Shown here: positions 1-50,207 of the stretch, piece by piece | Position numbering within the stretch: position 1 is the stretch's first letter | How the letters are laid out: every line of letters starts with the position of its first letter | Origin: Acidimicrobiia bacterium | Lineage (GTDB): Bacteria > Actinomycetota > Acidimicrobiia > Acidimicrobiales > Acidimicrobilacustridaceae | Direction: 5' to 3' | Assembly: GCA_020832495.1 (NCBI GenBank) | Contig: JAFIEP010000049.1 | Location: 1 to 50,207 of the forward strand | DNA: 50,207 bases | Program-made: the position numbers and the translations under genes | The notes under the pieces: model-generated | The model's input: only the letters and a program-made list of their open reading frames with translations | Databases searched by the model: none | Told to the model about the DNA's origin: nothing

Positions 1-79
1 CCTGGCCTTATTTCCTGGGTAGGTTCGCGAGGCAAGAACCCCCGTGGGGTCGGCACCAGGGCTGGTACGCCTAACGCGA

Positions 80-112
80 CGGTGCCGGGCCGACTGGGTC
101 GACCCGGCACCG
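80..112 (-). terminator. Hairpin downstream of hppA
   Basis: A perfect inverted repeat with 10-bp arms (80-89 and 103-112) and a 13-nt loop lies just past the hppA stop codon. On the minus strand it is followed by CGCGTTAGG rather than a U-run, so it is a plausible but atypical terminator, of the kind common in high-GC actinobacteria. Confidence 0.5.
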
Positions 113-123
113 ACCTCAGTAGG

Positions 124-2529
124 TCAGGACTGCGACGACGAGGTTTCCGCCGCTGCTGCGGCGATGCCCTGGCCGCTGCGCTTCGAGAACAGGATGGCCC
201 CGATCAGAACGATCAGGCAGGCCGCAGCCACCACCCAGGCCATCGAACTGCCCTCGCCGACGACGTTCTCGAGGTCGGGCGGGTTGAGCGCCACCACTGC
301 GGGCAGCACCAGCAGTGAGATGAGGTTCATCACCTTCATCAGCGGGTTCAGGGCCGGACCAGAGGTGTCCTTGAAGGGGTCACCCACGGTGTCGCCGATG
401 ACGGCGGCCTTGTGGGCGTCAGAACCCTTGCCACCCTCGGCACCGTCCTCGATGAACTTCTTGGCGTTGTCCCAGGCGCCACCAGCGTTGGACTGGAAGT
501 TGGCCATGAGCGCCGCCACGATGATGCCCGAAGCCAGGAAGGCACCCAGGGCGATGGGGCCGAGGGCAAAGCCCACGATGACCGGCATGAGCACGGCCAG
601 CAGCGCCGGGGTGGCCAGCTCCCGCAGGGAGGCCGAGGTGCAGATGTCGATCACCGCACCGTGGTCCGGCTTCTCGGTGCCGTCCATGATCCCGGGGTGC
701 TCGCGGAACTGCTTGCGCACCTCCTCGACCACGATGCCCGCCGTCCGGCTCACCGCCAGGATGGCCAGCGAGGAGAACAGGAAGGCCACGGTGCCACCCA
801 GGATCAATCCGACGAAGGTCTTGGGGTCGGCCACGTTGATGGGCACGGTCTCGAAGACGCTGTCCCCGGTTCGGAGCGCGATGGCGGCCAGTCCGGTCTC
901 GCCGGCGATGGTCTCCACGAAGGAGGCGAACAGTGCCACCGCAGCCACCACGGCCGAGCCGATGGCGAAGCCCTTGGTCACTGCCTTGGTGGTGTTCCCC
1001 ACGGCATCGAGGCCCACCATGATGCGCTCGGGCTCACCTTCGAACTCGCCGGCCATCTCGGCGATACCCGCGGCGTTGTCGGCCACCGGGCCGAAGGTGT
1101 CCTCGGCCACCACGATGCCGGTGGTGGACAGCATCCCCACACCGGCCAGGGCGATCAGGTAGAGCGAGAACGCCGTGTTGCCGTCGCCGAGGAGCAGGCC
1201 CGACATGATGGCGCCGGCGATGGCGATCAGGGCCCACACCGCCGACTCCATGCCGGAGCTGAGACCCGACAACACCACGGTGGCCGGACCGGTGCGAGCC
1301 GATTCGGCAATGTCACGCACCGGCTTGGTCTTGGTGGAGGTGAAGTACTCGGTGATCTTCGACACGGCGAAGCCGAGCACCACGCCGATGACGATCGCCC
1401 CGAACAGACGCGGCCCGACGGCCGAGACAGCCAGGTCGTCGGGCGAACCCACGTAGAGGAAGGCCACGCCGGCGGCCCCGACCACAGCTAGGGCCTGGGC
1501 CAGGTAGATGCCCCGGTTGATGGGCTTGAGGGCGTCCACCTCACCGGCGCGGGCCTTCACCGAGAAGATGCCGATGATCGAGGCCAACAGGCCCACGGCC
1601 ATGAGCGCGATGGGGAACACCAGGCCCTGGGCGGCGAAGATCAGGTCGACCTCGCCCTCGGGCTGGATGGCGGTGAAGGCCGACACACCCAGGATGACCG
1701 AGGCGATGAGCACCACGGCGTAGGACTCGAAGAGGTCCGAGGCCATACCGGCGCAGTCGCCCACGTTGTCGCCCACGTTGTCCGCAATGGTTGCCGGGTT
1801 GCGAGGGTCGTCCTCGGGGATGCCGGCTTCCACCTTGCCCACCAGGTCGGCACCCACGTCAGCCGCCTTGGTGAAGATGCCGCCACCCACACGTAGGAAC
1901 AACGCCAGCAGCGACCCGCCGAAGGCGAAGCCGACGAGCATGATCGACGCCGAGTTCTGGAAAACCATGATGATGACCGTCGAGCCCAACAGACCCAGGC
2001 CGGCGGTGAACAGGCCGGCCACCGACCCGGTGCGGAAGGCCACCTGCATGGCGCCGGCGAAGTCCTCCCGACGAGCGGCGGCAGCGGTGCGGACGTTGCC
2101 CCGCACCGCCAGCCACATGCCCAGGAAGCCGATGAAGCCCGAGGCCACACAGCCCACGATGAACGTCAGGGTGCGGAAGGCGCCCGACTCCCACCGTGAG
2201 TACTCGAGGTCCCCGGGGGTGAGGAAGCGGTCGAGTTGCACCACCTCGGTGGAGGTGAAGAACACCACGGCGGCCAACGGCACCACGATGATGCCGATGG
2301 TGCGGAACTGGCGCTTCAGGTAGGCGAGTGCGCCCTCCTGGATGGCTTCGGCGATCTCCACCATCTCGGGGGTGCCCTGTTCCTTGGCCAGGACCGCCTT
2401 CACCATGGCCAGGCCGATGACGAGGGCCAGCACGCCGACCCCGGCGGCGCCGGCCAACAGCGCCCACTCCGATCCCCCCAGTTCGAATAGCTGATAGCCG
2501 CCTTCACCGGCGGCCAACACGCTGCTCAT
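124..2529 (-). CDS. hppA: Membrane-bound proton-translocating pyrophosphatase
   Basis: 801 aa, close to the size of actinobacterial enzymes. This integral membrane pump hydrolyses pyrophosphate and moves H+ across the cytoplasmic membrane, recovering energy from biosynthetic PPi. The protein shows about 16 hydrophobic segments. The substrate-site signature DVGADLVGKVEAGIPEDD is followed by the DNVGDNVGDCAGMASD acidic loop. A later loop reads GNTTKAVTKG; Lys and Thr at these positions are the known determinants of the K+-independent subclass, so this is probably a K+-independent H+-PPase. The start codon overlaps the stop of the upstream DtxR-family gene by four bases (ATGA), implying translational coupling and co-regulation by metal status. 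A hairpin follows the stop. Product identity is very secure; the coupling ion is inferred from motifs. Confidence 0.97.
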   Translation of the reverse strand: MSSVLAAGEGGYQLFELGGSEWALLAGAAGVGVLALVIGLAMVKAVLAKEQGTPEMVEIAEAIQEGALAYLKRQFRTIGIIVVPLAAVVFFTSTEVVQLDRFLTPGDLEYSRWESGAFRTLTFIVGCVASGFIGFLGMWLAVRGNVRTAAAARREDFAGAMQVAFRTGSVAGLFTAGLGLLGSTVIIMVFQNSASIMLVGFAFGGSLLALFLRVGGGIFTKAADVGADLVGKVEAGIPEDDPRNPATIADNVGDNVGDCAGMASDLFESYAVVLIASVILGVSAFTAIQPEGEVDLIFAAQGLVFPIALMAVGLLASIIGIFSVKARAGEVDALKPINRGIYLAQALAVVGAAGVAFLYVGSPDDLAVSAVGPRLFGAIVIGVVLGFAVSKITEYFTSTKTKPVRDIAESARTGPATVVLSGLSSGMESAVWALIAIAGAIMSGLLLGDGNTAFSLYLIALAGVGMLSTTGIVVAEDTFGPVADNAAGIAEMAGEFEGEPERIMVGLDAVGNTTKAVTKGFAIGSAVVAAVALFASFVETIAGETGLAAIALRTGDSVFETVPINVADPKTFVGLILGGTVAFLFSSLAILAVSRTAGIVVEEVRKQFREHPGIMDGTEKPDHGAVIDICTSASLRELATPALLAVLMPVIVGFALGPIALGAFLASGIIVAALMANFQSNAGGAWDNAKKFIEDGAEGGKGSDAHKAAVIGDTVGDPFKDTSGPALNPLMKVMNLISLLVLPAVVALNPPDLENVVGEGSSMAWVVAAACLIVLIGAILFSKRSGQGIAAAAAETSSSQS

Positions 2530-3341
2530 GTCCTCTGTCCCCTTCCTGTCGTGGCCTCGTCGCCACGGTCATGGTCCAACTCGTCGGTTGCTGCACTTGC
2601 GTCGATTTCGTCGATGGCGTCGGTCGTGCCGGGAGCGGCACCGCCGTCGCCCGCGCCCCCTGTAACGGGCACCTCCCGGCGGGCCACCCGCTGGACGTAC
2701 ACCTGCCGGGCGACCTTCTCCCCGAGCGTGCGGTCGTGGCCGTCCACGTCGAGCACCAGCGGCCCGTCGAACGGGTGCTTCTCGCGCACCAGTACGTGGG
2801 CATCGGGCACCAGCCCCAGCTCCTCGAGGAACGACACCACCTCGGGGTCGGTGGCCCCCGGCACCGCCACCTCGGCCACGTCCCCCGGCTCGAGATCGTA
2901 GAGCTGCGGAAGCTCCGGCACCTCCGACTGCCCCCGATCGGGGATCGGGAAGCCGTGGGGGCAGGTGGTGGGGCGATTCAGCGCCCGGAACAGCCGCTCC
3001 ACCACCTCGTCGGGCAGGTCGTGTTCGAACGTGGGAGCCAGGGCGTCCGCTTGGTTCCAGGCGTAGCCCAACATGTCGGAGAGGAACCGTTCCACGATGC
3101 GATGACGGCGGATGAGCGCCACCGCGCTGCGTCGGCCGTCGTCGGTCAGCCGCACCCCGTGATACGGACGGTGCGACAACAGACCCCGGTCGGCCAACCG
3201 CTTCACATGGCTGGTGATGGTGGCCGGGCTCACGCCGAGCGTGTCGGCGAGCACGCCCGTGTGCGCCTCACCACCGTCCTTGGTGGTGCGGTACACGGCC
3301 TTCAGCGTCTCGCGCTCGGATTTGGTGAGGTCGGCGTTCAT
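2526..3341 (-). CDS. DtxR/MntR-family metal-dependent transcriptional regulator
   Basis: 271 aa from the ATG at 3341; a GTG at 3356 would add five residues. The N-terminal winged helix (about residues 8-60) carries the recognition-helix region LGVSPATITSHVKRLADRGLL. The dimerisation and metal-binding region follows (RRHRIVERFLSDMLGYAW, then an H-E-E pattern and TCPHGFPIPD). A FeoA/SH3-like domain lies at about 135-215 (DLEPGDVAEVAVPG). The last 50 residues are acidic, low-complexity and probably disordered. Regulators of this family repress metal-uptake genes when bound to Fe2+ or Mn2+; the metal here cannot be told from sequence. It is the first gene of a two-gene operon with hppA, an unusual partner. 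No Shine-Dalgarno is visible before 3341. An inverted repeat at 3358-3376 could be its own operator. Confidence 0.9.
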   Translation of the reverse strand: MNADLTKSERETLKAVYRTTKDGGEAHTGVLADTLGVSPATITSHVKRLADRGLLSHRPYHGVRLTDDGRRSAVALIRRHRIVERFLSDMLGYAWNQADALAPTFEHDLPDEVVERLFRALNRPTTCPHGFPIPDRGQSEVPELPQLYDLEPGDVAEVAVPGATDPEVVSFLEELGLVPDAHVLVREKHPFDGPLVLDVDGHDRTLGEKVARQVYVQRVARREVPVTGGAGDGGAAPGTTDAIDEIDASAATDELDHDRGDEATTGRGQRT

Positions 3342-3357
3342 GGTTTCGGGGCACAAA

Positions 3358-3376
3358 AACTCTCGGCGGCAGAGTT
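3358..3376. promoter_or_regulatory. Inverted repeat upstream of the DtxR-family gene
   Basis: AACTCT and AGAGTT form perfect 6-bp arms around a 7-nt GC-rich centre, about 17 bp upstream of the ATG at 3341. It does not match the classical DtxR or MntR box, so an operator role is a guess based on position only. Confidence 0.25.
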
Positions 3377-3565
3377 CACCGGCCCGACGCCCTTCAGGTC
3401 AAGTTGACGCTCGCCACGCGCACCAGCGTGGGGCTGAGTGCCGGCTCAGCCCGCCGACCTCCTCCAGTTCGGGACAATCGGTAAGGTGCGGTGCGGTGGT
3501 CCGTGACGACGGTCACCACAACGAGGCCGGCCGAGAGTGCGGGCCACCGTCGCGAGGGGGACGCT

Positions 3566-5041
3566 GTGAAGGACGAGGAACGGCTGCCGATCAAGTTCGG
3601 GCCGGTGTCGAACGGCGAGTTCCTGCCGCAGCCACACTCACCGCTGGTACGCGAGACCATCCGCCGCACCCATCGCTTCGGCGGCGAGCAGGCCCGACGG
3701 CTCGGCATCAGCCGCCGCCAGTTCTTCTCGAGCGTCACGGGGGCGGCAGCCACCCTCTTCGTCCTGAACGCCTGCTCCCAGGAGGAAGCGGCCACCGAGG
3801 GGCGCTCACCGGGCGGCACCTTCGACGTGTCCCCGGAATCCACCATCGACCAAGAGGTGGCCCTCGAGGAACTCGCCGGCGACGAGTTCATCTTCGACGT
3901 CCAGACCCACTACGTGAACCAGGACCTCAGCGATCCCGGTGGTGGATGGACCGCAGCCTTCCCCTTCGCCCGTTGCGAGGAAGGCGAGGAGGAAGGCGAT
4001 CCGCGGGCGTGCTTCACCATCGACTCCTACATGCGGGAGATGTTCCTGCGATCGGACACGTCGATGGCCATCCTCTCGGCCCTGCCGATCGCCGGCGACG
4101 ACAGCGGCCTGTCCCACAACGACATGGTCCACGCCATCGACGTGGCCTCGCGGCTCGGTTGCGACGACCGCGTCCTGATGCACGGCGGGGCCTACCCCCA
4201 GCTCGGCTCGATCGAAGCCTCGCTGCTGTCCATGAACGCAGCGCTCGCCGACTACGACATCAGCGCCTGGAAGATCTACACGATGGTGCCGGGCGACTCG
4301 GCCTTCTACTTCGATGACCACGATCCCGACCGTCCCCAGATCGGCCAGGCCTTCATCGATCACGTGCGCGAGATCGGCCCGCCCATCATCTGCACCCACA
4401 AGGGCATCAGCTCGATCGTCGGATCCACCCCGGAGCTGTGCGACCCGGCCGATATCGGCCCCGCCGCGTCCCGCAATCCCGACATCAACTTCGTCGTCTA
4501 CCACTCGGGGTTCGAGCCCTCCCAGCGAGCGGAGGGTCCCTACGATCCCGAGGATCCCACGCCAGAGGGCACCGACCGCCTCGTCCGCAGCGTGCTCGAT
4601 GCCGGCATCGGCCCCAACGAGAACGTGTACGCCGAGCTAGGCGGCACCTGGTGGTTCGTCATGCGCAACCCTGAGGTGGCGGCCCATGTGCTCGGCAAGC
4701 TGCTGCTCTACATCGGCGAGGACCGGGTGCTGTGGGGCACCGACTCGATCTGGTTCGGCACCCCCCAGGACCAGATCCAGGCCCTGCGCACCTTCGAGAT
4801 CTCCGAGGAGTTCCAGGAGCGCTACGGGTATCCCGCGCTGACCGATGAGATCAAGCGCAAGATCTTCGGCATCAGCGCAGCCCGCCTCTACGGCATCGAC
4901 CCGATCACCGGCACCTGCGACCTGACGGTCGAGGAGATCGAGGCGGTGCGCGCCAGCATGCCGCCGGCCCGAACCTACGGACCGGAGACGGCGGCCGAGG
5001 CAGCCATGCACATCCGGGCGCACCAGAACATGCAGCTCTGA
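3566..5041 (+). CDS. Tat-exported lipoprotein amidohydrolase (amidohydrolase-2 type)
   Basis: 491 aa from the GTG at 3566, which has a GAGGGGG Shine-Dalgarno at 3554-3560. Residues 49-54 read SRRQFF, a twin-arginine motif, followed by a hydrophobic stretch and the lipobox LNAC with the lipidated Cys at about residue 70. The mature protein should therefore be anchored outside the membrane after folding in the cytoplasm. The catalytic part resembles TIM-barrel amidohydrolases of the PF04909 type. Visible metal-site candidates are VQTHYV near the start of the barrel, HGG and CTHKG in the middle, and GTDSIWFG at the last strand (Asp). Substrate is unknown; relatives act on carboxylated or lactone compounds. 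It is monocistronic and convergent with prfC. The n-region before the twin arginines is unusually long (49 residues). Confidence 0.85.
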   Translation: MKDEERLPIKFGPVSNGEFLPQPHSPLVRETIRRTHRFGGEQARRLGISRRQFFSSVTGAAATLFVLNACSQEEAATEGRSPGGTFDVSPESTIDQEVALEELAGDEFIFDVQTHYVNQDLSDPGGGWTAAFPFARCEEGEEEGDPRACFTIDSYMREMFLRSDTSMAILSALPIAGDDSGLSHNDMVHAIDVASRLGCDDRVLMHGGAYPQLGSIEASLLSMNAALADYDISAWKIYTMVPGDSAFYFDDHDPDRPQIGQAFIDHVREIGPPIICTHKGISSIVGSTPELCDPADIGPAASRNPDINFVVYHSGFEPSQRAEGPYDPEDPTPEGTDRLVRSVLDAGIGPNENVYAELGGTWWFVMRNPEVAAHVLGKLLLYIGEDRVLWGTDSIWFGTPQDQIQALRTFEISEEFQERYGYPALTDEIKRKIFGISAARLYGIDPITGTCDLTVEEIEAVRASMPPARTYGPETAAEAAMHIRAHQNMQL

Positions 5042-5043
5042 GC

Positions 5044-5067
5044 GACCGGGCCCTACCGGGACCGGTC
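5044..5067. terminator. Possible bidirectional hairpin between convergent genes
   Basis: GACCGG (5044-5049) and CCGGTC (5062-5067) can pair around a 12-nt loop between the amidohydrolase stop and the prfC stop. There is no U-run on either strand, so support is weak. Confidence 0.3.
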
Positions 5068-6652
5068 AGCCTGCTGCGCCCTCGGCCACCAAGCGATCGA
5101 GGACCAACTCCGGGTGATCGGCCTCCAGCCGCTCCACCCAGAACGGGCTCTCGAACAGAGCCAGCAGCGTGCCATCGGCCCGCTCGACCACCCGCACACC
5201 GCGCATGCCCCGCAACAGCGCGGTACTGGCCGCGTCGGTCCGGCGAGCCAACCGGTACGACGTCGATCGCAACTCCACCGGCGCCCCGAACTCGTTCTCG
5301 AGCCGGTCCACCGCCACTTCGAACTGCATCGGCCCCACGGCGGCAAAAATCGGTGCTTGGTCGCCCACCTCGGCTTCGCGCAGCACCTGCACCACACCCT
5401 CTTCATCGAGCTGGGAGACGCCGCGGCGGAACTGCTTGAACTTGGCCGTGTCGCGCACCCGCGCCACCGAGAAGTGTTCGGGGGCGAAGCTCGGGATGGG
5501 CGGGTACTCCACGGGTGGCTCCAGCCACAGCGAGTCGCCGACGCGCACGTCGGTCGCATTGACCAGGCCGATCACGTCGCCGGGGTAGGCCTCGTCGACC
5601 GTCTCACGGTCCTGGCCGAACATCTGCTGGGCGTACTTGGTGGCGAACGGCTTGCCGGTGCGACCGTGGGTGACCACCATCCCCCGCTCGAACTGCCCCG
5701 AACACACCCGGATGAAGGCGATGCGGTCGCGGTGCGACCGGTCCATGTTGGCCTGCACCTTGAACACGAAGCCGGAGAATGGTGCGTCGAGCGGACGGGC
5801 TTCGTCCTTGACGTCCAGCCGTGGCGACGGCGGGGGAACATGGTCGACCACAGCATCGAGCAGCTTGGCCACCCCGAAGTTGGTCAGCGCCGAGCCGACG
5901 AAGAGCGGTGTGGTTTCGGCGGCCAGGAAGAGTTCCCGGTCGGGCTCGGCTCCCACCTCGTCGAGCAGTTCGAGTTCGTCCATGGCCGCGGTCCACGCCT
6001 CGCCCTCCTCGGCAGCGGCGCGTTCGGGGTCCACCTCTTCCTCCGGTGCCATGGTCGAACCACGAGCCGTGCGCGTGTAGCGGGTGAAGACGCCGTCGCG
6101 CCGGTCGACGACGCCGCGGAAGTCGCCGGCATAGCCCACGGGCCAGGTCACCGGGGTGACCACGATGCCGAGCTTCGACTCGATCTCGTCCACCAACTCG
6201 AGTGCTTCGCGGCCGGGGCGGTCCCACTTGTTGAGAAACGTGATGAGGGGGAGCTGTCGTTGGCGGCAGACCTCGAACAGCTTCAGCGTCTGCGCCTCGA
6301 TGCCCTTGGCGGCGTCGAGCACCATGATGGCGGCATCGCAAGCGGCCAGCACCCGGTAGGTGTCCTCGGAGAAGTCCCGGTGCCCAGGGGTGTCGAGCAG
6401 ATTCACCACGCAATCGCGGTAGGTGAACTGCAACACCGCCGAGGTGATGGAGATACCGCGCTTCTGCTCCATCTCCATCCAGTCGCTGGTGACCGACTTG
6501 CGACCGGCGCGGGCCTTCACCGACCCGGCCTCCTTGCCGAGTGCCCCGCCGTAGAGCAGGAACTTCTCGGTGAGGGTGGTCTTGCCTGCGTCGGGGTGCG
6601 AAATGATGGCGAAGGTCCGCCGTCGAGCCGCTTCGTGGAGCACATCGGTCAC
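5066..6652 (-). CDS. prfC: Peptide chain release factor 3
   Basis: 528 aa from the GTG at 6652. RF3 is a translational GTPase that removes RF1 or RF2 from the ribosome after peptide release. The GTPase domain is complete: G1 HPDAGKTT, G2 in RGISITSA, G3 DTPGHRDF, G4 NKWD. The RF3-specific middle and C-terminal domains follow (QANMDRSHRDRIAF; GPMQFEVAVDRLENEFG). A second GTG one codon upstream, at 6655, is also possible. 6652 is preferred because a TAGCCT -10-like hexamer ends exactly 6 nt before it, which fits a leaderless transcript, and no Shine-Dalgarno is visible. The gene stands alone between convergent and divergent neighbours. Confidence 0.96.
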   Translation of the reverse strand: MTDVLHEAARRRTFAIISHPDAGKTTLTEKFLLYGGALGKEAGSVKARAGRKSVTSDWMEMEQKRGISITSAVLQFTYRDCVVNLLDTPGHRDFSEDTYRVLAACDAAIMVLDAAKGIEAQTLKLFEVCRQRQLPLITFLNKWDRPGREALELVDEIESKLGIVVTPVTWPVGYAGDFRGVVDRRDGVFTRYTRTARGSTMAPEEEVDPERAAAEEGEAWTAAMDELELLDEVGAEPDRELFLAAETTPLFVGSALTNFGVAKLLDAVVDHVPPPSPRLDVKDEARPLDAPFSGFVFKVQANMDRSHRDRIAFIRVCSGQFERGMVVTHGRTGKPFATKYAQQMFGQDRETVDEAYPGDVIGLVNATDVRVGDSLWLEPPVEYPPIPSFAPEHFSVARVRDTAKFKQFRRGVSQLDEEGVVQVLREAEVGDQAPIFAAVGPMQFEVAVDRLENEFGAPVELRSTSYRLARRTDAASTALLRGMRGVRVVERADGTLLALFESPFWVERLEADHPELVLDRLVAEGAAG

Positions 6653-6873
6653 CACACAAGGCTACGGCGGTCGGATGCCGAACGCCGCTTCGCCCCTTCC
6701 AGGGAACTGACACAAGTTGTGGTGCTCTATCGGTCAGTTTCTTGTAGCAGAAGCTCGGCAGCCCTTCTCGTGCAACGGAACCCCCGCTATGTTCGGTGCC
6801 CGCAGCGCCCTGTTCGCCGCCTCGCTCGGTCCCGTCGGCACCGGCCGCCCACTGGACCGACCGAGGAGCCCAC

Positions 6874-7797
6874 GTGTCCGATCCCTTCAACCGGGTTGCC
6901 GCTATCGCTGCGAGCCAACACGGCGTGGTCACCCTGGAACAGATTCGCGTTGCGGGTCTGGCACCACATCGCCTCCGACGGGCGCTGACGACCGGCCACC
7001 TGACGCGAGCAAGCCGAGGCGTGTACGTCATGACCGGTTCGCCGGCAAGCGTTGCTCGCCATCAGGTGGCGGCCTGCCTGGCCACGACGCAACCAGCGGG
7101 TATCTCGCACCGGGCGGCGGCCCGACGGTGGGGAGTACGCCTGACCGGCCCGGACCTCGAGCTCAGCACGGTAGGTCGGCAGACCCTCCCCGGGGTGCTC
7201 GTCCACCGCGCACCCGATCTGATCCATGGCGACATCCGCTGGGTGGACGGCGTGCCAATCACCACACCGGCTCGGACGCTGGTCGACCTCGGTGCGGTGT
7301 GCCACGACTCGACGGTGGCCGAGGCACTCGAGAAACTGCTGATGGAGCGGGCCACCACGCTGGATGCCGTCCGCCACTGCTTGGCCCGGGTGCGACGAAG
7401 CGGCCGTCCAGGGGTGGCGGCCATCGATGCTGCGCTGGGGACACGGGCCCTGGGCGACGCCCGGGCCGAGAGCGTGCTCGAGGCCCGCTTCGCCGAACTG
7501 TGCCGGGACGCCGGGCTTCCCAGCCCCGACTACCAGGTGACCATCGAGGTGGCATCCCAGCGATTCCGGGTGGACTTCGCCTACCTGCGCTACCGCGTGA
7601 TCATCGAGATCGACGGCTTCGCTCACCACGGCGGGCGAGCCTCGTTCCACGCCGACCGCCGCCGGGACCAGCTGCTGGCGGCCCACGGTTGGCTCGTGCT
7701 CCGCTTCACCGCACGCGATCTCGACGACGGGCCCGACCACGTCATCTCGGTGCTGGCGCAGACCCTGGCCAGCCGGAGCCAACTCTCGGCGAACTGA
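6874..7797 (+). CDS. DUF559 (Vsr-like fold) protein with AbiEi-type N-terminal domain
   Basis: 307 aa from the GTG at 6874, with Shine-Dalgarno GAGGAG at 6863-6868. Residues 1-55 form a winged-helix-like segment (HGVVTLEQI, LRRALTTGHLTRASRGVYV) as in AbiEi-type antitoxins. The middle contains the usual TTPARTLVDLG segment. The C-terminal ~110 residues match DUF559, a PD-(D/E)XK-fold nuclease-like domain related to Vsr. The core is VDFAYLRYRVIIEIDG, with D and E-x-D positions that would bind metal. These genes are common orphans in actinobacteria and no partner toxin is adjacent here. A role in DNA cleavage or transcriptional control is inferred from the fold only. Confidence 0.8.
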   Translation: MSDPFNRVAAIAASQHGVVTLEQIRVAGLAPHRLRRALTTGHLTRASRGVYVMTGSPASVARHQVAACLATTQPAGISHRAAARRWGVRLTGPDLELSTVGRQTLPGVLVHRAPDLIHGDIRWVDGVPITTPARTLVDLGAVCHDSTVAEALEKLLMERATTLDAVRHCLARVRRSGRPGVAAIDAALGTRALGDARAESVLEARFAELCRDAGLPSPDYQVTIEVASQRFRVDFAYLRYRVIIEIDGFAHHGGRASFHADRRRDQLLAAHGWLVLRFTARDLDDGPDHVISVLAQTLASRSQLSAN

Positions 7798-7873
7798 GGC
7801 GACGTGAGGCACTCCACGCGCCCTCAACTCGCACCAGAACGGCAGCACCGCGCATCGCCAACGGCGATGCCCC

Positions 7874-9091
7874 TCAGCGCAAGCAGGCGTACGTGGCGTC
7901 GATCAGGGTCTGCGAGCGGGGATCGCCCGACAGACCGAGGAACATCTTGTTCATCACGTAGCCGAACGACAGCTCGGCGTCGATGTCGGCGAACCCGACC
8001 GACCCGCCCATGCCGTAGTGGCCGAACGAGCGAGGCCCCCCGAGCTTGAGCATCGGCCCGGGCAGGTTGAAGCCCAGCCCGTACTGCATGTCGAGCCCCA
8101 AGATGATGGTGTCGACGCCCTCGGTCTGCGCAGCGGCTGCCGCCGCCACCGTGTCCTCGTCGAGCAGCCGCACGGGCGTGCCGTCGGCGCCGGCGACCTC
8201 GCCCACGCAGGCGGCGTACATCTTCGACAGCGACCGGGCGTCGCAGATGGCGTTGGCAGCAGGAATCTCCGCCGACCACACGGCCGGCAGGTTGAACGAG
8301 TGGAGTTGCTGTTCGCTGAAGGCCCCACCGGGGGCGTACAACGCCTTGCCCAGATCAGATGCCGGACCGATGAACTCGTCGATCAGCGCTGCGGTGGCCG
8401 GATCGTCGGGCCACTCGAGCACCTCGAGAGGTGCCACCCGGTGGTGCAGGTGCTCGGGCAGCCCGAGCCACAGGTCCAACCCGAGCGGCTCAGCGATCTC
8501 GTCGCGGACGAACTGCCCGACCGATCGGCCGTCGACCCGCCGGATCACCTCACCCACCAGCCACCCGAACGTGGTGGCGTGGTAGCCGTGCTGGCCGCCT
8601 GGCTCCCACACCGGGGTGGCTCGCTCGATGGCCTCGATGACCGTGTCCCAGTCGAGCGCCTGCTCGAGGGTCATCTCGGTGTCGATCCAGGGAAGGCCGG
8701 CCCGGTGGCACAGGATCCACCGCACCGGGATGTCGGCCTTGCCGGCCTGGGCGAACTCGGGCCAGTAGTCGGCCACCCGGGCGTCGAGGTCGAGCTGTCC
8801 TCGCTGGACCAGGAGGTTGGCGCAGATGGCGGTGATGCCCTTGGTGGAGGAGAACACCAACTGCAGGGTGTCCCGCTCGTAGGGCCGGCCTGTGCGGCGG
8901 TCGGCCAGCCCGCCCCACAGGTCGGCCACGAGTTCGCCTCGGTGGTGGATGGCCACGGCTGCCCCCACCTCGTCGCCACCCCCGAGGACGGCCATCGCCG
9001 GGTCGGGTTGGCGTTCGAAGTTCGCAGTGAAGGCTTCGGCCACCGATTCCCAGCCTGGGGCCACCTCACCGTGGATCTCGGTCATGGTCAC
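7874..9091 (-). CDS. Serine hydrolase of the beta-lactamase/EstB esterase family (copy 2)
   Basis: 405 aa. The penicillin-binding-protein-like fold is indicated by the SxxK motif SSTK at residues 81-84, the catalytic Tyr in YHATTFGW near residue 170, and the C-terminal GHYGMGG segment that replaces the KTG box. This pattern is typical of family VIII carboxylesterases and related amidases rather than true beta-lactamases. No signal peptide is visible, so it should be cytoplasmic. Its GTG start at 9091 overlaps the stop of the paralogous gene upstream by four bases; an ATG at 9085 is the alternative. It is the last gene of a Fur-hydrolase-hydrolase operon. Substrate unknown. Confidence 0.88.
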   Translation of the reverse strand: MTMTEIHGEVAPGWESVAEAFTANFERQPDPAMAVLGGGDEVGAAVAIHHRGELVADLWGGLADRRTGRPYERDTLQLVFSSTKGITAICANLLVQRGQLDLDARVADYWPEFAQAGKADIPVRWILCHRAGLPWIDTEMTLEQALDWDTVIEAIERATPVWEPGGQHGYHATTFGWLVGEVIRRVDGRSVGQFVRDEIAEPLGLDLWLGLPEHLHHRVAPLEVLEWPDDPATAALIDEFIGPASDLGKALYAPGGAFSEQQLHSFNLPAVWSAEIPAANAICDARSLSKMYAACVGEVAGADGTPVRLLDEDTVAAAAAAQTEGVDTIILGLDMQYGLGFNLPGPMLKLGGPRSFGHYGMGGSVGFADIDAELSFGYVMNKMFLGLSGDPRSQTLIDATYACLR

Positions 9092-10296
9092 AGCGCCTGG
9101 TAGCAGGCCTCGACCAGCGAGAAGCTCCGCAGGTCGCCGGCGAGACCGAGGTCCATCTTGTTCATCACGTAGCCGAAGGACAGCTCGGCATCAGGATCGG
9201 CCCAGCCCATCGAACCACCGGCCCCGAAGTGACCGAACGACCGGGGCCCACCCAACGCCAGCAGGCTCGAGCGCAGCATGAAGCCGAGGCCGAACTGGAT
9301 GTCGAGGTCCAACAGCACCGTGTTCGGACCCTCGGTGCGCTGGGTGGTGGCGCTCTCCAGGGTCGCCGGATCGAGCAGGCGCACGCCGTCGACCTCACCG
9401 ATGCAGGCGGCGTACATCCGAGCCACGGAACGGGCGTCTGCCACACCGTTGGCCGCGGGGACCTCGGCGGCCCGCATGGCTCGGGAGTTCCAGATGTCCT
9501 GGTCGGCCAGCGCGCCGCCTGGGGCGGCCAGCGCCTTGCCCAACGAGGTGTCGGGTCCGAGCACCTGGCGGATCATCTCGGCGATCGGATCGGGTTCGCC
9601 GGCCGCTTCGGTGGCGGCCACATCCGCGCTCACGCTGGGCGGGAGCATGGAGATGAGCATCGCCACACGATCCTCCTGCTCCTCGGGAAGCCCGATCCAG
9701 AAGTCGAGTCCCAACGGCCCGGCCACCCGCTCGGCCAACTCCGCCCCCACCGAACGGCCGGCGACACGACGGATGACTTCCCCGACCAGCCAGCCGTAGG
9801 TGGTGGCGTGGTAGCCGTGCTGGCTGCCCGGCGCCCAGTGCGGCTTCTGGTTCTCGAGCGCCTCGATCACCGGCTCCCACGACAGCGCCTCCTCCGCCGT
9901 CAGTTCCCCGTCCACCCAGGCCAGGCCGGCCTGGTGCGACAGCAGGTGGGCCACGGTCACGTCGTCCTTGCCATTGCGGGCGAACTCGGGCCAGTACTCG
10001 GCGACCGGCGCCTCGACGTCGAGGCGCCCGTCCTGGGCCAACAGGTTGGCGCAGACGGCGGTGGCACCCTTGGTGGTGGAGAACACCAGGATCAGGCTGT
10101 CCTCCTCCCACGGGCGACCGGTGGCCACGTCGGCCACCCCACCCCACAGGTCGGCCACCTTGCGCCCTCGGTGGTAGGCGCTGAACGCCGCCCCCACCTC
10201 CTTGCCCTCGGCGAAGTTCCGGTCGAAGGCCTCGCGGACGCCCTCGAAGCCATCGGCCACCCAACCGTGGGTCTGCAGGTCGGCGACGTCGGTCAT
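9088..10296 (-). CDS. Serine hydrolase of the beta-lactamase/EstB esterase family (copy 1)
   Basis: 402 aa, clearly paralogous to the next gene: DLWGG, FSTTKG, YHATTYGWLVGEVIRR and FGYVMNKM are shared almost word for word. Catalytic motifs are STTK (Ser73, Lys76), Tyr at about 162 and FGHFGAGGSMGW near the C-terminus. It differs from its neighbour by an insertion of roughly a dozen residues around 215-235 (MLISMLPPSVSADVAATEAA). Only 25 bp separate it from the Fur-family gene upstream, so the three genes are probably cotranscribed. No export signal is seen. Family VIII esterase activity is the best guess; the true substrate is unknown. Confidence 0.88.
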   Translation of the reverse strand: MTDVADLQTHGWVADGFEGVREAFDRNFAEGKEVGAAFSAYHRGRKVADLWGGVADVATGRPWEEDSLILVFSTTKGATAVCANLLAQDGRLDVEAPVAEYWPEFARNGKDDVTVAHLLSHQAGLAWVDGELTAEEALSWEPVIEALENQKPHWAPGSQHGYHATTYGWLVGEVIRRVAGRSVGAELAERVAGPLGLDFWIGLPEEQEDRVAMLISMLPPSVSADVAATEAAGEPDPIAEMIRQVLGPDTSLGKALAAPGGALADQDIWNSRAMRAAEVPAANGVADARSVARMYAACIGEVDGVRLLDPATLESATTQRTEGPNTVLLDLDIQFGLGFMLRSSLLALGGPRSFGHFGAGGSMGWADPDAELSFGYVMNKMDLGLAGDLRSFSLVEACYQAL

Positions 10297-10321
10297 GTGA
10301 GTTCCTCCAAGTGGTCGCCGG

Positions 10322-10777
10322 TCACCCGCAACGCGAGCACGAACCGACGAGGTCGAGACGATGGTGTTCCGCCGTGAAGCCGGTGCGGGCCGTCACCCGC
10401 TTGAAGGCCCGCTCCAGCGAGGCTTCCAGCTGCGGAGAGATGGTGAAGTCCTCCACCCGCCCGCACTGCGAGCAGATGAGGTGATGGTGGTGCCCCGTCA
10501 GATCCTCGGCCAGCTCGTAGCGGGCGTACTCGTCGTCGGTGACGATCCGACGGACGACCCCGCAGCTGTCGAGTACCGAGAGGTTCCGGTAGGCGGATGA
10601 CTGCGCCAGTCGGGGATCGCGTTCGAGGATCTCGGCGATGGTCAGCGGGCGTTCGGTGAGTTCGAGTACCTCGACGAGGGCTCGCCGATTCGAGGTGTAG
10701 CGCTGACCATCGCCCCGGAGGCGCTTGGCCACGGTGAGGTGAAGGTCGGACGGCGGAGCGAGCTGTCGTCGGGCCAT
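10322..10777 (-). CDS. Fur-family transcriptional regulator
   Basis: 151 aa. The winged helix occupies residues 1-80 (RALVEVLELTERPLTIAEIL, SSAYRNLSVLDSCGVV). The metal-binding half starts with the HHHH tract near residue 90, followed by CSQC and, at the very C-terminus, CSRC. These two CxxC pairs form the structural Zn site of the family. Fur-type proteins sense Fe, Zn, Mn, Ni or peroxide; the subtype cannot be fixed here. The gene heads an operon with two serine hydrolases, which are not usual metal-homeostasis genes. The promoter is readable: -35 TTCTCA (10812-10807), 17-bp spacer, -10 TAGGGT (10789-10784), then 6 nt to the ATG, so the mRNA is probably leaderless. A direct repeat overlaps the -35. 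Confidence 0.92.
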   Translation of the reverse strand: MARRQLAPPSDLHLTVAKRLRGDGQRYTSNRRALVEVLELTERPLTIAEILERDPRLAQSSAYRNLSVLDSCGVVRRIVTDDEYARYELAEDLTGHHHHLICSQCGRVEDFTISPQLEASLERAFKRVTARTGFTAEHHRLDLVGSCSRCG

Positions 10778-10783
10778 GCGGCG

Positions 10784-10823
10784 ACCCTAGCCGTTGCGCA
10801 CCTGAGTGAGAACCAATGAGAAC
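10784..10823 (-). promoter_or_regulatory. Fur-gene promoter with overlapping direct repeat
   Basis: TGAGAAC occurs twice on the plus strand (10807-10813 and 10817-10823), 10 bp apart and thus on one face of the helix. The first copy is the -35 (TTCTCA read on minus). The -10 TAGGGT is at 10789-10784, with a spacer of 17. The arrangement fits autoregulation, but the repeat does not match a standard Fur or Zur palindrome. Confidence 0.5.
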
Positions 10824-10902
10824 TCGGCCCACGCCAACTGGCCAATCGTTGCGGCAGACACGAAGCACCGCCCACCCAGGGGGTTCGGCCCGACAGCGTG
10901 CT

Positions 10903-10920
10903 CTTGACCGGTCGGTCAAG
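10903..10920. promoter_or_regulatory. Perfect palindrome, probable TetR-type operator
   Basis: CTTGACCGGTCGGTCAAG has perfect 8-bp arms around a 2-bp centre. It sits immediately upstream of the -10-like TAGGCT (10922-10927), which is 6 nt before the ATG at 10934. Size, symmetry and the GACC/GGTC half-sites are typical of TetR-family operators, and a tetR gene lies 1.7 kb downstream. The pairing of site and regulator is inferred. Confidence 0.65.
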
Positions 10921-10933
10921 TTAGGCTCCCGCC

Positions 10934-11932
10934 ATGACCACCGTCCCGCCCGTCGCGGGTACCGACGCTCCGGAGCAGTCGACGACCCGACACGTCGACA
11001 CCGCGACGCCGCCCCCGATCGCACCCACCGACCGCTCGGTCGAAGGGGCTCGACGGCCCGACCGCAGCCGTTGGGTCAGCTCCGGGGGACTTCACCTGGC
11101 CGTCTACGAGTGGGGCGAGCCCGACGCTCCCGTGCTCTTCATGGCCCACGGTGGCTTCGACTTCGTCGGCACCTTCGACGTGTTCGCTCCGCTCCTGGCT
11201 GATGCCGGGTGGCGCTGCGTGGCCTGGGATCAGCGCGGCCACGGCTGCTCCGAGCACGCCGTGCTCTACAACTGGGCGGCGGACACACGCGACGGGCTGG
11301 TGGTGCTCGAGCACACCACCGACGAGCCAGCGGTCCTCCTGGGCCACTCGAAGGGCGGGGGCCTGATGATGGACCTGGCGCACGCTGCCCCTCATCGTGT
11401 CCGCAAGCTGGTCAACCTCGACGGGCTGCCGTCGCGCAACAACTGGCCCGACCTGGCCGACACGGAGCGCACCAAGATGCTGGCCGGCGAGCTGACGGGT
11501 TGGTTGGACCGTCGCCGTACCGTCTCCACCGCGCAGCGGCGGCCGGGCACCATTGCGGAGCTGGCGGAGCGGCGCCAGCAGATGAACCCCCGCCTCTCAC
11601 TCGACTGGCTCGAGTACCTGGTCACCATCGGCGGCTTCGAGTCCGAGGACGGGTGGCGGTGGCGCATCGATCCCAGTCTCCGCTTCGGGGGCTTCGGACC
11701 GTGGCGGCCCGAGTGGTCGATGCAACGACTGCCCGGCATCGGTGTGCCCGTGCTGGGGGTGCTCGGCCTGGTGCAGGAGGTCATGGGGTGGGGCACCCGA
11801 CCCGAGGACGTGCTACCGAACCTTCCACCGGAGGGTCGCTTCGAGGCGTTCGAGGACACCGGCCACTTCCTCCACATCGAGCAACCCCACCGCACGGCTG
11901 AGCTCGTGCTCGAGTTCCTGGGACGGCCCTGA
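10934..11932 (+). CDS. Alpha/beta-fold hydrolase
   Basis: 332 aa. After about 45 low-complexity residues comes a canonical alpha/beta-hydrolase core: the oxyanion segment MAHGGFDF (about 70-77), DQRGHGCS, and the nucleophile elbow LLGHSKGGG with Ser139. The catalytic His is probably in EDTGHFLHIEQP near residue 313; the acidic member cannot be assigned with certainty. It is likely a cytoplasmic esterase, lactonase or C-C hydrolase; the substrate is unknown. No Shine-Dalgarno is present. TAGGCT ends 6 nt before the ATG, consistent with a leaderless mRNA under the palindrome at 10903-10920. The next gene begins one base after this stop, so the two are a transcription unit. Confidence 0.88.
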   Translation: MTTVPPVAGTDAPEQSTTRHVDTATPPPIAPTDRSVEGARRPDRSRWVSSGGLHLAVYEWGEPDAPVLFMAHGGFDFVGTFDVFAPLLADAGWRCVAWDQRGHGCSEHAVLYNWAADTRDGLVVLEHTTDEPAVLLGHSKGGGLMMDLAHAAPHRVRKLVNLDGLPSRNNWPDLADTERTKMLAGELTGWLDRRRTVSTAQRRPGTIAELAERRQQMNPRLSLDWLEYLVTIGGFESEDGWRWRIDPSLRFGGFGPWRPEWSMQRLPGIGVPVLGVLGLVQEVMGWGTRPEDVLPNLPPEGRFEAFEDTGHFLHIEQPHRTAELVLEFLGRP

Positions 11933-11933
11933 G

Positions 11934-12611
11934 ATGCCGACGACGACCGACGCCCCCACGTACCTCACCCACGGCAAAGCCCGCCTGGCGCTGCACCAAC
12001 TCCGACTGGGCAGCGACCCGGCCGTCCACCCGCTCTTGTTCCTGCACGGCCTCGGGGAACAGGCGCCGAAGCTGACCCCGAGGGTCGTCAACTCGTGGCC
12101 AGGGCCGATCCACGCGCTCGATTTCACCGGTCACGGCCACTCCACCGTGCCGACCGGCGGCGGCTACACCGCAGAGATCCTCATGGGCGACGTCGACATC
12201 ACCCTCGCCCACCTCGGGCCGTGCACCATCGTCGGCCGCGGCCTCGGGGCCTACGTCGGCCTGCTGATCGCCGGCGGACGGCCCATGCTGGTGCGCGGCG
12301 CCGTGCTCACCGACGGTCCCGGCCTGGTGGGTGGCGGCATCCGGCCCACCTCCGCCTATATCCCGCCCGTACCCACCGGTGCGGTGCGTACACCCGATCC
12401 CATGGCACTGGCCGAACTCAGCCGTGACGTGCGTCCACCCGACTACGTGAGCGAGTACGTCCGCTTGGCGGTGCAGCAATCCGACCTCGACGATCCCATT
12501 GCCATGTGCACTGTGGTCCGACCCGAGTGGGCCGCTGCGGTGGCCACCATGCCCGGCGTGCTCGACACCACCGTGACCGATGCCCTCGAGCGCTACGCCG
12601 TGGTGCGCTGA
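11934..12611 (+). CDS. Short alpha/beta-hydrolase-like protein lacking the nucleophile Ser
   Basis: 225 aa from the ATG at 11934, one base after the preceding stop. The sequence follows an alpha/beta-hydrolase pattern: PLLFLHGLGEQ (oxyanion loop), DFTGHGHST, then the nucleophile elbow TIVGRGLGAYVG. At the elbow the expected G-x-S-x-G reads G-R-G-L-G, so residue 103 is Gly where Ser should be. The usual C-terminal strand with the catalytic His is also missing and the protein is 50-100 residues shorter than active relatives. It is therefore probably non-catalytic, perhaps a partner of the active hydrolase encoded just upstream. The frame is intact, so this looks like a maintained pseudoenzyme rather than decay. 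Confidence 0.8.
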   Translation: MPTTTDAPTYLTHGKARLALHQLRLGSDPAVHPLLFLHGLGEQAPKLTPRVVNSWPGPIHALDFTGHGHSTVPTGGGYTAEILMGDVDITLAHLGPCTIVGRGLGAYVGLLIAGGRPMLVRGAVLTDGPGLVGGGIRPTSAYIPPVPTGAVRTPDPMALAELSRDVRPPDYVSEYVRLAVQQSDLDDPIAMCTVVRPEWAAAVATMPGVLDTTVTDALERYAVVR

Positions 12612-12638
12612 CCCGACGGCGCCGGTCAGGCCCGCCGG

Positions 12639-13229
12639 TCAGGCGCGCAGGCCGTTGACCACGGTGGTCACCACCGAGTCCACCAGCAGCTCGGTGCCGG
12701 CCTCGTCGAAGCCGAACCCCATGAGCAGCACGTCGGCCGCGCCGTGGGTGGCGGTCCACAGGGTGAGCGACGCGATCAGAGGGTCGACATCACGCAACAG
12801 ACCCGCAGCGATGGCCGCCTCGACGGCCTCGCGGGGACGGTCGAACGCCCGCGTGGCTGCCGGCAGCTCCTCACCGGTCGGGGAGGAGAGCGCCAGCTCG
12901 GGAGGGAAGATGAACATCGTGCGGAACAGTTCGGGGTTGGCCAGGGCGTAGCGGATGTAGATGCGGCTGTAAGCGGCGATCCGCTCCAGCGGGTCGGGAT
13001 CGTCGACCACCTCGAACTGTTCGACCAGCTCGTCGAATGCCGACTCGGCCACCGCCCGCAGGAGGTCACGCTTGTCGGCCATGTAGGCGTACAGCGCCGG
13101 CGCCGTCACCCCCAGCTCCCGCGCCACCCGTCGCAACGACAGCTTGTCGAGCCCGTCGGCGATGATCAGCGTGCGGGTGGCCGCCAGCACGGCCTCACGG
13201 GTGAGCGGGTCACGCACGGTGCTCGTCAT
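12639..13229 (-). CDS. TetR-family transcriptional regulator
   Basis: 196 aa from the ATG at 13229; longer in-frame starts upstream would add a sequence with no regulator character. The N-terminal HTH is clear: LTREAVLAATRTLIIADGLDKLSLRRVARELGVTAPALYAYMADKRDLL at about residues 9-57. The rest is a helical ligand-binding domain with TetR_C-like features (MFIFPPELAL, LIASLTLWTATHGAADVLL). TACGCT lies 6 nt before the ATG, so it may be leaderless. It is convergent with the two alpha/beta-hydrolase genes and divergent from the carotenoid-oxygenase gene. Palindromes occur in both neighbouring promoters. Ligand unknown. Confidence 0.93.
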   Translation of the reverse strand: MTSTVRDPLTREAVLAATRTLIIADGLDKLSLRRVARELGVTAPALYAYMADKRDLLRAVAESAFDELVEQFEVVDDPDPLERIAAYSRIYIRYALANPELFRTMFIFPPELALSSPTGEELPAATRAFDRPREAVEAAIAAGLLRDVDPLIASLTLWTATHGAADVLLMGFGFDEAGTELLVDSVVTTVVNGLRA

Positions 13230-13302
13230 GGCTCCAGCGTAGGTCACCACCGTTGATCCCCGGCTGACGCAGGTCGGCACGAACGGCTCTGGGCACAGGA
13301 AG

Positions 13303-13319
13303 AGTGAACGGTGTAAACT
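13303..13319. promoter_or_regulatory. Imperfect palindrome at the carotenoid-oxygenase promoter
   Basis: AGTGAACGGTGTAAACT has 7-bp arms matching at 5 of 7 positions around a 3-bp centre. Its right arm contains TAAACT (13314-13319), a good -10 for the downstream gene. Position and length suggest a TetR-type operator in the tetR/oxygenase intergenic region, but its sequence differs from the 10903 palindrome. Confidence 0.4.
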
Positions 13320-13375
13320 CCTCGCCGTCCGCACTGACGACCAGGTCGGCCTGCACCCGACCCGACGGGAGCCCC

Positions 13376-15088
13376 ATGCCCATCCCCCGCAGCATCTTGG
13401 ACCGTTCCGGCATCCCCGACCTGGATCTCGAGTTGACCAGCGGTACCTGGCCCGCCGACCTCGGCGGTGAGATCCTCATCTCCACCGCCGATCAGGCCAC
13501 CGCACCGCTCCACGCCTTCTTCGGCGACGGTGCTCTGGCCCGGCTGTCGCTCACCCCGGGGGCCCACGGCGCCGAGCCCGACCGCTGGGCGTGGCGCTCG
13601 TCGCTGCTCGACACCCCCTCCCGACGCCTGCGCGAGAAGCGACCGGAGGTGTTCGAGGCCACCGTGCTGGGCGCTCGCTCGCCGTTCGGCTGGTCGAACG
13701 CCGCCAACACCGCCCCCCTGCCCTGGGGTGACCGGCTGTTCGCCACCTGGGACGCCGGGCGGCCCGTCGAGGTGGATCCGGTGTCGCTGCGGTACCTCGG
13801 CGACGTCGGCCATCGCGACGACTGGGCCAGCGCCTTCGAGGCGCCCGTGCTCCCGCTCATCCCCTCCACCGCCCACCCTGTCATCGACCCCGACCGCGAC
13901 TGCATGTGGTCGGTGGCGCTGAATCCCGTCGAAGGGGCGCTCACCCTGGTCCGCTACGACGGCGCCGGTCGCCACGTCCAGACGTGGCCACTCCCGGGCG
14001 CCCCGGTCCACCAGTCGATGCACACCATCACTCAGACCCGCGACTGGCTCATCCTGGCCGAGTGCGCCTTCCGGGCCGATCCCGGCGAGATCTTCGGCAC
14101 CGCCGAGCGGACCGTCACCAACTTCCCCGACGAGCCCGTCTACCTCATCCGCAAGGACGCAGTGGAGGGGACCCCTGCCGGCGAGGCGGTACCCGTGACC
14201 GGCTTCCGGGTGGGCCCCGAGGTCATGCACTACTACGCCGTCTACGACGACAGCGACGGCATCACTGTGCTCTTCGAGCACACGACGACCACCGACCTGG
14301 CCATGTACCTGCGCGAGGGTGACACCGATGCATGGGGGCGCCCCGTCGACCCTGGTCTGCTGGGCATGTACAACCACCCGATGCACCCGGCGGTGCTCAG
14401 CATCCAACGGTTCGATCCCGAGACCGGCGAGGTGACCGAACGGGCCCAGGTGAGCGACCCCGACCGCTGGTGGTCCACCCAGCTCTCGGCCATGGACTGG
14501 AGTACCGAGGGCATGAGCGCCCCCACCCGCCACCACGTGGTGTTCTCCGGGTTCCGACCTGAAGCGGTGATCCAGCGGGCCATGGACCTCTACGGCGACC
14601 GCGTGCATCCCCTGCCCGACGAGGAGGTGCCCGGCATGCTGGTCAGCCTCGACCGCCAGACGCTGAAGCCGACGGCCGAGTGGTCGTTCCCGCTCGAGGA
14701 CTACCCCAGCTCACCCTGCTTCGTTCCCCGTGATCCCCTCGGTGGCGACACGGGCAACGGACGGTCCCGCTATGCCGGCACGGCCGCCGGCGGCCACGAC
14801 GGCTACCTGGTGGTGCCGGTCCACAACGATGCCGGCTTCCGGGTCGAGGTGTTCGACGCCGATGCAGCCGACGCCGGGCCCCTGGCCACGCTGAGCACCC
14901 GCAACGGCGCCACCATGCCGTTCCTGTTGCACTCGGCGTGGATGCCCCGGGCCGTGCCCGCCCCCGCCGATGTCGAGCGTCTACGCCTCGGCGACGAGGT
15001 GAGCGATGAGCACCTGGCCTCGCTACCCGAGGACCTGGCCTCGGTGGTGCGTGAGGTGGTGGCCGAGCTCGACGCCTCGGCTCCCTGA
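13376..15088 (+). CDS. Carotenoid oxygenase (CCD/RPE65) family protein
   Basis: 570 aa from the ATG at 13376, with GGGAG Shine-Dalgarno at 13367-13371. The family is a seven-bladed propeller that binds Fe(II) through four histidines and cleaves a C=C bond with O2 in carotenoids, apocarotenoids or stilbenes. Candidate ligands are spaced as in the family: His167 (STAHPV), His212 or His216 (HQSMHT), His302 (FEHTTT) and His519 (LLHSAW). The segment SSPCFVPR before the last His is also typical of the family's C-terminal region. No signal peptide is visible. It is divergent from tetR with a palindrome over its -10 and may be part of a catabolic unit with the alpha/beta hydrolases. Substrate cannot be predicted. 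Confidence 0.88.
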   Translation: MPIPRSILDRSGIPDLDLELTSGTWPADLGGEILISTADQATAPLHAFFGDGALARLSLTPGAHGAEPDRWAWRSSLLDTPSRRLREKRPEVFEATVLGARSPFGWSNAANTAPLPWGDRLFATWDAGRPVEVDPVSLRYLGDVGHRDDWASAFEAPVLPLIPSTAHPVIDPDRDCMWSVALNPVEGALTLVRYDGAGRHVQTWPLPGAPVHQSMHTITQTRDWLILAECAFRADPGEIFGTAERTVTNFPDEPVYLIRKDAVEGTPAGEAVPVTGFRVGPEVMHYYAVYDDSDGITVLFEHTTTTDLAMYLREGDTDAWGRPVDPGLLGMYNHPMHPAVLSIQRFDPETGEVTERAQVSDPDRWWSTQLSAMDWSTEGMSAPTRHHVVFSGFRPEAVIQRAMDLYGDRVHPLPDEEVPGMLVSLDRQTLKPTAEWSFPLEDYPSSPCFVPRDPLGGDTGNGRSRYAGTAAGGHDGYLVVPVHNDAGFRVEVFDADAADAGPLATLSTRNGATMPFLLHSAWMPRAVPAPADVERLRLGDEVSDEHLASLPEDLASVVREVVAELDASAP

Positions 15089-15105
15089 GGGGCCGGTCGA
15101 ACCCA

Positions 15106-18100
15106 TCACCACCGGGGCCGGCGAGCCAGCAGTCGCTCGATCTCCTCACCGGACATGGGCCGGGCCAGATGGTACCCCTGGCCGTACTCACACCCCAGGC
15201 GCCGGAGTTCGGCGAGGTGCGCCGCCGACTCGATGCCCTCGGCCACCGACGACAACCCGAGGGTCTGCGCCAGGGTGACGATGGCCCGCACGATGGCCGA
15301 GTCGGAGGGGTCCTCTCCCAACCCGTCTACGAAGGATCGATCCACCTTCACGGCGTCCACCGGGAACCGACGCAGGTAGCTGAGCGACGAGTAGCCCGTG
15401 CCGAAGTCGTCGATGGCCAACTGCACGCCGAGATCCTTCAAGGCAATCAGCGTCTCGTGGGCCACGTCGACGTCGTCCATGAGCACGCTCTCGGTCATCT
15501 CGAGGTGCAGCCGCCCGGCAGGGACACCGGCGTTCGACAGGAGATCCGAGAGGTCGGTGACCAGGCCTGGGTGACCCAGTTGGCGACCGGACAGGTTGAC
15601 GTTCAACTGCAGTGGCGGGCGGCTCTCGCCGCCGCCGACCACCGTGTCCCAACGCTCGAGCTGGGCGATGGACTGCTGCAGCACCCAGTGGCCGATGGGG
15701 ATGATCGTGCCTGTCTCCTCGGCCACCGAGATGAAGTCGCCAGGGGTGAGCAGGCCCCGCTCGGGATGTTCCCATCGCACGAGCGCCTCCACGCCGTGAA
15801 TCTCACCCGAGGCCAGGTCCACGATGGGCTGGTAGTGGACGCGCATCTCGCGGCGTTCGAGCGCTCGCCGCAGCGAGCTCTCGAGGTCCAGCCGACGCAC
15901 GGCGTGATCCCGCATCTCGTGGTCGAACACCTCCCAACGAGCCCGACCACGCTCCTTGGCCCGGTACATGGCGGCATCGGCGTCACGGATCAGGTCGCCG
16001 GGCTCCACACCGTCGTCGGCGGGGAAGGCGATGCCGATGCTCACCCCGACGAACACCTCGTTCCCCTCGACCGAGAAGGCACCCGACACCGCACGGTTCA
16101 CCCGCTCGGCGATGGCGATGGCGTCGGCGTGGGAGAGCAGGTCCTCGCACAGCACCACGAACTCGTCGCCGCCGAAACGGGCCACCGTGTCACGCGGTCG
16201 CAGCGCCACCCGCAACCGGTCGGCGATGGCTACGAGCAATCGGTCCCCCAGGTCGTGGCCCAGAGAGTCGTTCACCACCTTGAACCGGTCGAGGTCCAAG
16301 AAGAGCACGGCCACGCTGCTGCGATGACGACGGGCCCGGTCGAGGGCCTCACGGAGGCGGTCGAGCAGGTAGATGCGGTTGGGAAGGCCGGTCAGCGGGT
16401 CGTGAGTGGCCTGGTGGGCGAGTTGGGACTCGAACTGCTTGCGTTCGCTGATGTCGTGCATGACCCCCGAGAAGAACTCGAAGCGCCCGTCCTCGTCGGT
16501 GTGCACCAACAACTGCACGAGCATGGGAGCCACCACGCCGTCGACCGACGGGATGGCCAGCTCGCCGCTCCACATCCCGTCGCTCAGCAACATCGGTGCC
16601 ACCTCGTCCCGCATGAACACCAGCGTGGCGTCATCGAAGATGTCCTCGGCTCGGAGACCCGTGAGCTCAGCAGACTCCCCGATGCCGAAGTACCGACGCG
16701 CCGCCCGGTTCATGTAGAGCACCGAACCGAAGCGATCCACGATGCCCACCACGTCCTGGGTGGCCTCGAAGATGTCGGTGAGCCGCTGGGTGTCCCGTTG
16801 GGCCGCCAGGGTCTCGGTGATGTCGTCCAGCGTCCCCACGCACGACTGGAGCACCCCCTCCGCGTCGAAGATGGGGACGGCGTGGGAAGCCACCCACCGC
16901 TGCTCACCATCGGGCCGGACCACACGGAACTGCACCTCGTTCGGTTCGTCGGGGATGGAGCGCCCCGGCTGGTCGAGCCCCAAGCGGCGGCGATCCTCGG
17001 GATGGATGACGTCCTTCCATCCGTCACCCATGGCGTCGGGTGCACCGAGACCGGTGATGTCCTGCCAGCGCTCGTTGACGTAGACGCAACCCCGTTCGAC
17101 GTCTTGTTGGAAGATGCCGGTAGGTGACGACTGGGCCAGCGAGCGGAAGCGTTCCTCGCTCTCCCGCAAGGCCTGGCGAGCCTCGATCTCGTCGGTCACG
17201 TCCCGCAGGTGCAGCACCATGGCGCCGACCCGTGGGTCCTCGCGGAGGTTGAGCACCGTCTGTTCCACCCACCGCCACTGGCCGTCGCTGCGGATCACCC
17301 GCGACAGCATCGACGACCGCGCCCCGGGGGTCTCGAAGACCGGGGTCATCTCCACCACGATGCGTTCGAGGTCGTCGGGGTGGGTGAACTCGGCGCCGGT
17401 GGTACCCACCACGGCGTCGGGGTCCATCCCGAAGAGATGCTCGAGTGCGGGGCTGGCCCATTCGATGACCCCGTACTCGTCCATCACCACAACGGCGTCG
17501 GAGCTCTCCTGCACCAATGCCTTGAAACGTTCCTCGCTGGCCCGCAGCGCCTGTTCGGCCGCCACCCGCCAGGTCACGTTGCGGGCGTTCAGGATGAGGC
17601 CCTCGACCTCGCCGTCGGCGCCGCGGAGAAGGGTGCCGGCCACCTCCACCGGTACCCAGTGTCCGTCGCGGTGGCGCACGTGCAGGGTGACGGGATCCGG
17701 CTCGAGCGTCCCCGAGAGCACCTCGCCCACCCGCTCGAGCGCTCCCTCGAGTTCGTCGGCACGCACGTAGTCGAGGATCGACGTACCGGTGAACTCGTCG
17801 ACCGTGTACCCCAACATGTCGGTGACCGCCGGGGAGATCCACGACAGGTTCGACTCGAGGTCGACGAGTGCCACCACGTCCCTGCTGTTCTGTAGGACGC
17901 CGAGCAACCGGTGCTCGCTGGCCCGCAGCGCGTCCTCGGTGCGCTTGCGGCGATCGATGTCCCGCAGGTTGCACACCACCCCGTTGACGTGGGGGTGCTC
18001 GAGCAGGTTGGTGCAGTCAGCCTCCACCCACCGCCACGAGCCGTCGGCGTGCGTCACCCGAAAGGTGCTCGATGCCCGGGCTCCGGCGAGGGAGAACGCC

Positions 18101-18714
18101 GGCGCCAAGTCACTACCGGCACGCTGCCGGTCGTCGGGATGGATCGTCAGGAACTGCTCGGAGGCGATGATCTCCGACGGTGTCCTGCCGAAGACGCGCT
18201 CGCATGCCGGGCTGACGTAGGACGGCACCCCCGCCCGGTCACAGATGACCATGACCTCCGAACAGTTCCGGATCAGGGCTCGGAAGCGCTCCTCCGATGC
18301 GGTCAGGGCCACCTCGGCCAGCCGGCGCTCGCTGGCGTCGCGATAGGTGGCCACGATGGCCTCCACCGCCTCGTCGAGGCGGTTCACCATCGTGGTGTCG
18401 ACCCAGCACCAGCCACCCGAGCGGGTCTGCACCCGGAACTCGACGACCACCTGTCGACCCGGGTCGGCCAACACCGCCCGCCAGGCGCGCACCGCCTCCG
18501 ACCGGTCGTCGGGGTGGATGAGGTCGATTCCCGCCCGTCCCAGGTACTCGTCTGGTTCGTAGCCCAACACGTCGCGCACCGCATCGTTGGTCCACAGCGC
18601 CGTGCCGTCGGGGGCGAGGAGCACGATGACGTCACCGGGAACGGCGGCCAGCGCCTCCCGGTGGAGCCGAGCGCGGTCGCTGGGCGCGACGTGGCGGCTG
18701 GCAGCGTCGGTCAC
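15106..18714 (-). CDS. Multi-PAS GGDEF-EAL cyclic-di-GMP signalling protein
   Basis: About 1202 aa from the GTG at 18714, which follows a GAGG Shine-Dalgarno; a TTG at 18738 would add eight residues. Six PAS/PAC units in tandem fill residues 15-765, each with the typical HPDD or WVE/W segments. They are followed by a GGDEF domain (about 770-935) and an EAL domain (about 950-1200). The cyclase site reads RFGGDEF and is preceded by an intact inhibitory RxxD (RPRD). The phosphodiesterase site reads VEALVRW, with TES, IDDFGTGYSS, VKVDRSF and AEGIES present, so both activities look intact. No transmembrane segment is seen, so sensing is cytoplasmic. It lies 86 nt downstream of xseB on the same strand; a TAGCAT at 18803-18798 may be its own -10. 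Confidence 0.93.
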   Translation of the reverse strand: MTDAASRHVAPSDRARLHREALAAVPGDVIVLLAPDGTALWTNDAVRDVLGYEPDEYLGRAGIDLIHPDDRSEAVRAWRAVLADPGRQVVVEFRVQTRSGGWCWVDTTMVNRLDEAVEAIVATYRDASERRLAEVALTASEERFRALIRNCSEVMVICDRAGVPSYVSPACERVFGRTPSEIIASEQFLTIHPDDRQRAGSDLAPAFSLAGARASSTFRVTHADGSWRWVEADCTNLLEHPHVNGVVCNLRDIDRRKRTEDALRASEHRLLGVLQNSRDVVALVDLESNLSWISPAVTDMLGYTVDEFTGTSILDYVRADELEGALERVGEVLSGTLEPDPVTLHVRHRDGHWVPVEVAGTLLRGADGEVEGLILNARNVTWRVAAEQALRASEERFKALVQESSDAVVVMDEYGVIEWASPALEHLFGMDPDAVVGTTGAEFTHPDDLERIVVEMTPVFETPGARSSMLSRVIRSDGQWRWVEQTVLNLREDPRVGAMVLHLRDVTDEIEARQALRESEERFRSLAQSSPTGIFQQDVERGCVYVNERWQDITGLGAPDAMGDGWKDVIHPEDRRRLGLDQPGRSIPDEPNEVQFRVVRPDGEQRWVASHAVPIFDAEGVLQSCVGTLDDITETLAAQRDTQRLTDIFEATQDVVGIVDRFGSVLYMNRAARRYFGIGESAELTGLRAEDIFDDATLVFMRDEVAPMLLSDGMWSGELAIPSVDGVVAPMLVQLLVHTDEDGRFEFFSGVMHDISERKQFESQLAHQATHDPLTGLPNRIYLLDRLREALDRARRHRSSVAVLFLDLDRFKVVNDSLGHDLGDRLLVAIADRLRVALRPRDTVARFGGDEFVVLCEDLLSHADAIAIAERVNRAVSGAFSVEGNEVFVGVSIGIAFPADDGVEPGDLIRDADAAMYRAKERGRARWEVFDHEMRDHAVRRLDLESSLRRALERREMRVHYQPIVDLASGEIHGVEALVRWEHPERGLLTPGDFISVAEETGTIIPIGHWVLQQSIAQLERWDTVVGGGESRPPLQLNVNLSGRQLGHPGLVTDLSDLLSNAGVPAGRLHLEMTESVLMDDVDVAHETLIALKDLGVQLAIDDFGTGYSSLSYLRRFPVDAVKVDRSFVDGLGEDPSDSAIVRAIVTLAQTLGLSSVAEGIESAAHLAELRRLGCEYGQGYHLARPMSGEEIERLLARRPRW

Positions 18715-18800
18715 GGCACCTCGACGACCCTCAGGCAACAGGCCGTGCGGCCTCCGCCCCCCGTTTCCGGAAACTCCGACCCTCCCATGCCGATGTCATG

Positions 18801-19088
18801 CTAGAGGCTGTCCGCTCCCGATGACGGGCCGACGGCGGGTTCACTTCCATCGACCGGACTCGCCGACGGGGAGGAGCTGTCGTCCTCGTCGAGCTCCGCA
18901 GTGATCTGTTCAACCTCGAGGCGCGCACCGTCGAGGCGACTGCGGCAGAAGCGCACGAGCACTGCGGCGCGGCGAACCCGCTCCACGAGCAGGTCCACGT
19001 CTGCGTCAGCAGCCTCGAGGGCGTCGAGGAGGGTCTCGAGCTCGGCCATCGCCTCGGCGTAGCTGGTCGGTGGGCGGTCATCGGTCAC
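18801..19088 (-). CDS. xseB: Exodeoxyribonuclease VII small subunit
   Basis: 95 aa. The N-terminal ~65 residues match XseB: SYAEAMAELETLLDALEAADADVDLLVERVRRAAVLVRFCRSRL, a helical hairpin that docks on the XseA C-terminal region. The last 25 residues are an acidic, Ser-rich tail. The start codon overlaps the xseA stop by four bases, so the two subunits are translationally coupled. Exonuclease VII degrades single-stranded DNA processively to oligonucleotides and is needed to process damage or recombination intermediates. Confidence 0.93.
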   Translation of the reverse strand: MTDDRPPTSYAEAMAELETLLDALEAADADVDLLVERVRRAAVLVRFCRSRLDGARLEVEQITAELDEDDSSSPSASPVDGSEPAVGPSSGADSL

Positions 19089-20578
19089 GACGTCTCCTCG
19101 TCGGTCGGCGGCTGTCGCGCCGTGGTCGGTAGGGGGTTCCCCGCATCGGGAACGATGTCGGATGCGTCCACCGGCACCGCCGCCACGCCGTCGGCCGGTC
19201 CGGGTGGACCATCGACGGTGCTGCGTACCGTGCCATCGAGCACGGTGGTGTACACCACGGTGCCCATCGGAGCGTCGGCCACTCGGCGGACCACGGACCC
19301 ATCCGAGGCCCGGGTGATCGACCAGCCCCGCTGCAGCAGGCGTCGCGGGTCGCTGGCCGCCAGTCGGACCTCGGCCAGCGTCAACGACCGGTCGGCGTCG
19401 CCGAGGCCCCGACGGCTGCCCCGATCGAGGCGCCGAGTCCCGCGTTCGACGTCGGCCGCCGCGACACCGACGAGCTGCGATGCCCGGCTGGTGGCCAGGC
19501 GCGTCGCCCCACTCAGACGGGCGTCAGCCGCGGCCACGCCTCCGGCACCGGCACGCACCAGGGACCGTCGGATCGACGCCAGGTGGGCCGTCTCGTCGGC
19601 GAACGTGGCGCCGAGGCACCGGTCCAGCCGATCGGTCATCTCGACGACCCGTCGACCCTCGTCGACACACCGGCGTTCGGCCACCCGTACGAGTCGTTCG
19701 GCGGCGGTCTCGACCTGTTGCACGCTCGCCTGCACCCGTTCGACGACGAAGGCAGCCGCCGCGGTCGGCGTAGGGCATGTTCGATGGGCGACCTCGTCGA
19801 CGACCGTGCGATCCACCTGATGCCCGATGCCCACCACGACGGGGACCGGCGCCCCGGCCACGGCTCGGGCGACCGTCTCGTCGTCGAACGCCACCAGGTC
19901 GGTGCGTGCGCCACCGCCCCGCACGAGGAGCACCACGTCCACGTTCCGGCGGGCAACGCGCCCGATCGCTGCGGCCACCAGCGGCGCGGCGGTCGGCCCT
20001 TGCGTCGGCGCGTCGACCACCTGCACGGAGAAGGGGACGCCCGAGCGTTCGAGCACCGCCAACACATCGGCATGCGCCGCGCTGCCGACGCTGGTCACCA
20101 GGCCGATCCGCAGCGGCAAGGGTGTGAGCCCGAGCGCGGCGTTGACCTCGGCCAGACCCTCGGCCACCAACCGAGCGAACAGTTCGTGGCGCGCCACGGC
20201 CATGGCGCCGAGCGTGTGGGCCGGGTCGATGTCGGACATCTGCAGTTGCAGCCGACCGGCCGGCCCCCACAGGGCCACCCGACCGCGCAGTCGGACCGCC
20301 ACGCCGTCGGTCATGCGGACCGCGCCGGTGCGACGGAGCGACTCGTTCACGACTCGACGCATCCTCGAGAACAGCACCACGGGCAGGACCGGGGCCCGCT
20401 GGCCCGGAGCCGACGGATCAGGCGTCCCGACAAGTTCGAAGTACACGTGTCCGCTGCGGGCCCGGGTGAGCGAGCTGATCTCGCCCTGCACCCACACCTC
20501 GTCGGGGAAGCCGACCCGCAGCAGGTCGTCGACTGCGCCAGCGAGTTCCCCCACCGTCCACGTGCGCTCGTCGGACAC
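19085..20578 (-). CDS. xseA: Exodeoxyribonuclease VII large subunit
   Basis: 497 aa from the GTG at 20578 (VSDERTWTVGELAGAV), with a TAGGAG Shine-Dalgarno 8 nt upstream. Longer in-frame starts exist, but they would translate an 8-bp tandem repeat and non-conserved sequence. The N-terminal OB-fold (VWVQGEISSLTRARSGHVYFEL) is followed by the catalytic region with GLVTSVGSAAHADVLAVL, VLLVRGGGARTDLVAFDDE and GIGHQVDRTVVDEVAH, all hallmark XseA segments. The Arg/Leu-rich C-terminal helices bind XseB. It is the first gene of xseA-xseB and is divergent from the GGDEF-EAL gene at 20848. Confidence 0.95.
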   Translation of the reverse strand: MSDERTWTVGELAGAVDDLLRVGFPDEVWVQGEISSLTRARSGHVYFELVGTPDPSAPGQRAPVLPVVLFSRMRRVVNESLRRTGAVRMTDGVAVRLRGRVALWGPAGRLQLQMSDIDPAHTLGAMAVARHELFARLVAEGLAEVNAALGLTPLPLRIGLVTSVGSAAHADVLAVLERSGVPFSVQVVDAPTQGPTAAPLVAAAIGRVARRNVDVVLLVRGGGARTDLVAFDDETVARAVAGAPVPVVVGIGHQVDRTVVDEVAHRTCPTPTAAAAFVVERVQASVQQVETAAERLVRVAERRCVDEGRRVVEMTDRLDRCLGATFADETAHLASIRRSLVRAGAGGVAAADARLSGATRLATSRASQLVGVAAADVERGTRRLDRGSRRGLGDADRSLTLAEVRLAASDPRRLLQRGWSITRASDGSVVRRVADAPMGTVVYTTVLDGTVRSTVDGPPGPADGVAAVPVDASDIVPDAGNPLPTTARQPPTDEETS

Positions 20579-20599
20579 TCGATCATCTCCTACCGTTCC

Positions 20600-20631
20600 G
20601 CTGGGCCGCTGGGCCGCTGGGCCGCTGGGCC
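20600..20631. repeat. Four tandem copies of an 8-bp unit before xseA
   Basis: The unit GCTGGGCC is repeated four times without error, 22-53 bp upstream of the xseA GTG start and just beyond its Shine-Dalgarno. The unit length is not a multiple of three, which argues against this stretch being coding. Confidence 0.9.
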
Positions 20632-20847
20632 GACGGTACTCGGCGGGCGGACGACCCGACATCGCCAGTCCACGGGCGGTAGTCGACCACCCAGGGTGAG
20701 ATTCCGACGCTCTGTGACCGGCCCACTTGACCGTCATCGCTCGTACCGGGGAGCATGGTGCCCAGCCGTCGGCGGAGTCGTCGGTCACCGTCCTCGTGGT
20801 TCGGCGCTTGCGGGAGTGCCACCGCCCGGGGGGACACCAGCATCACC

Positions 20848-23502
20848 ATGACCGACGCGCATCGTGGCCCACCCACGTTGCGTCCCGACCGCACCGAGGT
20901 TTCGATGGTGCCGCCAGGAATGGCCACCGCACTCGAAGCTCTACTGGACCAGACCGACGAGGCAGTCGCGCTCGCCGTGACGACAGCCGCTGACCCGGTC
21001 ATCCGCATCGTTCGAGTGAACGAGACCCTGTGCCGGCTCACTGGCTTCGGCATCGAGGATCTCGTCGGTCAGAGTCCCGACATCCTCGTTGGGCCCGAGA
21101 CCGACCTCGATGCCTTGCGTCGGATGCAGGACGACCTCCGCCATCGCGGCACGGCGATCGAGGAGCTCGACGTGCACCGGGCCGACGGGACCCCGATCCG
21201 GGTGCAGGCCACGTACCGGCGCATCCCGGCCGAAGACGGCGCCGAGTGGTACCTGGCGCTGTTCCGGGATCGCTCCGGCGAGGCCGAGGCCGCCGCTGCA
21301 TTGTGGCGCAGTGAGGAGTGGGCTCAGGCCATGGTGCGGTCGATGTCGGAGGTCCTGCTCCTGACCGACATCGACACCACCATCCGCTGGGTGACGCCGT
21401 CGATCAAGACGCGGCTCGGCTTCGAACCGAGCGAGCTGATCGGGAGGAGTTGCTGGGACCTCCTCCACCCCGACGACGTCGGTGCGGCCACCGCCGATTG
21501 GGAGCACCTCATCGGCGGCTCGGAGGGCGAGCGTCCCACCATCCTGAGGGTACGCACGGCCTCCGGCTCGATGCGCACCATGAGCTGCACGGCCACCGAC
21601 CTGACCAGCCACCCGGCCGTGGGTGGCATGGTGATCGCCGCCAGCGACGTGACCGAGCAGGCCCGGATCGTCGAACGCATGAGCGAGCAGACACAGCTCC
21701 TCGAGTCGATGGCCCGTGGGGCGCCACTCGAGGTCACCCTCCAGCAACTTGCGCTGATGCTCGAGCGGCGACTTCCCAGGACCCAGACTGCCCTCCTGGT
21801 GGCCGAGAACGCCGAACAGCTCCGCACCCGAGCCGCACCGTCGCTGGCCCGTGACATCGTCAACCGCCTCGATGCTGTCGACCTGACCTCCACCGGCGCT
21901 GGTCGGCGACTGCTCGGGGCCGGGGGGAGCTGGGTGTCGTGGGACCTGGCCACCGAGCCCCGCACCGCCGACGACCCGCTGCGTCACGAGCACCAGATCG
22001 AACAGGCCCGAGCTGCACAGCTCCTCGCTCCCGGAACCGGCGAACTCCTCGGCGCCATCGTGGCGTTCACCCAACACCGCAGCGAACCGACCGCCGATCA
22101 ACTGGAGTTGCTCGAATGGGCGCGGAACCTCGCTGCGCTGGCCATCGAGCGGCAGCAGTTCGAAAGCGCCCTCGAACACCACGCCCTCTACGACGAACTG
22201 ACCGGACTCCCCAACCGCGCCCTGCTCATGCGCCGGATGCAGGAGTCGACCCGACGCGCCGCCCGACTCGGCTACGGGGTGGCGGTGCTGTTCCTCGACA
22301 TCGACCGCTTCCGGGTGATCAACGACAGCCTCGGACACGAAGCCGGCGACCGGTTGTTGTCGCTCGTGAGCGATCGACTGGTCCAGCAACTGCGCCCCGG
22401 GGACACCATGGGTCGACTCGGAGGCGACAAGTTCCTCGTGGTCTGCAACCGCATCGGCGCCGAGAGCGACGCCGTCGAGGCCGCCGAGCGGCTGCTGGTC
22501 GGCCTCGAGGCACCGTTCGAACTCGAGGAGGCGCACGGCTCGATGGTCCTGACCGCCAGCGTGGGCATCGTGCTCAACGAGAACCACCGCCTCGATCCCG
22601 AGGCGATGGTCCGCAACGCAGAGGTCGCCATGTACCGGGCCAAGGACCAGGGCCGGAACCAACACGTGGTCTTCACCGAGCACGTCGACCTCCGCACCGT
22701 CGAGAAGCTGTCGCTCGAGCAGTCGCTCCGCATGGCGATCGACCGCAACGAGTTGACCCTGCACGTCCAGCCAGTGGTGCACCTCGACGACCGGCGCGTG
22801 CACCACGTGGAGGCGTTGGTGCGGTGGAACCGGCCCGGTCACGGCTTGATCCTGCCCGGGGCGTTCATCCCCGTCGCCGAGGAGAGCGGCCTGATCGTCC
22901 CGCTCGGGCGGTGGGTCCTCGAGGAGGCTTGTCGTCGGGCGGCGGGCTGGCAACCGGCGGCCGACGGCCGGATGGTGGACGTGGCCGTCAACCTGTCGGC
23001 CCGGCAGCTCGGCGGGCCGAATCTGCTGCCCGTCGTCGAGGAGGTACTCGAGTTCAGCGGGCTGGCGCCGCACCGCCTGTGCCTCGAGGTGACCGAGAGC
23101 GCGCTGGTGCACGACCTCGACGCCGCCCGCCGGACGCTGCTCGACCTGAAGTCGCTCGGTGTGCGCCTGGCCATCGACGACTTCGGTACCGGCTACGCGA
23201 GCTTGGACTACATCCGACACTTCTCGATGGCCGACGAGTTGAAGATCGACCGTGCCTTCATCGACGGGGTCGAGCGCGAAGGATCCCATGAGGCGGCCAT
23301 CGTCAGCGCGGCCGTGGCCATCGCCCAGTCGCTCGGCGCCGTGAGTGTGGCCGAGGGCGTCGAGAGCGAAGCCCAGGCCCAGGTCCTGCGGTCGCTCGGC
23401 GTCGACCTGGCCCAGGGGTTCCTGATCGCCCGCCCGTTCGCCGTGGACCAGGTGGCCGAGCGCTTGGACCTGCCGGTGGCGCCCGCCGCCGATCGACGCT
23501 GA
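20848..23502 (+). CDS. PAS-PAS-GAF-GGDEF-EAL protein with degenerate cyclase site
   Basis: 884 aa from the ATG at 20848; an ATG at 20905 with GAGGT 4 nt upstream is an equally good start. Order: PAS (about 30-140), PAS (about 150-280, LHPDDVG), a GAF-like segment (about 290-430), GGDEF (about 440-610) and EAL (about 620-880). The cyclase motif reads LGGDKF, with AAG at 22429-22431 coding Lys where the catalytic Glu belongs, although the inhibitory RxxD (RPGD) is kept. The EAL half is complete: VEALVRW, TES, IDDFGTGYAS, LKIDRAF, AEGVES. The expected role is therefore a phosphodiesterase with a GGDEF domain used for GTP or c-di-GMP sensing. It is soluble and has no membrane segment. Confidence 0.92.
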   Translation: MTDAHRGPPTLRPDRTEVSMVPPGMATALEALLDQTDEAVALAVTTAADPVIRIVRVNETLCRLTGFGIEDLVGQSPDILVGPETDLDALRRMQDDLRHRGTAIEELDVHRADGTPIRVQATYRRIPAEDGAEWYLALFRDRSGEAEAAAALWRSEEWAQAMVRSMSEVLLLTDIDTTIRWVTPSIKTRLGFEPSELIGRSCWDLLHPDDVGAATADWEHLIGGSEGERPTILRVRTASGSMRTMSCTATDLTSHPAVGGMVIAASDVTEQARIVERMSEQTQLLESMARGAPLEVTLQQLALMLERRLPRTQTALLVAENAEQLRTRAAPSLARDIVNRLDAVDLTSTGAGRRLLGAGGSWVSWDLATEPRTADDPLRHEHQIEQARAAQLLAPGTGELLGAIVAFTQHRSEPTADQLELLEWARNLAALAIERQQFESALEHHALYDELTGLPNRALLMRRMQESTRRAARLGYGVAVLFLDIDRFRVINDSLGHEAGDRLLSLVSDRLVQQLRPGDTMGRLGGDKFLVVCNRIGAESDAVEAAERLLVGLEAPFELEEAHGSMVLTASVGIVLNENHRLDPEAMVRNAEVAMYRAKDQGRNQHVVFTEHVDLRTVEKLSLEQSLRMAIDRNELTLHVQPVVHLDDRRVHHVEALVRWNRPGHGLILPGAFIPVAEESGLIVPLGRWVLEEACRRAAGWQPAADGRMVDVAVNLSARQLGGPNLLPVVEEVLEFSGLAPHRLCLEVTESALVHDLDAARRTLLDLKSLGVRLAIDDFGTGYASLDYIRHFSMADELKIDRAFIDGVEREGSHEAAIVSAAVAIAQSLGAVSVAEGVESEAQAQVLRSLGVDLAQGFLIARPFAVDQVAERLDLPVAPAADRR

Positions 23503-23582
23503 GGCGTCACCACCGCAGCGCTCCGGTGACGGCCGGTGAGCAGCCCACCGGCCGGGAGTGGCGGCGGCGTTAGCATGCGACG

Positions 23583-25331
23583 ATGCTGACTGGCCCCCTT
23601 CGCATCGAGGTCCACCACGCCGACGGACAGGTCCACCGCAGCGACCTCACCGGTGATGGCCGCACACCACTCGGACCCTACGAGGTGGCAGTCGAGCACC
23701 TCGGCGCCGACGGCTGGCGATGGACGCTGGCCAACCGCAGCAACGACACCTGCCGGCCACGCTCGGTGCGCATGGTGCACGGGGTCGAGGCCGACGGACC
23801 GCTGCGCATGTTCCGCCACGGCTACCAGTCGTGGTCGGCGTGTGACACGGCGGTGCTCGGCCACGACCGGGATCCCAGCCTGGCGAACACCACCGGGATC
23901 GAACAGCTGCAAGGTGTGCACCACGCCGACCAGCGCACGGTCACCGGCGACGAGCTCCGCTCGGAGTGGGTCACCGTCCTCGTCGACGATCGCGGCAGCT
24001 TCGAACTCGTCGGATTCCTCGCCGGCACCTCCCACGACGGGACGTTCCGGCTGCGGACGGTCGACGACACCAAGGTCGAGCTGGCCAGCGAGGCGTTTCT
24101 CGGTGGCGCCACCCTGGCACCGGGCGAGCAACGATCGCTGCACCCGGTTGTCCACGCCACCGGCGCCCACCCCTCGCCGCTGCTCGAGCGGTGGGCGACC
24201 GCCGCCGGGCAGGCCTCCGGGGCGCGGACCGACAGCCCGTACCAGCTCGGCTGGTGCTCGTGGTACCACTACTTCCACGACGTGACCGAGCAGGATCTAC
24301 GCTCCAATCTGGCCCGCGCCGGAGACTGGCCGTTCGACGTGTTCCAGCTCGACGACGGCTTCCAGGCGGCCATCGGCGATTGGTTGGAGACGAACGACAA
24401 GTTCCCCACCGAACTCGACGGCCTGGCCGCCACCATCGCCGCCGGTGGGTACACGCCCGGGCTGTGGATCGCGCCGTTCATCGTGGCGCCCGACTCGTCG
24501 GTGGCCACCGAACACCCCGACTGGCTGGCCCGCACCGTCGACAACAGCGGCCCGTTGCCCGGCATGTTCAACCCCCCGTGGGGTGGCGGCATGGACGGCA
24601 TCATGTGGGCGCTCGACACCACCAACCCCGAAGTACTCGACCACCTCGAGGCGGTCGCCCGAGGGCTGCGCCAACGGGGCTACCCCTATCTGAAGCTGGA
24701 CTTCACGTTCGCCCCGTCGTTCGACGGTCTGTGGCACGATCCGGCGCAGACCCCCGCGGAGCGGGTCCGCGCCGGCTACGAGGCCATCCGACGGGGCGCA
24801 GGGGCCGACGCCTTCTTGTTGGGTTGCGGGGCGCCACTGTCACACGTGGTGGGTGTGGTGGATGGCAACCGCATCGGGTCCGACGTGGCCCCGAGCTGGC
24901 ACCTCGGCGACGACGCCGAGTACATGACCTATCGCGAGACCGAACCGGCCACGCTCCACGGATTCCGCAACACGTTGGCGCGCAGCTTCCAGCATCGCCG
25001 GCTGTGGCTCAACGACCCCGACTGCCTCATGCTGCGCACCGAGCACACGGCGCTCTCCCCCGACGCCGCTCGAACCTGGGCCCGCACCGTCGGATTGTCC
25101 GGCGGCATGGCCCTCGTGTCCGACGACTTGACGCTGCTCGACGACGAGGCCCGCCACCTGCTCGAGGACACCATCGCCCTCGGCCGGGCGGCGGACGCCG
25201 AGGCTGCGTCGGGGCGTGCACCTCGCTGCACCGACCTGATGGACGCCACCCTGCCCACCGTGCTCGAGGCCGCTGGTCACCGGTTGGAGGTCGACCTCCG
25301 CGACGGTTCTTCGACGTTCACCACCGAGTAA
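23583..25331 (+). CDS. GH36-family alpha-galactosidase-like glycoside hydrolase
   Basis: 582 aa. Clan GH-D retaining glycosidase: an N-terminal beta-sandwich (about 1-200), then a TIM barrel starting LGWCSWYHYF. QLDDGFQ, GLWIAPF and the nucleophile segment YLKLDF (Asp near 373) follow; the acid/base Asp lies in RIGSDVAPSW (Asp434). GCGAP between the two is also a family hallmark. It should release terminal alpha-linked galactose or a related sugar from oligosaccharides. No signal peptide is seen, so it acts on imported substrates. TAGCAT ends 6 nt before the ATG and no Shine-Dalgarno is present, suggesting a leaderless mRNA. No sugar transporter or galactose genes are adjacent. Confidence 0.9.
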   Translation: MLTGPLRIEVHHADGQVHRSDLTGDGRTPLGPYEVAVEHLGADGWRWTLANRSNDTCRPRSVRMVHGVEADGPLRMFRHGYQSWSACDTAVLGHDRDPSLANTTGIEQLQGVHHADQRTVTGDELRSEWVTVLVDDRGSFELVGFLAGTSHDGTFRLRTVDDTKVELASEAFLGGATLAPGEQRSLHPVVHATGAHPSPLLERWATAAGQASGARTDSPYQLGWCSWYHYFHDVTEQDLRSNLARAGDWPFDVFQLDDGFQAAIGDWLETNDKFPTELDGLAATIAAGGYTPGLWIAPFIVAPDSSVATEHPDWLARTVDNSGPLPGMFNPPWGGGMDGIMWALDTTNPEVLDHLEAVARGLRQRGYPYLKLDFTFAPSFDGLWHDPAQTPAERVRAGYEAIRRGAGADAFLLGCGAPLSHVVGVVDGNRIGSDVAPSWHLGDDAEYMTYRETEPATLHGFRNTLARSFQHRRLWLNDPDCLMLRTEHTALSPDAARTWARTVGLSGGMALVSDDLTLLDDEARHLLEDTIALGRAADAEAASGRAPRCTDLMDATLPTVLEAAGHRLEVDLRDGSSTFTTE

Positions 25332-25384
25332 TCCACGAGGGGTATCGATCCGAGTGACCGCATCGATCTACTCACCGACGTCCG

Positions 25385-25427
25385 AAAAAGGGGTCCGCCC
25401 CGGTGGGCGGGAGTCACCGGGGCGGAC
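25385..25427 (-). terminator. Rho-independent terminator for the ABC exporter gene
   Basis: A perfect 13-bp stem (25393-25405 with 25415-25427, 9-nt loop) is followed on the minus strand by CCC and then TTTTT (complement of 25385-25389). It ends transcripts of the exporter about 130 nt after its stop. It may also stop the convergent alpha-galactosidase transcript, although no U-run follows on that side. The rest of 25332-25556 holds nothing recognisable. Confidence 0.8.
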
Positions 25428-25556
25428 AGCACATGGAGTCTATGGGGAGGGACTTGCCATGTGCAGGGATTGGGTTGCACGGGATGTGTGCAGTCCGGTC
25501 ATTGCCGAACAGAGACCACTGTAGACACCCTCGGTTTGGGCGCACTCTGGCAAAGC

Positions 25557-27440
25557 TCAAGGCTGGGTCAAGATCGGGTCATCGTCTGCTCGGCGGGTGA
25601 GAACGGCGTACAGCTCGGCGTAGAGGCCCCCAGCGGCGAGCAGCTCCGCGTGGCGACCCCGCTCACAGATCACGCCGTCCTCCACCACGAGGATCTGGTC
25701 GGCAGCGGTGATGGTCGACAACCGGTGGGCGATGACCACCGCCGTCCGACCGGCCAGCGCCTCGGACAACGCCAACTGCACGGCCGCCTCGCTCTCGGTG
25801 TCGAGATGGCTGGTGGCCTCGTCGAGCACCACGATGGCCGGATCCTTGAGCAACATCCGGGCGATGGCCACCCGCTGCTTCTCACCACCCGACAGGCGGT
25901 AGCCACGCTCGCCCACCACCGTGTCGTAGCCGTCGGGCAGCGCGGCGATCACGTGATGGATGCGCGCCGCACGGCAGGCGGCTTCGAGTTCCTCGTCGGT
26001 GGCGTCGGGACGGGCGTAGCGCAGGTTGGAACGCACCGTGTCGTGGAACAGGTGGGGGTCCTGGCCCACCACGCCGATGGCGGCACGAAGGCTGGACTGG
26101 GTGAGGTCCCGGACATCGTGGCCGTCGATACGCACCGCACCGCTGGTCACGTCGTACAGGCGCGGTAGCAGAGAGGCGATGGTCGACTTCCCGGCGCCGG
26201 ACGGCCCCACGAGGGCCACGGTCTGGCCAGGTTCGATGCGCGCGTCGATGCCACGCAGCACCAAGGTGCCTGCGCCCGCAGGCGGTGGCAGCGCCACGTC
26301 TCCTTCGAGGGACGCAACGGTGGCGTCGTGGGTGGGATAGCTGAACTCGACCGAGTCGAGCTCGATGGCACCTCGCGGCGCAACCAGGTCGACGGCACCG
26401 GGCCGGTCGACGATCGGATTCGGGGTGTCGAGCACTTCGAAGACCCGGTCGAACGACACCAGTGCCGTCATGACGTCCACCCGTGCGTTGGTCAGCGCGG
26501 TGAGCGGCTGGTAGATGCGCACCGTGTACGCCGCCAGCGCCACCAGGGTGCCGACGGTGATGGTGCCGGAGATCACCATCAGTCCGCCCACCCAGTACAC
26601 CGCGGCCGTGCCCACTGCCGCCACCAGCCCGAGGGCGATGAAGAAGGTTCGGCTGTACATGGCGGAGCGGACGCCGATGTCACGCACCCGCGCCGCCCGG
26701 CCGGCGAACTCTTCGGTCTCGCGGTCATAGTTGCCGAAGAGCTTCACCAGTAGGGCTCCGGCCACACCGAAGCGCTCGGTCATCGTCGAGTTCATGCCGG
26801 CGTTCACGTCCATACCCTCGCGGGTGATGTCCTGCAGGCGTCGGCCGACCCGCTTGGCCGGGACGATGAACACCGGCAGCAGGACGAGGGCCAGCAGCGT
26901 CAGTCGCCATTCGAGTACCACCATGGCCGTGAGGGTGGTGACCAACACGATGGCGTTCGACACGACGGCGCCCAGCGTGCCGGTGAGCGCTCGCTGGGCG
27001 CCGATGACGTCGTTGTTCAACCGGCTGACCAGCGCCCCGGTCTGGCTGCGAGTGAAGAATCCGACCGGCATGCGCTGCACGTGGTCGTAGAGCCGGACGC
27101 GCATGTCGAAGATGAGGCCCTCGCCGATGCGCGACGACCACCACCGTTCGAAGAACGACAACACGGCGGTGGCCACCGCCGCGGCCACGACCAGCAGGGC
27201 CAGTCGATTCAGTTCGGTTCGATTGGCCTCGGGAATGGCCACGTCGATGATCTGGCGGAACAGCAACGGTGGCGCCAACTCGACCACGGCCGTGACAATG
27301 ATCGTGACCAGGAAGCCGACCAGCATCGCTCGATAGGGTCGAGCGAACTGCAGCACGCGGCGCAGAACGTCCCGACCGAGGTGGACCCCCTCGATCTTCG
27401 AGGGATCCGAGCCCATCGCCATGTGAGGCCCCATCCGCAT
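25557..27440 (-). CDS. ABC exporter, fused permease and ATPase
   Basis: 627 aa half-transporter of the MsbA/MDR type. Six transmembrane helices occupy about residues 30-330 (the TM1 region reads MLVGFLVTIIVTAVVELAPPLL). The ATPase domain follows with Walker A GPSGAGKST (about 411-419), Q-loop GVVGQDPHLF, signature LSGGEKQR (about 516), Walker B IVVLDEATS (about 538) and the H-loop IAHRLST. An unusual short insert, GDVALPPPAGAGTLVL, lies just before the first ATPase strand. It would act as a dimer exporting lipid, peptide or drug; the substrate is unknown. TAGCAT ends 6 nt before the ATG at 27440 and no Shine-Dalgarno is visible, so it is probably leaderless. Monocistronic. Confidence 0.94.
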   Translation of the reverse strand: MRMGPHMAMGSDPSKIEGVHLGRDVLRRVLQFARPYRAMLVGFLVTIIVTAVVELAPPLLFRQIIDVAIPEANRTELNRLALLVVAAAVATAVLSFFERWWSSRIGEGLIFDMRVRLYDHVQRMPVGFFTRSQTGALVSRLNNDVIGAQRALTGTLGAVVSNAIVLVTTLTAMVVLEWRLTLLALVLLPVFIVPAKRVGRRLQDITREGMDVNAGMNSTMTERFGVAGALLVKLFGNYDRETEEFAGRAARVRDIGVRSAMYSRTFFIALGLVAAVGTAAVYWVGGLMVISGTITVGTLVALAAYTVRIYQPLTALTNARVDVMTALVSFDRVFEVLDTPNPIVDRPGAVDLVAPRGAIELDSVEFSYPTHDATVASLEGDVALPPPAGAGTLVLRGIDARIEPGQTVALVGPSGAGKSTIASLLPRLYDVTSGAVRIDGHDVRDLTQSSLRAAIGVVGQDPHLFHDTVRSNLRYARPDATDEELEAACRAARIHHVIAALPDGYDTVVGERGYRLSGGEKQRVAIARMLLKDPAIVVLDEATSHLDTESEAAVQLALSEALAGRTAVVIAHRLSTITAADQILVVEDGVICERGRHAELLAAGGLYAELYAVLTRRADDDPILTQP

Positions 27441-27584
27441 GGCGCCATGCTAGGGGTGCGCGACGGCGATCCCCCTGTGGCTCGCCCTTTCCGCGGTCTG
27501 CGCCGTGGGCAGCCGGAACCCGTGGCGCCACGGGCAACGCCCCGCCGGTGGTGGTGCCGAGCACCGAGTCCACCGGCCGGGCGA

Positions 27585-27674
27585 TGGCGGAGGGTATGGG
27601 ATTCGAACCCATGGTGACCCGGAGGCCACAACGGCTTTCGAGGCCGCCCCATTCGTCCGCTCTGGCAACCCTCC
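27585..27674 (-). tRNA. tRNA-Ser, anticodon CGA
   Basis: The 7-bp acceptor stem pairs 27668-27674 with 27589-27595. The discriminator G is at 27588 and CCA is encoded (27587-27585). The anticodon stem GCGGC/GCCGT holds loop CTCGAAA, anticodon CGA. The long variable arm and GGTTCGAATCC T-loop are present, as required for a class II serine tRNA. TACAGT (27687-27682) ends 7 nt before the mature 5' end. Confidence 0.96.
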
Positions 27675-27766
27675 GTCGGCGACTGTAGCCGCCGACTCCC
27701 CCCACGGCGAAGGCGATACGACTCGCTGCGACGTCGTGTGGCAGCTCGGCCGGGTGCCCCAGTGGG

Positions 27767-28213
27767 TCAGCGACGAGCGGCGAAGAACGTCGACAGCAAC
27801 GCAGCGCAACGATCGGTCGCCACGCCCGACCGCCAGGTCAGTTCGTGCCCGAGCCGTGGGTCCACCACCAAGTTGTAGAGCGAGCCGACGGCGCCACCCT
27901 TGAGGTCGGCGGCGCCATAGACGAGTTCGTCCAGTCGAGCCGCTACAGCAGCGCCGGCGCACATGGGACAGGGCTCGAGCGTGACCACCAGGGAGCAGCC
28001 GTCGAGGCGCCAGCGGCCGAGTCGTTCCGCCGCGTCCCGCAGCGCCAGCACTTCGGCGTGGGCGGTGGGGTCGCCGGTCAACTCCCGTTCATTGTGCCGA
28101 GCGGCGAGGACCTCGTCCCCACGCAGGATCACTGCACCGACCGGTACGTCGTCGTGGGACAGCGCCCGCTCGGCCTCCACCAGTGCCAGTTCCATGGCCT
28201 GCTCGTCGTTCAC
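27767..28213 (-). CDS. tadA: tRNA-specific adenosine deaminase
   Basis: 148 aa from the GTG at 28213. It deaminates the wobble adenosine of tRNA-Arg(ACG) to inosine. The zinc site is complete: HAE at 52-54 (His52 ligand, Glu54 proton shuttle) and PCPMC at 81-85 (Cys82, Cys85). VPVGAVIL and AARHNERELTGDPTAHAE are typical. The longer in-frame ORF upstream would run through a tRNA gene and is not coding. TAGCGT lies 8 nt before the GTG with no Shine-Dalgarno, so a leaderless mRNA is likely. It sits between two serine tRNA genes, in the tadA-ffs-dnaX neighbourhood common in actinobacteria. Confidence 0.93.
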   Translation of the reverse strand: MNDEQAMELALVEAERALSHDDVPVGAVILRGDEVLAARHNERELTGDPTAHAEVLALRDAAERLGRWRLDGCSLVVTLEPCPMCAGAAVAARLDELVYGAADLKGGAVGSLYNLVVDPRLGHELTWRSGVATDRCAALLSTFFAARR

Positions 28214-28316
28214 GTTGGGCGACGCTACCGGTTCGGCGCACCACCACCCGGCGACCCCTCGACGCTGCAGTGGCGCGCCGGGGGCCGGGCACGACGCGCC
28301 CGGCCCTCGCACGGAG

Positions 28317-28401
28317 CGGAGGGTGTGGGATTCGAACCCACGGTGACTTGCGCCACACACGCTTTCCAAGCGTGCCGATTCGGCCGCTCTCGCAACCCTC
28401 C
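28317..28401 (-). tRNA. tRNA-Ser, anticodon GGA
   Basis: The acceptor stem pairs 28395-28401 with 28318-28324, with discriminator G at 28317. CCA is not encoded. The anticodon stem CACGC/GCGTG holds loop TTGGAAA, anticodon GGA. A long variable arm and a GGTTCGAATCC T-loop mark it as a class II serine tRNA. Confidence 0.96.
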
Positions 28402-28447
28402 GAGCAATCCCTCCCGACGCCGTCGGGTGGGCTGCGACCGGACAGGC

Positions 28448-28453
28448 TATCCT
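28448..28453 (+). promoter_or_regulatory. -10 box of the SRP RNA gene
   Basis: TATCCT lies about 10-15 nt upstream of the outer stem of the SRP RNA. No good -35 is visible 17 bp further upstream. Confidence 0.5.
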
Positions 28454-28476
28454 GTTCGCAGCGCCCGTCCCCATCG

Positions 28477-28582
28477 GTGATGGCCGGGCCCTGTGCAATC
28501 GGAGGCCGTGAACCAGGTCAGGGCCGGGAGGCAGCAGCCTTCAGCGGAATCTCCGGTGTGCCGCAGGTCGCCTGGCCATCAC
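28477..28582 (+). ncRNA. ffs: Signal recognition particle RNA, small bacterial type
   Basis: The conserved apical core (CCAGGTCAGGGCCGGGAGG, then CAGCAGCC, about 28512-28539) carries a GGGA tetraloop and the asymmetric loop bound by Ffh. The ends GTGATGGCC and GGCCATCAC pair perfectly. The stem can be extended outward with mismatches to 28464-28595, which may include processing or terminator sequence. The RNA forms the SRP with Ffh for co-translational membrane targeting. The location just upstream of dnaX is the classic one. Confidence 0.93.
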
Positions 28583-28642
28583 CCGTGGGGGCGGGTGTTG
28601 CGCGTGAGGTCAGGTCGCCGCGGCCGGTAGGCTCGGGCGCCG

Positions 28643-30693
<2,051 letters not shown>

Positions 30694-30697
<4 letters not shown>

Positions 30698-31191
30698 GCG
30701 ACGAACCGATGTCAGGGGCACCCGGACCCGGGATGTCCGGAATGCCCGACATGGGCGGCCTGCTGGAACAGGCCATGCAGATGCAGCAGCAGCTGCTCGA
30801 CGCACAGGCAACCGCGGCGGCCACCGAGGTGGAGGGCGTCGCCGGCGGTGGCGTCGTGCGCGTCACCATGACCGCCGACCTCCAGGTGCGCCGGGTGCAG
30901 ATCGACCCCGAGCTGGCCGACCCCGACGAGCTCGAGATGCTGCAAGATCTGGTGGTGGCGGCCGTGAACGACGCCATCGGCCGTGCCGACGAGGTGCGTG
31001 CAGCCTCGATGGGAGGTGGCCTCCCCGATCCCGGCGAGCTGCTGGCCGGCCTCGGCCTGGGCTCCTCGGGTGGGGCACCGGCGGGGCTCGACGCCTTGCT
31101 CAGCGGCGTCCCCGGCATCGACGACGGCTCGCTCATACCCGAGGTCGACGACATTGGTGACGACGAGGGACAGGACGACGACCGGTCGTGA
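30694..31191 (+). CDS. YbaB/EbfC-family nucleoid-associated protein
   Basis: 165 aa from the ATG at 30694, overlapping the dnaX stop by four bases. The family core is [19 protein letters not shown] followed by [28 protein letters not shown] and [15 protein letters not shown] (about residues 18-105). It forms a dimeric tweezer-like DNA-binding fold. The N-terminal Met/Gly/Pro-rich lead and the acidic C-terminal ~60 residues extend the usual ~105-aa family length. It lies between dnaX and recR in the order conserved across many bacteria, suggesting a role tied to DNA recombination or nucleoid structure. Confidence 0.93.
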
Positions 31192-31796
31192 GCCCCTACG
31201 CCGGGCCGGTCCAGGACCTCATCGACGAGCTCGGCCGACTCCCGGGCATCGGGCCGAAGTCGGCGCAACGCATCGCCTTCCATCTGCTGAAGCTCCCCAC
31301 GCCCGATGCACAACGGCTGGCCACGGCCATCACCGAGGCCAAGGCCCGCGTTGCGTTCTGCCAACGATGCTTCAACGTCTGCGAGGGCGAGCTCTGTGAC
31401 ATCTGCGCCGACCCGCGACGCGACGGCAACCTGTTGTGCGTGGTGGAGGAGGCGCGTGACCTCGTGGCCGTGGAAAAGACTGGGGAGTTCAAGGGCCGGT
31501 ACCACGTGCTCCAAGGCGCCATCTCACCCATCGAGGGCATCGGGCCCGAGCAGCTCCGGATCAAGGAACTGCTCGTCCGCCTCGATCCCGAAGGCGTGCA
31601 GGAGGTGATCGTCTGCACCAACCCGAATATCGAAGGTGAGGCGACCGCCATGTACCTCGCACGGCTGCTCGACCCCCTCGGGTGCCGCGTCACCCGACTG
31701 GCCTCGGGTCTGCCGGTGGGCGGCGACCTGGAGTACGCCGACGAACTGACCCTCGGCCGAGCCATCGAAGGCCGCCGCACCCTCGACGCCAGCTGA
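31188..31796 (+). CDS. recR: Recombination mediator protein RecR
   Basis: 202 aa from the GTG at 31188, overlapping the ybaB stop. RecR acts with RecO and RecF to load RecA at single-strand gaps. Domains in order: helix-hairpin-helix ([20 protein letters not shown], about 13-32), the four-cysteine zinc finger ([16 protein letters not shown], about 57-72), the Toprim domain ([36 protein letters not shown]), and the C-terminal [24 protein letters not shown], a family signature. Length and motifs are standard. Last gene of dnaX-ybaB-recR. Confidence 0.96.
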
Positions 31797-31820
31797 CTCA
31801 CCGCGCCCTCCCTCGGACCG

Positions 31821-31844
31821 CGCCCCCTCGCCCCCTCGCCCCCT
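31821..31844. repeat. Three tandem copies of an 8-bp unit after recR
   Basis: CGCCCCCT is repeated three times, followed by a partial copy, in the recR/paaX intergenic gap (31797-31919). No hairpin terminator is apparent in this gap. Confidence 0.85.
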
Positions 31845-31919
31845 CGCCCTTGAGATCTTGCGTTCGTTCGCGAGGCCCCAGCACGCGAGACGCACGCAGC
31901 AATGCAGGGGCAGGGGCGC

Positions 31920-32738
31920 TCAGCTGGTGGACAGCTGGCGACGAAACCAGTCGGCCCACGCTGTCTTGAAGGCGTCGTCGTAGCCGTCATAGGTGCGGCG
32001 GAGGGCATCGCCCGGCCAGTCGCAGGGCAGCAGGGCCGGCGGGAGCAGCGGGTCAACCAACAGATGGCGCAACACCGCCGCTGACAGGACGAACCCCGGG
32101 GCGATGGCCTCCTGGTCGCCCTCGACCAATGCTCCGACCGAGGCCTCCAGTCGCTCCCGGTACGACTCGGCTCGGCTCGCCCAGCCCTCGAGGTCCCACA
32201 ACGACGCCGCCAGAGTGGCGGGGTCGAGTTCGGGCTCCGAGCGGAACACGGTGCACTGCTCAGCCACCACCGACCCCGACGCCGGATGTCGATCGGCGCG
32301 GAGATTGTCCGGCCGCAGCCACACCCCTTCTCGGAGTTCGGCCACGTGCAGGGTGGCCATGGCGGCGCGCAAGGCCGCCCGCTCGGCAGCGGCGCGGGCC
32401 GGCCCCACCACCACTGCGTGCCACCACCGTCCGTCCCAGTCACCGGAGGCAACGACCCGGGCCTCCTGCTGGCGACGCTGACGTTCGAGCAACCGACCCC
32501 CCAGTCGGTAGGCACCGGCCTCGGGTTCCGATGCGAGCTCACCCGAGCGCAACATGCGAGAGATGGCGGTGCGGGTGGCCCCCTGGGAGATGCCGAACAG
32601 CTCGCCGCAGCGAACCAGAACCTGGACCGGCAGACGAGGTGGATCCACGCCGAGCAGGGTGCTGGCCACCACCGACCGGGCGCTCAGCGGTGGGAAGCCG
32701 TCGGGCCCCTCGGCTCGGGCGTGGGAATCCGCGGCCAT
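31920..32738 (-). CDS. PaaX-family transcriptional regulator
   Basis: 272 aa from the ATG at 32738. The N-terminal winged helix matches PaaX: SARSVVASTLLGVDPPRLPVQVLVRCGELFGISQGATRTAISRMLRSGEL, then YRLGGRLLERQRRQ. The central domain (WDGRWWHAVVVGPARAAAERAALRAAMATLHVAELREGVWLRPDNL) and C-terminal domain (FVLSAAVLRHLLVDPLLPPALLP, WPGDALRRTY) are also family-typical. PaaX of E. coli represses phenylacetate genes until phenylacetyl-CoA binds; no such genes occur here, so an acyl-CoA ligand is only a guess. TACGGT ends 7 nt before the ATG and no Shine-Dalgarno is present. It is divergent from a desaturase gene that is its obvious candidate target. Confidence 0.9.
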   Translation of the reverse strand: MAADSHARAEGPDGFPPLSARSVVASTLLGVDPPRLPVQVLVRCGELFGISQGATRTAISRMLRSGELASEPEAGAYRLGGRLLERQRRQQEARVVASGDWDGRWWHAVVVGPARAAAERAALRAAMATLHVAELREGVWLRPDNLRADRHPASGSVVAEQCTVFRSEPELDPATLAASLWDLEGWASRAESYRERLEASVGALVEGDQEAIAPGFVLSAAVLRHLLVDPLLPPALLPCDWPGDALRRTYDGYDDAFKTAWADWFRRQLSTS

Positions 32739-32813
32739 CAGCCAGACCGTAGCGGCCGGCCGGCGCGTGCTCCCCGGTGACGCCACACCGGTCCTCCTGC
32801 GGATGCGTCGTGT

Positions 32814-32851
32814 CTTACATTCTTGTCGCAGCCGTCGGTTGACTGTAAGAT
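32814..32851 (+). promoter_or_regulatory. Desaturase promoter flanked by an inverted repeat
   Basis: TTGTCG (32823-32828), a 17-bp spacer and TAAGAT (32846-32851) form a good promoter for the desaturase gene. CTTACA (32814-32819) and TGTAAG (32844-32849) are perfect 6-bp inverted arms whose centres are about 30 bp apart, bracketing the promoter. This could be an operator for the divergent PaaX-type regulator. Confidence 0.5.
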
Positions 32852-32910
32852 CGATGCCACGGGCCGCAACCTCGCTATCGGAGCGGCACCGACCCGAGAG
32901 GATCGTCACC

Positions 32911-34068
32911 ATGGCCACCGCCACCCAACCGGAGTCTCGCCCCACCCTTGCCGGACCCGCCGCCGTCGGGCTGGGTCCCGAGCGGTGGGTGGGCGTCGAC
33001 CACCCCGACCGCGCCGGCGCCACCGACGGCCGCGATCCGGCCGAGCCGCTCGTCGGCCAGGGCGGCATGGTGCCCGATCCGTCGCTGCTCCCCGACACCC
33101 TTCCCACCGACCGGCTGAGTCCGACCGGGCGCCCCCTGCCAGCACTGCGCAACGAGCTGCGCCGCGTCCCCGACCTGCGCAACGCCGCCAACGTCGCCTC
33201 GGTGTGGCTGCAGTCCTTCGGGCTCATCGCCCTCGCCTGTTGGCTCACCCCGGAGCTCCCCCTCGCTGCGGCACTGGCCGTGTGGGCCGTGACCTTCCTC
33301 CTCATGGGACGGGCCTTTGCGTGCTACGCCATCTTGGGCCACGAAGCCGCCCACCGGTTGCTGTTCTCCAACAAGAAACTGAACGACCTCGTCGGCGGCT
33401 GGGGCGTTGCGTACCCGGCGTTCGTGCCACTCGCTGCCTACCGCCGCGCACACATGGCCCACCACAAGGACGAGTTCGGGCCCCACGAGCCCGACCTGGC
33501 CTTCTACAACGGCTACCCGGTGGAGCCGGCCACCCTGCGACGCCGTCTGTGGCGTGATGCCCGTGGCTCGTCGGGGTGGAAGAACCTACGGGCCCTGCTG
33601 CGAGCACTGAAGAGCGAGTCGTCCCGTCCGTTCGCGCTGCCCATCGCCGTGTCACAGCTCGGCGTGGTGGCCGTGCTCCTGGCCATCGGCGGGTGGCAGC
33701 GCTGGTGGCTCTACCCGCTGCTGTGGCTGGCGCCGTGGATGACGGTGTGGCGGGTCATCAACCGGCTGCGTTCCATCGGGGAGCACGGCGGTCTCATGCG
33801 TTCGAACGACCGTCGACTCACCACCCACGTGGTCCGCCAGAACCTGTGGGCCCGCTTCTGGATGGTGCCGTTCAACACGGGCTGGCATCTCGCCCACCAC
33901 GTGGATGCCGGTGTCCCCTTCCAACACCTGCCGCTCCTGCACGCCGAACTGGTGGACGCCGGCTGGGTGACCGAGGAGCTCGAGTACCCCAACTACCGGG
34001 CGCTGTGGCGAGCGATGGCCTCTGCCCCTCAACCGGCGTCGTCGGGTGTGACGTCACCGTCGTCGTGA
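32911..34068 (+). CDS. Membrane fatty-acid desaturase family protein
   Basis: 385 aa from the ATG at 32911, with a GAGAGGA Shine-Dalgarno at 32896-32902. Three histidine boxes of a di-iron membrane desaturase are present: HEAAH (144-148), HMAHH (181-185) and HLAHH (about 326-330). Hydrophobic segments lie between 95 and 170 and around 240-280. The first ~80 residues are soluble and Pro-rich. The family introduces double bonds or hydroxyls into lipid chains or related substrates using O2; a carotenoid or hydroxylase-type substrate cannot be excluded. It is divergent from a PaaX-type regulator. Its 3' end overlaps the convergent larC gene by 40 bp. Confidence 0.88.
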   Translation: MATATQPESRPTLAGPAAVGLGPERWVGVDHPDRAGATDGRDPAEPLVGQGGMVPDPSLLPDTLPTDRLSPTGRPLPALRNELRRVPDLRNAANVASVWLQSFGLIALACWLTPELPLAAALAVWAVTFLLMGRAFACYAILGHEAAHRLLFSNKKLNDLVGGWGVAYPAFVPLAAYRRAHMAHHKDEFGPHEPDLAFYNGYPVEPATLRRRLWRDARGSSGWKNLRALLRALKSESSRPFALPIAVSQLGVVAVLLAIGGWQRWWLYPLLWLAPWMTVWRVINRLRSIGEHGGLMRSNDRRLTTHVVRQNLWARFWMVPFNTGWHLAHHVDAGVPFQHLPLLHAELVDAGWVTEELEYPNYRALWRAMASAPQPASSGVTSPSS

Positions 34069-35339
34069 CCAAGATGATGGTCGTGCGAGTGGTCGTGACC
34101 ACCGCCCTCGTCGACCGTTCCCGGCGTCGGTAGCCGGCGCACAGCGGCGGGCTCGGCACCCCCGTCGTCGCCACGCCACGCTGCCTCGGCCAAGAACACC
34201 ACCTCGCGCAGGGGACGTCCCGTGCGTCGAGCGACCGCCACGGCGTCGTCGTGTTCCACCTTCACTCGCCCACGCCCCACCTTCAGTCGCACCGCCAGCC
34301 CGTCGACCGTCACGTGCTCCGCCGACCGGGCGAACGGCCACCGCTCGAGTGTCTGGGCCCGCACCCCCATCGAACCGGTCTCCGTCCGTAACACCTCGAC
34401 GAGGTCGGCCACCAGGGCAGGCTCGCACAGGGCGCTCACCGTGTGGGCGGGTCGGCCCTTCTTCATGAGGATGGGACTGAGCCAGGCGTCGTGGGCGCCG
34501 GCCGACAGCAGCTCCTCGACGGCGTGGGCCAGCGTTTCGCCGGTGACGTCGTCGACGTTCACCTCCACCAGCACCACCGGTTGGCCCCGCTCGGCGGCGG
34601 CGGCCCGTTCGCCCACCACCACCTGCAGCAGGTTGGGACGCTCGCCCAGCTCGGCAGTGCCGGCGCCGAACCCGACGTCGCGCACCACCATGTCGGGCAT
34701 CGGCCCCCAGTCGGTGGCCAACGCAGCAGCCAGCGCAGCGCCTGTGGGCGTGGTCAGCTCCACGTTGAGATCCAGCGAGTACGTGGGCGCACCCCGCAGC
34801 AACTCCGTCACCGCCGGGACGGGGATGGGCATGAGCCCGTGCGCGGCGCGCACCGTGCCGGTGCCGTTGGCCACCGGGGAGAACACGAGCTCGTCGATAC
34901 CCAGCACCTCCATGGCAGCGCACGAGCCCACCACGTCGATGATGGCGTCGATGCCACCCACCTCGTGGAAGTGGACCTGCGAGGGAGGTCGACGGTGCAG
35001 GTGACCCTCGGCCACCGCCAACGCCTCGAAGGTGGCCAGAGCCCGGCGTCGGACCCGCTCGGGCAGGCGCGCCTCCTCCACCAACCCCACGATGTGCGAG
35101 GCCGTGCGCACCACGGTGGTCGCCTCGGCCACCACGTGGATCTTGGTGCCGCCGATGCCGGTGCGCAGCACGGGCTCGGCCTCGAGCGCCCAGCCTGACA
35201 CCGGCAACCGCTCGCACATGCCGCGCACCTCGTCGAGGCCGGCGCCGGCGTCCACCAGCGCGCCGAGCGTCATGTCCCCGGCAATGCCGGAGAAGCAGTG
35301 GAACCACGCCACGGTGGTCGAACGTTCCTGTGGACTCAC
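34029..35339 (-). CDS. larC: Nickel insertion protein of nickel-pincer cofactor synthesis
   Basis: 436 aa from the GTG at 35339. LarC inserts nickel into the pyridinium bis-thiocarboxylate precursor to make the nickel-pincer nucleotide cofactor of lactate racemase and related enzymes. Family segments are FHCFSGIAGDMTLGALVDAG at the N-terminus, VHFHEVGGIDAIIDVVGS, LTTPTGAALAAALA, VEVNVDDVTGETLAHAVEELL and LMKKGRPAHTVSALC. The C-terminus ends in a His/Asp tail (HDHSHDHHLGHDD), probably nickel-binding. It is one uninterrupted frame, unlike the Lactobacillus gene, which needs a programmed frameshift. The start overlaps the larB stop by four bases. Confidence 0.9.
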   Translation of the reverse strand: MSPQERSTTVAWFHCFSGIAGDMTLGALVDAGAGLDEVRGMCERLPVSGWALEAEPVLRTGIGGTKIHVVAEATTVVRTASHIVGLVEEARLPERVRRRALATFEALAVAEGHLHRRPPSQVHFHEVGGIDAIIDVVGSCAAMEVLGIDELVFSPVANGTGTVRAAHGLMPIPVPAVTELLRGAPTYSLDLNVELTTPTGAALAAALATDWGPMPDMVVRDVGFGAGTAELGERPNLLQVVVGERAAAAERGQPVVLVEVNVDDVTGETLAHAVEELLSAGAHDAWLSPILMKKGRPAHTVSALCEPALVADLVEVLRTETGSMGVRAQTLERWPFARSAEHVTVDGLAVRLKVGRGRVKVEHDDAVAVARRTGRPLREVVFLAEAAWRGDDGGAEPAAVRRLPTPGTVDEGGGHDHSHDHHLGHDDGDVTPDDAG

Positions 35340-36145
35340 GTGGCGTCTCCCCGACCGTCGCCACCACGTCGACGGCCGGCCAGCGACAGCATCCGCAACG
35401 CAGCGGTGGCTGCACCGAAGCCGTTGTCGATACCCACCACCGTGACCCCCGCCGCGCACGACGACGTCATGGCCAGCAGCGCCGTCACTCCTTCGAGCGA
35501 ACTGCCATAGCCCGTGCTGGTGGGCACGGCCACCACCGGCGCGGAGGTGAGTCCACCGGCCACACTGGCCAGCGCACCTTCCATCCCGGCGACCACCACC
35601 ACCACGTCGGCTTCCTGGAGTCGGCGCACCTCGGGGAGAAGGCGATGCAGCCCGGCCACCCCGACGTCGACCAGCACATCGGCCACCACCCCCATCGCAC
35701 CCAGGACGGCCACGGCCTCCTCGGCCACCGGCAGGTCGGAGGTTCCCGCAGCGCACACCAGCACCCGGTCGTCGACCCGCGGCGCTGCGGGACGCCACAC
35801 CAAGGTGGCGGTCGGCTGCCCACTGTGGCACGGGCCGTCGTGTGCCACGCCACCGGGATGGGCGGCGAACGCCGCCTCCTGGTGCTCGATCCCCGCCCGG
35901 CTCACCACGACGGGGGCCTCCGACGCGGCCAGGAGACGACCGACGGCGGTCGCCACGTGCGTCGGGGTCTTGCCGGGGGCGTACACGGTCTCGGCCATGC
36001 CCGTGCGGAGGCTCCGGTGATGATCGAGGCGCAGCCCGTCCCCGACGTCGTAGGGGAGCGCCCTCAGGCGCGCCACCGCCTCGTCGGCATCGACCGTGCC
36101 GTCGGCCACCGCCGCCACGAGGTTCCGGATGGCTTGTTCGTCCAC
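35336..36145 (-). CDS. larB: Pyridinium-3,5-biscarboxylic acid mononucleotide synthase
   Basis: 269 aa from the GTG at 36145; no strong Shine-Dalgarno is visible. LarB carboxylates and hydrolyses nicotinic acid adenine dinucleotide in the first step of nickel-pincer cofactor synthesis. The N-terminal ~90 residues are LarB-specific (LPYDVGDGLRLDHHRSLRTGMAETVYAPGKTPTH). The C-terminal ~150 residues resemble PurE: VLVCAAGTSDLPVAEEA, VVVAGMEGALASVAGGLTSAPVVAVPTSTGYG and the terminal GIDNGFGAA. larE and an apo-enzyme such as larA are not in the window, so the sulfur-transfer step and the client must be encoded elsewhere. Confidence 0.9.
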   Translation of the reverse strand: MDEQAIRNLVAAVADGTVDADEAVARLRALPYDVGDGLRLDHHRSLRTGMAETVYAPGKTPTHVATAVGRLLAASEAPVVVSRAGIEHQEAAFAAHPGGVAHDGPCHSGQPTATLVWRPAAPRVDDRVLVCAAGTSDLPVAEEAVAVLGAMGVVADVLVDVGVAGLHRLLPEVRRLQEADVVVVVAGMEGALASVAGGLTSAPVVAVPTSTGYGSSLEGVTALLAMTSSCAAGVTVVGIDNGFGAATAALRMLSLAGRRRGGDGRGDAT

Positions 36146-36264
36146 CGTTCCATCATCGCCGCCCACACGTCCGGCCACCAGCCCGTCCCACCGATGACGC
36201 CGACCGATGGCGCCAACCGGTCGCGATCGCCCGACCGGAGCGGTGGCGCGTATCCTGCGACGTC

Positions 36265-37215
36265 GTGCCCCCACCGAGCGCCCCGCCCCACGCCACCACC
36301 ATTGCCTATCTCGGTCCTCCGGGTACCTTCACCGAACAGGCACTGCTCACCGTGCCCGACCTCTCGGCGCTCGAGCAACTTCCTCTGCCCACCATTCCCG
36401 ACGTGCTGCTGGCCACCGACGACGGGAGGGTCGACATCGGCTTCGTGGCCATCGAGAACGCCATCGAGGGCTCGGTCAACGTGACGCTCGACATGCTGGC
36501 CTTCGAGACGGAACTGTTCATCCAGCGCGAAGTCGTCATGCCGGTCTCGCTGCACCTGTTGGCCCACGAGGGTGTTCGTCTCGATGACGTCACCACCGTG
36601 GTGTCGTTCCCCCACGCCAGCGCCCAGTGCCGCCGCTTCCTGGCCGAGCACCTGCCCGGCGTCGCTACCCGCGCCGCCAACTCCACCGCCGAGGCAGCGC
36701 GGGTGCTGGCCGAGGGGGCCGACGCCCACACAGCGGTCATTGCCACGTCACGAGCGGCCGAGCTCTACGACCTGCGCACGGTGGCCGCCGAGATCGAGGA
36801 CCATCCCGAGAATGCCACCCGCTTCGTGGCCGTCGCCCGGGACCACATCCCGCCACCCACCGGCCACGACAAGACCTCGCTGCTCGTGTTCCAACGGGCG
36901 GACGCTCCTGGGTCGCTGCTCTCCATCCTCCAGGAGTTCGCCGCCCGCTCCATCAACCTCACCAAGCTCGAGTCCCGGCCCACCAAGCGGGGCCTGGGTG
37001 ACTACTGCTTCCTCATCGACCTCGAGGGTCACCTCGACGACAAGGTGGTGGCCGACGCGCTGCGGTCGCTCAAGCACAAGCAGGCCGGCGTGAAGCTCCT
37101 CGGGTCCTACCCCGCAGCGGGTGACGCCGGTGAGCAACGCCGAGCCGAATCCGATGTGGCGCTGGCCGGCGCCGAGGCGTGGCTGGCCGAGTTGCGCCAA
37201 CGCATCGGACGCTGA
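36265..37215 (+). CDS. pheA: Prephenate dehydratase
   Basis: 316 aa from the GTG at 36265. It converts prephenate to phenylpyruvate in phenylalanine synthesis. Catalytic domain: IAYLGPPGTFTEQALL at the start, GFVAIENAIEGSVNVTLD, the VVSFPHASAQCRRFL segment and ENATRFVAVARD, whose TRF motif is catalytic. The ACT domain follows (KTSLLVFQRADAPGSLLSILQEFAARSINLTKLESRPTK), which carries allosteric phenylalanine inhibition. It is a single-function enzyme without a chorismate mutase domain, as usual in actinobacteria. TATCCT ends 8 nt before the GTG and there is no Shine-Dalgarno. A weak hairpin (37282-37308) lies after the stop. Confidence 0.95.
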   Translation: MPPPSAPPHATTIAYLGPPGTFTEQALLTVPDLSALEQLPLPTIPDVLLATDDGRVDIGFVAIENAIEGSVNVTLDMLAFETELFIQREVVMPVSLHLLAHEGVRLDDVTTVVSFPHASAQCRRFLAEHLPGVATRAANSTAEAARVLAEGADAHTAVIATSRAAELYDLRTVAAEIEDHPENATRFVAVARDHIPPPTGHDKTSLLVFQRADAPGSLLSILQEFAARSINLTKLESRPTKRGLGDYCFLIDLEGHLDDKVVADALRSLKHKQAGVKLLGSYPAAGDAGEQRRAESDVALAGAEAWLAELRQRIGR

Positions 37216-37395
37216 GCACACGCCGGCGGCAACTGCCGCGCTCTGCCGCAGGTCACGGACGGACGGTAGGGTCGTGACGGTGTCGCGGCCGCTGTCGTTG
37301 TCCGCGACCCCACTGTGCTCGGTGCGGTAACGACACGTCCCCACCGGGTGCGGAAGTCAGCAAACGACCCACCCCCACGGGTCGACACAGGAGGC

Positions 37396-39485
37396 ATGGT
37401 GAGCTACGGGCTGGGCATTGATCTGGGCACCACCTACACCGCCGCGGCCGTGGCCCGGCAGGGGTCAGCGGAGATCTTCCAGCTCGGCGACCGGGCCCCG
37501 TCGTGCCGTCGGTCGTCCTGTTGCGCGCCGACGGCGACATCTTGGTCGGCGACGCCGCCAATCGCCGGGCGGTGAGCGAACCGGATCGGGTCGCACGCGA
37601 GTTCAAGCGCCGTCTCGGTGACACCACGCCGCTGTTCCTCGGTGGGGCCCCGTGGTCGGCCGAAGCGCTGATGGGCCGTCTCCTCACCTGGGTGGTGGCG
37701 CAGGTCAGTGCTCGGGAGGGTGGCGGGCCCGAACGGGTGGCGCTGACCCGTCCGGCCAACTGGGGCGAGTACAAGCTCGACCTGCTCACCAACGCCGCCC
37801 GCATGGCCGACCTCGACCAGGACGTGCTCATCATCAGCGAGCCGGAGGCGGCAGCCATCTACTACGCCACCACCGAGAAGGTGGAGCCGGGGGAGGTGGT
37901 GGCCGTCTACGACCTCGGGGGTGGCACGTTCGACGCCACCGTGCTGCGCCGCACCGAATCCGGTTTCGATCTCCTCGGCACGCCTGAGGGCATCGAGCGG
38001 CTCGGTGGCATCGACTTCGACGCCGCAGTGTTCGGCCACGTACAACGCTCGCTCGGCGGAGCAATCGAACAACTCGACGAGGCCGACCCTGCTGCGCTCA
38101 GCGCAGTGGCCCGACTGCGTGCCGACTGCCAGGACGCCAAGGAAGGCTTGTCGTCGGACACCGACGCCGTCGTCCCGGTCCTGCTCCCCAACGTGCAGAC
38201 CGAGGTGCGCATCACCCGCGACGAGTTCGAGGGAATGATCCGCCCGACGCTCGAGGACTCCATCGGCGCCATGCGCCGAGCCCTGCGCTCGGCGGAGGTG
38301 GACACCGCTGACGTGAGTCGGGTCCTGCTGGTCGGCGGATCGTCGCGCATCCCGCTGGTGGCCGAGATGGTGGGCGCCGAGCTGGGACGACCGGTGGCCG
38401 TCGACGCCCACCCGAAGCACGCCGTTGCACTGGGTGCCGCCCTGGCCGCCACCGGTGACGCCAGCGCGCCCGCCGCACCGGTGGTGGCCGCGCACGAAGG
38501 GCCTGGCGACGCCGCCACACCCGGGCCGGGTGACGGGGTGACGTCCCACGGCAACCGATCTGAGTCCGACAGCCCCGGAGTTGGTGCAGGAGGCATCGCC
38601 GCCGCGGCGGCTGCCGGCGCCGCCGTCGGTGCCAGCGCCGCCGTCGCCACTGGTGCGGCCGACGCCACTGGTGCGGGCGCTGTCAGCCCGTCAACGTCGC
38701 CGGCCGAGCAACCGACCGTGCAGGTCCCGACCGAGCAGGCCGCCAGCGATGCCGGTGCACCTGGCGCCGGGCCGCCGGCCGGGCCACCTCCCGACGGCGG
38801 AACCCCGGGCGCTGGTGCGCTGCCGCCTGCTACGCCGACGGGTGGCGGCACCAGCGGATCGGGGCCGGCCGATCCCTCAGAGGCCAAGGGCGGCCGAGGT
38901 CCTCTCATCGGCATCCTGGCCGCCATCGTGGTCGTCGTGGTGGTGGCGGTGGCCTGGCTGGCACTGTCGGGCGACAGCGACGACGACCTGATCGCCGCGT
39001 CGGACACGGAGACGCCGGACACCACCGAGGCCCCGGCAGCGGACGACGAGGCACCGACGATGACCGAGGCGCCGGACGCAACGACCCCCGGGGACGACAC
39101 CGACGGCACCGAGGGTGACACCGAGGAGCCGGCCATCCCCTGCGATATCGACCTCGACGAGGGCATCTGCATCACCGACGTCGAGTGGGACGGCGACCGA
39201 CTCGTGGTCAGCTACGACACCGAACTCGGACTCACCCTGGCGCCCGACCCCGGGTCGCTGGCCGAGGGGACGGTCCACGCCCACTTCTTCTTCAACACCG
39301 TGCCCGCCCAGCAGGCAGGCACCCCTGGGGCGGGGCCATGGGAGATCTGGGAAGCCACCCCGGTGTTCGACGTGTGGACGGCCGAGGAGGTACCGCCCGG
39401 CGCCACACAGGTGTGCGTCCTCGTGGCTGACTTCGACCACTCGGTACGCGCCGACAGTGGCAACTGCGCCCCGATCCCCTCCTGA
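37396..39485 (+). pseudogene. Membrane-anchored Hsp70-family protein, frameshifted near its start
   Basis: The N-terminal ATPase motif GIDLGTTYTAAAV is in the frame that opens at 37396 (ATG; GTG at 37399 has better spacing to AGGAGG at 37389-37394) and stops at 37575. From 37503 the rest of the protein continues in another frame. One extra C in the run CCCC at 37496-37499 would join them as DRAP-VVPSVVLLRADG, giving about 696 aa. The actin-like ATPase domain includes YDLGGGTFDATVL and LLVGGSSRIPLVAEM. The Hsp70 peptide-binding domain is absent. In its place are ~150 residues rich in Ala, Gly and Pro, one transmembrane helix (coded at about 38905-38970), an acidic stretch and a ~110-residue extracytoplasmic domain with a few cysteines. 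A sequencing error cannot be excluded. It is convergent with two dynamin-like genes. Confidence 0.85.
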
Positions 39486-39646
39486 CCCGCTCCAATCCCC
39501 GCCTGACCCGCGCCGCTACCAGCACCTGCAGCGCTACGGCCGACGCGGCCCCGATGCTGGCCCTCTGCGTGCAGCCAGGTACCCATACGGTCCCCCACAA
39601 CACGCAGTCCCTTCCACCGCCGGCCCACCGGCCCGCCCCGCTGCTC

Positions 39647-41116
39647 CTACTGCTGCTGTTGCCCGGCGGCCAGCGACATCAGCACGCCTTCGCAGCTGCG
39701 GGCCAACACCCGCGCTGCGGCCACCGCTTCCGGGGTGGCCATCGGACTCTCGGCTCGCCGTTGCCAGTGACCGAGGGCTGCGGCGGCCGCCGCCTGCACC
39801 TCGGCGGGCGCAGCGTCGGGTGCCAGGCCCAACCGCGTCGCCGCCACGTCCGATGACACCAGCCGCTCGGCGACGGCGACGTCGTCGGCGCGCAGCGGCA
39901 CCGCCCCGCTGCGCAGCGCGTTCAGCAGCCGCAACTCGGCCAACTCGTGGGCTCCGGCCACCAGTTCCTCGAACGATCTGACGACCGCCGGATCGTTGAC
40001 GGTGCCCGCAGCGATCACGGTCTCGAGCACTCCCAGGGCCGAGCGCGCCTTGAGCACGTCGGAGCGGTGCCCGAAGCGACTGGACAGCACCGACCGCAGG
40101 TCGTCGAGTCCGCTACGACGCACCAACTCATGGGCCAAAGTCGTGGCGCTCGTCGCCACTCCGGTGCGGAGGAGCTCGACGCCGAGGCGCACACCGAACA
40201 GGCCCAAGCGGTCGACCAGATGGGTCCGCACCATCGGCGTCGGATCCCCGTTGAGCGAGTCGTCGACCAAGCGGTCAACCGACAGGAGCAGTGCCGCCCT
40301 CCGTTCGTCGTCGAGCAGGGCAATCTGCCCGAGGGCCCGGTACTCGTCCTCGAGGAGCGTCGCCCCGGCTTGCGCAACCAACCCGGCCACCGGGACCACG
40401 AGCTGGCACAGCCGACGGACCCGCGGATCCTCGTTGTAACGGGCGGCGATGCGCCCAGCGCTCTCGAGGGCGTCGAGGCGAGCCACCCCCACCTCGTCGG
40501 CCCGAGACAGCACGCCCACCGCGTTCACCGGAGTGGCGTGGGCCAGGTCGTCGTCGTGGAACGCCTCGAGGAACCGGACGTCGTCACCGTGCAGATGGCG
40601 GAGCAGGTAGACGACCGCGTCGGCCTCGTCGGGCGTGTCGTGGTCGGTGAGGAAGCTCACGGTCCGGTCGCTGATCTCGGCGTTCACCGAGCCGATGCCC
40701 GGTGTGTCGATGAGGGTGATCGTCTCGAGCGCCCTGGAGGGCCAGGCCACCACGATGCGCCGCACGTCGGCAGGCGAACGACCGTCGAGATCAACCTCGA
40801 GCGCCCCACCTTCACGCCGGAATCGGGCCTGGGTGACGCTGCCGTCGGTGCTCTCGAGGGTGACGCCGTAGGTGATGCCGTGGCGGTACCAGGTGACGAT
40901 GCGAGTGCATTCCCGTGCGTCGGTCGGCGCGAGTTCTTGGCCGACCAGGGCGTTGAGCAGCGTCGACTTGCCCGCCTTCACGCGCCCGGCGATGGCCAGC
41001 CGCAGCGGCTCGTCGAGGCGGCGGCGTGCCGCAGCGAGGTGCTCGGCGGTGGCCGGATCGGCACCGGCGGCAGCCGAGTCGACGAGCGCGCCGACGTGAG
41101 ACACCAGGGCGCTCAT
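39647..41116 (-). CDS. Dynamin-like GTPase, IniC-type
   Basis: 489 aa, very close to the 493 aa of mycobacterial IniC. GTPase motifs: G1 GRVKAGKST (about 43-51), a conserved Thr in ECTRIVTWY as G2, G3 DTPG (about 138-141), and a variant G4 SRAD in VGVLSRADEVG, where [NT]KxD is usual. A mostly helical stalk region follows, and a poly-Gln end (QQQQ). Bacterial dynamins polymerise on membranes and remodel or repair them. It lies 85 nt downstream of a larger dynamin gene, in the same order as iniA-iniC in mycobacteria, where the pair responds to cell-wall stress. No transmembrane helix is obvious. Assignment to the dynamin family is firm; IniC orthology is inferred from length and order. Confidence 0.88.
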   Translation of the reverse strand: MSALVSHVGALVDSAAAGADPATAEHLAAARRRLDEPLRLAIAGRVKAGKSTLLNALVGQELAPTDARECTRIVTWYRHGITYGVTLESTDGSVTQARFRREGGALEVDLDGRSPADVRRIVVAWPSRALETITLIDTPGIGSVNAEISDRTVSFLTDHDTPDEADAVVYLLRHLHGDDVRFLEAFHDDDLAHATPVNAVGVLSRADEVGVARLDALESAGRIAARYNEDPRVRRLCQLVVPVAGLVAQAGATLLEDEYRALGQIALLDDERRAALLLSVDRLVDDSLNGDPTPMVRTHLVDRLGLFGVRLGVELLRTGVATSATTLAHELVRRSGLDDLRSVLSSRFGHRSDVLKARSALGVLETVIAAGTVNDPAVVRSFEELVAGAHELAELRLLNALRSGAVPLRADDVAVAERLVSSDVAATRLGLAPDAAPAEVQAAAAAALGHWQRRAESPMATPEAVAAARVLARSCEGVLMSLAAGQQQQ

Positions 41117-41201
41117 TGCTCGACTCCCGGCCCCGTTCGCCGGCTCCGCCCACGATCCCGCTCACAGGTGCCGAGGATCCAGGGGGAGCGCCGGAGTCGG
41201 C

Positions 41202-43109
41202 TCATGGGTGCGCTCTCGGCCGGGCAGCGTCGAGCTTCGACGCCAGGTGGTCGAGCCGCGCCAGCTCGGCGGCGACATCGGCACGCCGCTGCTCGATATC
41301 GCCACCGCCCGCCGCCTTGGCCGCCGCTACCTCGGCCTGCACCTGCGCCGCCACTTCGCCGGCCAGGACACCGAGCTCGTCACGGAGGAAGCGTTGCACG
41401 CTGCGCAGCGCGTCGCGGCTCGACTTGCCCGCCGCGAAGCTGACGTCGTCGAGGTAGCGGCGACCTGCGGCCTTGGCTTGCTGCCGTTCCTGGGTGAGCT
41501 TGCGCTTGTGCTCGTCCTTCACCGCCTTGCGACCGAGTCCCAGCGCGGCACCCGCCATGATGGGCGCCGCCACACTCAACCCGATCATGCCGGCGCCCAT
41601 GGTGATCATCATCACGTAGCCGTACGAACCTTTGGCGCCGGTGAGGATCGACGCACCGGCACGGCGGGCCACACCGCCGTCGTCGGTGGCCACCTCGGGG
41701 GCGTCGACGGACACCTCGCCGAGGGCGTCGAAGGGGTCTGCCAACTCGACGGTGGGCAGCCGCGGTTCGATTCCCCCCACCCGGAACTGTTCGACGAGGT
41801 CGTCAGCCAGTTGGGCGGTGCGCTCGAGCAACACGCCGTGGTTGGCTGCCACCTCGGACGCCGCCTGGCGGGTCAGCCAGGCGGAGATCTCGTCCCACGC
41901 CTTGGCGGGCTCGATCTCGTCAATGCGCTCCTCGAGTTCCCGGCCGAGCCGACGGAACCGTTCCCGCAGGTCGTGATCCACCTCGGCGTTCAGGTCGGCA
42001 CACCCGTCGTTCAGCAGGACCTGCCAACGCGCCCCGCGCTCTTGCAGCTCGGCGGCAGCGGCGCTGGCCTCCTCGAGGCGCACCCGACGGCGTTCCGCAG
42101 CCTCGGGATCGTCGAGCACCTCGAGTTCGGCGGCGAACGGTTCGCGCAGTCGGCGAATGATCTCCGTGGCCGTGTCCGCTGCCATGGCGGCAGCTCGTGC
42201 ACCGGCGCCTGCCAGGATCTCACCGGTCAGGTGGGCGTGCAGCGTCGGGAAGCCCGACTCGTCGTTCAACGAGCGATCAACGGTGGCGGCGGCCAGGGAC
42301 CGCAGTGCGGACGACACCGCCAACACCTCGACGGCGAACCCCTCTCGGTCGAGCACCGCCTTGTCGGAGGCCACGATGGTGCGCCACGCCGGATAGAGGT
42401 CGGTCTTGGTGCTGACCACCGTCACGGTGGGGCACAGCTCGACGGCGCTGCGCAGGAAGTCGACCTCGGCGGCCGTCAGCTCCTGCGAGGTGTCGGTGAC
42501 GAGCAACACGGCGTCGGCACCGGCGAGAGCAGAGAGCGTCAGCGAGCCGTGCGCCGAGTCGAGGCCGCCAACCCCTGGGGTGTCGACCAGCACCAGCCCG
42601 TCGGCCAGCAGCTTCCGGGGAATCCCGACGTCGGCCCAGTGCACCCCGCGGCGGTTGCCCGGGTTGCCGGCCTCGGAGACCCAGTCGGCCAGGGCGGCCA
42701 CCTCGACACGGTGCTCGACCAACTCCGGAGGGTCGGCCGACTCGTCGCCGCCGGTCACCACCACGGCACCCGGCTCGGCGGCATGGCGCACCAGGATGGG
42801 CACGGCGGTGGCGATGTCGTCGTCGACCGGGCACACCTCGGCGCCGAGGAGTGCGTTCACGAGCGTGCTCTTGCCGCGCTTGAACTCACCGGCCACCACC
42901 ACCCTGATCTCGGTGTGGTCGAGGTGTGCGCGGGTGACCGACGCCCGTTCGGCCAGATCAGCCCGGTCGTAGGCCTCCGCTGCGGTGGCCACCACTCCGA
43001 GCAACTCGACGACCGGCGCACGCGGATCGAGGTGCTCCACGACCGTCGTGCCGTCGCCAGCGGCGCTGGCCGCCGCGGCGGTGCCCCGTCTCGGGCCGGC
43101 TCGGGTCAT
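41202..43109 (-). CDS. Dynamin-like GTPase, IniA-type
   Basis: 635 aa from the ATG at 43109, which overlaps the stop of the upstream gene (ATGA); IniA of mycobacteria has 640 aa. G1 is GEFKRGKST (about 73-81). The G2 Thr is in DDDIATAVPI, G3 is DTPG and G4 is TKTD. A long helical stalk follows, with a hydrophobic segment at about 515-550 (YVMMITMGAGMIGLSVAAPIMAGAALGLG) that could be the membrane paddle. The C-terminus is helical and charged (coiled-coil-like, EVAAQVQAEVAAAKAA). The expected role is membrane remodelling or protection, acting with the IniC-type partner encoded downstream. Confidence 0.88.
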   Translation of the reverse strand: MTRAGPRRGTAAAASAAGDGTTVVEHLDPRAPVVELLGVVATAAEAYDRADLAERASVTRAHLDHTEIRVVVAGEFKRGKSTLVNALLGAEVCPVDDDIATAVPILVRHAAEPGAVVVTGGDESADPPELVEHRVEVAALADWVSEAGNPGNRRGVHWADVGIPRKLLADGLVLVDTPGVGGLDSAHGSLTLSALAGADAVLLVTDTSQELTAAEVDFLRSAVELCPTVTVVSTKTDLYPAWRTIVASDKAVLDREGFAVEVLAVSSALRSLAAATVDRSLNDESGFPTLHAHLTGEILAGAGARAAAMAADTATEIIRRLREPFAAELEVLDDPEAAERRRVRLEEASAAAAELQERGARWQVLLNDGCADLNAEVDHDLRERFRRLGRELEERIDEIEPAKAWDEISAWLTRQAASEVAANHGVLLERTAQLADDLVEQFRVGGIEPRLPTVELADPFDALGEVSVDAPEVATDDGGVARRAGASILTGAKGSYGYVMMITMGAGMIGLSVAAPIMAGAALGLGRKAVKDEHKRKLTQERQQAKAAGRRYLDDVSFAAGKSSRDALRSVQRFLRDELGVLAGEVAAQVQAEVAAAKAAGGGDIEQRRADVAAELARLDHLASKLDAARPRAHP

Positions 43110-43540
43110 CGCTCGGCCTCCGGCCAACCCAGGCCGACAGCGTGCACCGCGCCGACGATCGCCTCGGCGAGGCGCTGTGGATCACCGTCGAGGCGTTCCA
43201 GCTCGGCGGGACCGAGCAGGGCGTGGACTCCCACGGCGGTGCGGGCCAACACGGCAGGGCTGCTGCGTTCGGTGGCCGCTCGGACGTCGGCGGGACGGTC
43301 ATCGAGGTGGTAGGTGAGGAACGGTACCGGCAGGTCGGCCGTGCAGGATCGCCACGACTCCTTCTCCTTGAACGTGCCGTGGGTGATGTCGCACAGCGCG
43401 CAGTGCGCCCTCCCCAAGCGGGCGCCGATCCAGTAACGCAACTCACCGCGCAGCGTGCCCTCGGCGTGGTACACGCCGATCAGTTCGGTCACGGTGGCCG
43501 CCCCGCTCACATCAGAGGTGGTCGACCCGTCGCTGTCCAC
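43106..43540 (-). CDS. Hypothetical small CxxC protein upstream of the dynamin pair
   Basis: 144 aa from the GTG at 43540. I do not recognise a named family. It starts with a Ser/Thr/Asp-rich lead, then TELIGVYHAEGTLRGELRYWIGARLG. A short motif follows, HCALCDITHG (Cys pair two residues apart), then KEKESWRSC with a third cysteine. The C-terminal half is helical. The arrangement could bind metal or be redox active, but this is a guess. Its stop overlaps the start of the IniA-type gene, so the three minus-strand genes are probably one operon. It is not IniB, which is larger and Gly/Ala-rich. Confidence 0.75.
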   Translation of the reverse strand: MDSDGSTTSDVSGAATVTELIGVYHAEGTLRGELRYWIGARLGRAHCALCDITHGTFKEKESWRSCTADLPVPFLTYHLDDRPADVRAATERSSPAVLARTAVGVHALLGPAELERLDGDPQRLAEAIVGAVHAVGLGWPEAER

Positions 43541-43628
43541 CCCACCATGGTGGCAGGCCGCCGAGGGGCCTGCGCACCCGCCCGTGCGGGGCGAGCCCCC
43601 GGCGCCCATCCGGTAGGGTCATGGGTTC

Positions 43629-43716
43629 GGAGGGATGGCAGAGCGGACGATTGCGACGGTCTTGAAAACCGTTGAGGTGCAAGCCTCCGGGGGTTCGAAT
43701 CCCCCTCCCTCCGCCA
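43629..43716 (+). tRNA. tRNA-Ser, anticodon TGA
   Basis: The acceptor stem pairs 43629-43635 with 43706-43712, followed by discriminator G and encoded CCA (43714-43716). The anticodon stem ACGGT/ACCGT holds loop CTTGAAA, anticodon TGA. A long variable arm is present. TAGGGT at 43614-43619 is a likely -10, 9 nt upstream of the mature 5' end. Confidence 0.96.
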
Positions 43717-43755
43717 CATCCACCGCTGCCGACCCCAGTGCACGAACGCTCACCG

Positions 43756-43774
43756 ACACGAACTCGATTCGTGT
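43756..43774 (+). terminator. Hairpin after tRNA-Ser(TGA)
   Basis: ACACGAA and TTCGTGT form perfect 7-bp arms around a 5-nt loop, 40 nt after the tRNA. There is no clear U-run, so terminator function is tentative. The remaining gap up to the insertion sequence shows nothing else. Confidence 0.4.
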
Positions 43775-43806
43775 TCGCGAGTCGTGCTAGCTCCATCAAC
43801 ATTAAA

Positions 43807-45198
43807 GGCTCTCCTCACCGATCCGTGGGTGGGTTTGGTGACCATCCGCGGTAGCACCCCGCCTCGTTCCTAGGTTTCCGGGCTGTCTGACGGCTCGAGA
43901 ATCCTGGGAGGAGAACGGGGTGCTGGGTATCAAGGTATGGCGTCGTCTGCTCGGCGTGTGCGATCGCACCGTCATCGAGCGGATCGAGTTCGACGAAGAC
44001 GCTGATGCGGTGGTCGCCTCGGTGCGGCCACGACGGGCCAAGAAGCAGCGCTGCGGTCGGTGCGGGCGACGAGCACCGGGCTACGACCAAGGCGAGGGCC
44101 GCCGTCGGTGGCGGTCGCTGGACCTCGGTGAGGTCCGGTCGTTCGTGGAGGCCGACGCCCCTCGGGTGAACTGCCCAGAGCACGGTCCGACGGTGATCGA
44201 GGTGCCGTGGGCCCGGCACGGCGCCGGGCACACCCGTGCCTTTGATGGCACGGTGGCGTGGCTGGCAACGCACACGTCCAAGACAGCAATCACCGAGCTG
44301 TTGCGGATCGCGTGGGCGACGGTCGGCGCGATCGTGGCCCGGGTCGTCGACGAGGCACGCGCCGAGGTTGACCCTTTCGACGCGTTGGTGCGCATCGGGA
44401 TCGACGAGATCTCCTACAAGCGTGGGCACCGCTACCTGACGGTGGTCGTTGACCATGACAGCGGCCGGTTGGTGTGGGCAGCGAAGGGCCGCGACAAGAA
44501 GACCCTCGAAGGGTTCTTCGACGCCCTCGGCGGCCAGCGGTGCGCCCAGGTCCGCCTGGTGAGCTGCGACGCGGCCGAGTGGGTTGGTGACGTCGTACGC
44601 GCCCGCTGTCCCAACGCCACGGTGTGTCTCGACGCGTTCCACCTCGTGAAGTGGGTGACCGACGCCCTCGACGAGGTACGACGCGACACCTGGAACGAAG
44701 CCCGCCGCAATGGCATGCGCACCCACGCCCGGGACCTCAAGGGCGCGCGCTACGCGCTGTGGAAGAACCCCGAAGACCTCACCGCCCGCCAGCAGGCCAA
44801 GCTCGCCTGGGTCGCCAAGGTCAACCAGCGCCTCTACCGCGCCTACCTACTCAAGGAGCAGTTCCGCCAGATCATCGCCGTCAAGGGCGTCCGGGCGATC
44901 CTGATGCTCGAGGAGTGGCTCGACTGGGCGGCACGATGTCGCATCCCTGCGTTCGTGGAACTCGGCCGACGCATCCGCAAGAACCTTGCCGGCGTCGAAG
45001 CATCACTACTCAACAACCTCTCGAACGCGCTCGTTGAATCGACCAACACGAAACTACGAGTCCTCACCAGAGTCGCCTACGGGTTCAAAGAACCCGAACA
45101 CCTCATCGCCCTCGCCCTGCTCGACCGAGGCGGCTACTGCCCGCCGCTCCCGGGCCGCTCAGCAGCGTGAACCCACCCACGGAAGCACGAGGAGAGCC
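43807..45198 (+). mobile_element. Intact ISL3-family insertion sequence with target duplications
   Basis: The element is 1392 bp. Terminal inverted repeats of about 29-31 bp (43807-43837 and 45168-45198) share GGCTCTCCTC at the tips and TCCGTGGGTGGGTT inside, separated by five mismatches. The 8-bp direct repeat ACATTAAA flanks it directly (43799-43806 and 45199-45206), which is the duplication length expected for ISL3. One transposase gene fills it. The complete ends, intact gene and perfect duplication suggest recent insertion, between tRNA-Ser(TGA) and a signalling gene. No gene is disrupted. Confidence 0.95.
43920..45170 (+). CDS. ISL3-family transposase
   Basis: 416 aa from the GTG at 43920, with Shine-Dalgarno GGGAGGAG at 43906-43913. 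The N-terminal zinc finger has the ISL3 pattern CGRCGRRAPGYDQGEGRRRW with a downstream NCPEHG. It is followed by a helix-turn-helix and the DDE domain. The first Asp lies in RIGIDEISYKRGHRYLTVV, the second in VCLDAFHLVKW, and the Glu probably in NALVESTNTKLRVL near the C-terminus, where the segment up to LIALALLDRGG is also typical of the family. Full length with no stops, so probably active. The stop codon overlaps the right inverted repeat. Confidence 0.95.
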   Translation: MLGIKVWRRLLGVCDRTVIERIEFDEDADAVVASVRPRRAKKQRCGRCGRRAPGYDQGEGRRRWRSLDLGEVRSFVEADAPRVNCPEHGPTVIEVPWARHGAGHTRAFDGTVAWLATHTSKTAITELLRIAWATVGAIVARVVDEARAEVDPFDALVRIGIDEISYKRGHRYLTVVVDHDSGRLVWAAKGRDKKTLEGFFDALGGQRCAQVRLVSCDAAEWVGDVVRARCPNATVCLDAFHLVKWVTDALDEVRRDTWNEARRNGMRTHARDLKGARYALWKNPEDLTARQQAKLAWVAKVNQRLYRAYLLKEQFRQIIAVKGVRAILMLEEWLDWAARCRIPAFVELGRRIRKNLAGVEASLLNNLSNALVESTNTKLRVLTRVAYGFKEPEHLIALALLDRGGYCPPLPGRSAA

Positions 45199-45300
45199 AC
45201 ATTAAAGGCTCATGTCCGGTGGAATCGGGTCGATGGGACTTGTGGTTGTAGCCCCTGGCGACGATCAATGGTGGCGAATGGTGGGGTAGAGGGAGGGCCT

Positions 45301-48300
45301 ATGCCCACGTGGTGGGAGGTCGAGGCGCAGGTGGGACCTCACATTGCCGCGTTGGTGGACAGCGCTGGGGCGATCGTGGCGGTCAATCGCGCGTGGGAGC
45401 GGTTTGCGGAGTTGAACGAGGGCTCGGCGGAGGCCACGGGTGTTGGGGTGAACTATCTCGAGGTGTGTCGGCGGGCCGCGGCGGCTGGTGACGGCGATGC
45501 GGCGGCCACTGTTGCGTACCTCAAGGGAATGTTGGAGGGGTCGTCACCTGCGCCTCCGCCCGACTATCGGTGTCCGGCGCCGAACGAGGACCGGTTCTAC
45601 CGTGTGCGGACCCGTCGGGTGGTCCAGCCCGACGATGAGCCGGGTCTGGTGGTGGTGCACGAGGAGGTGACGACGGAGCATTTGGGCGAGTTGGCGGGGA
45701 CGGTGCTCAGTGGCGAGTCGACGCCGTCGGTGGCGGTCATCATCGCTGGTGTGCCCACCGAGCCTGGTGAGGCGGCGGTGGTGCAGTCGAAGGTGGCGGG
45801 GCGGATCGGGCGGCTGCTGCGCGATTCCGATGTGGTGTGGTGGTCGGGGGACCACGAGATCTTGGTGCTGTTGCCCGGACGTGGCGAGGGGGCCGTTGCG
45901 TCGATGGCCGAGCGGTTGGACGAAGCGTTGTCGCGGCCGTTCCTGGTGGGTGGCGAGGATGTGGTGCTCACCGTCGAGTTGCATGCCGGTACCACGCCGG
46001 GGTCGGCGAGGTTGGAGTCGTTGTTTGCTCGGGCGAGTGACGTGGTGGTTCTCATCGATGCCGACGGCACCGTGCGCTATGTCAGCCCGTCGATCTCTCA
46101 TCTGCTGGGCTACGGCGTCAGCGAGGTGCTGGGCCGCGACCTAACCGAGCTGTTCGATACGGACGACGCCGACGCGGCCGACACCGTGCGCGGCGCGTGT
46201 AACCGCTCCCGGGAGGATCCGCGCGAGCAGCCGGTGGTGGAGCGGCCGATTCGCACCGCCGAGGGCACGCAGCGTTGGATGGAGGTGACGGTGTGGAACC
46301 TGTTGGAGGATCCCACCGCCCGAGGGCTGGTGGTGAGCTTGCGCGACATCCACGACCGGCGCCGAGCGCTCGACGACCTGCACACTGCCGAGGCCCGCCA
46401 GCGGGCCATTCTCGACAAGTCGGCCGATGTGGTGATGTTCTTCGATTTCGACGGCATCGTCCGTTGGGTGTCGCCCGCCTACCGGTCCAGCTTCGGTCGG
46501 GATCCCGATGAGCTGCTGGGACGATCCGGCTTCGATTTCATCCACCCCGATGACCGCCAGGCCGCTGCCGAGCAGTTCGCCAGCCTTGACGGGCTCGGCA
46601 GCCATGTTCGTTGTGAGTTTCGTGCCGTGTGGCCCGACGGTGGTCAACACTGGGTCGAGGAAGTGGTCACCGACCTGCGTGACGATCCCGATGTCGGCTA
46701 CATCGTGGGCAACCTGCGCGACGTCACCGACCGCCACGTCATCGCCGTCGAGGCCGACCGCGCCCGGGATCGTCTCCTCGAAGCGCAACGCCTGGCCGGG
46801 CTGGGCAGCTTCGTGATCGACGGTACCGGAACGCTGGTGTGGTCCGACGAGCTGTATCGCCTGCTCGGGTATTCCACCGACGTCGAGCCGAGTCGGGAGC
46901 GCTACTTGGAGCGGGTCCACCCCGACGACCGCCACGAGCTCTCCGTGCTCATCGACCGGATGCTGGCCGGCGAGCGTCTCCTCGGGTCGACCCACCGCAT
47001 CGTGCGTCCCGACGGTGCGGTGCGGTGGGTGGTCGCCCGGGTGTCCATCGCCGAGGACGACTACCCCGCGGTCGAGATTCACGGCACGGTGCTCGACATC
47101 ACCGAGCGGCACCTGGCCCGCCTCGATGCCGAGGCCGAACGGGAACGTCTGGCAGAGGCGCAGCGCATCGCCGGGCTGGGCAGCTTCGAACTGTCGCTCG
47201 TCGATGGCACGGTGACCTGGTCCGAGCAGCTCTACCGGATTCTCGGGCTGCCGGTCGGGTCGCCGTCCAGTCGACGCCGCTACGGCGAGTGGGTCCATCC
47301 CGACGACCGCGACCTGGTACAGACAGTGACCCAGCGAGGGCTCGACGGTCAACGCGACCTCGAGGTCGAACACCGCATCGTCCGTCCCGACGGGCAGGTG
47401 CGCTGGGTGTTGGCCCGCACGAGTGCCGAGGCGGACGACCCTGGGGTGTTGCGCGGCACCATCTTGGACATCACCGAACGGCACCTGGCCGCTGAACGGC
47501 TCACCCATCGCCTCGAGCACGATCCGCTCACCGAGCTGCCCAACCGCATCAAGATCGCCCAGGTGCTCGACGACCTGCTCGAGGCACAACGCAACGGTGG
47601 ACCAGCGTTCGCCGTGGCGTTCTTGGACCTCGACCGTTTCCGGGTCATCAACGACAGCCTGGGGCACCGTGTCGGCGACCAGGTGCTGCGTGCAGTGGCC
47701 GACCGACTCGGCGAGGCGCTGCCCCCAGAGGCAGTACTGGGACGGCTCGGCGGCGACGAATTCGTGTGCATCCACCCCGGCATCTCCGAGGGTCTGGCCG
47801 CCGAAGAGTGCGCTGCGGGGTTGGCCCTTTCGCTCGACCAGGCGCTGGAGTTCGACGGACGCCGACTGTACGTGGGCGCCACCCTGGGCGTCACCGTCAC
47901 CGGACCCACCGACGACGCCGACAGCGTGCTGCGAGCCGCCGCCGTGGCGCTCAACGAAGCCAAACACCGCCTCGGGAAACGGGTCCACCTCTTCGACGAC
48001 GCCATGCGCCACGCCATCGGACGCCGACTCGAACTCGAGAACGAACTACGCGACGCCATCGGCAGCGACCAGTTCGAACTCCACTACCAACCAGTGGTCG
48101 ACATCGCCACCACCCGCCTGTGCGGCTTCGAAGCACTCCTGCGCTGGCACCACCCCCACCTGGGACCCATCAGCCCCGTCGAGTTCATCCCCATCGCCGA
48201 AGAAACCGGCCTCATCGTCCCCCTCGGCCGGTGGGTACTCAACACGGCGCTCGCGCAACACGCCACCTGGCACAGCGACCTCGGCCTCGACGACACCTGG

Positions 48301-48804
48301 ATGGCCGTCAACATCTCCGCCACCCAGATGGCCTCACCCGACCTCGTCGACCAAGTGGCCGACGCCCTACGAACCGTCCCCGGCGACCACGGACTCATCC
48401 ACCTCGAAGTCACCGAAAGCGTCCTCATGGACCGCATCGAACGATCCCTCGACACCCTGCACGCGTTGCGTCTGCTGGGCGTGCAACTCGCCGTGGACGA
48501 CTTCGGCACCGGCTACTCATCCCTCGCCTACCTCCAACGGCTCCCCATGCAGACCCTCAAAGTCGACCGCGCCTTCATCGACGGCGTGGAGAAATACGGC
48601 GCCGACCACTCCATCGTGCGCGCAGTACTCGGCATGGCCGACGCCCTCGACCTGCAGACCATCGCCGAAGGCGTGGAAACCCCCGAACAACACGCCGCAC
48701 TCCACGACCTGGGCTGCGACTACGGCCAAGGCTGGCTCTGGTCAAAAGCCCTCCCCGCCGACGACGCCACCCAATGGATCCTGCAGCACCGCAACGGCAC
48801 CTGA
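45301..48804 (+). CDS. Multi-PAS GGDEF-EAL protein with an extra degenerate GGDEF-like domain
   Basis: 1167 aa from the ATG at 45301, with GGAGG 4 nt upstream; the longer open frame reaching into the IS is spurious. A PAS-like segment (about 10-125) is followed by a GGDEF-like fold without a working site (about 130-240, reading SGDHEILVLL). Four PAS/PAC units then occupy about 243-735, ending in an active-looking GGDEF (RLGGDEF near 817; the upstream inhibitory RxxD is missing) and an EAL domain (FEALLRW near 942, then TES, VDDFGTGYSS, LKVDRAF, AEGVET). Both activities look intact. Base and codon usage change within the gene: Glu is almost always GAG early on and mostly GAA after about 47930. 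It begins 102 bp after the insertion sequence, so its natural promoter may have been displaced. Confidence 0.92.
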   Translation: MPTWWEVEAQVGPHIAALVDSAGAIVAVNRAWERFAELNEGSAEATGVGVNYLEVCRRAAAAGDGDAAATVAYLKGMLEGSSPAPPPDYRCPAPNEDRFYRVRTRRVVQPDDEPGLVVVHEEVTTEHLGELAGTVLSGESTPSVAVIIAGVPTEPGEAAVVQSKVAGRIGRLLRDSDVVWWSGDHEILVLLPGRGEGAVASMAERLDEALSRPFLVGGEDVVLTVELHAGTTPGSARLESLFARASDVVVLIDADGTVRYVSPSISHLLGYGVSEVLGRDLTELFDTDDADAADTVRGACNRSREDPREQPVVERPIRTAEGTQRWMEVTVWNLLEDPTARGLVVSLRDIHDRRRALDDLHTAEARQRAILDKSADVVMFFDFDGIVRWVSPAYRSSFGRDPDELLGRSGFDFIHPDDRQAAAEQFASLDGLGSHVRCEFRAVWPDGGQHWVEEVVTDLRDDPDVGYIVGNLRDVTDRHVIAVEADRARDRLLEAQRLAGLGSFVIDGTGTLVWSDELYRLLGYSTDVEPSRERYLERVHPDDRHELSVLIDRMLAGERLLGSTHRIVRPDGAVRWVVARVSIAEDDYPAVEIHGTVLDITERHLARLDAEAERERLAEAQRIAGLGSFELSLVDGTVTWSEQLYRILGLPVGSPSSRRRYGEWVHPDDRDLVQTVTQRGLDGQRDLEVEHRIVRPDGQVRWVLARTSAEADDPGVLRGTILDITERHLAAERLTHRLEHDPLTELPNRIKIAQVLDDLLEAQRNGGPAFAVAFLDLDRFRVINDSLGHRVGDQVLRAVADRLGEALPPEAVLGRLGGDEFVCIHPGISEGLAAEECAAGLALSLDQALEFDGRRLYVGATLGVTVTGPTDDADSVLRAAAVALNEAKHRLGKRVHLFDDAMRHAIGRRLELENELRDAIGSDQFELHYQPVVDIATTRLCGFEALLRWHHPHLGPISPVEFIPIAEETGLIVPLGRWVLNTALAQHATWHSDLGLDDTWMAVNISATQMASPDLVDQVADALRTVPGDHGLIHLEVTESVLMDRIERSLDTLHALRLLGVQLAVDDFGTGYSSLAYLQRLPMQTLKVDRAFIDGVEKYGADHSIVRAVLGMADALDLQTIAEGVETPEQHAALHDLGCDYGQGWLWSKALPADDATQWILQHRNGT

Positions 48805-48863
48805 CGTCGACGGGTCTCCCGGCGTGAGGCGGGGGGCGATGTTCGCTACAGTCGCGAGTTCTC

Positions 48864-48951
48864 GGAGAGGTGCCGGAGTCTGGTCGATCGGGCCTCCCTG
48901 CTAAGGAGGTGAGGGTTCTGCTCTCCGTGGGTTCAAATCCCACCCTCTCCG
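48864..48951 (+). tRNA. tRNA-Ser, anticodon GCT
   Basis: The acceptor stem pairs 48864-48870 with 48944-48950; discriminator G is at 48951 and no CCA is encoded. The anticodon stem CCTCC/GGAGG holds loop CTGCTAA, anticodon GCT. A long variable arm is present. TACAGT at 48847-48852 is a likely -10. A terminator follows. Confidence 0.96.
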
Positions 48952-50084
48952 CTCCGGGACCCCGCCTCGTGCGGGGTCCCGCTCGTTTTCGCCTCCACCG
49001 GACCGGGTTCGACCGTCCGGATAGCACCGTCGGTGCCTGCACCGAGCGCGCCGTTGGGCTCGGCACCTCGGGTTGGGACCCCTCCTGCATCGGCAGGTGC
49101 CCTCGGCTCGTCGCCCCTGACCCCGCCGTCGTCGGTCGCGCTGTCGTGGTCGAAGACGTCGTGGCGGCGGCCGAGGAGCACGGCGTTGATCTCGCCCCCG
49201 AGGAGCAACACGATGGCCATGGCGTAGATCCACAGCACCGCCACCAAGACGCTGCCCACGGTGCCGGCGGCCGTGTCGGGTGGGGTGAGATCCACGTAGA
49301 TGCGGAAACCGATGGTCACCAGGATCCACCCGAGGGCAGCCACGATCGCACCCGGGAGGTCATGACGCCACAGGCTGCGCGAGCTGGGTGCCACGTGGTA
49401 GAGCGACGTCGCCCACACCACCGTGACGACGAACACGAGCGGGCCGCGTAACCAGGTCCACACGGTGACGAAGGCCTCACCGAGCTCGAACCGCTCGGCG
49501 AGGTCCTGGCCGGTGCCGAGCAGCGGACCCACGATCATCATGGCGCCCAGGAGGGCCACCACCACCACGGTCACGACCGTCATGCCGAGACCGATGAGGC
49601 GCCCCATCAGCCAGCCGCGCCGCTCGTCGTAGTCGTAGACGACATCGAGCCCGTTGGTCACCGCAGCAAAGCCGCGCGACGCAGTCCACAAGGTCAGCAG
49701 GATGCCGATGCTGAGCAGCCCCGGCGCCGGCTCGTTGAACAGGTTCTCGACCGCGGTGATGAAGCCGGCACCCTCGTCGGTGAGGATGCTCTGGAGGAAG
49801 TCGATGACGGCGTCCTCCACCTCGCGGGCGATGCTCTCACCGACAAGGGTGTCGAGGAAGCCGAGCACCGAGGCGAACACCAGGAGCAGCGGGAACAGGC
49901 CCAAGAAGGCAAAGAACGCCACCTCCGCCCCCAGGCCGGTGATGCGGTCGACCCGGAACGCCTCGATGAGTTCGGTGACGAAGCGGAGCACCGGCCCACC
50001 GATGCGGTGCTGTTCGATTCGCTCCCGCAGGGCGTTCAGCCGTTCACGCACCACTCCAGTGTGGCGGACAGCAGCGGTCGCCAC
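48933..50084 (-). CDS. YihY/BrkB-family inner-membrane protein
   Basis: 383 aa from the GTG at 50084; GTG codons at 50054 and 50051 are alternatives and the true start is uncertain. About six transmembrane helices lie between residues 45 and 300, with family-typical segments: GLGAEVAFFAFLGLFPLLLVF, LLTLWTASRGFAAVTNGLDVVYD, SLYHVAPSSRSLWRHDLPGA and VLVAVLWIYAMAIVLLLGGEINAVLL. The protein was once mis-assigned as RNase BN; the real function is unknown. The C-terminal ~75 residues are disordered and acidic to Gly/Pro-rich. The last codons run antisense through the terminator and the 3' end of tRNA-Ser(GCT), 19 bp of overlap. The remaining 50085-50207 holds nothing I can identify. Confidence 0.88.
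   Translation of the reverse strand: MATAAVRHTGVVRERLNALRERIEQHRIGGPVLRFVTELIEAFRVDRITGLGAEVAFFAFLGLFPLLLVFASVLGFLDTLVGESIAREVEDAVIDFLQSILTDEGAGFITAVENLFNEPAPGLLSIGILLTLWTASRGFAAVTNGLDVVYDYDERRGWLMGRLIGLGMTVVTVVVVALLGAMMIVGPLLGTGQDLAERFELGEAFVTVWTWLRGPLVFVVTVVWATSLYHVAPSSRSLWRHDLPGAIVAALGWILVTIGFRIYVDLTPPDTAAGTVGSVLVAVLWIYAMAIVLLLGGEINAVLLGRRHDVFDHDSATDDGGVRGDEPRAPADAGGVPTRGAEPNGALGAGTDGAIRTVEPGPVEAKTSGTPHEAGSRSGEGGI
48956..48990 (+). terminator. Rho-independent terminator of tRNA-Ser(GCT)
   Basis: GGGACCCCGC (48956-48965) and GCGGGGTCCC (48971-48980) form a perfect 10-bp stem with a 5-nt loop, followed by GCTCGTTTT. The opposite strand of the same DNA is read as part of the convergent YihY-type gene. 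Confidence 0.85.
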
Positions 50085-50207
50085 CGGGTTCCGCTGGTCG
50101 CCTCACCAGTGACGCCCGGTTGCCTGCACGCGAGGTGGTCGTCGCTCGACACGCGCGAGGCGGTCGGCGACGCCCACCCTCGCCGGTGTGGTCGTGGGGC
50201 ATTAGTT

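Follow-up and report, generated by a model that had tools for sequence, protein, structure and literature searches.

Two adjacent genes for dynamin-family GTPases and a convergent gene for an Hsp70-family protein with a predicted transmembrane (TM) helix lie in one contig of an Acidimicrobiia bacterium, and a small gene for a CxxC protein overlaps one of the GTPase genes. This arrangement raises the question of which genes belong to one system and what that system might do. The stretch analyzed, hereafter the window, is one whole contig of 50,207 nt (G000:C85) from a draft genome of 4.46 Mb in 147 contigs, and the features discussed here are collected in table 1. An earlier note on this DNA had proposed an Ini-like module, related to mycobacterial IniA and IniC, with the Hsp70-like and CxxC proteins as additional parts and with no IniB homolog.

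Table 1. Positions, strands, and supporting evidence for the features of the window considered in this study
Feature	Positions	Strand	Evidence or remark
larC-like (Ni_insertion) and larB-like (AIRC) genes	34029–36166	−	Pfam; with pheA and desaturase also in G017
Hsp70-like gene, N-terminal part with phosphate-1 motif GIDLGTTYTAAAV	37396–37502	+	tblastn of the 35-aa part matches L031–L036
Hsp70-like gene, main ORF, 660 aa (Hsp70 ATPase domain, linker, TM helix, outer domain)	37503–39485	+	Pfam HSP70; tree
Predicted TM helix of Hsp70-like protein, residues 468–486 of main ORF	38904–38960	+	Hydropathy
Outer domain of Hsp70-like protein, conserved HxH...H and two Cys	39129–39485	+	Alignment of eight; AlphaFold2
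IniC-like dynamin GTPase, 489 aa	39647–41116	−	Pfam Dynamin_N; G1, G3, G4 motifs; tree
IniA-like dynamin GTPase, 635 aa	41202–43109	−	PDB 6j72, E 1e-101; tree; G1, G3, G4 motifs
144-aa CxxC gene, neighbor, judged outside the module	43106–43540	−	Absent from dynamin stretches
tRNA-Ser(TGA), neighbor marking older gene order	43629–43716	+	Same gene adjoins the CxxC gene in L223
ISL3-family transposase	43920–45170	+	All three Pfam parts; between tRNA-Ser(TGA) and PAS/GGDEF/EAL gene

The IniA-like and IniC-like genes are adjacent on the same strand with 85 nt between them, and the IniC-like and Hsp70-like genes converge at a distance of 161 nt. A search for promoters and terminators in 37200–43950 found none, which is weak evidence in DNA that is GC-rich.

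The GTPases Form an IniA/IniC Pair

The two GTPases, described in the earlier note as adjacent dynamin-family proteins of 635 and 489 aa on the minus strand, are indeed intact ORFs that match Dynamin_N (IniA-like, E 7e-22; IniC-like, E 7e-12), and a pattern search locates the G1, G3, and G4 motifs in both. That they are Ini-like is borne out by similarity and by phylogeny. The IniA-like protein matches M. smegmatis IniA (6j72) over residues 33–622 of 635 (phmmer against PDB chains; 345 bits, E 1e-101). In a GTPase tree of 56 rows, made with a quick method and carrying SH-aLRT support only, it falls within a 32-row clade that includes four mycobacterial rows (SH-aLRT 98), with L031 as its sister (99); L033–L036 lie just outside, in a 36-row clade (83), and 14 paralogs lie further out. 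The window IniC is found on the IniC branch together with the IniC of L169, a locus treated here as mycobacterial on account of the 1014-bit score of its IniA against 6j72. Neither GTPase is placed away from IniA and IniC in this tree.

The window and mycobacterial iniBAC share the order of IniA followed by IniC, and the window protein has the lipid-binding Arg-Lys of IniA, as identified by an LGRKA-K motif common to both. M. smegmatis IniA is described in PMC6715688 as a membrane fission protein that binds negatively charged lipid. The IniC-like protein matches dynamins in the GTPase part only and is 43–57% identical to 17 relatives; its predicted structure (18 sequences, pLDDT 79, pTM 0.74) gives alignments at Z 12–14 with small GTPases, mitofusins, Campylobacter DLP, and IniA. 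Tandem dynamin-like genes also occur in Campylobacter (DLP1/2) and in LeoABC, and the IniC model aligns to 5oxf_C, from these other tandem dynamins, with Z 13.3 and an rmsd of 3.2 over 231 residues; however, the window IniA is far closer to mycobacterial IniA, and the window pair is linked to an Hsp70-like gene. On the evidence of their sequences, the window GTPases are new members of the Ini family, and the IniA-like protein is genuinely related to IniA. Plasmid records contain one IniA match, in Nocardia farcinica (38%, 86% of the query), where no feature is annotated.

An Hsp70-Like Gene Accompanies IniA/IniC Pairs

The neighborhoods of other pairs support the proposal that the Hsp70-like gene is an added component of an Ini module. 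Named genomes were scanned with an alignment of seven IniA proteins, and the best 80 of 367 loci were kept, so that the set was selected by its resemblance to the window; genes were called by a codon-usage script and labeled with profiles built in this analysis. After removal of L056 and L073 (same contigs as L031 and L032) and of L060 (no IniA gene call), 77 pairs remain. The fetched stretch contains a non-DnaK Hsp70-like gene in 57 of these 77 (from the best 80 of 367), and 19 of the 20 pairs without one have less than 7 kb of flank on at least one side. Where both flanks are at least 7 kb, the gene is present at 37 of 38 pairs (again from the best 80 of 367); L078 is the only exception and has IniA, IniC, and IniR. 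The IniR-bearing ini loci of this set (L049–L128), from Pseudonocardia, Arthrobacter, Microbacterium, and others, resemble the window in their Hsp70-like protein, IniA, and IniC.

A sample of 396 genomes from the phylum gave 24 loci above 200 bits, of which 22 were fetched, the window and G042 (L033) being left out. IniC lies beside IniA in 20 of the 22 loci and an Hsp70-like gene accompanies 19 of those 20, including all 14 pairs with full flanks; the exception, L165, lacks the gene in a stretch whose upstream flank is 1.6 kb. At least one locus is common to the named and phylum sets, since L158 is the contig of L111. All six nearest relatives from the order have the Hsp70-like gene, and none carries an IniR or IniB label. 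Among control loci with unpaired dynamins, the gene is near 0 of 19 (0 of 11 with full flanks); these 19 include L177 and L178, which have an Ini-type IniA with neither IniC nor an Hsp70-like gene. Distant dynamin pairs have the gene in four of seven cases (L039, L041, L048, and L179; absent in L040, L180, and L188). Canonical DnaK genes near ini loci L165, L168, L173, and L175 (more than 85% identity to one of them) were left out of the counts. G004 has a second ini-type locus (L037; G004:C145:1–12000), outside all counts, in which the contig start truncates IniA, with IniC and two IniB-like genes following; the 10 kb beyond its iniC contain no Hsp70-like gene.

The position of the Hsp70-like gene relative to the pair was tabulated for 79 gene-called loci: upstream on the opposite strand in 42, downstream on the opposite strand in 23, upstream on the same strand in 10, and downstream on the same strand in 4. 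L158 was dropped from this count and from the 104-locus count given below because it shares the contig of L111. That four arrangements occur indicates that the link between the Hsp70-like gene and the pair has outlived rearrangements. Judged by these gene neighborhoods, the Hsp70-like gene is a genuine and little-noticed partner of IniA/IniC pairs.

Architecture of the Hsp70-Like Protein

The Pfam HSP70 match of the window protein (E 6e-45) covers profile positions 108–372 of 599, which leaves an Hsp70 ATPase domain without a substrate-binding domain. The protein thus has the ATPase domain of the DnaK/Hsp70 chaperones but, in place of a match to their substrate-binding domain, a TM helix and an outer domain. 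The main ORF contains one hydrophobic segment by hydropathy, LIGILAAIVVVVVVAVAWL, at residues 468–486, with Lys/Arg on its N side and acidic residues on its C side. An NBD tree, made with a quick method and with long branches flagged, places the window protein inside a 13-row clade of ini-linked proteins (95) and sets the Hsp70-like clade apart from canonical DnaK (99).

This design recurs among the 81 Hsp70-like proteins that are 500 aa or longer (L111 and L158 being one contig): a hydrophobic helix follows the ATPase part in 76 and is missing in 5, and the N side of the helix has more Lys/Arg in 72 of the 76. Conservation is seen in the ATPase half, and the outer part differs greatly from protein to protein: BLAST clustering of the 73 outer parts with 80 aa or more yields 61 clusters, between which distant kinship is possible, and the largest has nine members, the window included. 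The C-terminal part elsewhere contains propeller-like repeats (L035), BON (L161), FHA (L036), or WD40 (L179). In an alignment of the window outer domain with seven relatives, His50, His52, His104, Cys96, and Cys113 are invariant; a metal site in this domain (HxH...H) is only a suggestion. The domain is predicted to be all-beta (AlphaFold2, pLDDT 81, pTM 0.77). A Foldseek search with this model found no hit with E of 0.001 or below (best, 0.03), and VIA-align 2 aligned it to beta chains, FN3/Ig-like ones among them, with Z no higher than 6.7, a value within reach of common folds, so we claim no family for it.

The description of the window gene as a convergent Hsp70-family gene with a TM helix agrees with the Pfam match, the hydrophobic segment, and the 161-nt spacing; the gene is not a single frame, however, and a break that the earlier note overlooked divides it between two frames. 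The break falls about 35 codons after the start. An ATG at 37396, directly preceded by AGGAGG, shares its frame with the phosphate-1 motif, and this frame is open as far as 37575; from 37503 on the gene continues in another frame, and the phosphate-2 and adenosine motifs are in the main ORF. The main ORF aligns with relatives at 51–72% in the ATPase part. Both parts align with relatives that have them in one frame, so that the break represents either a recent mutation or an error of assembly; in a draft genome of 147 contigs a sequence error is possible, and the two are indistinguishable here. The putative Hsp70-like sensor may be dead in this assembly, or the break may be a sequence error.

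The ATPase motifs of the window gene are of the usual kind, and outside the mycobacterial family they are intact in most rows examined, whereas in mycobacterial-family copies Ser replaces the phosphate-1 Asp and the phosphate-2 motif is degenerate. From these residues, the ini-linked Hsp70-like proteins of L166, L169, L172, and other mycobacterial-family loci are possible pseudo-ATPases; some mycobacterial-family loci contain two Hsp70-like genes. L036 encodes an IniC-like protein with an N-terminal protein kinase domain (9832–12663, +; no N run in the ORF) beside an FHA-bearing Hsp70-like protein without a TM helix (6085–7842, −), a combination of domains that hints at contact between the two. 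In L179 (8073–13864, +), a distant dynamin pair is followed by an Hsp70-WD40 protein, and in L031 of G004 a 1129-aa ORF with no Pfam or NCBIfam match (3043–6432, +) lies directly ahead of the Hsp70-like gene.

IniR and IniB

The Hsp70-like gene and IniR occur together in 65 of 104 loci according to our own profiles, and 39 of these 65 have the Hsp70-like gene immediately ahead of iniR on the same strand. The spacing is −4 to 138 bp in 37 of the 39 (208 in L116 and 1484 in L123), and in four loci iniR also precedes a second Hsp70-like gene. An apparent Hsp70-IniR fusion in L072 was rejected because its 1437-aa ORF runs across a stretch of N, and adjacency alone is counted; one other Hsp70-like ORF, in L104, contains N. 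The window has in its Hsp70-like gene a counterpart to the dnaK-like gene by iniR of M. smegmatis, which one sentence in Boot et al. (2017; PMC5760070) places directly downstream of iniR. Open PMC papers, the scope of the search, yielded no other mention in print of a dnaK-like gene with iniR, and word searches for Hsp70, dnaK, or chaperone in PMC6715688, PMC13413693, and PMC4159319 found none of the terms sought.

Unlike the window, the loci L049–L128 (best 80 of 367) mostly also carry IniR and IniB-like proteins: among the 38 named pairs with full flanks, drawn from the best 80 of 367, 35 have IniR and 36 have an IniB-like gene. The corresponding numbers for the 14 full-flank phylum pairs are 12 and 13. 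A search of the whole draft genome of the window for IniR returned only fragments, the best at 38.7 bits. The IniR model NF038181, whose cutoff is 750 bits, scores 206–487 bits against five of six STAND-LuxR proteins of other loci and matches that of L058 by the LuxR part alone. Our IniB profile labels nothing in the window, and the genome-wide search gave one sub-cutoff match to NF038175, on another contig (26.3 bits against a cutoff of 40), in keeping with the claim that an IniB homolog is absent beside the pair. The window thus departs from mycobacterial iniBAC: IniB is missing beside the pair, the genome search found no IniR, and the Hsp70-like gene is convergent with iniC. NF038175 also misses the IniB-like proteins of L058 and L111, and a diverged IniB elsewhere in the genome is therefore possible. 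The sub-cutoff match, to the IniB N-terminal region, is a 182-aa ORF (G000:C102; L221 9001–9549, −) beside a universal-stress-like gene and away from ini genes.

A Candidate Envelope Sensor

IniR responds to trehalose (PMC5760070), and to our knowledge no membrane sensor is known for it. A TM Hsp70-like gene that is kept with IniA/IniC through rearrangements and is often located just before iniR is a concrete sensor candidate, and the IniR-less form of the window suggests that the Hsp70-like protein may act on the dynamins directly. The reading that we place foremost, and to which we give about an even chance, is that the window encodes a compact ini envelope-stress variant, IniR-less and apparently IniB-less, composed of IniA, IniC, and a TM Hsp70-like ATPase as sensor or regulator. 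The kinship of the GTPases, the recurrent linkage, and the build of the Hsp70-like protein are its foundation, each read from the comparisons of genes and proteins above; the membrane or envelope-stress role of the window module we infer by analogy with work on mycobacteria. We posit that the outer domain would monitor the cell envelope and that a signal would cross the TM helix to the inner Hsp70-type ATPase domain, which would then switch a partner. Where iniR is present, its product, a STAND/LuxR activator, would be this partner, and iniR often follows the Hsp70-like gene directly; in IniR-less forms such as the window, the partner would be IniA/IniC, recruited to or released from damaged membrane, and these would afterwards reshape or repair the membrane with GTP. 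Given the lost phosphate-1 Asp and the degenerate phosphate-2 motif of the mycobacterial family, an ATP-driven switch cannot be general.

We count in favor of the sensor model the linkage, the four arrangements, the position before iniR, the orientation of the TM helix, the variable outer parts, and L036. Against it we count the frame break in the window, L078, L165 and L037 (both with cut flanks), L177 and L178, the 5 of 81 proteins without a TM helix, and the degenerate mycobacterial ATPase motifs. The activation of IniR by trehalose, in whose description in the sections of PMC5760070 drawn on here a membrane sensor is not named, is counted against it as well. A broader claim, which we regard as possible but doubtful, is that a class of bacterial TM receptors built on the Hsp70 fold, with a conserved inner ATPase, one TM helix, and a variable outer domain, directly controls dynamin-like GTPases, and IniR where present, and that the window is its minimal three-gene form.

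The Hsp70-like protein could instead be an effector: its ATPase would loosen or load assemblies of IniA/IniC at the membrane, in the way that Hsc70 removes coats in eukaryotic cells, and the outer domain would be no more than an anchor. Linkage to distant dynamin pairs that have no IniR in the fetched stretch (L039, L041, L048, and L179) and to the IniR-less Ini pairs L031–L036 is consistent with such a role, as is the intact state of the ATPase motifs in most of the rows examined from outside the mycobacterial family; however, we think it rather unlikely given that the protein has no substrate-binding domain, that the outer parts are far more variable than anchoring requires, and that the gene is so frequently placed directly before iniR. 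It is unlikely, too, that the window locus is decaying, with the Hsp70-like gene a pseudogene and the pair working without it or being lost. The break near codon 35 severs the phosphate-1 motif, as decay might, but all else is intact, including the GTPase motifs and a main ORF that still aligns with relatives in the ATPase part, and the draft assembly allows for an error.

An anti-phage defense module of the LeoABC kind seems to us highly improbable. The PADLOC models LeoA and LeoBC score 64 and 61 bits against the IniA protein, and variable outer domains could suit variable targets; nevertheless, the match to M. smegmatis IniA is much stronger at 345 bits (from a different search, so that the order alone is comparable), and the surroundings in the window are housekeeping-like, with dnaX-, recR-, pheA-, and larBC-like genes. 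It is also at odds with PMC5760070, in which iniBAC with iniR is a cell-wall stress system of mycobacteria.

The CxxC Gene and Its Older Neighborhood

The 144-aa CxxC ORF overlaps the 635-aa IniA-like gene by 4 nt, as had been reported, and its proposed membership in the module fails. No match to it was found at E 1e-3 in the 133 fetched dynamin stretches; of the two added genes expected to co-occur with relatives of the dynamin pair, the Hsp70-like gene is kept and the CxxC gene is missing. The protein contains HCALC (family motif AHCALCDITHG) and matches nothing in Pfam (E 0.001), NCBIfam, or PADLOC (E 1). Of 198 genomes from the wider group, 47 carry its family, small genomes among them and many with no IniA match, and in G041 and G004 the gene is on another contig than IniA, among other genes. 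G017, which belongs to the same family as the window genome, has the CxxC gene and no IniA match in the genome search; it retains the order PaaX-desaturase-larC-larB-pheA, with the CxxC gene and tRNA-Ser(TGA) about 2.3 kb beyond pheA and the CxxC gene downstream of pheA. In G010, the CxxC gene lies about 2.2 kb from pheA-larB-larC. Based on this distribution and on the G017 and G010 neighborhoods, we regard the CxxC gene as a bystander and reject it as part of the module, and the gene order of these two genomes indicates that the block 37396–43109 sits within an older neighborhood. In the 18 stretches around CxxC copies (L222–L239), pheA is beside the CxxC gene in two (L223 and L229) and the surroundings differ in the other 16. 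The overlap of the CxxC and IniA-like genes may be a by-product.
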